From Henriciella sp. (lineage in GTDB: Bacteria > Pseudomonadota > Alphaproteobacteria > Caulobacterales > Hyphomonadaceae): 40,572 nucleotides of DNA. The translations under genes were made by a program, and so were the position numbers. The DNA lies in NCBI GenBank assembly GCA_013213825.1, contig JABSQA010000016.1, positions 1 to 40,572 of the forward strand, read 5' to 3'. This document shows positions 1 through 40,572 of this stretch, piece after piece. Within the stretch, counting starts at the first letter, position 1; every line of letters begins with the position of its first letter. The notes beneath the pieces are model-generated. The model worked only from the letters and a program-made list of their open reading frames with translations. It did not search any database and was not told the DNA's origin.

Positions 1-31
1 TTGCAGCGTCTTCTTCTAATCGTCCCATCAT
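1..31 (-). CDS. 5' end of an unidentified gene running off the left edge
   Basis: Only about ten codons lie in the window, reading MMGRLEEDAA on the minus strand. A strong ribosome binding site, GAGGAG (complement of 39-44), sits 7 bases before the ATG at 31, which is why this is called a start. The product cannot be identified from so little. Confidence 0.5.
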   Translation of the reverse strand, partial: MMGRLEEDAA

Positions 32-289
32 CGCGCATCTCCTCGATCTGTACGAAAATTACTGAATCAGAATTCGGTCGTTTTGACTCGGAGTTTTTCA
101 ACAGTATCGGGCGTTTTTTGCCTCTAAGCTTATGTCTGGTTTTGCTCGCGTTCCAGAATTCAGTCGCTCTTGAATTGGGTCAAATTCGAACAACAAGTGC
201 CAGACGTGGTGCGTCGAACAAAGGCGACCATCACTTACCTCGCCTCCATACCAAACATCCGACGAACCACGATTTACGTATAGCTCAAA

Positions 290-898
290 ATGAAGACGTC
301 TTTAATCTTTGCCAGCGTACTCATGATTTGTGCTTGTAGCGACGCGATTAGGGCGACCCCGTTCGTAGACGGATCAGGTGAAGGTCGCGACAACACACGC
401 ATTCAGGAGTCAGGCATGGCGCACGAAACATCTTTCACCACTATTGATGGGAAGCCACTGCCGTTCTCGGTGTTTTCTGGACAGGTTGTTCTTGTTGTGA
501 ACACCGCATCTAGATGCGGGTATACCGGGCAATATGCTGGCCTTCAGGAACTCTACACGACATTCAAAGATCAGGGGTTCACCATTCTTGGCGTTCCATC
601 GAACGACTTTGGCGCGCAAGAACCCGGTACAGAGGAACAGATATCCTCTTTCTGCGAAATCAATTACGGGGTCGAGTTTCCACTCACGCGCAAAACCAAG
701 GTGGTTGGGGAAGAGCAGCATGAGTTGTGGCGCGTGGCCAAAGACTCATTGGGCGACAAAGCTGAACCAAAGTGGAATTTCCATAAGGTACTGATCGGTA
801 GAGACGGATCGTTTCTTCAAGCCTATCCGTCGGCTATTCGACCAGCCGATACTGAACTCATCGCTGATATCGAACGCGCGCTCAGCGAGCCAACCTAG
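290..898 (+). CDS. Glutathione peroxidase family protein, possibly a lipoprotein
   Basis: This is a thiol-dependent peroxidase that reduces H2O2 and organic hydroperoxides. Seen: the catalytic Cys76 in NTASRCGYT, Gln110 in AQEPG, Trp162-Asn163 in WNFHKVLIGRDG, and a probable resolving Cys122 in the FC...YGVEFP segment, as in thioredoxin-dependent GPx enzymes. Residues 1-16 look like a lipoprotein signal (Lys2, a hydrophobic stretch, ICAC with the lipidated Cys at 16), which would place the enzyme in the periplasm. A second start at ATG 416 has a much better Shine-Dalgarno (AGGAG) and would give a standard 160-aa cytosolic enzyme, so both forms are possible. The usual Cys and Gln of the PCNQFG segment are Ser and Asp here (PSNDFG). 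The stop codon overlaps that of the convergent Sel1 gene within a shared CTAG. Confidence 0.9.
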   Translation: MKTSLIFASVLMICACSDAIRATPFVDGSGEGRDNTRIQESGMAHETSFTTIDGKPLPFSVFSGQVVLVVNTASRCGYTGQYAGLQELYTTFKDQGFTILGVPSNDFGAQEPGTEEQISSFCEINYGVEFPLTRKTKVVGEEQHELWRVAKDSLGDKAEPKWNFHKVLIGRDGSFLQAYPSAIRPADTELIADIERALSEPT

Positions 899-1548
899 TT
901 CGCACTGATACGCATTTCCCGCGATAGCTTTTCAGCATCCTCGATCTCAATCTCCGACATGATGGGCCTCAGTTTTTTGAGCTCAGTTGGTGCCGTCTCG
1001 TTGCCGAGCTTTTCAGCCTCAAGAAACCAAGCATAAGCCATTTTGAAATCTGGTGGGGCGCCATGGCCGCCGGCATTGGCGATGCCAAGATTGAACGCAC
1101 ATCGACCGTCGCCCAGTTTTGCGCCTGTGGTCCAATAACCGCGCGCGGCAGCAAAATCTTGCGCACCGCCTTCTCCCAACATCGCCATGCGGCCCAGATG
1201 CGTTAGCGCATCGACATCATCTCCGGCTGCGGCTTGCTCGAACAAGCGACGGGCGAGAACGGCGTCTTTATTGGTTGCGAGTCCGTGCAAGTGCATAAAC
1301 CCGAGATTGAATGCCCCTTCAGCAAGGCCAAGCTCGGCCGCCTTTTGATAATAGATGAGAGCTCGATCGAGACTGAGCGCAATGCCCCGGCCATATTGAA
1401 GCATGGCGCCAAAATTGTTAGCGGCGCCAGCATGATTTAGATCAGCGGCCGCCTGCATAAGCTTTGCCGCGCGCTCTAACGCCGCGCCGCCGTCACTTTG
1501 TGCCATAAGACGATGAGCGGCCTCAAATAAGTGTTGCGGGTCGCGCAT
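895..1548 (-). CDS. Sel1-like repeat (TPR-type) protein
   Basis: This 217-aa protein is made of about four to five Sel1-like repeats, recognisable by segments such as AANNFGAMLQYGRGI, GAFNLGFMHLHGLA and CAFNLGIANAGGHG. Such alpha-solenoids bind other proteins; the partner is unknown. No signal peptide is seen. The ATG at 1548 is preceded by GGAG at good spacing, while the longer reading frame would need a TTG at 1566. The gene begins inside the end of the photolyase-like gene (26-bp overlap), so it is the third gene of the folE operon and probably works in the same light or stress response. The function is inferred from fold and context only. Confidence 0.8.
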   Translation of the reverse strand: MRDPQHLFEAAHRLMAQSDGGAALERAAKLMQAAADLNHAGAANNFGAMLQYGRGIALSLDRALIYYQKAAELGLAEGAFNLGFMHLHGLATNKDAVLARRLFEQAAAGDDVDALTHLGRMAMLGEGGAQDFAAARGYWTTGAKLGDGRCAFNLGIANAGGHGAPPDFKMAYAWFLEAEKLGNETAPTELKKLRPIMSEIEIEDAEKLSREMRISAN

Positions 1549-2770
1549 CCGTTTGCTCCAAGCCAATCTCGCTGAGAATTTGAGGGATCTTTTTCTTCAA
1601 GCCAAAGAAACCGCGTTTCGCGTGCGGCCAAGTGCATTGGTCATACACCCGGGTGATTTCCAACAATTCAATCCCCGCTGCCCGGCACGCCCGTCTTGTC
1701 CGCCGCGCAACTGGGCCGAGCGGTAGGCGAGATGTGACACAGACCTCCAAATCATTTGCCCCCATCCAATCAGAGAGACGGTCTGACCATTCCCCCTCTT
1801 TTTGGACCGTTACGCCGACATCAAAATGCGCTTCGAAAGTCTGGGCGCGATCGCTCAGCGCATCGGAGGCGAAGACTGCGCTTTTCTCGCCGAGCGGCAA
1901 GACAGACCTTGGCGTGCTTCCGGTCAGGACGAGGACGGCATCCGGTTGAAGGCTCGCAAGACTTTCCGGGTGACAGTCTTCCTCTGTGACGAGCAACCCA
2001 ACCCGTCGCCCCATGAGATCGGGATGCAGGTATATCGGAGCGGTTAGAGACACCGGTCGTGGGTCTTCCAAGGCGCTGGCCATCGTTGCCAACTGTCCGT
2101 GCGGCGCGAACCGACCGGCGGTAAATTTCTCGATATTATCAGCCCGCGCGAGGTAGGTCTTTCCGATTGTGTGCAGCCCGGCCACCCATCGCCAAGAGCA
2201 GGTGTTCGACGCCGGATCTCCATCGAGCAAATGACGATAGAAAAAGTCTGCGCCCAATTGCCAAGGAAGCTTGAGCGTAAAAATCCAAATGCTCGCAAAC
2301 CACATTCGCGCGTGGTTGTGTAAGTAACCCGTTGTCACCAGCTCGCTCGCCCAGGCATCAAAACAGGCAATGCCGGTCTGGCCGGACACAGCCGCATCAT
2401 ACTCACGCGCGAGGCCAGCCTCTTTGTCCAGACGGTCAACAAGCGCGACCAAGTCGGACTTGTAATAGGTCCATACATCTGGGCGATGTTCCAGCCACCC
2501 CTTGAAATAGCCGCGCCAAAAGACCTCTTGAATGAACTTCTCAGCGTCCCTCGGATTGTAATGATCGAGGGTCGCCGAGAGCACTTCATTTTCAGTTATG
2601 ATCCGGTGCCGCAACCAAGGCGACAAGCGCGAAACCTTATCGTGCTTCCCTGGGCCAAAATCGAAGTTTCTTTGCTTCGCGTAGCGCGCGCCCGTTTTAG
2701 GCGCGAATGCACGAAGCCGGCGGAGCGCATGGTCGCGCGAGGGCGACCATGTTGAAGTCTCAGAGGTCAC
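1523..2770 (-). CDS. Photolyase/cryptochrome-like FAD protein with permuted domain order
   Basis: Residues about 10-255 match the FAD-binding (C-terminal) domain of DNA photolyases and cryptochromes: KVSRLSPWLRHR, the WRGYFKGWL segment, TGYLHNHARMWFAS and the DGDPASNTCSWRWVAG core. The alpha/beta antenna domain that normally precedes it is missing at the N-terminus. Instead residues about 260-400 form a separate alpha/beta-like region ending in a conserved-looking RVYDQCTWPHAKRGFFGLKK segment. Order and length (415 aa) therefore differ from a classical photolyase of about 470 aa. It could repair UV lesions or sense blue light. The start is GTG, overlapping the folE stop (GTGA), which means translational coupling to folE; FolE feeds the folate pathway, and folates are antenna pigments in some photolyases. 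Flavin binding is well supported, repair activity is not. Confidence 0.82.
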   Translation of the reverse strand: MTSETSTWSPSRDHALRRLRAFAPKTGARYAKQRNFDFGPGKHDKVSRLSPWLRHRIITENEVLSATLDHYNPRDAEKFIQEVFWRGYFKGWLEHRPDVWTYYKSDLVALVDRLDKEAGLAREYDAAVSGQTGIACFDAWASELVTTGYLHNHARMWFASIWIFTLKLPWQLGADFFYRHLLDGDPASNTCSWRWVAGLHTIGKTYLARADNIEKFTAGRFAPHGQLATMASALEDPRPVSLTAPIYLHPDLMGRRVGLLVTEEDCHPESLASLQPDAVLVLTGSTPRSVLPLGEKSAVFASDALSDRAQTFEAHFDVGVTVQKEGEWSDRLSDWMGANDLEVCVTSRLPLGPVARRTRRACRAAGIELLEITRVYDQCTWPHAKRGFFGLKKKIPQILSEIGLEQTDARPATLI

Positions 2771-3393
2771 GTCGCTGGTTCGGCAAGCCGCAGAAACCGG
2801 TTTCTCAGATCTTTGTCGGTTTTAAACACGCCGGTGAATTGGGTTGTGATGGTCGCGACATTTTTGTGATGAACCCCTCGGGTGGTCATGCACTGATGTT
2901 TTGCATCGATCAGGACGGCAACGCCTGCCGGGTTCAAGACGTCTGAAATGCAGTCCGCGATTTGGGCGGTCATCGTTTCTTGCGTTTGCAGCCGCTTCCC
3001 GAAAATTTCGACCACGCGGGCAATTTTAGAAATACCAACGACCCGGTCTGTTGGCATGTAAGCAATATGCGCCTTGCCCAAGATTGGAACGACATGGTGT
3101 TCGCAATGGCTTTCGACGTCGATATCTCGCAGCATCACCAGATCATCATAACCCTGCACATCCTCAAAGGTGCGTTCGAGCACTTCTGCGGGATCCATTT
3201 CGTATCCAGCGAAGAATTCTTTGTAAGCTTTTGCGACGCGCTTCGGCGTGTCGATCAAACCTTCTCGGCGTGGGTCGTCGCCTGCCCATGCGAGCAGTGT
3301 GCGAACCGCATCCATCGCCTCGTCCATGCTTGGTCTGATGATATCGTTGGTTTGGGGAATCTGGTCTCTGGGAGTGATGGCATCCATGGCCAT
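2767..3393 (-). CDS. folE: GTP cyclohydrolase I
   Basis: FolE converts GTP to 7,8-dihydroneopterin triphosphate, the first step of folate and pterin synthesis, in the cytosol as a homodecamer. Seen: the zinc and active-site segments ESHCEHHVVP and QCMTTRGVHH, the RVVGISKIARVVEIF core, and the usual length (208 aa). The ATG at 3393 is preferred because AAGGA lies about 9 bases upstream; an open frame extends to 3450 without homologous character. It is the first gene of a coupled operon with the photolyase-like gene. folE paired with photolyase and under stress or light control is known in proteobacteria, so this may be an inducible copy rather than the housekeeping one. Confidence 0.93.
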   Translation of the reverse strand: MAMDAITPRDQIPQTNDIIRPSMDEAMDAVRTLLAWAGDDPRREGLIDTPKRVAKAYKEFFAGYEMDPAEVLERTFEDVQGYDDLVMLRDIDVESHCEHHVVPILGKAHIAYMPTDRVVGISKIARVVEIFGKRLQTQETMTAQIADCISDVLNPAGVAVLIDAKHQCMTTRGVHHKNVATITTQFTGVFKTDKDLRNRFLRLAEPAT

Positions 3394-3487
3394 ATGCGTA
3401 ATCCTTGGTCTGAGGGACGAAGGTCGAACCCAGTTCGCTTGGAAACTCACCCAAGCTGTTTCAGGATTTAACGCCCGCCCGTATGTC

Positions 3488-3675
3488 TACCCTCAGGGTA
3501 ATTTTGGTCTTTGGAGACGGTGTTTATGTCTCTCACTAGGATACGCGTATCGCGAGCATTCGGATCTTTCTCACGCGCACTTAAAAGCTGAAACAGGATC
3601 GGATTTAAGCCGCGCCTGCGACAAACACGGCACCCCGTCATCCACTCCATTTTATATCTCGTAGGCAATATAAAA
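3488..3675. promoter_or_regulatory. Divergent intergenic region with three dyads
   Basis: The space between folE (start 3393) and the small gene at 3687 carries three perfect inverted repeats: TACCCT-C-AGGGTA at 3488-3500, the 12-bp palindrome GATACGCGTATC at 3540-3551, and TTTTATAT...ATATAAAA at 3650-3657/3668-3675. The last one ends at the Shine-Dalgarno ACGGAG of the downstream gene and could fold in the leader RNA. They are candidates for operators of a shared light or stress regulator. No regulator binding is known. Confidence 0.4.
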
Positions 3676-3686
3676 CGGAGCAAAGC

Positions 3687-3872
3687 ATGAACACACGACA
3701 ATCCCTTCGCAACCTCGCATGGTCACTGATCCGTCAGGCTCGACTTCTTAAGCGCGCTGGCCAAGTCGATTTAGCCAGGTCGCTGGCAACCCGCGGCTTG
3801 GCGCTCAAGGCGTATGCTTGGACAATGAAGCCCGAACCCATTCCCATCCGTATCGACAATCGTCGCGCCTAA
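3687..3872 (+). CDS. Small basic protein of unknown function
   Basis: A 61-aa protein with many Arg and Leu residues and a probable long amphipathic helix (residues about 5-50, containing ARLLKRAGQVDLARSLATRG). It has a good ribosome binding site (ACGGAG, 6 bases before ATG) and heads the plus-strand run to the RegA-like regulator and sigma factor. No family is recognised. It resembles in size and charge the small stress-induced proteins often encoded near RpoH-controlled genes, but lacks a recognisable DUF1127 motif. Confidence 0.6.
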   Translation: MNTRQSLRNLAWSLIRQARLLKRAGQVDLARSLATRGLALKAYAWTMKPEPIPIRIDNRRA

Positions 3873-3895
3873 TGCACGCCAAAAGAGAAAAACCA

Positions 3896-4093
3896 ATGAC
3901 AAGAACGACCCCTCCCAGACCCTTGAGCTCGAAGTCAGTCGAGTTTCGCCAGTCCACAGATCGAACTAATCCGTTGGAGCCGAACGAGCTAAATCAGATC
4001 TCTTCGAGCATCAACGCAAAACCCATCGCAACGAATAAGCCAGCGACACGTTTGTTGGAGCGACGGCTGAAACGACAACGCCGTTTCGCCTAA
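3896..4093 (+). CDS. Small basic hypothetical protein
   Basis: A 65-aa frame that starts MTRTTPPRP and ends in a strongly basic tail, RLLERRLKRQRRFA. A longer frame reaches back to 3818 but overlaps the previous gene. The Shine-Dalgarno is weak (AGAGAAAAACC). Position between the 61-aa gene and the response regulator, all in one direction with gaps of 23 and 13 bases, suggests co-transcription. No family is recognised. Ser/Thr/Pro/Asn-rich composition suggests disorder in the first two thirds. Confidence 0.45.
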   Translation: MTRTTPPRPLSSKSVEFRQSTDRTNPLEPNELNQISSSINAKPIATNKPATRLLERRLKRQRRFA

Positions 4094-4106
4094 TAGCAGG
4101 AGACTT

Positions 4107-4703
4107 ATGATGCTTGACGACCGAATTGATACCGAATTGGCGATGCAGGTCAGTGTCCTTGAAGATCGGACGTGCCTGGTCATGGACGATGACACGGTTT
4201 TTCGTGATCGCCTTGCCCAGTCCTTCACACGATACGGCTTTATCGTCTCCGCTGTTGGAACGGTACGCGATGGATTGACGGTGGCCACCCATAACCCACC
4301 CGCGTTCGCAGTCTTAGACCTAAGGCTCGATGATGGGTTTGGATTGGACGTTGCGCAGACTTTAAGAGAGACCAGCCCCTCAACGCACATGGTCGTCCTG
4401 ACCGGCTACGGGGCTTTGCCCAACGTGGTGGCATCTGTGAAAATTGGCGTTCAAAACGTGCTCTCGAAGCCTGCAGATATAGAAGACGTCATCAACTCAC
4501 TCCTCGCCGCACCCAGAAGTATGCCCTCGCCGCCGGAAAGCCCGATGGATCCTGATGACGCACGGTGGGAGTACATCCAGTCTGTCTACAACAAGAATGG
4601 TCGGAACGTGTCGCAAACGGCGCGCTTACTAAACATGCATCGACGGACATTGCAGCGGATTATTCAAAGACGATCGCCGGACCAACTTCACATTAGAGAT
4701 TGA
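4107..4703 (+). CDS. RegA/PrrA/ActR-type response regulator
   Basis: A two-component regulator with a receiver domain (acidic Asp27-29, phosphoacceptor Asp71 in AVLDLRLDDG, Thr99, Lys121) joined by a proline-rich linker to a Fis-type helix-turn-helix (about 158-188) with the near-invariant family signature NMHRRTLQRI. In alphaproteobacteria this family answers to a membrane redox kinase (RegB/PrrB/ActS) and controls respiration, photosynthesis and redox genes. No kinase gene is nearby, so it must be encoded elsewhere or this is an orphan paralogue. The N-terminal extension of about 20 residues is normal for the family. AGGAG precedes the tandem ATGs. It lies directly ahead of the sigma-factor gene. 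Confidence 0.88.
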   Translation: MMLDDRIDTELAMQVSVLEDRTCLVMDDDTVFRDRLAQSFTRYGFIVSAVGTVRDGLTVATHNPPAFAVLDLRLDDGFGLDVAQTLRETSPSTHMVVLTGYGALPNVVASVKIGVQNVLSKPADIEDVINSLLAAPRSMPSPPESPMDPDDARWEYIQSVYNKNGRNVSQTARLLNMHRRTLQRIIQRRSPDQLHIRD

Positions 4704-4745
4704 GAAAGATCCGTACGTTTGTCAGTCCACATAGAGGCTTCCACC

Positions 4746-5600
4746 ATGCAGAGCAGTGACGACCCAAACCGAGGGTTCATAGGAAAGGCCATGAAGGCGC
4801 CTATGCTGGAAGCCGATCACGAGAAAGCGCTAGCCAGCCGCTGGCGCGAGAATGAGGACGAAAGCGCCCTCCATGAATTGACGACTGCTTACATGCGTCT
4901 CGTCATTTCTATGGCTTCGAAGTTTCGAAACTACGGCCTTCCCCTCGCTGATCTGGTTCAAGAAGGAAATGTCGGCCTCATGATGGCGGCGGCGAAGTTT
5001 GACCCAGCGCGAGAGGTTCGTTTCTCAACTTATGCGATGTGGTGGGTCCGTTCTTCTATGCAGGATTACATCTTGCGCAACTGGTCCATAGTTCGAACGG
5101 GAACGTCCTCCGCTCACAAGAAGCTTTTTTTCAATCTGCGCCGGTTGCGCGCTCAGATTGATGATACAGATGGCGCATTGATGGCACCGCAAAATGTGAA
5201 AAAAGTGTCGGAAGATCTTGGGGTCAAAGAACGAGATGTGGAGTTCATGGCATCCCGCTTATCGGCATCGGATAGTTCTTTGAACGCACCACTAGCATCA
5301 GACGGCGACATGGAACGGCAAGATCTGCTGGAAGATTTCGGGCCATCGCCAGAGGAAACCACCATCGAGACACGAGATGCAGAGACTTACAAGAAGTGGG
5401 TATCGAAAGCACTCGAGACTTTGAATGAACGCGAACAATACATAATCTCGGAGCGCCGGCTTTCAGAAGAAAAGGCGACACTGGGGGCGCTTGGAGAAAA
5501 TCTCGGAATATCGAAAGAGCGCGTCCGCCAAATTGAGCAACGGGCTATGGAAAAGCTCAAAACATCTCTAAAGAGTGTGCGCGGTGAACTCGTCTATTAA
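4746..5600 (+). CDS. rpoH: RNA polymerase sigma-32-type factor (RpoH family)
   Basis: The 284-aa protein has the full sigma-32 layout: region 2 with LADLVQEGNVGLMMA and the promoter-melting segment FSTYAMWWVRSSMQDYILRN, the RpoH-box segment KKLFFNLRRLRAQ (about 125-137) and region 4.2 helix-turn-helix LGISKERVRQIEQRAMEKLK. It directs polymerase to heat- or oxidative-stress promoters. The open frame can begin at a TTG (4719), but ATG 4746 has AGAGG at 8 bases and gives the usual length. Alphaproteobacteria often hold two RpoH proteins; the neighbours (GPx, photolyase, folE) fit the RpoH-II type that serves photo-oxidative stress, though the sequence alone cannot decide this. Confidence 0.9.
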   Translation: MQSSDDPNRGFIGKAMKAPMLEADHEKALASRWRENEDESALHELTTAYMRLVISMASKFRNYGLPLADLVQEGNVGLMMAAAKFDPAREVRFSTYAMWWVRSSMQDYILRNWSIVRTGTSSAHKKLFFNLRRLRAQIDDTDGALMAPQNVKKVSEDLGVKERDVEFMASRLSASDSSLNAPLASDGDMERQDLLEDFGPSPEETTIETRDAETYKKWVSKALETLNEREQYIISERRLSEEKATLGALGENLGISKERVRQIEQRAMEKLKTSLKSVRGELVY

Positions 5601-5609
5601 GAGTAGCGG

Positions 5610-6176
5610 ATGCCGATCCCAACCGATCTCAACCAGATACCCGATTGGATTGCCGCTCAGCTTGTGAGAGCTGGCGTCGATCGCAAATCAGCAATGGAAT
5701 GGCCCGTGCTTGTGACGGGATCGGACGCCTCAGGTTCGTCTGGGCGAGTTGTCGTATTACGTCGCTTCGATCCGCAAAATCATCGAGCGGTGATCTACAC
5801 AGATCGACGATCGAGGAAGTTGAAAGATCTGGCCGAACGATCACAAACTGAACTTGTCTTCTTCGACCCAAAACAGATGCTACAGGTCCGATTGCGAGGT
5901 GATGCAGTCGTTCATGTCGACGGAGCAAGAAAAGATGCGGCCTTTGACAAATTGCCGGCCCGCAGTCAGTCAGATTACTCCACCAAATCAGCACCTGGAA
6001 CGCGTTTGTTGGATCCCCAGCCTGAGCGCGAACTCGATCTGTCTCGCAAACATTTCGCACTCATAGAAATTGATGCTTTCGAATACGACATACTCTCACT
6101 TGAAAGAGATGGTCATCGGCGAGCCCTGATCGAGTGTTCAGATCAGCATTATCACGCATCGTGGGTGACACCTTAG
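5610..6176 (+). CDS. Pyridoxamine 5'-phosphate oxidase-like FMN-binding protein
   Basis: A 188-aa protein of the split-barrel flavin family: GRVVVLRRFDPQNHRAVIYTDRRSRKLKDL matches the FMN phosphate-binding strands, followed by ELVFFDPKQMLQVRLRG. It resembles the short PNPOx-like group (Alr4036 type) that is not the canonical PdxH. PdxH ends in a strongly conserved segment for substrate binding that is not obvious here, so the substrate is unknown. It starts 9 bases after the sigma factor and is likely co-transcribed with it, which suggests a flavin or vitamin B6 role in oxidative stress. Confidence 0.78.
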   Translation: MPIPTDLNQIPDWIAAQLVRAGVDRKSAMEWPVLVTGSDASGSSGRVVVLRRFDPQNHRAVIYTDRRSRKLKDLAERSQTELVFFDPKQMLQVRLRGDAVVHVDGARKDAAFDKLPARSQSDYSTKSAPGTRLLDPQPERELDLSRKHFALIEIDAFEYDILSLERDGHRRALIECSDQHYHASWVTP

Positions 6177-6281
6177 AACTCTCTTGGGTAATTCTGCATC
6201 TTCATGGTGCCATGCCTGCAACCACGCACAAGTTTTCCTTCATGCATATCGAGCCTCAAAGCTTACGTCTTCTTTTGATGC

Positions 6282-6337
6282 TGTGGACGGCGTGCCCCAC
6301 CCAGCTCTGCTGAGCTGGTAATGTGAAGGTATCCACA
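6282..6337 (+). promoter_or_regulatory. Nested dyad in the IS left end
   Basis: Upstream of the transposase a perfect 7-bp hairpin CCAGCTC-TGCT-GAGCTGG (6301-6318) is enclosed by TGTGGA (6282-6287) and TCCACA (6332-6337). ATCCACAC recurs at 7481-7488 in the right end. The structure could be part of the recombination end or of a structured RNA. IS110 elements are known to express a bridge RNA from a non-coding end, but the two recognition loops cannot be assigned by eye. Confidence 0.4.
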
Positions 6338-6360
6338 CCGCCAACATTAGGAGCACGCCT

Positions 6361-7395
6361 ATGGATAAGAGTATCACAGTGATCGGCTTAGATTTAGCCA
6401 AGTCGGTTTTTCAGGTTCACGGGATCAACGCTGAGGGTGAAGTTGTCGTCCGTCGCAAACTCAGCCGGTCGCGAGTCCTCGCCTACTTCAATCAATTGGA
6501 GCCTTGCTTGGTCGGCATGGAAGCCTGCGCAACAGCGCACTATTGGGGCCGTGAGCTGAGGGCACTCGGGCATGATGTGAAGCTGATGCCGCCGCAATTC
6601 GTGAAGCCTTATCTGAAGAGCCAAAAGAACGATATGCGCGATGCCGAAGCGATCTGCGAAGCGGTCACCCGGCCAACGATGCGGTTCGTGCCGATCAAAA
6701 CACCAGATCAGCAAGCGCTTCTTGCTCTGCATGGTGTGCGTGATCACTGGGTGCGTCTGTCGACCCGGCTGATCAATACATTGCGGGGTTACCTCGCAGA
6801 GTTTGGCATCGTCGCCGCAAGAGGTCGGATGGGTGTTGAGGCCATCCTCGACACGCTGGCTGACGATCAGGATGATCGCATCCCCGATCTGGCGCGGGAA
6901 TGTCTACGTCCACTCGCTAGCGAGCTTCGACACGTAAAGCGGCAAATCCTGGAAATGGACCGCAAGATCCTCAAGGCCCACAGAGCCAACTCCATTTGCC
7001 AGCGGCTGGAAACGATACCCGGCGTCGGTCCAGTCATCGCAACACGTGTGGTTGCTGAAGTACCCGATCCGAAGATCTTTAAATCCGGCCGCGCCTTCTC
7101 CGCCTGGGTTGGCCTTGTGCCCAAACAGAATTCAAGCGGTGGCAGAGAGCGGATGGGACAGATCACCAAGAAAGGAAACCCGGAACTCAGGCGCTTACTG
7201 GTCGCTGGCGCAATATCGATGATCATCCGAGCAAAACGGAGCGACTTCACCCGGCATCCGTGGCTCAGCCGTTTGCTCGAGCGTAAACCGATGATGGTGG
7301 TTGCAATCGCCATGGCCAACAAGATCGGCCGAATGATCTGGGCCCTCATGGTCAAAGGAGAGAAGTTCAATCCGGCAAAACTGATGCCGGCATAA
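6361..7395 (+). CDS. IS110-family DEDD transposase
   Basis: A 344-aa full-length recombinase. The N-terminal RuvC-like DEDD domain shows Asp11 in VIGLDLAKSVFQVHG and the LKSQKNDMRDAEAICEA segment; the C-terminal Tnp20 domain shows IPGVGPVIATRVVAE, SGRAFSAWVGLVPKQNSSGG with the candidate catalytic Ser, and QITKKGNPELRRLLV. The frame is intact, so the element may still be active. IS110 enzymes act with a structured RNA made from the element's own end. Confidence 0.95.
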   Translation: MDKSITVIGLDLAKSVFQVHGINAEGEVVVRRKLSRSRVLAYFNQLEPCLVGMEACATAHYWGRELRALGHDVKLMPPQFVKPYLKSQKNDMRDAEAICEAVTRPTMRFVPIKTPDQQALLALHGVRDHWVRLSTRLINTLRGYLAEFGIVAARGRMGVEAILDTLADDQDDRIPDLARECLRPLASELRHVKRQILEMDRKILKAHRANSICQRLETIPGVGPVIATRVVAEVPDPKIFKSGRAFSAWVGLVPKQNSSGGRERMGQITKKGNPELRRLLVAGAISMIIRAKRSDFTRHPWLSRLLERKPMMVVAIAMANKIGRMIWALMVKGEKFNPAKLMPA

Positions 7396-7944
7396 AGTCG
7401 CCGCGCCGCTAAGGCGCAAACGAGATTGGTGAGAGCATAAGGAGGTCATGCAGAACCGGAGTTTCTGACAAGTGAGGACAATCCACACGCGAGCAAGCAC
7501 CCTTAAGTGCGGCCTTTTGTAAGGAACCTCAGCTTGCGGAACGCATGATGGCCAGCGGCATCTGAAGGCCGCTCAAATAGGCCGAACAGATGCCCGCTAA
7601 CGGCCAACCTGCAAATGACCAACCAAAATCTCTTGCCAAGGGGGCGCCGTCCACAGATGCTCGCTCAACAGCTATCTCGGAGTTTTTAGTATCGTCTGCT
7701 TTGAGCGATAAACGCTCCATTGTGTTTCGAGTTCGCACGCGCGACACGGAAAACATTCATCCAAGACGATGCGAGGTGTTGCATGCTTTTTCAGCGTAAG
7801 TGTTACCCAAATCGTTACCCTTCAGGTCCCATTTGGTCTTCGATTATGCTGCTAAGTACTTGTTTTCATTGGAGCGAGCGATGCGCTTCAATTTTTCTTA
7901 TAAAGATCAACTATAACAGTGTATTAAGGGATTTGCGTGAGCCG

Positions 7945-7980
7945 TTTGTATCCCAAATTGTACCCAATTTGTAGCCCAAA
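7945..7980. repeat. Three tandem imperfect repeats, TTGTAnCCCAA type
   Basis: TTGTATCCCAA (7946-7956), TTGTACCCAA (7958-7967) and TTGTAGCCCAA (7969-7979) follow each other with a period of 11-12 bases, about one helical turn. Read on the other strand they are TTGGGnTACAA motifs, which resemble sites found beside tyrosine-recombinase islands. This is inference from pattern memory. Confidence 0.55.
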
Positions 7981-8221
7981 AAAGAGTAACTTGAATCCGG
8001 GCTAGTCGTTAAGTTGAGCTTCTTCTTTTGGTTCTCATTTAGGACCGATGCAAGGGCCAAATCGCGATCGGCAACTACTAAATTTTTGATGATTTTAAGC
8101 ACGACCTGGCTTCGCAAACATCGTGGGGTCGAACCATCAGTTATGAGTTGTCCAATGATGCTTCCGCAAGATAAAATAGAAATAAAAAACAGAAGGTTAG
8201 GATTATTAGAAAATCAAAGAC

Positions 8222-8412
8222 TGTCACGCAAAAGCGCAAAAAACCATAGTTTGCGTTACAATTGCGTTACACTTTCATCGGGCGGTAACGCTGATGCCGA
8301 ATCCACCAAATTGCTCGACGTCGAGCTTCAAGCGTTGTCACGCAGGTAGGCGTGCGCCGCTGTTTTTCTTCCATGAATACTGCGCGATAGACCCTCTTGC
8401 GTGTGTCACGCA
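8222..8412. repeat. Cluster of TTGCGTnACA-type motifs in both orientations
   Basis: TGTCACGCA occurs at 8222-8230, 8336-8344 and 8404-8412. TTGCGTTACA occurs in tandem at 8251-8260 and 8262-8271, and is nearly the reverse complement of the first motif (TTGCGTGACA). A related TTGCGTGAG lies at 7933-7941. Repeated short sites in mixed orientation suggest protein-binding sites such as recombinase arm sites. Confidence 0.5.
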
Positions 8413-8493
8413 AACTGATCGGAAAGTCCCACGAAGCGCTGGAGATTGGCCGCCCAATAAATCGAAGACGCGGGTTCTCAGTCGACCAAAACT

Positions 8494-9959
8494 TTAACTC
8501 ATGTCGTCCCGCATTCGCGCGTTGCTAATGAGGCTCAAGGCGATCGATCTAGCTACGAGAAAACAAATCGAACCGTATCCGAGGAGCGTAAGCAGCCATC
8601 CAATGTCTGGAACAAAAAGTCTTATCGCTTCGATGGGAAGCCCGAATTGACGGGGAATTAGAGCCAGCACCATCCAAGCAATCGCGGCTAGCAAGATGCC
8701 GGGTAGGACCAGTTGGGCCGCGCCGAGCCAACGAGTCGATGATTTGCTCAAATGCCCGGTGACTGCGTTTCTGCAAAACAGACCAATCCAGACCATTAGG
8801 CCCGCTAACATAGCCCCGACGACTATCAGTTGGATCAAAGCAGGCCGCTGATCTTGAAGTCCTGGCACGGGCAGATCGAAAGCGACTGCAAATGCATCCT
8901 CAGTTAGCGCCGATGTATCCCCTGCGAGCATGCCCTGGCTTGCGTTCGCCATGATCGCGAAACCTAATCCAGTTTCTGGAGCAAACCCCGCAAGCGCGCT
9001 GTAACCACCATTCATGCCATTGTGTTTGGCCAACGGACCGAAGTCAGACTGGAACACCATCCAGCCTGGACCATACGTGGCGCCGATGGGCATATCCGAC
9101 CCGCTAGCCCAATAATCTTCCCAAGATGCAATCGCTGAGTGTTCGTCCATGAGCGCGATCAAATAGCGCCCCATATCGTCAGCGGTGGTGTAAACTCCGC
9201 CTTTCGGTCCTAAAGCCGAGCCAGGGGAGAAGCGAAATGCTTCGGGTTTCGAGAAAATGAACCGATAGGGGGTCGCTGTTTCTGGATCGCTGTCGCGCAA
9301 AATCCCTGAGCGATTCATGTTCAGGGGCTTAAAAATCCGATTTTCGATGATCGCTTCAAACGAAGATCCTTCGACCCTCGCGAGCAAGTTCCCCAAGACT
9401 TCGTAGTTTGCGTTCGAGTACTCAAACGAATGTCCAACAGGACGATTTAGCCGATATCGTTTTGTCTGCGCCGCCACTTTGGCCAGAGTACCCTCCGATC
9501 GACTCCTGCTCGTTTGGTGTCGATTTCCGTCGAACATGGAAAACCACTCGTGTGCTGCATGAACTGCCTTATGGAGATCGTGTCCGATTTTTTCTTCGTT
9601 ACGCTTCGGAATGCGGGCAAGTGGCTGACCACTGGATCGTCTAAAGAAATGCGCCCGTCACGCTCCAGTTGCAGCAGTGCGTTAGCGACGAATGACTTCG
9701 ACACCGATCCAATAGCGAAGATCGTGTTCGACGACACCGGGGTCTCAGTTTCGACATCGGCCAGGCCAAATCCACGGGCGTGAACCACCCGTCCATCTTC
9801 AACCAGAACGACCGCTGCCCCAGGAACACGCGTCTCGACCAAACGTGCCTCTATGATCCGATCAATCTCTTTAGTGCGCTGATCTGAAAAGTGCTCGCCT
9901 TGGGCGACATGATCGAGAGTGAATGCCACGCATAACGCTATCAACCACCGCAACTTCAC
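8494..9959 (-). pseudogene. Membrane-anchored beta-lactamase-family serine hydrolase, frameshifted
   Basis: Two overlapping frames make one gene. The N-terminal part (9447-9959) has a signal peptide and the catalytic SVSK (SxxK) motif, and reaches QHTSGF. The rest (8494-9537) continues with the EYSNANYEVLG segment (YxN motif), the HNG motif in AKHNGMNGGYS, and three or so C-terminal membrane helices. The break is one base, near 9525-9540, where homologues read on from HTSGF in the other frame. It belongs to the class C/PBP4*-like hydrolases, which cut D-Ala peptides or esters; the true substrate is unknown. It begins immediately after the TetR gene, so the two form an operon. Either it is a young pseudogene or the sequence holds an error. 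Confidence 0.8.
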
Positions 9960-10670
9960 CTATTTGTCCGCCAATTGGGTCGCGACCAAATTTACAAGTA
10001 AGTCTATTTGTGAATGGAAGAACTTTGGATCGCGTGACAGTGGTACATCGAGCGACATGCCTCTTAAGAACCATTGCGTTAGTCGCACGATATCAGTGGA
10101 AGAAAGTGCACTGTCAGAGTGAACGACAATCGTCCTGCGCGCCGCCCAACCGAATATCCGCAATGCTCTGAGTGCCGGCCGGCGCATATGATGTGCTATA
10201 ACCTGATCCGTACGCGCTGCGTGTAGAAGCTCCATGTAAACCTTCCCTTCGGCGCGCATAAACGCTTCGTCCCAGGCAGCATGCAGTAGTTGACGGATTT
10301 CTGTCACCGAGTGCGAAGAGGTAGGCCATGACCGTGCGAAGCGTTGGAACATCTGATTCACGATCACGATTGCCACCGCTTCATAGAGGTCGTGCTTGGT
10401 TTTGAAGTGGTGCAAGTAAGCGCCGCGCGAAACGCCGGCCGAACTCGTAATTTTGGTGACCGTGGCACCTGCGAGTCCGTATCGGTCTATCGCGTCAATC
10501 GCGCCTTTTATTATTTGGTGCCGCTTTGGATTGGTTCGCACACGTGAACTTTTTGTGGAAGTCGGTGGACTATTTTTCGATGCGTCAATTGCTTGTTTCC
10601 GCCTGAGAGGAGAGACCCGCGGTCTACGTGCATTGATCCTGTACCTGTTCATCCTGGTCATGATTGCCAT
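9960..10670 (-). CDS. TetR-family transcriptional regulator
   Basis: The TetR DNA-binding domain is clear: HQIIKGAIDAIDRYGLAGATVTKITSSAGVS is followed by the RGAYLHHFKTKHDLYEAV helix. The ligand-binding part follows at normal length. The N-terminus is uncertain: the open frame reaches 10817, and Met codons at 10670, 10661 and 10652 all lack a strong Shine-Dalgarno. All leave an unusually long basic tail before the helix-turn-helix. The gene ends where the serine hydrolase begins and faces the receptor gene at 10829, so it may control that hydrolase, the receptor operon or both. Confidence 0.85.
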   Translation of the reverse strand: MAIMTRMNRYRINARRPRVSPLRRKQAIDASKNSPPTSTKSSRVRTNPKRHQIIKGAIDAIDRYGLAGATVTKITSSAGVSRGAYLHHFKTKHDLYEAVAIVIVNQMFQRFARSWPTSSHSVTEIRQLLHAAWDEAFMRAEGKVYMELLHAARTDQVIAHHMRRPALRALRIFGWAARRTIVVHSDSALSSTDIVRLTQWFLRGMSLDVPLSRDPKFFHSQIDLLVNLVATQLADK

Positions 10671-10757
10671 GAAAATTCGGCGTCGCCAACTACCGCCTGG
10701 ATGTCGCTTTAAAGCCACAACTAGAAGCAAACGGCGAGTCAATCCGGATCTGAGATT

Positions 10758-10776
10758 GAGAATAGGTTGCAATTGC
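10758..10776. promoter_or_regulatory. Possible weak Fur box
   Basis: GAGAATAG-GTT-GCAATTGC fits the 8-3-8 Fur pattern of this window only in part (about 5 of 8 in each half). It lies between the TetR gene and the receptor operon starting at 10829. Confidence 0.35.
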
Positions 10777-10828
10777 ATCTGCAACAGTATAGCCGTACCG
10801 CAAAATTGGGAATTCAATGAGGATCAAC

Positions 10829-13207
10829 ATGATCAAATTTGCAACGGCTGCGTCACTCGCGGCGCTTTTGACTGCGGGTGCAACGGCTCAGGAAATCAGT
10901 ACAGACGACGGCGATGCGGAGGCACGGCAGGATACGGTCATCGTAACAGGTCAAAAGATTGACCGCTCTCTCCAAGATACGCCTGAGAGTGTCGCAGTCG
11001 TGACGCAAGTTGATATTCAAACACAGAACATCAATGACTTGGCTGATGCGATTTCGCGGACTGCGAACATCGCAACGCGGTTTGATGACCGAGGATTTTC
11101 CATTCGCGGTATCAGCAATGAAAACGTCAGTGGTGCTGGGTTCTCCGATCTCGCAACGATTTATGTCGATGGTGCGCCCATTTCGCGCGACGCCGTGCGC
11201 GGCGGCCCATTGAATATTTGGGATATTGAACAAATCGAGTTCTTGCGCGGTCCCCAATCAACGCTGCAAGGTCGAAACGCATTGGCCGGAGCGGTCGTTA
11301 TCAATACGGCGGAACCAACCTATGATTGGCAAGGGCGTGCCCGCGCCGTTTTCAGCACCGGCGATGAAGAGCAAAGATTCGGCGCTGCCATTGGCGGGCC
11401 AATCATTGAGGATCAGGTTGCGTTCCGCTTGGGGGCGGAAGTCAGCGAGACGGAAGGACTTGTCGAGAACACGTTCTTGGGTGGGTTCGAAGATGAAAAT
11501 GAAACGCTCAATGTTCGCGGTAAGGTGTTGATCGAGCCAAGTGCAATTCCGGATTTGCAAGTACGCTTGTCCTATACTCATGATGACCGAAAATTCGGTG
11601 AGACGATTGCATTGTTCGACATCCCTGATGCAAACGATAATCGTCAGCTGCCCGTCAATCGGCCATATATGGATGATACAGTATATGATCTCGGCGTTGC
11701 CACGATTGGCTATGATATTAATGACCGTCTCTCCATTAAGTCTATCACGACTTATAGTGAACTCGAGAGAGAGCGTTCAGGTGACACCGACCGCACACCG
11801 GATGATCTGGAGTTTTTTGGTCAGTCGATCGATACAGAGTCGTTCACTCAGGAATTCCTGCTGAGCTACTCCGGTGACCGTCTAGAAGGCGTACTTGGAG
11901 GGTATATTTCCCAAATCGACAGCCAACAGTTTTTCGACTCCACATTTACATTTGACGTCGTCAGTCAGGCGAACTTGGGGCCAACGGTTGCGGGGCTTGT
12001 GACTTTGCAATTGGTTGAAGCAGGCATTCCGTTGCCGGTTGCGCAGGCGCAGGGACAGCAGACTGCCGCTGCGGTGGTTCCGCTTTATGCCGGTGGATTC
12101 TTGATTAACGCGGTCCAACAGAACCCCGTCGAAGTGGAAACGCAAGCAGTCTTCGCTGATTTCACTTACGACCTAACCGATAGTGTCAGGCTGTTTGGTG
12201 GGTTCAGATACGATGTGGAAGAGCAAACCATTACTACAGGCAATGAAGTGAGCATTGTAACGCCGCTTCCAGATCCATCAGCGTTTCCCCCGATTGCTGC
12301 TGTAATTACGCAAGTGAATGGCCTGCTTGTTGCCAATGCTCTTGACGCGACAGAGGAAGAAACGACGTTGCAATCTCCGAGTTTCGACGCGTTCCTCCCA
12401 AAATTCGGGATTGGCTGGGATATTGATGATCGGCGCAGTCTGAATTTTATTGTTCAGCGCGGATATCGTTCAGGCGGTGTTGGTATCAATGCGGCGACCG
12501 CAACGTCTTATACGTTTGATGCAGAATATACATGGAACTACGAAGCTTCATTCCGAAGCAAGTGGCTCGATGATCGATTGACCGTCAACGCCAATGCCTT
12601 CTTCACCGATTGGACAGACCAACAAGTCAACGTGCAACTAAGCTCGAACACATTTGACACTGAGACACAAAATGCGGGTGCGTCCGAGGTTATGGGCCTG
12701 GAAATCGAAACTCAATATGAGGCTACGGACAATCTCGATGTGTACGGTTCAATCGGTATCGCAGAATCTGAATTTACTGATTTTTGTGCGACCGTATCGA
12801 TCGTGAACACCGATGGTCTAGACACCTGTGAAGTGAACGGTGCGACGGGATTTGATTTTGCAGGAAACACATTCATCAACGCTCCTGATCTCACGCTGGC
12901 AGGTGGATTTACCTGGCAGAAGGACAACTGGATCGTGAACGGTAATGCGAATTTCGCATCTGCCTCCTTCAGCCAGCTCGCCCGCCCACAAGAGCAAAAG
13001 ACAATTGATGAGCGCACACTGGTGAACTTTCGTGCGGGGTGGCGAAATGACAATTTCGGTATTTATCTAACAGGGGACAATGTGTTCGATGAAGAGTATG
13101 TGACGTCCTTGTTTACATTCGATCCTGCGAACAACTTCACAGATCCACAGTTCGCGAGATTTGGACGACCTCAAACATTCGCATTGCAGCTCGAAGCCAC
13201 GTTTTAA
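10829..13207 (+). CDS. TonB-dependent outer-membrane receptor
   Basis: A 792-aa receptor with a signal peptide (MIKFATAASLAALLTAGATAQ), a TonB-box-like segment DTVIVTGQ, a plug domain (about 40-160, with FSIRGISNEN and IEFLRGPQSTLQGRNALAGAVVI) and a long beta-barrel ending in FALQLEATF with the terminal Phe expected for the Bam machinery. It moves a ligand across the outer membrane using TonB. The frame allows ATG 10817, but GAGGA sits 5 bases before ATG 10829. The following genes (DUF3325, small membrane protein, PepSY protein) are a common set behind iron-siderophore receptors, so a ferric siderophore is the likely cargo. The ligand is not deducible. Confidence 0.92.
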   Translation: MIKFATAASLAALLTAGATAQEISTDDGDAEARQDTVIVTGQKIDRSLQDTPESVAVVTQVDIQTQNINDLADAISRTANIATRFDDRGFSIRGISNENVSGAGFSDLATIYVDGAPISRDAVRGGPLNIWDIEQIEFLRGPQSTLQGRNALAGAVVINTAEPTYDWQGRARAVFSTGDEEQRFGAAIGGPIIEDQVAFRLGAEVSETEGLVENTFLGGFEDENETLNVRGKVLIEPSAIPDLQVRLSYTHDDRKFGETIALFDIPDANDNRQLPVNRPYMDDTVYDLGVATIGYDINDRLSIKSITTYSELERERSGDTDRTPDDLEFFGQSIDTESFTQEFLLSYSGDRLEGVLGGYISQIDSQQFFDSTFTFDVVSQANLGPTVAGLVTLQLVEAGIPLPVAQAQGQQTAAAVVPLYAGGFLINAVQQNPVEVETQAVFADFTYDLTDSVRLFGGFRYDVEEQTITTGNEVSIVTPLPDPSAFPPIAAVITQVNGLLVANALDATEEETTLQSPSFDAFLPKFGIGWDIDDRRSLNFIVQRGYRSGGVGINAATATSYTFDAEYTWNYEASFRSKWLDDRLTVNANAFFTDWTDQQVNVQLSSNTFDTETQNAGASEVMGLEIETQYEATDNLDVYGSIGIAESEFTDFCATVSIVNTDGLDTCEVNGATGFDFAGNTFINAPDLTLAGGFTWQKDNWIVNGNANFASASFSQLARPQEQKTIDERTLVNFRAGWRNDNFGIYLTGDNVFDEEYVTSLFTFDPANNFTDPQFARFGRPQTFALQLEATF

Positions 13208-13221
13208 GGGGGATGGCACGC

Positions 13222-13249
13222 GGAGGAGCCGTTTGTGAGCGGCTCCTCC
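13222..13249 (+). promoter_or_regulatory. Strong hairpin between receptor and downstream membrane genes
   Basis: GGAGGAGCCG and CGGCTCCTCC form a perfect 10-bp stem with an 8-base loop. No T-run follows, so it is not a standard terminator. It may lower or stabilise expression of part of the message; it also hides GGAGGAG, a Shine-Dalgarno-like stretch. Confidence 0.65.
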
Positions 13250-13260
13250 AGCCAAGAATA

Positions 13261-13596
13261 ATGCTAGTCGTCATATCTTCTCTTTGTCTTTTGTATGTGG
13301 CCTGTGCTTTGTTGTATCAAGCAGATGAGCGCCGTGCGGCGTTTGCTCAAATCAAAGAGTCCAAGTCGATGCGGTACGGATTGCGCTCCGTTGCCGCGAT
13401 CCTGTTTCTCGTTTCGCTGATGTCTATGGCGCCGCTTCAAGGATGGCTTCGCGGCGTGCCGATTTGGCTTGGAATGCTCAGCCTGGCTTTTGTGCTGGGC
13501 TTGTTTATTGCCGCCCAAAGGCCGGGCTGGCACGCTCCCAGTGCGATGCTTGCGGCAGGGCTCGGTTTTGTTGCATTCGGTGGAGCAATGTTATGA
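13261..13596 (+). CDS. DUF3325-like small inner-membrane protein
   Basis: From the ATG at 13261 this is a 111-aa protein with about four membrane helices (LVVISSLCLLYVACALLYQA; a central pair about residues 40-80; a C-terminal one). The longer frame from 13213 would run through the upstream hairpin and is disfavoured. The early Tyr-Gln-Ala-Asp-Glu-Arg-Arg and the layout match the DUF3325 group found between siderophore receptors and PepSY proteins. Its role there is not established; a helper for the PepSY reductase is plausible. Its stop overlaps the next start (ATGA). Confidence 0.7.
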   Translation: MLVVISSLCLLYVACALLYQADERRAAFAQIKESKSMRYGLRSVAAILFLVSLMSMAPLQGWLRGVPIWLGMLSLAFVLGLFIAAQRPGWHAPSAMLAAGLGFVAFGGAML

Positions 13597-13910
13597 GTCC
13601 AGTGACTATCGGCATTTTACTCGTCATCGTGGGCCTGCTTGGCGTGGCAACATGGAAGGCGCCGCGCCTGACTAGCGTAATATTATGGTCTCTCGTTGCC
13701 GCTATCCTTTTTGGGGCTGTCTTATTGCTGACCCTGCCATTTGAATTTCGATCGCTAGCCCTGTGGCTGTCGTTAGCGGTGCCATTGATATGGCTCGGCT
13801 TTCAGTTCTTTTGCTACTGGGACAAAAAAGGCTGGCGTGTGGCGAGCGCACTGATAACAATTTCAATCGTTAGCGGCGTTGTCGTCGCTATGGTTCCAGC
13901 TCCAGTTTAG
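13593..13910 (+). CDS. Small three-helix membrane protein, receptor operon
   Basis: A 105-aa hydrophobic protein (MSPVTIGILLVIVGLLGV...) with probably four membrane segments, translationally coupled to the DUF3325-like gene by an ATGA overlap. No family is recognised with confidence; similar positions in other iron operons hold small DUF3649-like or uncharacterised membrane proteins. The longer open frame back to 13443 overlaps the previous gene and is not needed. It ends 9 bases before the PepSY gene, and all are likely co-translated. Confidence 0.65.
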   Translation: MSPVTIGILLVIVGLLGVATWKAPRLTSVILWSLVAAILFGAVLLLTLPFEFRSLALWLSLAVPLIWLGFQFFCYWDKKGWRVASALITISIVSGVVVAMVPAPV

Positions 13911-13919
13911 GGTAAAACT

Positions 13920-15524
13920 ATGGATCGCGCGCGTCACCTCCGAAACTACGACCTCCACTCGTGGACAGGAATCACGCTCGGGTTGATTGTCTACATCGTC
14001 GCCCTAACCGGCACTTTTGCGCTGTTCGACAATGAGATCAAAACCTGGGAAGATCCAAACTTGCGCGTCGCGATCTCCGACGATACGCCGGCCATCAATG
14101 AAGTGTTCTCGACTTGGGTTGAAGAGACGTCTGCGGGCGGTACCGAGTTGGAGTTTGTTCGTCTAAATTATCCCACAACTTATACGCCCTATTTTTGGGG
14201 ATTCATTCAATACCACGATGAGAATGATGAGCATGTGAACGCCAATCAGAAATGGCATGCTGAGACGGGCGAGCCGATCGCGGAGCGTGGCAATGGCTTG
14301 TCATATTGGACGTTAAATTTTCACCGCGATTTTCTTTGGCCAACTTTCCTGGGTGGCCGCCAAATTGGCCGCTGGTTGGTTGGGATTGTCGGGGTCGTAT
14401 TGATGCTTGCAATTTTATCAGGCGTGGTCGCGCACACAAAAATTCGCGAAGAAGCGTACTCCATGCGTCTGAAGCGTTCACAGCGATTAAAATGGCAGGA
14501 TAGCCACAAAGTGGTTGGGCTGTGGGGTTTGCCTTTCTACGCCATGATCGCCTTCACCGGAGCTTTTTTGGGCGTCGTTGGGCTGGTTTCGCAATTGGCC
14601 GCCGCAGTCGCCTTCAAAGGTGACATCGACTCACTAATTGGTGCGGTATTAGGTCCAGAGGCTGAGCGAACCGGTGTTCAGGTTCAGATGTTAAGTGCCG
14701 ATGAAATAGCGCAGATTCGCCATCCCGAAACTGGCGTTAGACCACAGAGTTTCGTCGTCCGGAACTATGGTGATGAAACATCTGAGATCGACATTTTCTA
14801 TGCGCCCGAGACGCAACTGTCGACGGTTGAGATTATTTCCGTGGATGGCGCGACAGGCGAGCGCATTACAGACGATCCCTTCAAAGAACAGCCCTTAGCG
14901 GGTCATTTTGTGAACGCCATGTCGCCTCTGCACTACGGAACATATGGAGGTATCTGGTTGAAGTTCTTATACTTCGCACTCGGTCTTTCATTGTCCGTCA
15001 TCACGGCGCTTGGATCGATGATGTGGATAGAGCGACGCAAGCACGGCAATGAAGGAACCAAGTCTGAGACGTTTTACAACCGACTTGGTTACTTCAATAC
15101 AGGCGTGATCATGGGGCTCCCGGTCGCGGCTATTTCAATCTTCTACCTTGATAAACTCTATGTCGGAGCAGAATCAGGACGATTGGCGGCAACTGGATCC
15201 GTGTATTTGGGAGTTTGGGTAATCGGGCTGGTCTACGCCTTTATTCGTCGGAACGACTATTCAACGACGCGGGAGCTTTTGATGCTAACCGGAGCGCTTG
15301 CGATGGGGATACCGGTGTTGAATGGCATCACGACAGGTGACTGGTTCTTCGCGCATCTAAGCGCTGATCACAGCATCGCCGCCTGGGTCGACTTAGGAAT
15401 GTTAGTTTGCGGTGCGGTGACCATCGCAGCGGGATATCTTTCTCCCGCTGAGCGAAAAACAAAACGGCGTCCCAATGCAAAAATAGCGGCAAGCCCTGAA
15501 GCCGCCGCTATTCCCGCAGAGTGA
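13920..15524 (+). CDS. PepSY-associated membrane protein (putative ferric-siderophore reductase)
   Basis: A 534-aa inner-membrane protein of the PepSY_TM family: a first helix after HSWTGITLGLIVYIVALTG, a periplasmic part, HRDFLWPTFLGGRQIGRWLVG leading into the second helix, the conserved WQDSHKVVGLWGLPFYAMIAFTG region, a PepSY domain (about 230-330) and several C-terminal helices with HFVNAMSPLHYGTYGG. Conserved His residues at helix ends suggest haem binding. Family members such as FoxB/PiuB-type proteins reduce ferric siderophores at the inner membrane. With no ABC importer nearby, periplasmic reduction is a reasonable role here. Confidence 0.85.
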   Translation: MDRARHLRNYDLHSWTGITLGLIVYIVALTGTFALFDNEIKTWEDPNLRVAISDDTPAINEVFSTWVEETSAGGTELEFVRLNYPTTYTPYFWGFIQYHDENDEHVNANQKWHAETGEPIAERGNGLSYWTLNFHRDFLWPTFLGGRQIGRWLVGIVGVVLMLAILSGVVAHTKIREEAYSMRLKRSQRLKWQDSHKVVGLWGLPFYAMIAFTGAFLGVVGLVSQLAAAVAFKGDIDSLIGAVLGPEAERTGVQVQMLSADEIAQIRHPETGVRPQSFVVRNYGDETSEIDIFYAPETQLSTVEIISVDGATGERITDDPFKEQPLAGHFVNAMSPLHYGTYGGIWLKFLYFALGLSLSVITALGSMMWIERRKHGNEGTKSETFYNRLGYFNTGVIMGLPVAAISIFYLDKLYVGAESGRLAATGSVYLGVWVIGLVYAFIRRNDYSTTRELLMLTGALAMGIPVLNGITTGDWFFAHLSADHSIAAWVDLGMLVCGAVTIAAGYLSPAERKTKRRPNAKIAASPEAAAIPAE

Positions 15525-15535
15525 TATAATTGAGT

Positions 15536-16366
15536 TTAGTTTTGAACCGCGATTACCGCGTTCGAAGCCGCGACGGTGACCGTCGCCAAATCAGCGTCCA
15601 ATGAATCTGGGCGGACCGCGCTTGGATAGGCGTCCTCCAGTTTTGCGATGGCATCTAAGATGGCGGTCGCAGCCGCTTGGTCTTCGACGGCGATCGCATC
15701 TGCGCTTTGGAGAAAGACTGCTTCACCTGCTTTGAAGAACCCATAGCCGTCGAGATAGGGCTCATATGCATCGGACTCGAGGGCGATCCGGTACATGTCT
15801 GCAGCGCGTTCGATCTGATCGACCGCAACACCCGCCGCGACACTTGCGTCGCTCGCGTCTGTCGCTGGAGCTTTTTCAGCCGCTGCCCGGAGCGCGGCGA
15901 TAATTTCGTCTGCGCGTGCGTTGATCTGTTCCGGTGTTTCGCCTGCGAAGATCGCCCCTGAGGTTGCTGTTAGGAGATCACTAAAGTCTTCGACACCAAG
16001 TTGTTCGAAGACCTCAGCGCTCTCGAACAGCACTTCGGATACTGGGTGGGCGAACATCTCAGCAGCGGCGTCGTTTTCGCCGAGCGCGTGCGCATCGCGG
16101 GCCGCGATGATGTGCGCTTCTGTGATGGCTAGAATGGACAGAAACACCACAGGATCTGTCAGCGCCTCAGTGATAACTACCCCGCCTTCGCCTTCACCAG
16201 CTTCTGTTCCAGCCGGTTCCGCCGCTTCGATTGGTGGCGTTTCAGCAGCAATCTCTGTTTCGGGGGCGTCGGCTGTGGGTTCCGGGGTGCCGCAAGCCGC
16301 GAGCGTTCCGCCTGCAAGCGCGACGCCGAGACCAAGCTGGGACCAGCGTTTTAGTGTTGTTGTCAT
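15536..16366 (-). CDS. Lipoprotein of unknown function, Fur-linked
   Basis: A 276-aa protein with a classic lipobox (LGVALAGGTLAACG), then an acidic Ala/Glu/Pro-rich tether (about 25-65), then an all-helical domain with EAHIIAARDAHALGENDAAAEMFAHPVSE. Spaced His and acidic residues suggest a metal-binding helical bundle, loosely like imelysin/EfeO-type periplasmic proteins, but no motif proves that. ATG 16366 is chosen because AGGAAA lies about 7 bases upstream; a GTG at 16369 is also possible. It is divergent from the PiuC-type gene across a Fur box, so expression under iron shortage is likely. Confidence 0.7.
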   Translation of the reverse strand: MTTTLKRWSQLGLGVALAGGTLAACGTPEPTADAPETEIAAETPPIEAAEPAGTEAGEGEGGVVITEALTDPVVFLSILAITEAHIIAARDAHALGENDAAAEMFAHPVSEVLFESAEVFEQLGVEDFSDLLTATSGAIFAGETPEQINARADEIIAALRAAAEKAPATDASDASVAAGVAVDQIERAADMYRIALESDAYEPYLDGYGFFKAGEAVFLQSADAIAVEDQAAATAILDAIAKLEDAYPSAVRPDSLDADLATVTVAASNAVIAVQN

Positions 16367-16412
16367 CACTGATTTCCTAGATTGTTGAGTTCAACTACGG
16401 GATCAGTATGAC

Positions 16413-16431
16413 TGTATTGATAATCATTCGC
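16413..16431. promoter_or_regulatory. Fur box between lipoprotein and PiuC-type gene
   Basis: TGTATTGA-TAA-TCATTCGC has a perfect right half. The 17-base core TTGATAATCATTCGCAA is identical to the one at 18357-18373. It can serve both divergent genes. Confidence 0.8.
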
Positions 16432-16444
16432 AAGTAGGAATTCG

Positions 16445-17116
16445 ATGCTCATCACCATTGCAAACGTTCTCGACAAAGAGGGGCTTGAAAACGTCCGGAA
16501 CTTGATCACGACCGTTCGGTGGAGAGATGGGACCGAGACCGCTGGCGCTACTGCGCGCGAGGTCAAACGGAACTTGCAAGCCGATCTGACGAGCCGCACC
16601 GGCGCTCAGCTTCGGGACCAACTTGCCCAAGCCATTTCGAGCAACGCGGTCTTGCAAGCTGCTGCGCAACCCTCACGCTTTTCCAAGCTTCTCCTGAGCA
16701 AAACGGAGGAGGGCGGCGGATATGGTTTGCACGTCGACAATGCGCTCATGCCACTCGGTGATAAGAAGATGCGGACAGACCTGTCATTCACACTCTTCTT
16801 GTCCGATCCAAAAAAGTATGCAGGCGGCGAGCTACAAATCGAGCATGCAGGGCAGTCATTGAGTTTGAAGCCGGCTGCTGGCGACTTGGTGTTGTATCCA
16901 TCGACGAGTTTGCACCGTGTGAACGAAGTCACTTCCGGAATGCGCCTTGTCTGTGTTGGTTGGATTGAAAGCCGCGTTCAGCGTCCAGATGATCGTGAGC
17001 TTCTGTTTGATATGGCCAACCTGAAAACTGCGTTGGCGAGACAACATAAGCCGCAGTCGCCAGAGATGCTCATGTCAGCAAAAATTCTCTCGAATTTAAT
17101 CCGTAGGTTCAGCTAA
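16445..17116 (+). CDS. Fe(II)/2-oxoglutarate PKHD-type hydroxylase (PiuC/YbiX family)
   Basis: A 223-aa cytosolic dioxygenase with the double-stranded beta-helix iron triad His96 and Asp98 (HVDN) and His157 (SLHRVNEVTSG) and the 2-oxoglutarate-binding Arg167 (GMRLVCVGW). DLSFTLFLSDPKKYAGGELQI is the typical family core. PiuC genes are among the most frequent companions of TonB receptors and are iron-regulated; their substrate is not established. An AGGA lies just upstream, and a Fur box overlaps the promoter region 14-32 bases before the start. Confidence 0.9.
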   Translation: MLITIANVLDKEGLENVRNLITTVRWRDGTETAGATAREVKRNLQADLTSRTGAQLRDQLAQAISSNAVLQAAAQPSRFSKLLLSKTEEGGGYGLHVDNALMPLGDKKMRTDLSFTLFLSDPKKYAGGELQIEHAGQSLSLKPAAGDLVLYPSTSLHRVNEVTSGMRLVCVGWIESRVQRPDDRELLFDMANLKTALARQHKPQSPEMLMSAKILSNLIRRFS

Positions 17117-17226
17117 ATGTCGGTTTGCATGCCGTTTTGAGCGCCAGCGCGTTTGGGTCGAAAAAAGTAAGCCTGTCATCTGCTTAGGCCTTTTATCAGG
17201 GATGCTTGCATTGCATCTCAAAATAT

Positions 17227-17245
17227 GCGAATGAGTTGCATATGC
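17227..17245. promoter_or_regulatory. Fur box ahead of the Fur paralogue
   Basis: GCGAATGA-GTT-GCATATGC: the left half is identical to the best Fur box of the window. It would overlap coding sequence if the regulator started at ATG 17225, which supports the later GTG start and suggests autoregulation. Confidence 0.65.
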
Positions 17246-17266
17246 AGAACGGGATTTGGAAAAATC

Positions 17267-17671
17267 GTGAGTGATCTAATCCAAAGATGCCTTGATGCTG
17301 GACTCAGTATGACGACAGCGCGTCGCGCTATTTTGCGGGCCTTGGAAAACTCAGAAGACCATCCCGATGCGCTCATGCTGCACGATCGTGCCAAGGAATT
17401 CGATCCGACGATTGCCCAAGCCACAGTTTACCGAACCATGCGACTACTGGAACAAGAGGGACTGGTTGAAAAACATGATTTCGGAAACGGGCGAGCCCGC
17501 TACGAAGAAGCCGAAAAAGAGCAGCACGATCATCTTATCAACCTGAGCACCGGTGAAATCATTGAGTTTCATGACACAAACCTTGAGGCCTTAAAGATTG
17601 AAATCGCAAAAAGGTTGGGGTTCGATTTGAAAGATCATCGGTTGGAGCTTTATGGGGTTCCACGCGAATGA
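17267..17671 (+). CDS. Fur-family regulator, divergent paralogue
   Basis: A 134-aa winged-helix metalloregulator: helix-turn-helix QATVYRTMRLLEQEGLVEKHDFGNGRARYE, then the metal-site segment HDHLINLSTGEIIEFHD. Like many alphaproteobacterial Fur proteins it lacks the CxxC zinc pair. Compared with the second Fur of the window (36371) it has lost one His before HDHL and differs through the first helix (LIQRCLDAGLSMTTARRAIL). Start: GTG 17267 is chosen since ATG 17225 lies within a Fur box. It overlaps the following methyltransferase gene by 4 bases. It may tune this iron island while the other is the main Fur. Confidence 0.87.
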   Translation: MSDLIQRCLDAGLSMTTARRAILRALENSEDHPDALMLHDRAKEFDPTIAQATVYRTMRLLEQEGLVEKHDFGNGRARYEEAEKEQHDHLINLSTGEIIEFHDTNLEALKIEIAKRLGFDLKDHRLELYGVPRE

Positions 17672-18333
17672 CCCCGCAACTCGTCATGCGTTCAATCATG
17701 ACGATTATTATGATCGGTCTCGCCGGGCTTATACTGTGGAGATTGCAAATCAACGGGTGGGGCTCGATCGTTTGGCTTGCATCGGCCGTGCTCATGATGG
17801 TCATTCGTTCTCCCTACGCTGCTAGAAACAAAGAAAATGAGATCACCGAGCGATTTGCGGTCAGCAAAGAACGGTTCTTACTCTTGCTCGTGTCTGTGGG
17901 TGGTACGCTTCTACCTGTTCTGCATCTTTCGACAGGGCTCTTGCTGTTTGCAAACTATGAAGCGCCGAACTGGCTGCCCGTCGTCGGCATTCTGTTCTTA
18001 GTGCCGGGGTTTTGGTTATTCTGGCGTAGCCACGCAGACCTCGGACGCAACTGGAGCGTTACGACGGAGCTCCGTGAAGCTCATACGCTGGTTTCGCACG
18101 GCGTATACAAGCATATACAACACCCCATGTACTTTGCGATTTGGCTGATTTTTCTTGCCTATCCTTTTCTCATTCAAAACTGGATTGTAGGTGCAGCCGG
18201 AATTGTCAGCTTTGCAATTTTGTATGCAGTGCGGGTGCCAATCGAGGAAGCGATGATGCGTCATGAGTTTGGCATTGAGTACGAAGAATATTCGTCTCGA
18301 ACGGGGCGCCTTTGGCCGCAACTATCGAAATGA
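17668..18333 (+). CDS. Isoprenylcysteine methyltransferase-like membrane protein
   Basis: A 221-aa protein with about five membrane helices and the ICMT/PEMT signature: GVYKHIQHPMYFAIW followed by EEAMMRHEFGIEYEEYSSRTGRLWP. Bacterial relatives are SAM-dependent methyltransferases of lipids or small molecules; the substrate is unknown. Translational coupling to the Fur paralogue (ATGA) suggests a joint unit. It could methylate a membrane-located metabolite in response to iron, but that is a guess. Confidence 0.8.
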   Translation: MTPQLVMRSIMTIIMIGLAGLILWRLQINGWGSIVWLASAVLMMVIRSPYAARNKENEITERFAVSKERFLLLLVSVGGTLLPVLHLSTGLLLFANYEAPNWLPVVGILFLVPGFWLFWRSHADLGRNWSVTTELREAHTLVSHGVYKHIQHPMYFAIWLIFLAYPFLIQNWIVGAAGIVSFAILYAVRVPIEEAMMRHEFGIEYEEYSSRTGRLWPQLSK

Positions 18334-18352
18334 AGTGGAATGAGGCATATTT

Positions 18353-18371
18353 GCACTTGATAATCATTCGC
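18353..18371. promoter_or_regulatory. Fur box ahead of the 63-aa protein
   Basis: GCACTTGA-TAA-TCATTCGC with a perfect right half, 39 bases before the start at 18411. The 17-base core equals that at 16417-16433. Confidence 0.8.
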
Positions 18372-18410
18372 AACTATGTTGAGGTCTCTTTACGCAGATA
18401 GGAGACCCAA

Positions 18411-18602
18411 ATGCTCGGAACGCACGCGGATACCATCGCTTGGTTGGAGCGCCAGCTCAAAGAGCTCGAAACCTGGCGACGAGACTTGATCGGTGAAGGC
18501 GCATGCGAACCATGCCGATTGGAACAAATCGACCTTCACCGCACTTGGTTGGAAGATCAGATCTCCCGCCTGGTCGATGCAAATCTCAAACCCGCCACAT
18601 AA
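18411..18602 (+). CDS. 63-aa helical-hairpin protein, paralogue of 36953-37150
   Basis: A small cytosolic protein predicted as two helices (about 8-28 and 36-55) joined by a turn with a CEPC pair. It aligns without gaps to the 65-aa protein at 36953-37150: 12 of 44 positions are identical, giving the pattern W-L-x2-Q-x4-E-x-W-R-x2-L-x16-H-x2-W-L-x4-S-x-L. No known family is recognised. AGGAGA lies 5 bases before the ATG and a Fur box lies just upstream, so it is expressed under iron shortage. The gene is followed within 6 bases by a long RNA hairpin, an arrangement repeated at the other copy. It might be an RNA- or protein-binding adaptor. Confidence 0.75.
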   Translation: MLGTHADTIAWLERQLKELETWRRDLIGEGACEPCRLEQIDLHRTWLEDQISRLVDANLKPAT

Positions 18603-18607
18603 CCCCT

Positions 18608-18702
18608 TTGGGCTGCAACATGACTGATGTCATCGCGCTTTTGACGTCAGCCTCTCGGCAGCAAATCTCCTCCCAGACCTTGAGCAACATGTTGCAGCCC
18701 AA
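18608..18702 (+). promoter_or_regulatory. Long RNA hairpin (GCTGCAAC stem) after the 63-aa gene
   Basis: TTGGGCTGCAACATG (18608-18622) and CATGTTGCAGCCCAA (18688-18702) form a perfect 15-bp stem. Inside is a second hairpin, CTGATGTCA (18624-18632) with TGACGTCAG (18642-18650). An unpaired stretch contains TCTCCTCCC (18666-18674), which is complementary to Shine-Dalgarno sequences; TCTCCT exactly matches AGGAGA of the upstream gene (18400-18405). It ends 9 bases before the Shine-Dalgarno of the next gene. No T-run follows, so it is not a normal terminator. It may be a small RNA or a translation-control element. Confidence 0.7.
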
Positions 18703-18723
18703 TTCCCTAAAAGGACTTTCGAA

Positions 18724-19221
18724 ATGAACTCCAGTCTTGTTGCCCACAAAACGCTGACAGATCTTGGTCCAGGGGCGCAAATCGCAACATTTGGTTTTCG
18801 TGCTTGTGCGTTTGGTCAAACCCGGTGCTGTTGTTTGCTGAATCTCTTCAAAGATTTCTTTGGTGCGGAAATTGGCGGGCCTGTATTGGGGCGCTTTATC
18901 AGACTCGCCGAGTGTCTTGGCAACAATGGCCTGAGACGGATAGACTTGACCGTTCCGAATGCGATTACGTTCACCCATGATGAGGCATCGCTCTTGAGCG
19001 CCCTCTCATCGATGCAACACGGTGCCTTTGCGCAAGCGCGTGCGCACATGACATGGCTCTTGGCACGTTCTCCACAGTCCGACGAAATGAACATTATTTC
19101 CGATTTGGCGAATTTCTTTTCAGCGCAGGACATGATCGTTCAAAGCCCTGAATATGAGTCTATGCCGGCACAGCGTGAGACCGACAAGCGACCGGCACTC
19201 GCCCTGGTGCAGAATGTCTAG
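18724..19221 (+). CDS. Unknown protein with a Cys-rich motif, upstream of the siderophore reductase
   Basis: A 165-aa protein that I do not recognise. Near residues 27-45 it has a striking cluster, CAFGQTRCCCLLNLFKDFFG, with four Cys in ten residues. The second half (about 85-125) is helical and TPR-like (LLSALSSMQHGAFAQARAHMTWLL). AAAGGA lies 8 bases before the ATG, just after the large hairpin. It is followed by the siderophore-interacting protein gene, so a role in handling iron or haem, or in sensing it through the Cys cluster, is possible. Confidence 0.7.
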   Translation: MNSSLVAHKTLTDLGPGAQIATFGFRACAFGQTRCCCLLNLFKDFFGAEIGGPVLGRFIRLAECLGNNGLRRIDLTVPNAITFTHDEASLLSALSSMQHGAFAQARAHMTWLLARSPQSDEMNIISDLANFFSAQDMIVQSPEYESMPAQRETDKRPALALVQNV

Positions 19222-19261
19222 TCTCCGTGATTTGGCGAAGCCGACCTCAGGAGAGGCATTG

Positions 19262-20146
19262 ATGGTGCCGGATAATCCCTATCTTTTGATGACGTTTTTA
19301 GTCCTGAAACGGGAACGTCTTTCGCCTTCGTTCATCCGAATTACGTTCGCCAACCAAGATGGTTTGAGTTTTACCAGCTGGGGTCCTGATCAACGCGTAA
19401 AACTCTATCTGCCGGAGCCTGGAACCGCCCCGCCAAGACTGCCGCTAACGGACTGGAATGCCGTTTGGCAAAAACTTGATCAACACATTCGACCTGCACG
19501 CCGGTCCTATACGATCCGACAAGTTCGACCTGATCGAGGTGAACTCGATATTGATTTCGTAGACCATGGCGTTGAGGGACCCGCCTCTGCTTGGGCGTTT
19601 CACGCGAAACCTGGCGACCTCCTGCAAATCGCGATTCCAAACGGCGCTTTCACGGGCAAGCCAATTGGTTTCGAGTGGCGTCCGCCACAAGGTGTATCGC
19701 GGCTCCTGCTCATGGGCGACGAAACGTCGTTGCCCGCGATCAGCAACATCCTCGAACACATTCCTGAAACGGTTATATCGATTGATTGTTTCGTTGAGGT
19801 CCCTCGACCTGGTGACGACGCGGCAGCGGGAGAGCTGGCGAGCCGCATTACCTGGCTGCCACGTTATGACGAACCGCCCGGCGCGAAACTAAAGCAGGCT
19901 CTGGGCTATTCGCAAATGCCAGAGCTTTCGCGATTGAAACGCCTGCATGGTTTGGAAAAATCGGTCGATCCCAATGAACGGATGTGGGATCCGGCGGTGG
20001 ACACGAGCGGTCCCTTCTACGCGTGGGTTGCGGCTGAAGGCGGTGCGGTCAAATTCATTCGACACGCTTTGATGAAGGATTGTGGTTTGCCGAAAAGTGC
20101 CGTGTCGACGATGGGATACTGGTACCTCGGTCGGCCGTTTCACTAG
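19262..20146 (+). CDS. Siderophore-interacting protein (FAD-dependent ferric reductase, SIP family)
   Basis: A 294-aa cytosolic flavoprotein of the ViuB/YqjH type that reduces imported ferric siderophores. Seen: the flavin-binding RRSYTIRQVRP and ELDIDFVDHG..GPASAWA segments, then the NAD(P)H domain with LLMGDETSLPAISNIL and, near the end, FYAWVAAEGGAVKFIRHAL and GYWYLGRPFH. ATG 19262 has AGGAG at 8 bases; longer frames from 19214 or 19154 have weak signals and overlap the preceding gene. It ends 10 bases from the convergent methyltransferase gene. Confidence 0.92.
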   Translation: MVPDNPYLLMTFLVLKRERLSPSFIRITFANQDGLSFTSWGPDQRVKLYLPEPGTAPPRLPLTDWNAVWQKLDQHIRPARRSYTIRQVRPDRGELDIDFVDHGVEGPASAWAFHAKPGDLLQIAIPNGAFTGKPIGFEWRPPQGVSRLLLMGDETSLPAISNILEHIPETVISIDCFVEVPRPGDDAAAGELASRITWLPRYDEPPGAKLKQALGYSQMPELSRLKRLHGLEKSVDPNERMWDPAVDTSGPFYAWVAAEGGAVKFIRHALMKDCGLPKSAVSTMGYWYLGRPFH

Positions 20147-20156
20147 TTCTTAGCTT

Positions 20157-21002
20157 CTACTCCACCGGCTGGGCACCGGTCACGATATGGACGTGCGCGT
20201 CCATGCGGACCTCTCCATCGATCAAGTGTTTTGAAAAGAAAGATGCGAGTTCCGAAAATGCCGCCCGAGCTGTGATCTGATCGCTTTGATCGAGCAACTG
20301 TCCAATCGAAAATGCGGTCAGCGCGAAGCGCGCTGCGGCGGTCGCATCCATGCCGCCGCCAATCGCGAGTTTGTCTTTCCAACTCGCACTCGAGACATCT
20401 GCGAACCCGATTGACGCCAATAAAGAGACAAACTCATCGGCGTTCTGATATCGAAAAGGTCCGGGCGCTCCAGGTTCAGGCGTCGGTACAACGATATGGT
20501 TGCTCAATATGGTTCGAATGCTGGACATCCATGGATTTTCAGATGGCGGCCCCCAAACCGCAAAGCCAAACCGGCCGCCTGGTTTGAGCCATTGAGCCAA
20601 GTTTGCAAATGCGGCGTCAGCCGCGGGAAAGAACATGATCCCAAAGCGCGACGTTAGCCGGTCAAACTGCGCGGCCTCTTTGAGTGGTTGGCCTGCGTCC
20701 TGAACATGGAAATGTATCGGGACATCGCCATAGGCTTCCTTTGCCATTGCCGCATCGATGAGCGCGGGCGAAATGTCGAATCCGTCGACAGAACTGCCTG
20801 GATAGGCGTTGCGCGCAATCGCGATGCTGGTTTCGCCGCCACCACATCCAATGTCGGCGATCCGATACGGCGCATCCAAATCGAGCGCTTCTATCAAAGG
20901 CGCATTCACGGGCGCCAACATGGCCTCAAGAGGGACCATCGAATCTCGCCAGGCCTCTCCTCGATCGGTTGACCAATCAGATGCTGAAATATTCGCGACC
21001 AT
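20157..21002 (-). CDS. Class I SAM-dependent methyltransferase
   Basis: A 281-aa cytosolic methyltransferase with motif I IADIGCGGGETSIAIAR, the acidic residue ending strand 2 (GFDISPALI), and LKPGGRFGFAVWGPP as motif post-II/III. It resembles UbiE/UbiG-like small-molecule methyltransferases; the substrate is unknown. ATG 21002 is preceded by GGAAGAAA; the longer frame to 21158 overlaps sodX and is rejected. It is the last gene of the nickel SOD operon, starting 1 base after the sodX stop. Confidence 0.85.
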   Translation of the reverse strand: MVANISASDWSTDRGEAWRDSMVPLEAMLAPVNAPLIEALDLDAPYRIADIGCGGGETSIAIARNAYPGSSVDGFDISPALIDAAMAKEAYGDVPIHFHVQDAGQPLKEAAQFDRLTSRFGIMFFPAADAAFANLAQWLKPGGRFGFAVWGPPSENPWMSSIRTILSNHIVVPTPEPGAPGPFRYQNADEFVSLLASIGFADVSSASWKDKLAIGGGMDATAAARFALTAFSIGQLLDQSDQITARAAFSELASFFSKHLIDGEVRMDAHVHIVTGAQPVE

Positions 21003-21003
21003 A

Positions 21004-21291
21004 CTATTTCTTCCGATCAATGTGATAAACGAGCTTACCCTGAACACGCGCGCGCTCAATAGGTCCCATGGATTCCCGGGACAGTGAGTTGGCGTTTGCG
21101 CCTTCAAGCCAAAGCGAGTCCGCGTTGACATCAATCGCGCGCTTAACGATTTTTCCAAAGCGCGGATGATTGATCAAAAGAACATCGCCATCGCGATAAA
21201 TTGCGCTGCGTTTGAAGAGCGCAAACGCGCCCGGCGAGAGCATGGGGGACATGCTCTCGCCCGCCACTCGGATGAGTGACCAACCCAGCAT
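21004..21291 (-). CDS. sodX: Nickel-type superoxide dismutase maturation protease
   Basis: A 95-aa signal-peptidase-like (S24/S26) protease. Seen: the catalytic Ser in GESMSPMLSPG, the GDVLLINHP strand and the catalytic Lys in KIVKRAI. SodX removes the N-terminal leader of SodN so that the new N-terminal His can bind nickel. It starts immediately after the sodN stop codon (TAA then ATG), the usual gene pair. Confidence 0.92.
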   Translation of the reverse strand: MLGWSLIRVAGESMSPMLSPGAFALFKRSAIYRDGDVLLINHPRFGKIVKRAIDVNADSLWLEGANANSLSRESMGPIERARVQGKLVYHIDRKK

Positions 21292-21789
21292 TTAGTCAGC
21301 CAGAACCGGATATACGAGTTTGAGTTGCGGTGGATATGGGCATGTTTTCCGCGTCGTTTCGATCGACTTGGTGCGCCAGAAGATTTCTGCAAACTCGTTG
21401 ACCAGCTCAACCAAAGCGAGGCCGTCTTCGCGGTGCACATCCTGCTTGCAGGCGCTCGCCTTTTGCATGATGGCATGGACGAGGGCGTGAACATTCGGAT
21501 GGGCTTCAAGCAGAGGCGCCTTGAAATAGTCGCCCCATATGATGCGGATCTCCTGCTTCACTTTCTCCGCTTCTTCCTCTTTTCGCAGCGTGCAGCGCGC
21601 CCGAAGGTTGGCGAGTGCTACGGGGTCTTCGCTCGCGCCATCATGCGCGATATCCATGAGACGCACGACGGAGACGGCGGCGATCAAAGCCGGGCCGGGG
21701 TCGTAAATTCCGCATGGTATGTCACAATGAGCTGACGCACGCGCGATAAGGCCTTTGCCGTCGAGATAGTTGAGAATTGAGTAGATCAT
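21292..21789 (-). CDS. sodN: Nickel superoxide dismutase
   Basis: SodN disproportionates superoxide using nickel. The hallmark nickel hook HCDIPCGIYDP begins at residue 21, so a 20-residue leader ending in RASA is removed and His1, Cys2 and Cys6 of the mature protein bind the metal. The rest is the expected four-helix bundle with the IIWGDYFKAPLLEAHPNVH region; total length 165 aa is normal. ATG 21789 fits the leader; the frame runs open to 21933 without family character. A Fur box stands ahead of the operon, which makes sense as an iron-sparing swap for FeSOD. Confidence 0.96.
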   Translation of the reverse strand: MIYSILNYLDGKGLIARASAHCDIPCGIYDPGPALIAAVSVVRLMDIAHDGASEDPVALANLRARCTLRKEEEAEKVKQEIRIIWGDYFKAPLLEAHPNVHALVHAIMQKASACKQDVHREDGLALVELVNEFAEIFWRTKSIETTRKTCPYPPQLKLVYPVLAD

Positions 21790-21814
21790 GGTGTTTTTCT
21801 TTCTTGGGGTAGAG

Positions 21815-22294
21815 TCAGTTTGCTGACTTTTTCCAGAAGGCGAGGGCGGCTGCTTTAGCATCCTCGACGATAGACTTGGTTTCGCTGTGACTGTCTCTGA
21901 GATCTGCCAACAGTCGCGGTAAGTGCTCTGCACATCCGCGCTTGAGGCTTTCTGGCGACCGGGCGCTGGTCAAGGCTTCTGTGAAAATCCGCACAGCCGA
22001 TATGAGTTGTTCTCTTGCTGCTTTTTCGTCACCGCGCGCACGCCTCTGGTTTGCGGCATTCGTGGCGGATACGATGAGCATGGGAGGAGCGTGTGGTTGT
22101 ACGAGTGCGTAGCCGTTCCAGGCTTCAGCGAATATCATACGTGCCTCGTGGTGTGCCTGATCATAAGCGACGCCCGCAGCGTCGAGATGTCCAGCATTGA
22201 GTGCGGCATTGGCTTGCAATGTCAGGCGTTTCCAGCGCGCGTCAAATTCTGGTTGAATTTGTTTTGCATGGGAGCGCGGTTCGAGACTATCCAT
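21815..22294 (-). CDS. Helical TPR-like protein, resembling OrfX of iron-regulated SOD operons
   Basis: A 159-aa soluble, all-helical protein: RWKRLTLQANAALNAGHLDAAGVAYDQA looks like a TPR helix pair and QPHAPPMLIVSATNAANQRRARGDEKAAREQL a second. In Pseudomonas the Fur-regulated fagA-fumC-orfX-sodM operon has a protein of this size and style next to a superoxide dismutase; the similarity is by memory of layout, not by alignment. It lies second in the operon, overlapping the His-rich gene by 8 bases and ending 25 bases before sodN. It might act as a metallation or assembly helper. Confidence 0.65.
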   Translation of the reverse strand: MDSLEPRSHAKQIQPEFDARWKRLTLQANAALNAGHLDAAGVAYDQAHHEARMIFAEAWNGYALVQPHAPPMLIVSATNAANQRRARGDEKAAREQLISAVRIFTEALTSARSPESLKRGCAEHLPRLLADLRDSHSETKSIVEDAKAAALAFWKKSAN

Positions 22295-22481
22295 TTCGGC
22301 CGTCTTTCAAATACGCGACGCATTTCATCGTAGCCCAGGTCCCGAGCGCGCCTGCTGCGAGGCCGATCAATGCAAATCCCCAAAGCGGTAGTTCATGAGA
22401 ATGTGGCACTGGGTGGTCGTGAGCGAATGCGGGAAGGGCCAATCCCCCAACGGTCAAACTCGAAAAAACGATCGATTTCAT
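22287..22481 (-). CDS. Mini membrane protein with His-rich periplasmic start
   Basis: A 64-aa protein: a signal peptide ending PAFA, then HDHPVPHSHE (four His in ten residues), then one membrane helix (about 33-55) and a short basic tail. The His cluster would sit at the outer face of the inner membrane and could bind nickel or another divalent metal. It is the first gene of the nickel SOD operon and overlaps the second by 8 bases. No family is recognised; a nickel-delivery or permease-helper role is inference from position. Confidence 0.7.
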   Translation of the reverse strand: MKSIVFSSLTVGGLALPAFAHDHPVPHSHELPLWGFALIGLAAGALGTWATMKCVAYLKDGRNG

Positions 22482-22533
22482 GGAGCACTCCTTTTGCGAT
22501 GGGTTGTCATGAATAGGGAAGAATTTCTCAAAT

Positions 22534-22552
22534 GCAACTGATAATCATTCGC
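22534..22552. promoter_or_regulatory. Fur box between the SodN operon and the flavoprotein operon
   Basis: GCAACTGA-TAA-TCATTCGC has a perfect right half and is centred between divergent starts at 22481 and 22653, so it can govern both operons. Confidence 0.82.
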
Positions 22553-22652
22553 ATATCAAAAAATTTGTGTTACATGACCCCATCGGCGGAGAACGTTTGC
22601 GCGAGCAAAAAACAAAAGCCGGATAAAGATAATTGTATCTCGGAGGACTTGC

Positions 22653-24044
22653 ATGGACGTTTTGGAAACCGACTACCTGATCATCGGGGCGGGCGCCTCG
22701 GGCATGGCGTTTGCCGATACAATCTTGTCTGAGACCGACCATGAAATGATCTTGGTCGATCGTCGAACGCAACCCGGTGGACACTGGGTAGATGCTTACC
22801 CGTTTGTCGAGCTGCATCAGCCGTCAGCATATTATGGTGTGAACTCGCTGCCGCTTGGCGCGGACCGGATCGATACGAGCGGAATCAATGCAGGATTTTA
22901 TGAGCGCGCTGGCGCGGCCGAGATCCAGCAATATTATCGCAAAGTCCTGGCAGACGTTTTTGAGCCGAGTGGGCGCATCAAGTTTCAATCGGCCAGCGAC
23001 TATCTCGGGGCTCAAAACGGCGAACATATCATCCAGTCTAATCTAACTAGTCGCCAAACGCTGGTGAAAGTTCGGCGTGTCTTGGTCGATGCCACGGTGA
23101 CGCAGTCCACCATACCCGCGCGCCACGTGCCGAAGTTTGATATTGATGACGGGGCCACGTTGGTGACACCTAATCAGCTCGTCGACATCGCTAACCCCAA
23201 AGGCATCACAGTGCTGGGAGCCGGAAAAACCGGCATGGATGTTTGTGTCTGGTTGCTCCAGCAAGGGGTCGATCCTGACGAAATTACCTGGGTGCGCCCA
23301 CGCGATGTTTGGATGACGGACCGCACTTACGCGCAGCCGCTAACCATGGCCGGGAGCATGATCAAGTTTGGTGCGGCCGCGATGCAAGCCGCTGCGGCGG
23401 CGAGCGATGCCGATGACTATGCGCTGCGGATGGAGGAGCAGGGTATGATGTTTCGTGTGGATCCAACCATAGGAGCTGTCGTCAATCGCGGCGCGACAGT
23501 ATCGCGCCCAGAATTGACGCTTATGCGGCAGATCGAGCGGGTGGTGAGGAAGGGGTATGTCCGCGCCATTTCGCAGACCCGGGTCATCATGGATGACGGC
23601 GAGATAGCGTCCAATCCAGGACGCGTATTTGTTGATTGCACAGCCCCAGGCTTAAGCACCACACCAGCCTCGACAATTTTTGAAGATGGAAAGATCAGCC
23701 TTCATTTTACGACCCGCGGCGTCGCACCATGGAGTGCCGCGCTGGTGGGCTGTGTCGAGTCGCTCGGTCTGACGCTTGAAGAAAAGAACAGACTTTGTCC
23801 GGCGCTGCCGCGAACCGGTGATATGAGTGGCTTTCTCAATATTATGCGGATCGGGTTGCCGGTCGAGAATGAACGGCGCGCTGTCAGTGAGCTATCTGAT
23901 TGGAGTGCGAAAGCCAGGCTTAATCCAGGGCGCGCTATTCCCGATCATATGAATGATCCAGACGTTCAAGCAGGCTTCGCTGCAATGTTTCAAAATTTCC
24001 AACCGGCTATGGAAAACCTCGATCGGATTTGCCGCCCATCCTAA
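22653..24044 (+). CDS. FAD/NAD(P)-dependent oxidoreductase (monooxygenase-like)
   Basis: A 463-aa flavoprotein with an N-terminal FAD Rossmann motif (LIIGAGASGMAFAD, residues about 9-22), RTQPGGHWVDAYPFVELHQPS as in flavin monooxygenases, and a second nucleotide motif ITVLGAGKTGMDVCVW near residue 190. It probably oxidises or hydroxylates a small molecule; it is not a close match to the ornithine or lysine hydroxylases of siderophore synthesis. CGGAGG stands before the ATG. The gene is opposite the SodN operon across a Fur box and precedes a VOC-fold gene by 18 bases, which suggests that both act on one compound under iron shortage. Confidence 0.82.
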   Translation: MDVLETDYLIIGAGASGMAFADTILSETDHEMILVDRRTQPGGHWVDAYPFVELHQPSAYYGVNSLPLGADRIDTSGINAGFYERAGAAEIQQYYRKVLADVFEPSGRIKFQSASDYLGAQNGEHIIQSNLTSRQTLVKVRRVLVDATVTQSTIPARHVPKFDIDDGATLVTPNQLVDIANPKGITVLGAGKTGMDVCVWLLQQGVDPDEITWVRPRDVWMTDRTYAQPLTMAGSMIKFGAAAMQAAAAASDADDYALRMEEQGMMFRVDPTIGAVVNRGATVSRPELTLMRQIERVVRKGYVRAISQTRVIMDDGEIASNPGRVFVDCTAPGLSTTPASTIFEDGKISLHFTTRGVAPWSAALVGCVESLGLTLEEKNRLCPALPRTGDMSGFLNIMRIGLPVENERRAVSELSDWSAKARLNPGRAIPDHMNDPDVQAGFAAMFQNFQPAMENLDRICRPS

Positions 24045-24062
24045 ACCGAGAAGACCAAGACG

Positions 24063-24776
24063 ATGATTAATATTATTCGACGCAGCCATGGCTTTCAGCT
24101 CGATCATATCGGTCCGGGCGTGCCTAATACCGAAGCTGGTGTGAAATGGGTCGAGGAGAAGACCGGTGCGAAGGTTGACTTGCATGATCCGGAACCGGGT
24201 CAGTTTTACTGGAGTGGAAGCCTCGCGATCGGCGAACACTCATTCCTGGAAATCATCGGACCAAACCCGGATTACAAGAAGTTTCAACCCTTTGCGGCAC
24301 TGATTGAAACCCTGTCAGAGCCACAGCTACTGTTCTGGTATATCGCGGTCGAGGATTTTGCCGCGTTTCAGGCTCTGGCGCGGCAAGAGAAGGCGAAACT
24401 CGAGAGGATAGAAGCGATCAATATCGAAGACGTTGATGCGGCCCAAGCCAGCTATCGGCGTGGGTTGATCGGTCCGGGCTTCTTGTCCGAACGTCCCAAT
24501 GTCATTCAATGGCTCAAGCGACCCAATCGGGAGTCTCAAGAAGCGCCGGTCTGTAAATTGACGGATTTTCGCCTTTCGAATCCTCAAGCGGACAAGATCA
24601 ATAATGTGTTTGAGAAACTGGGGATCGATGTGCCGGTCGCAAAAGGGGCGTCGTCAATAGGTGTCACGATCGATACTCCGAAAGGCCCTTGGTCAATAGA
24701 GAATAAGGGTGTGCGTTGGACCATGCCCGGCATGCTCGTGAACGTCGCTGGGCTGTGGTGGCGGACGCGACGCTAG
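24063..24776 (+). CDS. Glyoxalase-like (VOC superfamily) protein
   Basis: A 237-aa protein with two VOC-type halves: FQLDHIGPGVPNTEAGVKWVEEKTG with the usual first metal-ligand His, LAIGEHSFLEIIGPNP, then a second half with KLTDFRLSNPQADKINNVFEKLG. VOC enzymes use a divalent metal for isomerisation, lyase or dioxygenase reactions. It is downstream of and likely co-transcribed with the FAD protein. The substrate is unknown. Confidence 0.78.
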   Translation: MINIIRRSHGFQLDHIGPGVPNTEAGVKWVEEKTGAKVDLHDPEPGQFYWSGSLAIGEHSFLEIIGPNPDYKKFQPFAALIETLSEPQLLFWYIAVEDFAAFQALARQEKAKLERIEAINIEDVDAAQASYRRGLIGPGFLSERPNVIQWLKRPNRESQEAPVCKLTDFRLSNPQADKINNVFEKLGIDVPVAKGASSIGVTIDTPKGPWSIENKGVRWTMPGMLVNVAGLWWRTRR

Positions 24777-24849
24777 CATCCAAACAGATTATGAAAAGCG
24801 GCGCCGCGTCCGCGGCAAAACTGCAACAGATGCTAAAATGAGTCTTTTT
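24774..24849 (+). terminator. Possible branched terminator after the VOC gene
   Basis: TAGCATC (24774-24780, including the stop codon) pairs with GATGCTA (24829-24835), enclosing the hairpin GCCGCG-TC-CGCGGC (24803-24816). A short T-run (CTTTTT) follows at about 24844-24849. The long loop makes this uncertain. Confidence 0.4.
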
Positions 24850-24868
24850 GCAAACGAATTGCAATTGC
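24850..24868. promoter_or_regulatory. Second, weaker Fur box ahead of the receptor at 24956
   Basis: GCAAACGA-ATT-GCAATTGC fits 6 and 5 of 8 bases in the two halves. It would make a tandem with the strong box 43 bases downstream. Confidence 0.45.
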
Positions 24869-24910
24869 AATAAGGATTTTTTCCGGCTAAAGCACTCCTC
24901 ATCTCTAGTT

Positions 24911-24929
24911 GCGAATGAATATCATTCGC
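24911..24929. promoter_or_regulatory. Perfect Fur box ahead of the haem-type receptor
   Basis: GCGAATGA-ATA-TCATTCGC is a flawless 8-3-8 inverted repeat, 27 bases before the start at 24956. It is used here as the reference for the other boxes. Confidence 0.9.
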
Positions 24930-24955
24930 TATTTTCTAGGTTAGAGGGATCCAAA

Positions 24956-27025
24956 ATGAAGTTTAATGCGAACAAGAACCGACTGCTTATTGCCACTGCG
25001 ATTGGCTTTGCTGTCATGATGCCGAGCATGGCTGTTGCTCAAGAAGAGACCGACACCGCCAGCGAAACGCAAGCCAGTGAAGATGGCGAATTTCTCGGCG
25101 AGCTGACACTCGGCCAGAGTAAGCGGGAAGTGCAAACCGGCACTGCAACGCCGCTGACCACGATCAAACAAGAAGAGATCGATGACCGTCAGGCTAACAC
25201 GATTGCTGAGCTGATTGACTCGGTGCCTGGTGTGACGCTGGTCAACGGACAAACGCCGCAAGGCTCGGGGATCAACATTCGCGGATTCGGCGCAAACAGC
25301 ATTTACGGGACCGATCAGAAGGTGGCCGTCCTGGTCGATGGGGCAACAACTGGCGCCGAGGAAATCTATCGGGTCAGCAATCAACTCTTCACCGACCCGT
25401 ATCTTTATAAGAGTGTCGATGTGATCCGCGGAACGGTTGGAAGCTTCGAATACGGATCCGGCATCGTCGGCGGCGTGGTCCTGCTCGAAACGAAAGATGC
25501 GTCGGACTTTACAGGTGGCGAACCTGGGTTTGGTGGGGCGTTGACCCTTGGTGGTCAAACCAATGGTGACGGCTTCAACGGCTCAGGTATCTTGGCCTGG
25601 CAGCCCAGCGAGAAAGCGGAGTTCCTTTTCAACTACACCTATCGTGATCAAGACAATCAAGAAGATGGGAGCGGAAACGAGATTGGGAACTCGGCGTTTG
25701 AATTGCCGTCGTTCCTCGTCAAAGGGCGTTATGCATTTGACGATACGCACTCGATTATGGCGAGCTATACCCAATCGGATACAGCTGACCGCGATGTGCC
25801 TTACGACACCTTTGTCACAGGCACGGACTTTTTCGGTAATGTCGACCGGGATGTGACCACGCAAACCGGATCTCTGTTCTACTATTTCCAACCGGCGGGG
25901 AATGACCTGATCGATGTGGAAGCCGCGTTGACTTATTCCAATCAAGAGATTGATCAAACTTACATCCCGGGCACGAACGGCTTCGGGAGCCCAGTTGGTT
26001 TTGGCGTCACCAATGCCGATCTACAGTATGAGCGTACCAAGCTGACCGTGAAAAACACGTCCTTCGTGCAGACAGGGTTGATCGAGCACGAAATTCGAAC
26101 GGGTGTCGAATTTATCAAAAATGACCGGCTTGAAGCCAGCGCTGCCCCAGGCGGCACCGACAATCGCCAGGCGATCTTCATCATCGACAATATCGACTTC
26201 GGCAATGGGCTGACATTCACGCCAGCGCTTCGCTATGAGAACCAAACGCTGGAAACAGATTTCTTTGATCTTGATGCTGAGGCGCGAGTTGAGGGCGAGT
26301 TCGATGATAGCGCGCTCATGGGCGGCGCGTCACTGCGATATCAATTCGAAAATGGATTCGCAGTTTTTGGGAGCTACGCTTACACCGAAAGCCTTCCAAT
26401 TCTGGACGATACGCCGACCACGGGAACCAGTAATCGGTCCAATATTTTTACGGCCGAAGAGGCTTCAACTTACGAGGCCGGATTTAGCTATGACACGGTG
26501 GGCGTGTTCAACGAAAGCGATACGCTGTCTTTCAAACTCAATTATTACGACACGACACTGGAAGACATCACCTTCATCGGTGGACTGGACGAGATTTCAT
26601 TGCAGGGCGTGGAGATTGAAGGATCGTTCGCGACTGAAGGCGGCTTCTATGTCGACCTGAACGGGAACTTCTCAGACGGAGATGAAACCGATGTCGCAGG
26701 CGTTTCCGTAACCTATCGTAGCCTGACGGCGGACAGCGTTCGTGTCACAGCTGGTAAGCGGTTTGGCCGCTTCCTCGATGTCAGTCTCGAAGCGCTGGCG
26801 GTAGATGACGCCGATGTCTCTTTCCGTTCGGGGAATCCCGAGCAGGGCGATTCCTACAATATCTTCAATGCTCGCGCGACGGTGAGCCCACAATCTGGCT
26901 TCTTGAAGGACACGTCGTTCCGCTTCGGGATCGAGAATTTGTCCGACGAAGATTATACGCCGAACCTGTCGACGCGAAAAGCGACGGGTCAGAATTTCAA
27001 GCTAACGGTGACCCGCCAATTCTAG
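24956..27025 (+). CDS. TonB-dependent receptor, haem/haemoglobin type
   Basis: A 689-aa outer-membrane receptor: signal peptide (LLIATAIGFAVMMPSMAVAQ), a plug from about residue 50 with LIDSVPGVTLVNG and INIRGFGANSIYGTDQKV, then VDVIRGTVGSFEYGSGIVGGVVLLETKDASDF, the form typical of haem-family plugs, and a barrel ending in QNFKLTVTRQF. The ligand could be haem or a haem protein; the FRAP/NPNL pair of classical haem receptors is not evident, so a siderophore is possible. ATG 24956 has AGAGGGA upstream, whereas the frame from 24848 runs through the Fur box. It leads into the exbB-exbD-exbD-tonB genes, 111 bases later. Confidence 0.88.
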   Translation: MKFNANKNRLLIATAIGFAVMMPSMAVAQEETDTASETQASEDGEFLGELTLGQSKREVQTGTATPLTTIKQEEIDDRQANTIAELIDSVPGVTLVNGQTPQGSGINIRGFGANSIYGTDQKVAVLVDGATTGAEEIYRVSNQLFTDPYLYKSVDVIRGTVGSFEYGSGIVGGVVLLETKDASDFTGGEPGFGGALTLGGQTNGDGFNGSGILAWQPSEKAEFLFNYTYRDQDNQEDGSGNEIGNSAFELPSFLVKGRYAFDDTHSIMASYTQSDTADRDVPYDTFVTGTDFFGNVDRDVTTQTGSLFYYFQPAGNDLIDVEAALTYSNQEIDQTYIPGTNGFGSPVGFGVTNADLQYERTKLTVKNTSFVQTGLIEHEIRTGVEFIKNDRLEASAAPGGTDNRQAIFIIDNIDFGNGLTFTPALRYENQTLETDFFDLDAEARVEGEFDDSALMGGASLRYQFENGFAVFGSYAYTESLPILDDTPTTGTSNRSNIFTAEEASTYEAGFSYDTVGVFNESDTLSFKLNYYDTTLEDITFIGGLDEISLQGVEIEGSFATEGGFYVDLNGNFSDGDETDVAGVSVTYRSLTADSVRVTAGKRFGRFLDVSLEALAVDDADVSFRSGNPEQGDSYNIFNARATVSPQSGFLKDTSFRFGIENLSDEDYTPNLSTRKATGQNFKLTVTRQF

Positions 27026-27053
27026 GCATCTCCTCTCAGGAACCGTTTTCTTG

Positions 27054-27092
27054 GCGGAGGTTGATCATCCCTTGCGGATTTTCAGCCTCCGC
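27054..27092 (+). repeat. Inverted repeat between receptor and exbB
   Basis: GCGGAGG (27054-27060) and CCTCCGC (27086-27092) form a 7-bp dyad with a 25-base loop and no T-run. It may be an RNA processing or stabilising element that separates receptor and energiser expression. Confidence 0.35.
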
Positions 27093-27136
27093 ACTTCTCG
27101 TTCGAGATGATCGAGATCAGACCTTCAGGAGTTCAC

Positions 27137-27790
27137 ATGGACAGTCTCTTTTCTCCGTTTCGAGCCCTCTATGATCTGGGTGGGCCAGTGCTTCTGCTTT
27201 TGCTGGCAGTATCCATTTTCACGCTGACCGTGATCATTCTCAAGGCGTGGCAATTCCGGTCGGCGCGCGTCAGTAAGGGACAGCAAATTCGCCAGGCGAT
27301 CGCCAGCTGGGATCGCGGCGAACATGATCGCGCCTTATCTGAAATTCAGAGCTCAAGACACTTTCTGGCGCCAGTCATCGCACTCGGCATGCAAGAACGA
27401 AGCGGCGACGGCCTGACGAAACGCCTCGAGTCCGAAGCCGAACAAAAACTACAACCCATGGAGGGTGGCTTTCGCATTCTCGACATGGTCGCTCAGCTTG
27501 CCCCTTTGCTTGGTCTGCTCGGGACTGTGATCGGAATGATCGAGGCGTTCCAGGCCTTGCAGGATGCAGGATCCCAAGTTGATCCAGCTGCCCTGGCAGG
27601 CGGTATCTGGGTGGCTTTGCTTACAACTGCGGCAGGGCTCACCGTGGCGATGCCAACTTCGGTCGCGTTATCCTGGTTCGAGGCGCAAATGGATGAAGCA
27701 CGATCGCTCGCAGATTATGCGTTTTCCGTGATCAGCCGCCCGGTCAGCCAACCCAACGAAGTGGAGGGCTTGTCGCGGCATGTCGCTTAA
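27137..27790 (+). CDS. exbB: ExbB/TolQ-type proton channel protein
   Basis: A 217-aa inner-membrane protein of the MotA/TolQ/ExbB family with three membrane helices: LGGPVLLLLLAVSIFTLTVIIL at the start, and the pair around LDMVAQLAPLLGLLGTVIGMIEAF and GGIWVALLTTAAGLTVAMPTSVAL. ExbB forms the pentameric scaffold around ExbD that drives TonB with the proton motive force. AGGAG precedes ATG 27137. It starts the unit exbB-exbD-exbD-tonB, all overlapping. Confidence 0.93.
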   Translation: MDSLFSPFRALYDLGGPVLLLLLAVSIFTLTVIILKAWQFRSARVSKGQQIRQAIASWDRGEHDRALSEIQSSRHFLAPVIALGMQERSGDGLTKRLESEAEQKLQPMEGGFRILDMVAQLAPLLGLLGTVIGMIEAFQALQDAGSQVDPAALAGGIWVALLTTAAGLTVAMPTSVALSWFEAQMDEARSLADYAFSVISRPVSQPNEVEGLSRHVA

Positions 27791-28166
27791 GCGGGTCAGA
27801 CGGAGGCGCAAAGCGTCGATCACGTCCCTAATTGACGTGATCTTTCTGCTGTTGCTCTTCTTCATGCTCGCATCGACCTTCTCCAAATTCTCGGAGATCG
27901 ACATCGCTGTGGCAAATGCCTCTGGCATTGGTCAGTCATCAACGGATGTCGCTTCGTTGCATATCCAGTCTGACCGCGTTTTTTGCAACGAGACGGAGAC
28001 CCCAGATGTCGAGCTGGTGTCGCGCCTGAGCGAATTGGGAGCTACGGGCACGAGCGGTGTCAGGATCAGTCTTGCGGATGACGTCTCAACGCAACGGCTC
28101 GTCGATGTGCTGTCGCTTGTGAAACAAGTGCCGGGTTTAACGATCCAGATCGAGGAGCCGTCATGA
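27780..28166 (+). CDS. exbD: ExbD-type protein, canonical copy
   Basis: A 128-aa protein with a short basic cytosolic start, one membrane helix SLIDVIFLLLLFFML carrying the essential Asp of ExbD/TolR (residue 18), and a periplasmic domain. It lies 11 bases inside the end of exbB. Together with the second ExbD it may form a mixed dimer inside the ExbB ring. A single Cys occurs in the periplasmic domain (RVFCNETE). Confidence 0.92.
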   Translation: MSLKRVRRRRKASITSLIDVIFLLLLFFMLASTFSKFSEIDIAVANASGIGQSSTDVASLHIQSDRVFCNETETPDVELVSRLSELGATGTSGVRISLADDVSTQRLVDVLSLVKQVPGLTIQIEEPS

Positions 28167-28543
28167 AACGCCAATTCAACGCCTCGAAGCGCGAACCGAT
28201 CATTTCCTTGATCAATATCGTATTCTTGATCCTGATCTTCTTCATGGTTGCCGGATCGCTCTCGGCCAATCGTCCGTCCGGGATCGAATTCGTTCAAGCA
28301 GAAGGCCTGGATTGTTGTACCGAAGAAGACGCGCTCGATATCCTCGCGGATGGGACTTTGGTTCGGCACGGCGAGCGGTTGGCGTCGCTCGAACAGTTTA
28401 TTGCTGAAACAGAATCCCTCGAGACAACGATTCGCTTGCGCCCTGACCGGGAATTCCCGGCGCGTGACTTGTTGCAAAGCGTGAGCACCCTGCAAGACGC
28501 TGGCGCCACGCATATCGTCGTGCTGACGGAGCAAGCAACATGA
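28163..28543 (+). CDS. Second ExbD-type protein with Asn in place of the membrane Asp
   Basis: A 126-aa ExbD paralogue whose membrane helix reads SLINIVFLILIFFMVAG. The proton-carrying Asp of the family (LIDVIF in the first copy) is Asn18 here. The rest of the fold, a short basic start and a periplasmic domain of normal size, is kept, with a CC pair (LDCCTEED). It overlaps exbD by 4 bases and tonB by 4 bases. Tandem exbD genes occur elsewhere, for example exbD1-exbD2 in Xanthomonas; the Asn change suggests a structural or regulatory partner that cannot carry protons. Confidence 0.88.
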   Translation: MKRQFNASKREPIISLINIVFLILIFFMVAGSLSANRPSGIEFVQAEGLDCCTEEDALDILADGTLVRHGERLASLEQFIAETESLETTIRLRPDREFPARDLLQSVSTLQDAGATHIVVLTEQAT

Positions 28544-29376
28544 ATGTTCGGATCGGTCCAGCACTTGCGGTCGCGCTACTCGCGCACGCGGGCGCGTATG
28601 CAATCATCCTCGTCAGCACGCCGGAGAAGGCTGACATAAAGATTCAGGGCGGCAGCATCAGTGTTTCGCTGACGTCCACTGACATGCCGGCATCGGAGGA
28701 ATCTGAAACGGCCAATGAGGAGGCGACCGAGTCGGATGCAGATGATGCGTCCGGGGCCAGTCCCGTCGAAACGCCAACGCCTGAGCCAGTTGTCGAGCCC
28801 ATACCCGAGCCAGAACCGGCTGAACCTGAGCCAATTCCCGAGCCAGAGCCCGAACAAGAGCCACCGGCGCCTGAACCCGCGGCCGAAGTTACGCCGGATG
28901 AACCAGAAGACGCCGTGACTATGCCAGAGCGGACCTCATCCGAACCAGCAGGAGAGGAAGCGACTGACAGCCAATCAAGCGAGTCTGCTTCCGTTGAAAC
29001 CAATGCAGCTCAGGAAGTCGACGATCAATCAGAGACCGGTGCTCCGTCCAAACATGGACCACCCGTCGAATCCACCGCCTCAACTGCTGAGATTGCAAAC
29101 GCCGAGCTCGGCAACGCGGCTGTAGACAATTACAATGGCGCCCTGATGCGCCATATGCGCAAGGCGCGCAAATTTGACACGAATGCCCGCCGTAGTTCGA
29201 AGATCTCGATCACGATTGACGCAAATGGACATGTGATCGAGGTCCGCGTCCTGCGGGCTTCAGGAGACAAGACCTGGGACCGACGGGTGGTCAAAGAACT
29301 CAAACGTATCGCGCCGTATCCAGCGCCGCCCTCGGGTGAGACGCATTCCTGGTCGTTTGATGCGGTCCCGAAATAG
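28540..29376 (+). CDS. tonB: TonB energy-transducing protein
   Basis: A 278-aa protein: an N-terminal membrane anchor with the family His in ALLAHAGAYAIILV, a long acidic Pro/Glu-rich spacer (about 55-125, many EPEP repeats), a Ser/Thr/Glu-rich stretch, and a C-terminal TonB domain (about 195-278) with YNGALMRHMRKARKFD and ISITIDANGHVIEVRVLRASG. It links the ExbB-ExbD motor to the TonB boxes of the receptors. The spacer is Glu-Pro rather than the Lys-Pro/Glu-Pro mixture of E. coli. It overlaps the second exbD and ends 10 bases from the convergent PepSY gene. Confidence 0.93.
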   Translation: MNVRIGPALAVALLAHAGAYAIILVSTPEKADIKIQGGSISVSLTSTDMPASEESETANEEATESDADDASGASPVETPTPEPVVEPIPEPEPAEPEPIPEPEPEQEPPAPEPAAEVTPDEPEDAVTMPERTSSEPAGEEATDSQSSESASVETNAAQEVDDQSETGAPSKHGPPVESTASTAEIANAELGNAAVDNYNGALMRHMRKARKFDTNARRSSKISITIDANGHVIEVRVLRASGDKTWDRRVVKELKRIAPYPAPPSGETHSWSFDAVPK

Positions 29377-29386
29377 GGGCACGGTA

Positions 29387-30028
29387 TTAAGGAACGAAGA
29401 AGACGAAGAGGGCGATAAATAGGGCCATCGTTGCGCCCATAATCCGTATCGCATTGCCCAATCGAAAGCGCAGCGAAAAAAACAGGATCAGTCCGATGAC
29501 CGACATGGCCAGGATCAGAATGGCGGTAATGTCGATCATGAATTTCCAGACTTTGCCAGCATCTTTCCCGCGGTGAAGATCGTGGATAATAGAGGTCAAA
29601 TTGGCCTTAGAGGTTTCAACCTCAGCCTCGGCAAGTTCGAAATCGATGAAAATGTCGGTGCCACCTTTAACGCCGGCAAATCTGAGCATCGCATCGCTGT
29701 CTGAAATACTTGCGTCCTTCAGTTGACCTTGGACGCGGGTTGCATTGCGAACCAGTTCTTCGAACGCCCGCTCTGGCGTTTCACTTGATTGCGCGGATTG
29801 CAAAGCATCAAAATCCAATGCGACAATGATTGGCTCAGCATCCTGACTGTCGGCACCAAACCAGCTTGGGTGATTCAGCAACAGGCCAGAGGCTGCAAAG
29901 AACATGAGCAATAAGAAAGCGGCCGCAGACAAATAGCCGTGCAGCATCCGACACGTGCGGTAGAACGCGCCCTTGTTGAACCTCTTCTTCGCCGGTTTTT
30001 TGTTTGCCGATTGAGGGGGAGAAGTCAT
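29387..30028 (-). CDS. Short PepSY-associated membrane protein
   Basis: A 213-aa inner-membrane protein: a basic N-terminus, first helix after RMLHGYLSAAAFLLLMFFAASGLLL, a periplasmic domain of about 110 residues, LTSIIHDLHRGKDAGKVWKFMIDI with conserved His residues, and a C-terminal helix pair. It matches the PepSY-associated TM group that is linked with ApbE and DUF2271 proteins. It may pass electrons across the membrane to periplasmic flavoproteins or ferric compounds. It follows the ApbE-DUF2271 gene by 8 bases. Confidence 0.82.
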   Translation of the reverse strand: MTSPPQSANKKPAKKRFNKGAFYRTCRMLHGYLSAAAFLLLMFFAASGLLLNHPSWFGADSQDAEPIIVALDFDALQSAQSSETPERAFEELVRNATRVQGQLKDASISDSDAMLRFAGVKGGTDIFIDFELAEAEVETSKANLTSIIHDLHRGKDAGKVWKFMIDITAILILAMSVIGLILFFSLRFRLGNAIRIMGATMALFIALFVFFVP

Positions 30029-30036
30029 GCCGTCTG

Positions 30037-31509
30037 CTATGGCGCTGCTCCAAAAGACACCGAGATGTTTCCTAGTTCATCGCCTGCTTGTCGTTCAATC
30101 GCAAACGGGTTTTCGCCAAGGGTTATCTCGAAGCTTTCATGTTGATGATCCCCATGTTCGCGGGCGGCTTCAATATGCAGCACATACTCTCCGGCCGGAG
30201 CCGGGTTGCCATCATGATCCAGGCCGTCCCATTGGATAAGATACTGGCCCGGCTTGCGCGTCGGTTCAGATAGCGCATCCGGAAGACTGCCGGCCTTACG
30301 ACCAAACCGGCGATGCCAGTAATAGTTCTCTTCCATCCAGCGCTCTTCCGGACCCGCCAACAAAAGTATGCGAACCAACTGACGGTTGGAATCAGCCACC
30401 CAGGCCGCGATGTAGGGGCGTTCATAATTGGAGACGTCCAATTCAGGAATGACGAAATCGACTGAAAAGGCATATCCGTTTGGCCAGCTCTCGTTGGTTC
30501 GTGCGCCGTCCGATCCTCTCTCAAGAAGGGACCAACCGTCCGATGTGTAGGCTCGGCCATCATCCGCAACGATGCGGGCTTCAACACCAGCCCGCGCATT
30601 GATCAATGCCATTCCGTCATTCAGTGGCATCACAAGAAGAGCTGTTGCTAAAGCGTCCGCGGTCATCGAATCCTCGGCAAATACGCTGGCTTGAGAAACG
30701 CCTTCAACATGCCACCCATTTTTGGGAGAAATGATGTGAGAGAAAGACTTTCCTCCAATGTCGCGATCGCGAGGGCCGCGGCCGCTCGTGGCCAGGGCGC
30801 CGTCTCCGAGCATCACCTCGATTCCGTTGCCCGTTTCGGATCGAGCCGATTTGATGGCCGCGGTCCAGGAGGTGGCATCCGGGCTTTCACCCCAGGTTTT
30901 TATGTCGCCGCCAATATTGATGAGAAGTCCATCCAGGTCAGGATCCGCGGCGCGTGCGGCCGCCATGGCACGATCAATGATAAAGCCCTTGGCCAGCGCG
31001 TTGAGTTGAAACTGGACAGGGTCCGGGCGATCCAAAGACATCGCACCTTCATCCATATTCAATTTCGCACGTCGGATCTCGCCAGCCGTCAAACGCAATT
31101 GCGCGCGCGACGGCACTTCACCTTTATCTTCGCTGGATTGCCACGTCTGCAGCAGCCCCCCAATTCGGCAGCTTAGAGCGTTTCTCGTTTGCTCGCGGAA
31201 TGCTTCACACGCACTCAGCACGGTGAAGAGATCGCGAGAAACCGTGGCTGAGCTGACACTGTTCAAGGTGGAGACTTCGCTCTCTGGGTCATACGTGCTC
31301 AAAATCGCATTCAAGCGATAAATCTCCGCCAATACGGCAGATTCGACCTGATCAGCGGTCGCCTCAGACCCAGAAATAATGACCAGATCAAGGTTAGTCC
31401 CCAGAATAAAATCGTGACTTCGCGTGAACGTCTCAGCCGCTGCGGATGAGCAAACGAGCGCGCCAAAGCTGAAACTGGCCGTCGCCAGACGAATGAAAGA
31501 GCGCAGCAT
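30037..31509 (-). CDS. ApbE (FAD:protein FMN transferase) fused to DUF2271
   Basis: A 490-aa periplasmic protein. After a signal peptide (MLRSFIRLATASFSFGALVCSSAAAE) comes an ApbE domain (about 25-315) with LNALAKGFIIDRA, LLINIGGDIKTWG, FSHIISPKNG and the metal-binding SMTADALATAL motif. Then a DUF2271 domain (about 345-480) with PYIAAWVADSNRQLVRILLL and GEYVLHIEAAREHGDH. ApbE moves FMN from FAD onto Thr/Ser of exported proteins. In other bacteria ApbE, DUF2271, DUF4198 and PepSY genes occur as separate neighbours, so the fusion supports a shared pathway. ATG 31509 is chosen since it starts the signal peptide; ATG 31524 is possible. The Fur box at 31541 precedes it. Confidence 0.88.
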   Translation of the reverse strand: MLRSFIRLATASFSFGALVCSSAAAETFTRSHDFILGTNLDLVIISGSEATADQVESAVLAEIYRLNAILSTYDPESEVSTLNSVSSATVSRDLFTVLSACEAFREQTRNALSCRIGGLLQTWQSSEDKGEVPSRAQLRLTAGEIRRAKLNMDEGAMSLDRPDPVQFQLNALAKGFIIDRAMAAARAADPDLDGLLINIGGDIKTWGESPDATSWTAAIKSARSETGNGIEVMLGDGALATSGRGPRDRDIGGKSFSHIISPKNGWHVEGVSQASVFAEDSMTADALATALLVMPLNDGMALINARAGVEARIVADDGRAYTSDGWSLLERGSDGARTNESWPNGYAFSVDFVIPELDVSNYERPYIAAWVADSNRQLVRILLLAGPEERWMEENYYWHRRFGRKAGSLPDALSEPTRKPGQYLIQWDGLDHDGNPAPAGEYVLHIEAAREHGDHQHESFEITLGENPFAIERQAGDELGNISVSFGAAP

Positions 31510-31540
31510 TATGAAAAGTCCCATTGACAATTTTCTTTTT

Positions 31541-31559
31541 GCAAATGATTTGCATTCTC
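31541..31559. promoter_or_regulatory. Fur box between the ApbE and DUF4198 genes
   Basis: On the minus strand this reads GAGAATGC-AAA-TCATTTGC (right half 7 of 8). It lies between divergent starts at 31509 and 31611 and can serve both. Confidence 0.72.
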
Positions 31560-31610
31560 GTATAATCAATGGCACAGTTTGGCTACTTATTTTTTGGGAG
31601 AAATGCAGAA

Positions 31611-32405
31611 ATGAAGCTCATTCGCTCAACGCTGCTCGCGGGTACAGCAGTCCTGATCTCGGCAGGGACGGCTGCGGCGCACACATCTTACATGTTGCCG
31701 AGCGTGTTCAATACGTCCGAAGGCGAGCTCGTAACGGTGCAATGCTCGTTTACAGAAGATTTTCCGACGCCAGAGATTGCCGTGAAGTCGGATGACTATC
31801 ATGTCATCCTGCCGGACGGATCACGCGATGCGTTCGACACGCAAACCGACCTTCGACAACTCGTTGTTTTGGAGAACGGCCTTGAAATTGATGGGACCTA
31901 TCGGCTCACCACAGGGGTTCGGCATGGACGTAAAAGTACACGTGCTCTGGTCGATGGAGAGTGGGTGCCTGTCTTTGGTCCTGACGCGGAAGTGCCAGAA
32001 GAGGCCACAGCGGTAAAAACGGCGCAGACTGAGACTGTGGCCGACGTCTATGTCTCCAAAGGCGCGCCAACGTGGGACGCGATCTCGCCGATTGGTCGGC
32101 TCGCATTTCTCCCCAAAACACATCCGAATGAGATCTTCTCGGGCGAAGCCTTTGACGTGTCAGTTTCTTTTGATGGCGCTCCTTTGGCAGGACACAAAAT
32201 GTCAGTCTACCGGTCCGGTGGACATTATGAAGAGCCTCAATTCGGCATTGAGCAAATGACCGATGATGAAGGTGAGATCAGCCTCACGATCGATGAACCC
32301 GGCGTCTACATGCTCATGACCAGACACCGTGCTGACGCACCTGAGGGCGCAGAGACGGATGAGCGCGGATACACAACCTCGCTCACTTTTGAAGTGATGA
32401 AGTAA
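31611..32405 (+). CDS. DUF4198 periplasmic protein
   Basis: A 264-aa exported protein: signal peptide ending TAAA, mature start HTSYMLPSVFNTSEGELVTVQCSFTEDFP, which is the usual N-terminal signature of DUF4198 proteins, and a C-terminal Ig-like carboxypeptidase-regulatory-type domain with GAPLAGHKMSVYRSGGHY...DDEGEISLTIDEPGVYML. These proteins are linked to nickel/cobalt or iron uptake loci; His1 of the mature chain could ligate metal. GGGAG lies 10 bases before the ATG. It is divergent from the ApbE fusion across a Fur box and 32 bases ahead of the EF-hand gene. Confidence 0.85.
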   Translation: MKLIRSTLLAGTAVLISAGTAAAHTSYMLPSVFNTSEGELVTVQCSFTEDFPTPEIAVKSDDYHVILPDGSRDAFDTQTDLRQLVVLENGLEIDGTYRLTTGVRHGRKSTRALVDGEWVPVFGPDAEVPEEATAVKTAQTETVADVYVSKGAPTWDAISPIGRLAFLPKTHPNEIFSGEAFDVSVSFDGAPLAGHKMSVYRSGGHYEEPQFGIEQMTDDEGEISLTIDEPGVYMLMTRHRADAPEGAETDERGYTTSLTFEVMK

Positions 32406-32437
32406 TCAACAAAATTGAAAAACGAGGGAATTTCAAA

Positions 32438-33010
32438 ATGAAAATGAGAATTACAGCAAGCGCTGCTCTGGCCGTCACCCTGGCCGCTGGTCTCTCCGCC
32501 ATGGCGGAAGCGCCAGAGACTGAAACGAACGCAGAGATCACCAATCTCGATCATATTGACATGACGGCCTTTAATGAGGCTACGAACGCTGCGACAGACA
32601 ATGCCGAGGCACCGCAAAACCAGCAGCGTGCACAACGCCGCAATACGGGCGGGCACAGCAAAGGCGGCTTCATGAATCGATACGATACCAATGCTGACGG
32701 TAAGGTCGAGATGGCGGAATTTGTGGCTGAACGAAATGAAGGTTACGCGCGCCGTGATTTCAATGGTGACGGCATGGTGCACCAGGAAGAATACGTTTCC
32801 GAATATGAAGTGCGCCTGGAACAACAGCTTGAAGAGCGCCGAGAGCGTTCGATCGAGGCCGCTAATTTTCGTTTCACTGTCATGGACACAGACGATGATG
32901 ACGCCATGTCGCTCGACGAGTTTCACGCCTCGAGCAAAATGATGTTCACGCGCCTTGATTCAAATGAAGACGGAGTCGTAGATGAGGAAGACACCGCTGA
33001 GCGTTTCTAA
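32438..33010 (+). CDS. Exported EF-hand calcium-binding protein
   Basis: A 190-aa protein with a signal peptide (ending SAMAEA), a disordered Asn/Gln/Thr stretch (about 25-75), and four EF-hand-like loops: DTNADGKVEMAEF, DFNGDGMVHQEEY, DTDDDDAMSLDEF and DSNEDGVVDEEDT. The first two have canonical spacing of acidic residues; the third has Ala at the Gly/Ile region. It likely binds Ca2+ in the periplasm. GAGGGA precedes the start. It follows the DUF4198 gene and a terminator follows it, so the two form the Fur-controlled unit. Confidence 0.88.
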   Translation: MKMRITASAALAVTLAAGLSAMAEAPETETNAEITNLDHIDMTAFNEATNAATDNAEAPQNQQRAQRRNTGGHSKGGFMNRYDTNADGKVEMAEFVAERNEGYARRDFNGDGMVHQEEYVSEYEVRLEQQLEERRERSIEAANFRFTVMDTDDDDAMSLDEFHASSKMMFTRLDSNEDGVVDEEDTAERF

Positions 33011-33048
33011 ACGATCCGTTTCGACATTGCTCCGCGCGATTTAGATTG

Positions 33049-33081
33049 CACCGATCTCTGTGTTGGAGATCGGTGTCTTTC
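33049..33081 (+). terminator. Rho-independent terminator after the EF-hand gene
   Basis: CACCGATCTC and GAGATCGGTG form a perfect 10-bp stem with a 7-base loop, followed by TCTTTCT. Confidence 0.75.
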
Positions 33082-33176
33082 TATGCGGAGGTCGATTGCC
33101 AGATGATCAATGGCATCACCACGCACACATCCAACGCACAGATGCAGCCGTATAAAACAATAGGACAGGAGGTAGT

Positions 33177-33745
33177 ATGCGCACCTCAATTGCCGCATTG
33201 GTTTCAGCAAGTTTTTTAGGAGGTCCAGCTATGGCGGAGACCGACTCGTGCGTTGTAGTTTTGGAGCATGTTCAAGGCGAAACCGACAATCCGTGGCGAA
33301 CCGTGAATGATGGCGTGATGGGTGGGCTCTCTGACGGTGGATCAGTTCTTGAGAATGGCACGCTCACGTTTTCTGGGAACACCAATACGAATGGCGGCGG
33401 GTTTAGCTCCCTCCGTATACCTTTGCTACCAGGCGCAATGGCGGACGCAGATCGGCTGAAAGTCTATATGAAGCCCGATGCTCGGACCTATTCAATGACG
33501 CTACGAACAAATGTCACGTCCTATGGCCGACGCATTGCCTTTCGCGCGCCGATCACTGGGGCGAATGACGCGAATGGAGTAACGGTGAGCTCATGTTCGA
33601 TACCCTGAAAGGTTCGATCTGGGGACGACCCGTTCCAGATGCCGTTTTCGACCCCAGCGAAGTCGTTGAAATCGGTTTGATTATCTATGACGGCAAAGAC
33701 GGCCCATTCGAAATGCAATTGAAGCGAATAGAGGCGTGTGGCTAA
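33177..33745 (+). pseudogene. CIA30/NDUFAF1-like exported protein, frameshifted
   Basis: The first frame (33177-33608) has a signal peptide and the CIA30 core WRTVNDGVMGGLSDGGSVLENGTLTFSGN, then breaks near 33590-33598. The family C-terminus continues in the +1 frame from about 33594: FDTLKGSIWGRPV, FDPSEVVEIGLIIYDGKDGPFEMQL, stop at 33743-33745. One base has been lost. CIA30-domain proteins act in complex I assembly in mitochondria and have unclear roles as exported proteins in bacteria. Either a recent pseudogene or a sequence error. Confidence 0.8.
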
Positions 33746-33860
33746 TCTGATAGACGCTCGTTTTGAGAGCCGTTTTTGATTTCCCCGAACGATTGGTGCC
33801 AAATGTGGGTGTGGCATTTGGGGCACTGTTGAAAGTGTAAACTCATTTACGCTGTCATGT

Positions 33861-33879
33861 GGTATTGCAACTCATTCGC
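33861..33879. promoter_or_regulatory. Fur box ahead of the siderophore receptor
   Basis: GGTATTGC-AAC-TCATTCGC: perfect right half, weak left half, 44 bases before the start at 33923. Confidence 0.65.
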
Positions 33880-33922
33880 AAAAGCTTAGTTGCGGCTCAT
33901 CAAGTCAGAAAATGAGCCCAAA

Positions 33923-36079
33923 ATGAAAAATCTCTCTCAAAAACTATTGGCTGCTGTATCAATTGGTGCGCTAGTCGCTACTCCGATTTCCGTGGCCCAG
34001 GACGCGGATGACGAGGTTTCCGTGCAGGATGAAATCGTCGTGGTGGGTCAATACCTATACACCGATCAAATCAACGCTCTGAAAGCGCCAACACCGATTA
34101 TCGATGTGCCGCAAAGTCTTTCGATTATTACCGCGGACCAGATTCTCCAGCAGGGTTTTGACAGTATTTCTGACCTGATCAGCTACACGCCTGGTGTGAA
34201 CTCATCGCAAGGCGAAGGTCACCGTGATGCGGTCGTTTTCCGCGGTGTGCGTTCGACGGCAGACTTCTTCATCGACGGCGTGCGGGATGATGTTCAATAC
34301 TATCGTCCGCTTTACAACCTGGAACAGGTTGAAATTCTGCGCGGCGCCAATGCGTTGCTCTTCGGGCGCGGCGGGACAGGCGGCTTGATCAATCGCGTTA
34401 CCAAGAAAGCAGAACTCGATGCGCAATTTACCGGTTATCAAGCGAGTGTAGATTCTTTTGGCGCTTTCGGTGCGCAAGTGGATACGAATTTCGCGGTGAG
34501 CGACAATGCCGCCATTCGAGTGAACGCGATGTATGAAAGCCTCGAGAATCATCGGGACTTTTATGATGGCGACCGGTTTGGCCTGAATCCGACAGCCAAG
34601 ATTCAACTATCGCCCTCGACTGTTCTTGACCTGTCATATGAGTACATTGACCATGAACGTTTCATCGACCGAGGCATCCCGACAGGGGCAAATGGTGAGC
34701 CGGTTGAGGCGTTCGAGGACATCGTTTTTGGCGATGCTGATCTAAATACGACAGAACTTGAAGCGCACTTATTGCGTGCGACAGTGCAGCACGAATTCAG
34801 CGACACATTGAAGGCCCGGGTTACGGGGTCTTACAGTGACTATGACAAGCTGTATCAGAACTTTTATGCGTCATCTTTTGACCAGGCGGCAGATCCGACA
34901 CGCGTCGGGATCGATGGCTATGTCGATACGACCCAGCGTCAGAGCTTTACGCTTACGGGTGACTTGATTGGCGAGTTTGAGACTGGATCCATTGGTCACA
35001 CATTCGTGGTTGGTGCAGAATATATCGACACATCTAACGATAATGATCGGTTTAATGCGTTCTGGTCCGGATCCTCGGACGATGTCGAATTTTTCCTGGT
35101 CGAGCGACCACTCAATTTCCGCGGTGGCGTTGGAGTGAACTTTGACGGCGTCGCGACGACCAATGATTTCACAGCTGATCTAAACGATCGCTCTGAAGCC
35201 GAAGTGGAAGTCCTGTCCTTCTATGTAAATGACCAGATCGAAGTGAACGAATATCTCGACGTGGTTCTCGGCTTGCGCTTTGACAGCTTCGATTTTGCTG
35301 TGGATGTGGTTGATCCAGTCTTGTTTGACACAGGCACCGTCGCGATCGATCCGCGCTCAAGCACCGACGATCGTGTGTCGCCACGCGCAGGGATCATCTT
35401 TAAGCCGCAAGAAAATGTCTCCCTCTATGCTAGCTATAGCGAGAGCTTTCTGCCGCGCTCCGGCGAACAATTTGCCACGATTAGCGGCGGCGATCCGTTC
35501 GATCCTGACATTTTCGAAACCGCAGAGATTGGCGTCAAATGGGACTTCGTTCCGGGCATGAGTTTTACAGCCGCTTACTTCCAGAACGAACAGACCCGCG
35601 CCGATCGCGATGACACGACGGGCGAGAATTTCGAAGTTCGCGGCCTGGAGATTGATGGCTTCGAATTGCAGCTTCAGGGCAATGTAACCGAGCAGCTCTT
35701 CGTTACGGCTGGGTATAGCTATCTCGACGGCGAAACCGACAATGGTGCTGAGATCCCTCGTGAATTGCCGGAGAACACGTTCTCGATCTGGGGTGTATAT
35801 CAGGTAACTGACAAGCTAGGCTTTGGCCTCGGCGCAACCTATCAGGATGAGTCCTTCATCACGGATTTTGATATTGGTGATACGGGTCCTCACCCAACCT
35901 TGCCGAGCTACACGCGGATCGACGCGGCCGCATATTATGATATCTCGGACGATCTGCGCATTCAGCTGAATGTCGAAAATCTCACCGATGAGCTTTACTT
36001 CCCAACCTCGCACAGCACGCATCAGGCAACCGTGGGTGCGCCATTGAACGCGAAGATCACACTCAGCGGAAAATTCTGA
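33923..36079 (+). CDS. TonB-dependent siderophore receptor, Fiu-like
   Basis: A 718-aa outer-membrane receptor: signal peptide (LLAAVSIGALVATPISVAQ), plug with LKAPTPIIDVPQSLSIITADQI, VFRGVRSTADFFIDGVRDDVQYYRPLYN and VEILRGANALLFGRGGTGGLINRVTKKAE, closely matching the plug of catecholate receptors such as Fiu, then a barrel ending NAKITLSGKF. Its likely cargo is a catecholate or similar ferric siderophore. ATG 33923 starts the signal peptide; the frame opens at 33890. A strong terminator follows. Confidence 0.92.
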   Translation: MKNLSQKLLAAVSIGALVATPISVAQDADDEVSVQDEIVVVGQYLYTDQINALKAPTPIIDVPQSLSIITADQILQQGFDSISDLISYTPGVNSSQGEGHRDAVVFRGVRSTADFFIDGVRDDVQYYRPLYNLEQVEILRGANALLFGRGGTGGLINRVTKKAELDAQFTGYQASVDSFGAFGAQVDTNFAVSDNAAIRVNAMYESLENHRDFYDGDRFGLNPTAKIQLSPSTVLDLSYEYIDHERFIDRGIPTGANGEPVEAFEDIVFGDADLNTTELEAHLLRATVQHEFSDTLKARVTGSYSDYDKLYQNFYASSFDQAADPTRVGIDGYVDTTQRQSFTLTGDLIGEFETGSIGHTFVVGAEYIDTSNDNDRFNAFWSGSSDDVEFFLVERPLNFRGGVGVNFDGVATTNDFTADLNDRSEAEVEVLSFYVNDQIEVNEYLDVVLGLRFDSFDFAVDVVDPVLFDTGTVAIDPRSSTDDRVSPRAGIIFKPQENVSLYASYSESFLPRSGEQFATISGGDPFDPDIFETAEIGVKWDFVPGMSFTAAYFQNEQTRADRDDTTGENFEVRGLEIDGFELQLQGNVTEQLFVTAGYSYLDGETDNGAEIPRELPENTFSIWGVYQVTDKLGFGLGATYQDESFITDFDIGDTGPHPTLPSYTRIDAAAYYDISDDLRIQLNVENLTDELYFPTSHSTHQATVGAPLNAKITLSGKF

Positions 36080-36108
36080 TAGTCCCGCTCCGATAGACCT
36101 ACCGAGAG

Positions 36109-36138
36109 AAGCCGCCAGAATAATCTCTGGCGGCTTTT
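36109..36138 (+). terminator. Rho-independent terminator after the Fiu-like receptor
   Basis: AAGCCGCCAGA (36109-36119) and TCTGGCGGCTT (36126-36136) form an 11-bp stem with a 6-base loop, ending in TTTT. The next 230 bases up to fur hold no convincing gene. Confidence 0.88.
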
Positions 36139-36370
36139 CACGTACGAGCCTAAGTTTCGGCTATTGTGTGTGCGGCTTTTTCACCTTTGGTTGCTATCAA
36201 TTCTCGCAGAACACCAAATAGATTCTCATCAATGATGCCTGAGCAAGGTGATCGGGTAGAATTGGTCGAGGTTTGCAACGAAAACGTGTTCGAGATGAGA
36301 GCTAAGAGGATGCCATTTGCTGGCACCCTTGGGTGGACAAAACGCAAGTTAAACGGCTAGACGGCCCAGT

Positions 36371-36787
36371 ATGGACCGTTTGGAAAAACTCTGCGCCGAA
36401 AAAGGCCTTCGCATGACCGAGCAACGCAAAGTTATTGCTCGGACACTCTCTGCCTCAGACGATCATCCTGATGCCGAGGAATTGCACCGCCGGTCTAATG
36501 CAGTTGACAAGAGTATCTCGCTCGCGACCGTCTATCGCACTGTAAAACTGTTTGAAGAGTATGGCATTATCGAGAGCCACGATTTCGGAGATGGTCGCGC
36601 CCGCTACGAAGAAGTTCCAGACGAACACCATGACCATTTAATTGATGTGAGATCTGGAAAAGTCATCGAATTCCACAATGAGGAAATCGAGCGCCTGCAA
36701 GTCGAGATCGCACGCTCGCATGGGTATAAGCTCGTTGACCATCGTTTAGAGCTTTATGCCGTGCCGCTAAAAGACGGCGAAGAGTAG
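36371..36787 (+). CDS. fur: Ferric uptake regulator Fur, canonical alphaproteobacterial type
   Basis: A 138-aa winged-helix repressor: LCAEKGLRMTEQRKVIARTL, recognition helix ISLATVYRTVKLFEEYGIIESHDFGDGRARYE, then the metal sites EHHDHLIDVRSGKVIEFHNEEIERLQ and DHRLELYAVPL. As Fe2+-Fur it would bind the dyads listed here and shut genes off when iron is ample. The protein is closer to typical alphaproteobacterial Fur than the paralogue at 17267, so it is the better candidate for the main regulator. No clear Shine-Dalgarno and no Fur box are seen just upstream. It is convergent with the small gene at 36953. Confidence 0.93.
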   Translation: MDRLEKLCAEKGLRMTEQRKVIARTLSASDDHPDAEELHRRSNAVDKSISLATVYRTVKLFEEYGIIESHDFGDGRARYEEVPDEHHDHLIDVRSGKVIEFHNEEIERLQVEIARSHGYKLVDHRLELYAVPLKDGEE

Positions 36788-36867
36788 GTCTTCTCGCTCT
36801 GTGACGTGACGCTGGACCCGCTCGTCTTCTTTCGACGACTATTAAGCGTTCTGTCTCAAGGGTTTTC

Positions 36868-36927
36868 GCAAAAAATTGCTGCAACGTTCCAACCTTGGAG
36901 GAAACGCAAGGCCGGAACGTTGCAGCA
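36868..36927 (-). terminator. Intrinsic terminator with GCTGCAAC stem after the 65-aa gene
   Basis: On the minus strand a 14-bp stem (36914-36927 with 36877-36890, GCTGCAACGTTCC core) encloses a 5-bp inner stem CCTTG/CAAGG with loop CGTTTCCTC. A run of six T follows directly (ATTTTTTG), so it ends the receptor and small-gene transcript. Its stem shares GCTGCAAC/GTTGCAGC and its loop shares a CCTC pyrimidine motif with the hairpin at 18608-18702, which follows the paralogous gene. Confidence 0.8.
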
Positions 36928-36952
36928 GTAAGTGAACAGGCCAAAAGGAGAC

Positions 36953-37150
36953 TCAAGCGGCCTGTCGAGACTTTGGGGCTTCCAGGTCGGATACTTCGGC
37001 AGTCAACCAAGCATAGTGTTTCTCAAGTCGCATCACTACTTCCATGTCGATGTCAGGGCGTGATGCGAGTTCTTCACGCCATGCCTCTATCACGCGAACT
37101 TGCGTTTTAAGCCAGCAGACCATGGAGGCATCATCGAGAGGTAAGCACAT
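36953..37150 (-). CDS. 65-aa helical-hairpin protein, paralogue of 18411-18602
   Basis: A small protein predicted as two helices with a turn near residues 30-34. It shares, without gaps, the pattern W-L-x2-Q-x4-E-x-W-R-x2-L-x16-H-x2-W-L-x4-S-x-L with the 63-aa protein at 18411, but lacks that copy's CxxC. TAGGA lies about 8 bases before the ATG. It begins 9 bases after the stop of the haem-type receptor at 37160 and so is expressed from the same Fur-controlled promoter. Function unknown; the pairing with a hairpin of similar sequence at both sites suggests an RNA-linked role. Confidence 0.75.
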   Translation of the reverse strand: MCLPLDDASMVCWLKTQVRVIEAWREELASRPDIDMEVVMRLEKHYAWLTAEVSDLEAPKSRQAA

Positions 37151-37159
37151 TGCGAAATC

Positions 37160-39325
37160 CTATTGTCCGAACTGCCAGGAAGCGGCGATCTTGAAGTTCG
37201 TGCCAGGTTCAGAAACGCCGGCAAACACGCGCTCATAGTCCTCGTCGAATACGTTATCGACGCCGACATCGAGACGTAGCCCTTCAATAAACTCAGGTCG
37301 GTAAGTCGCGTATAGATCAACTACGACGTAGCCATCTCGTTCGTCTTGGACGGTGAAGCCACCCACTCCATCTGAGACTCGTTGCTCAAAGTCTGAAGCA
37401 TGCTGCACGCGCGCGCCAAAACGGCTGTTCCACTCCGGCACTTTAACGCCGAGATTAACTGCAACTCGGTCCGGGGTGAGCGAACCAAGGTCTGATCCGT
37501 CGGACAAGTCGGTGCCTTCGATTGTTGAGAAACTCGCCCGCGCAAAGAAACGATCGGAGTCATAGTGAAGCTCGCCCTCCCATCCCTCGAGTTCGGCCTG
37601 AGCGACGTTGGCAGATTCCGACGTCCCGAATGTACAGGGCTGGAAGAAAGGCGGCGCAAAGCAGGTAGCATCTGGCGCAGCATTCACTGAGAGGTTGATG
37701 AGCTCGTCAGCTTCGGTTTCGAAATAACTGACTTTGGCCTGAAACCGATCAGAATCGACAAAGATCTTTCGAAAGTCGACACCCGTTCCGAATTCGACTG
37801 TTTGGGTTTCTTCTGGGACCAAATCTGGATTTGGGATAAAGTTGTTCGGGACAAACTCGAACGACCCCATGGCCGGGTTGAAGAGAACAGGATGCGGAAC
37901 AAGGAAATGCACGCCATCTAGATAAAGCTCATTGATAGAGGGTGCCCGAAACCCTTCGGAGTAAGATCCAAACAAGCGCAGCCATTCTGCGCCCTGTGGA
38001 GCAAAGCTCGCGGCAAACCTTGGAGAGATCGCCTCGTCGGAGTTTTCTTGATCTGGTGCAATGTCGGAGCTGCTTTCGAATTCATCATAACGCACGCCCG
38101 GAATGACAACGAATTGGCCTGCCGGGGTTTCAACAACCGCTTCCAGCTGCGCGAACACACCCGTGAATTCACTCTCACCATTCGGAACACCGCCGCGCGT
38201 GCCGTCCGTGGTCTGATCATCAGTGCCAACTTGTTCGTCTTTGTACCAGTCCCCGCCGACCGTGAGTGTCATGTCGGCGGCGCCTACAGAGAACCGAGAT
38301 GCATTTCGAATATTGAATCCTGTCGTTTCAATATCCCGAACGGTCGTACGTGGGATTGTGGCATCGAACTCATCGACGTCACTTGTCGTTTGATAAGCGT
38401 TGAAGCCGAGATCGATCCAGTTGTTCGTTTCAGGGTTGAAGGTTAGGCCCAACCGAAACGTATCTGTTGTGATGTCTTTTTCGACATCTTGGTCGAGGAG
38501 GCCATTGCCTGTTCCATTAACGCCCTGGCCGTTATTCGGTTCGATTGCGGTATTCGTGAACCGTTGCCAAGATCCCTCGACTGTGACTGCGTCACTAATC
38601 GCATAACTCCCTTTGATGAGCGCTGTTTGAATGTCATCGTCGGAGGGCAGATCAAAGTCTGATCCAAGCTCAATGTCTCCTGATTGGCGAATGCCGAAGC
38701 TTGCAATGCCGTCAAAAGCACCTTGGCGAGTGTACGCCGTGATGGAGGCGAGCGACTCTTCATTCACGCTTTGATAGCCAACCCGCGCTCGCGCGCCCCA
38801 GACTTCGTTATCTACCAAGAGATCGTCCGCATCGACGCTCTCAAACGCGAGGACGCCGCCGACAGCGCCGGAACCATATAGCGCCGAAGCGGGGCCGCGA
38901 ACAACTTCAGCTGTCCCGATCAATTCTGGATCTACGAAGAACCGACCGTCGTGCGCTGAGGTGAAGCTCTGACGCGCACCATCGAGAAGAATCAATACGT
39001 TTTGACCAGACAATCCGCGCAGAGTCGGGAGCTCGCCGGTGCGACGGGGCCCACCAACAAAATCCAAGCCTGGGACATCGCGAAGGGCATCAGAAATTGC
39101 TGAAGGAGCAAGCGTTTCGAGTGCTTCACGATCCACAACTGTGACTTGGCCGGGATAATCGAAAACGGGAAGGGGATTGGACGTACCGTAAATGGTCACC
39201 GTTTCTTCGCGCAACTCATCTTCGGGGGCGTCGGCATCTTGCGCGGTGACAATCGGCGCGATCGAAAGTGCAGTGGTAGCAACGAGTAAGGCGCGCAGGT
39301 TTTGGCGGTTCGTTCGGAAGGTCAT
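37160..39325 (-). CDS. TonB-dependent haem/haemoglobin receptor
   Basis: A 721-aa outer-membrane receptor: signal peptide (ALLVATTALSIAPIVTAQ), TonB-box-like EETVTIYG, a plug with LPTLRGLSGQNVLILLDGARQ and VVRGPASALYGSGAVGGVLAFESVDADDLL, then a barrel with the haem-receptor signature FRAPSINELY followed by NPDLVPEE, and a C-terminus FKIAASWQFGQ. These features mark the hemin/haemoglobin receptor class. GGGA precedes ATG 39325, and a Fur box lies 29-47 bases upstream. The small protein gene at 36953 follows in the same transcript; the DUF6607 gene is divergent. Confidence 0.93.
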   Translation of the reverse strand: MTFRTNRQNLRALLVATTALSIAPIVTAQDADAPEDELREETVTIYGTSNPLPVFDYPGQVTVVDREALETLAPSAISDALRDVPGLDFVGGPRRTGELPTLRGLSGQNVLILLDGARQSFTSAHDGRFFVDPELIGTAEVVRGPASALYGSGAVGGVLAFESVDADDLLVDNEVWGARARVGYQSVNEESLASITAYTRQGAFDGIASFGIRQSGDIELGSDFDLPSDDDIQTALIKGSYAISDAVTVEGSWQRFTNTAIEPNNGQGVNGTGNGLLDQDVEKDITTDTFRLGLTFNPETNNWIDLGFNAYQTTSDVDEFDATIPRTTVRDIETTGFNIRNASRFSVGAADMTLTVGGDWYKDEQVGTDDQTTDGTRGGVPNGESEFTGVFAQLEAVVETPAGQFVVIPGVRYDEFESSSDIAPDQENSDEAISPRFAASFAPQGAEWLRLFGSYSEGFRAPSINELYLDGVHFLVPHPVLFNPAMGSFEFVPNNFIPNPDLVPEETQTVEFGTGVDFRKIFVDSDRFQAKVSYFETEADELINLSVNAAPDATCFAPPFFQPCTFGTSESANVAQAELEGWEGELHYDSDRFFARASFSTIEGTDLSDGSDLGSLTPDRVAVNLGVKVPEWNSRFGARVQHASDFEQRVSDGVGGFTVQDERDGYVVVDLYATYRPEFIEGLRLDVGVDNVFDEDYERVFAGVSEPGTNFKIAASWQFGQ

Positions 39326-39353
39326 TTCGCGTTCCCATGTAGATCAAATTTTT

Positions 39354-39372
39354 GAGAATAAATCTCATTTGC
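39354..39372. promoter_or_regulatory. Fur box ahead of the haem-type receptor
   Basis: GAGAATAA-ATC-TCATTTGC (6 and 7 of 8) lies upstream of the minus-strand receptor start at 39325. Confidence 0.7.
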
Positions 39373-39398
39373 GAGAATTTCGGTATACGTAACGTTCC

Positions 39399-39417
39399 GC
39401 AATTGCAAGTCATTCTC
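39399..39417. promoter_or_regulatory. Fur box ahead of the DUF6607 gene
   Basis: GCAATTGC-AAG-TCATTCTC (right half 7 of 8) lies 66-84 bases before the start at 39483. With the box at 39354 it gives each divergent gene its own site. Confidence 0.6.
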
Positions 39418-39482
39418 GATTGTATTAATGAAGGGTGCATCATTGCGGCCTCGCGGCCAGAACGCTTTTCAGGAGAACAACC

Positions 39483-40520
39483 ATGCAATTTTCCCATGTC
39501 GGTTTTTGGTCCGCGACAACGCTTGCAGCGTTGGCCGTGACGGGGTGCGCAACAGCCATTGCGCCTGAGCCTACGGGCGAAACTGTCGTCGAAGCGCCGT
39601 CCAATTTTGAGCAGGATAGACAGTCCATCCTGGCCATGGCTGGCGACTACAAGGTGACGTTTGATTTTACGGAGACGGTTTCGTTCGTTGAAGGGTATGA
39701 GCTAAAAGAGCCCAAACTCTCTGGCGGTCACGAAACGGTCCTGGTCGTCGAAGACCGTGGCGATTTTATCAGTATGCAACACCTGCTTGTGGTTGGTCCG
39801 GACGAATCTCCATTCGTGGTCAAGCACTGGCGACAAGACTGGAAATACGAACCGGCACGCGTTTTGACCTTTATCGGTGGGAACGCCTGGGCGTGGCAGG
39901 ACGTGCCGGCTTCAGAGCGTGCGGGAACATGGTCTCAGACGGTCTATCAAGTTGATGATGCGCCGCGATATGGTGCCGTTGGTACCTGGACTTATGAGGA
40001 CGGGATTGCGGAATGGACGCCCCCGCAAGAATGGCGCCCCCTTCCACGCCGCGACATGACCACACGAGACGATTATCACGCCGTAGATGCTGTCAATCGA
40101 CATGTCATCACGCCTTGGGGGTGGGTGCATGAACAAGACAATTCCAAGCTGATTCTGGATGGTGACCCGCAAGCCCTCGTGCGTGAAATCGGGATCAATA
40201 CATATCGCGCATTTGATGATTACCCTGTCGATGCGGCAGAAGATTATTGGGCAGGGACTGAAGACTTCTGGGCCGGGGTTCGCGCGCATTGGACCATGAT
40301 CGAAGCTGGTAACGAGCAGTTCGCAATTACAATTAAGGGTGAAACCGAACCCCTCTATATGCCGCTTCTAACTCTTGCCGGGGAAGTGAATGATGGCGAG
40401 AAGGATCTCGAGCCAGCGTTGATTGAAGCCCGGGCGGTTATTGATGGGTTTGTCACACCAGAAATTGGCCATCTGGCCGATCGGTTGCGTCCCAAGACCA
40501 AGCTGGCGAGCCTCGAATAG
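39483..40520 (+). CDS. DUF6607-like lipoprotein
   Basis: A 345-aa exported protein with a lipobox (LAALAVTGC). The mature part has DRQSILAMAGDYKVTFDFTETV, FVVKHWRQDWKYEP, TWSQTVYQVDDAPRYGAVGTWTYEDG and WGWVHEQDNSKL, the Trp/Tyr-rich pattern of the DUF6607 family, whose genes often stand beside haem receptors. Its role is unknown; a surface or periplasmic haem-handling partner is plausible. AGGAG lies 8 bases before ATG 39483. It is divergent from the haem-type receptor, with Fur boxes between. Confidence 0.8.
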   Translation: MQFSHVGFWSATTLAALAVTGCATAIAPEPTGETVVEAPSNFEQDRQSILAMAGDYKVTFDFTETVSFVEGYELKEPKLSGGHETVLVVEDRGDFISMQHLLVVGPDESPFVVKHWRQDWKYEPARVLTFIGGNAWAWQDVPASERAGTWSQTVYQVDDAPRYGAVGTWTYEDGIAEWTPPQEWRPLPRRDMTTRDDYHAVDAVNRHVITPWGWVHEQDNSKLILDGDPQALVREIGINTYRAFDDYPVDAAEDYWAGTEDFWAGVRAHWTMIEAGNEQFAITIKGETEPLYMPLLTLAGEVNDGEKDLEPALIEARAVIDGFVTPEIGHLADRLRPKTKLASLE

Positions 40521-40522
40521 TC

Positions 40523-40572
40523 ATGATGCGAGGCTTGTTTTTGACGGCGGCGGTCTGCAGTGTTGGCGGGGC
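40523..40572 (+). CDS. 5' end of an exported protein running off the right edge
   Basis: Starts 2 bases after the DUF6607 stop with tandem ATGs and reads MMRGLFLTAAVCSVGG, a likely signal peptide. It is probably co-transcribed with the DUF6607 gene. Product unknown. Confidence 0.5.
   Translation, partial: MMRGLFLTAAVCSVGG

Follow-up and report, generated by a model that had tools for sequence, protein, structure and literature searches.

Fur-controlled iron-starvation small RNAs (sRNAs) are central in enterobacteria and other bacteria. The logic of RyhB, PrrF, NrrF and FsrA, the last of which is described in part of its literature as also working with small proteins, is akin to that of the Fur-type box and candidate RNA reported here, and Rfam gave no match between our hairpins and these four families. 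In the same order of bacteria as our locus, the alphaR8 sRNAs (SisA-D of Caulobacter, MmgR, Rfam RF00519 suhB) share the seed UUUCCUCCC and its anti-Shine-Dalgarno (anti-SD) character with the hairpin family described below. SisA-D are described as having a single-stranded 10-mer, UUUCCUCCCU, with an anti-SD signature; point mutations back their base-pairing to the TonB-receptor leader CCNA_03574, and in Caulobacter they are sequestered by the sponge CrfA (Vogt et al. 2025, PMC12559287). For RusT, another Caulobacter sRNA, induction by iron starvation is shown in the published account, whereas it is only proposed for the present hairpin RNA. RusT also differs in being controlled by NtrYX, in having no Fur consensus in its promoter according to its authors, and in its four stem-loops, and that account, as far as it goes, mentions no small-protein gene. 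The 5' loop of GsrN, as described, has six tandem cytosines, and the aligned loops of our hairpins lack such a tract.

The closest arrangement is the CIN1 locus of Rhodobacter, which is described as encoding the DUF1127 protein CcaF1 with CcsR RNAs in the 3' region (PMC10253847, PMC8625941). Both loci have an anti-SD-type RNA, here a candidate one, in the 3' region behind a small-protein gene. According to these descriptions CIN1 has an RpoH promoter and four CcsR RNAs, whereas the present module has an iron-type box and one or two hairpins. No sequence relation between the two was found, and both small proteins of our locus matched nothing in Pfam or NCBIfam, hence no DUF1127, the family of the CIN1 protein. 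The CcsR RNAs reportedly carry the anti-SD loop CCUCCUCCC; the loop core here is most commonly CGUUUCCUCCC, or a variant of it. Membership in the CcsR/Cuckoo type, to which a preliminary description of this DNA had likened the hairpins, was rejected on these grounds, the loop comparison resting on the reported CcsR sequence.

An earlier suggestion for Caulobacter, as far as its report describes it, is a Fur-repressed CC0682-sRNA1-CC0681-sRNA2 operon (PMC3751524). The protein profile used below had no match in family f2, so homology to CC0681 and CC0682 is without support. We take f2 to be the Caulobacteraceae, and the two genes are presumably those later named as Cdz bacteriocin genes. PMC5380434 mentions CC0681 a single time. 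A literature search with few subscription papers in its scope returned no paper joining Hyphomonas, Fur and an sRNA, and a broader one had none on Hyphomonas or Henriciella among the matches listed.

The stretch analysed here (the window) comprises 40,572 nucleotides, positions 1 to 40,572 of contig JABSQA010000016.1 of Henriciella sp. (Hyphomonadaceae; GCA_013213825.1), a draft genome of 276 contigs and 93.8% completeness. It holds a region devoted to iron uptake, where TonB-dependent receptors are encoded at 10817, 24848, 33890 and 37160 and a siderophore-interacting protein at 19154, alongside two genes of the Fur family and those for a PKHD-type dioxygenase and a PepSY protein. An IS110-family transposase lies within the region at 6361-7395, and a tRNA scan found none.

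Two small-protein genes stand in this setting. Gene 1 (18411..18602, plus strand) encodes 63 amino acids; homology search finds relatives, and the protein belongs to no Pfam or NCBIfam family. Gene 2 (36953..37150, minus strand) encodes 65 amino acids and has a TonB-dependent haem/haemoglobin receptor gene (37160..39325, minus strand) directly 5' of it in an apparent operon. The products of genes 1 and 2 are homologues (27% over 49 amino acids, E 4e-7), as the preliminary description had held in calling them paralogues. The genome has a third copy, on contig C229, and a strong hairpin follows all three. Protein 2 is predicted to form a two-helix hairpin (mean pLDDT 87.5); we consider this model uninformative, and a PDB search with it gave nothing below E 0.001.

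Hairpin 1 (18608..18702, plus strand) has a 15-bp outer stem formed without a mismatch between TTGGGCTGCAACATG at 18608-18622 and positions 18688-18702, just as first described. The segment 18600-18712 folds at -40.6 kcal/mol (z -5.9), and none of 200 shuffles did as well. Its 65-nt interior is more than a simple loop, as it contains a second hairpin (18624-18650) and the anti-SD segment TCTCCTCCC (18666..18674, plus strand), a diverged variant of the family core CGTTTCCTCCC. No U-run follows. The covariance model of the family matches 18611-18699 at E 0.005, hairpin 1 being one of its training sequences. Between hairpin 1 and the siderophore-interacting protein, positions 18724-19221 encode a 165-amino-acid protein with no Pfam or NCBIfam match; the gene starts after the hairpins at loci L004 and L017 resemble its start.

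Hairpin 2, also called hairpin B (36877..36927, minus strand), has a 14-bp stem formed by TGCTGCAACGTTCC (36927-36914) and 36890-36877, a loop with GCGTTTCCTCC, and then the T-run AATTTTTT. The 14-bp stem reported after the gene at 36953 thus holds up well, 36868-36935 having an MFE of -38.5 kcal/mol and a z of -8.1. It looks like a terminator, though it is absent from the list of a simple consensus scan; that scan of 17600-37500 gave 23 terminator sites against 21.5 in shuffles and included neither hairpin. The matching promoter scan gave 13 sites against 12.0, with no prominent sigma-70-like promoter 5' of the gene. A further hairpin A (36935..36966, minus strand), with GTCTCCTT in its loop, spans the stop codon of gene 2 and is kept in the four copies compared. 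Both main stems begin with GCTGCAAC, as had been noticed, and this start is not a matter of chance because it represents one form of a stem that covaries across the family and has the consensus GCCGCARCGC. The exact arrangement of GCTGCAAC and GTTGCAGC with a gap of 25-55 nt occurs genome-wide only at hairpin 2.

An Rfam scan of the window gave nothing above cutoff, suhB included, and nine named related loci, L223 among them, had no match at cutoff. The two window hairpins alone yielded sub-cutoff matches only, mostly to eukaryotic miRNA, lncRNA and snoRNA models. The best of these, mir-722 on hairpin 2 (25.7 bits against a cutoff of 81, E 0.003), was put down to generic long-stem similarity. 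Among eight relatives, a match of the alphaproteobacterial ar7 sRNA model overlapping the L031 hairpin (22.3 bits, cutoff 60, E 1.1) was judged to be chance.

Among 398 genomes from the order, the protein profile had a match in 117. Loci were taken from 75 of these (the remaining 42 were mostly weak matches), giving 80 distinct genes. A stem enclosing the anti-SD motif was found 3' of 37 of them by folding-based selection, after one chance pairing (L101) had been removed from 38. All 37 hairpins belong to Hyphomonadaceae, namely Henriciella, Hyphomonas and one further genus; the 43 small-protein genes without a hairpin include several of the window's own genus. When genes were instead chosen by the motif, with no selection on folding, 33 of the 80 had it within 110 nt past the stop codon. 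The best stem beat 20 shuffles in 30 of these 33, and in 32 the motif lay in the loop of that stem. Among the motif-less genes 11 of 47 beat their shuffles, four of the 11 being loop variants counted among the 37.

For covariation, the 37 copies were reduced to 32 by removing five rows of duplicate trimmed sequence, and the end of one copy (L019) was trimmed by hand. In the 13-pair outer helix 99.4% of 353 cells are paired. Compensatory changes occur at nine of the 13 pairs, and 45 cells carry changes in both partners. Shuffled-letter controls gave 86.3% pairing, 6.0 compensatory pairs and 10.5 compensatory cells; none of 500 reached the observed paired share or compensatory-cell count, and six reached nine pairs. 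Sliding the partner by 1-3 columns lowered pairing to 20-57%, and RNAalifold predicts the same outer helix with 11 pairs. Relatedness of the copies and their prior selection for having a stem inflate these covariation figures; the latter bias does not affect the motif-first result. The stem covariation that was to be sought in homologous loci is thus present, and the proposed module of small protein and RNA hairpin with an anti-SD loop is a conserved one. As judged from sequence, the RNA element is real, conserved and covarying, and the unit is probably Fur-controlled.

When the covariance model R1 was run on 299 genomes, it found 23 loci, every one at a small-protein locus. At E<=0.01 two of the three copies of the window's genome escaped it, as did two in the sister Henriciella genome G001. 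Because known copies were missed, this result is no evidence against orphan copies, one of which was found by other means. In Henriciella the unit neighbours TonB receptor or siderophore-interacting-protein genes, and in the Hyphomonas loci inspected it lies between ornithine carbamoyltransferase and saccharopine-dehydrogenase-like genes. Gene, box and hairpin are kept together in these differing surroundings. In four Hyphomonas loci (L052, L058, L065, L077) a conserved TTGCCCTATGTGACGGG follows about 30-40 nt beyond the hairpin; this stretch sits 5' of the saccharopine-dehydrogenase-like gene in L052 and L223. Outside Hyphomonadaceae, two loci of family f4 (L083, L088) have a hairpin with a CCCTTCTCCTT loop 3' of the small-protein gene, which may be the same arrangement arisen independently. 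In genus g15, the small-protein gene at locus L097 has a Fur-type box and is followed by the stem CGCAGCGGACA with CGCCTCCCAG in its loop; this stem may be related to the hairpin but diverged.

The motif CGUUUCCUCC is exact in 26 of the 37 loops, and the core CGTTTCCTCCC is found in 25 with variants in the other 12, both window copies being variants (TCTCCTCCC in hairpin 1, GTTTCCTCCA in hairpin 2). The commonest core, CGUUUCCUCCC, is the alphaR8/SisA seed. In alphaR8 RNAs the 10-mer is single-stranded and follows a weak hairpin, and the RNA has a Rho-independent terminator, whereas the core here is enclosed by a covarying stem; unlike alphaR8, the present family has a stem of at least 10 pairs just 3' of a small-protein gene that has a Fur-type box. 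Searches with the suhB model matched neither window hairpin at E<=10, nor any of eight related loci at E<=5. Structurally, the hairpins are not alphaR8 members, though they share the seed.

Upstream of gene 1 stands the putative Fur site TTGATAATCATTCGCAA (18357..18373, plus strand), an exact TTGNNAATNATTNNCAA match that scores only 13 of 17 against the family consensus, which equals the shuffle maximum. A second box, TCGAGAATGACTTGCAA (39403..39419, minus strand), lies 5' of the haem receptor gene, and the window has 11 TTGNNAATNATTNNCAA-like sites at two or fewer mismatches against 2.2 expected. Across the family, a 17-bp box like TTGAGAATGACTTGCAA with at least 13 of 17 matches to a consensus derived from these same loci occurs within 130 nt 5' of 32 of the 37 hairpin genes, 26 of them at 16 or 17 matches; base shuffles of the upstream stretches (60 each) reached at most 13. 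Among genes without a hairpin 20 of 43 reach 13, with a shuffle maximum of 14. Four of the five hairpin genes below 13 lie directly 3' of a TonB receptor gene, and for two of these four a box was seen 5' of the receptor; the fifth (L004) scores 12. We infer that the 17-bp boxes are Fur boxes, a reading helped by their standing before TonB receptors in the window. Iron control of the small-protein unit, which had been proposed at the outset, is accordingly worded here as probable.

Genome G001 offers a natural comparison. Its contig C16 matches the region of the third copy in two stretches only. One (82% over 72 columns) is the promoter with its box; the other (77% over 104 columns) holds the end of the small open reading frame together with both hairpins. 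The stretches are 42 bp apart, compared with 2,376 bp in the window's genome; the receptor and the small protein are gone, and a protein search of G001 found only the other two copies. In the four copies of hairpins A and B all 68 of 68 cells are paired with three compensatory pairs; three pairs were reached by 285 of 500 shuffles, and six changed cells by 3 of 500. Going by its sequence, C16 is a natural non-coding version of the unit, in which promoter and hairpins stay and the protein is lost. Hairpin A is kept in this copy, which has no open reading frame, and its conservation where it is non-coding argues for selection on the RNA. This argument fails if the loss in C16 is a recent scar or an assembly error, as it could be.

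The reading that we favour, at a probability of roughly 0.58, is a Fur-controlled dual unit, a small-protein mRNA whose 3' structured RNA acts in trans. Iron starvation would bring about one Fur-controlled transcript encoding the small two-helix protein, and this transcript would end in, or be processed to, the structured RNA. The hairpin would display the alphaR8/SisA-type anti-SD seed, which would pair in trans with the ribosome sites of GGGAGGAAACG-type mRNAs and lower their translation in iron shortage. Fur binding to the boxes, production and release of the RNA, its action in trans and its targets are what we infer at this point. The 43 of 80 genes without a hairpin, 20 of those 43 boxed, count against the dual unit, as do the diverged core of hairpin 1 and its box, which is no better than the best shuffle. 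A hairpin that serves only as a 3' stabiliser, terminator or intercistronic processing element, with an incidental loop sequence, would suit its place just 3' of the stop codon, the T-run after hairpin 2 and the at least five T in the 10 nt past 13 of the 37 stems. The other 24 have fewer than five, and the majority therefore have neither the U-tail typical of Hfq-dependent sRNAs nor such a terminator-like run. Together with a loop core that is more conserved than most stem letters and equals the alphaR8 seed, this makes the purely structural role unlikely.

The loop might otherwise act in cis by pairing with the ribosome site of its own gene and shutting off translation. The preliminary description had pointed to the match between TCTCCT in hairpin 1 and the AGGAGA of gene 1, which can indeed pair, and some Hyphomonas copies pair with their own site at -11 to -12 kcal/mol. 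Over the 37 copies, near-identical rows included, this match proved to be nothing special: pairing averages -8.31 kcal/mol with the own SD and -8.82 with the SDs of other members, and 4938 of 5000 permutations were at or below the own value. The absence of bias to the own SD speaks against control in cis, which we regard as highly improbable, and for action in trans. Alternatively, the sense alphaR8 seed could make the hairpin a decoy that titrates a CrfA-like sponge or competes with alphaR8 sRNAs. The seed is the one found in SisA-D, for which sequestration by CrfA is described (PMC12559287), and the window's genome has an alphaR8-like sRNA, L192, that scores 32.7 bits with suhB, below the cutoff of 41. 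Direct pairing with mRNAs needs fewer assumptions, and we consider the decoy rather improbable. The trans-acting dual unit is then the best reading of the sequences, and its novelty would be the combination of a known alphaR8 seed with a new architecture and signal. A more specific formulation, a Fur-controlled Caulobacterales dual-function mRNA/sRNA with the alphaR8 seed in a new stem and purely non-coding in one Henriciella, is tentative, at a little under even odds. The module is a concrete candidate for the Fur-controlled regulatory RNA that has been missing from this group of marine Caulobacter relatives, and it occurs in named Hyphomonas strains, the hairpin being present at loci of H. 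atlantica (L233), H. pacifica (L239) and H. chukchiensis (L220). One anti-SD seed may be reused across several RNA architectures under different signals.

A target search in eight genomes gave 84 sites, 62 of them with a distinct open reading frame of at least 80 amino acids. Six of these 62 genes with a GGAGGAAAC ribosome site encode TonB receptors, three of the six being orthologues; the eight whole genomes contain 290 receptors. The control-SD set comprised 128 sites, of which 90 were examined to give 51 open reading frames, at most one of them a TonB receptor (Plug was absent among the families listed). The enrichment is small and suggestive only. TonB receptors are targets of SisA and RusT, and their presence among the candidates here is a weak hint of the same kind.

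The seed also occurs beyond the small-protein loci. Three motif loci in another family of the order have above-cutoff suhB/MmgR matches, and 12 of 20 motif sites from five f2 genomes appear alphaR8-like by eye. Of 200 genomes, 172 contain the extended motif GCGTTTCCTCCC. Hand-summed over 41 genomes from the window's family, its sites number 197 and those of its reversed control 15; these counts include the small-protein hairpins and may include opposite-strand ribosome sites. This excess over the reversed control across the order suggests a wider anti-SD network. Some GCGTTTCCTCCC sites (L189, L192, L204, L205, L207 and L214 were inspected) are alphaR8 sRNAs, and others lie in leaders or just inside coding starts, as does that of L204, which has a similar counterpart in L124 of G001. 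In the window's genome 6 of 30 distinct UUUCCUCCC sites reach a stem score of 9, compared with 1.2% of shuffled flanks; these stem-enclosed sites are L212, L208, L197, L189 and L216, plus the known copy L218.
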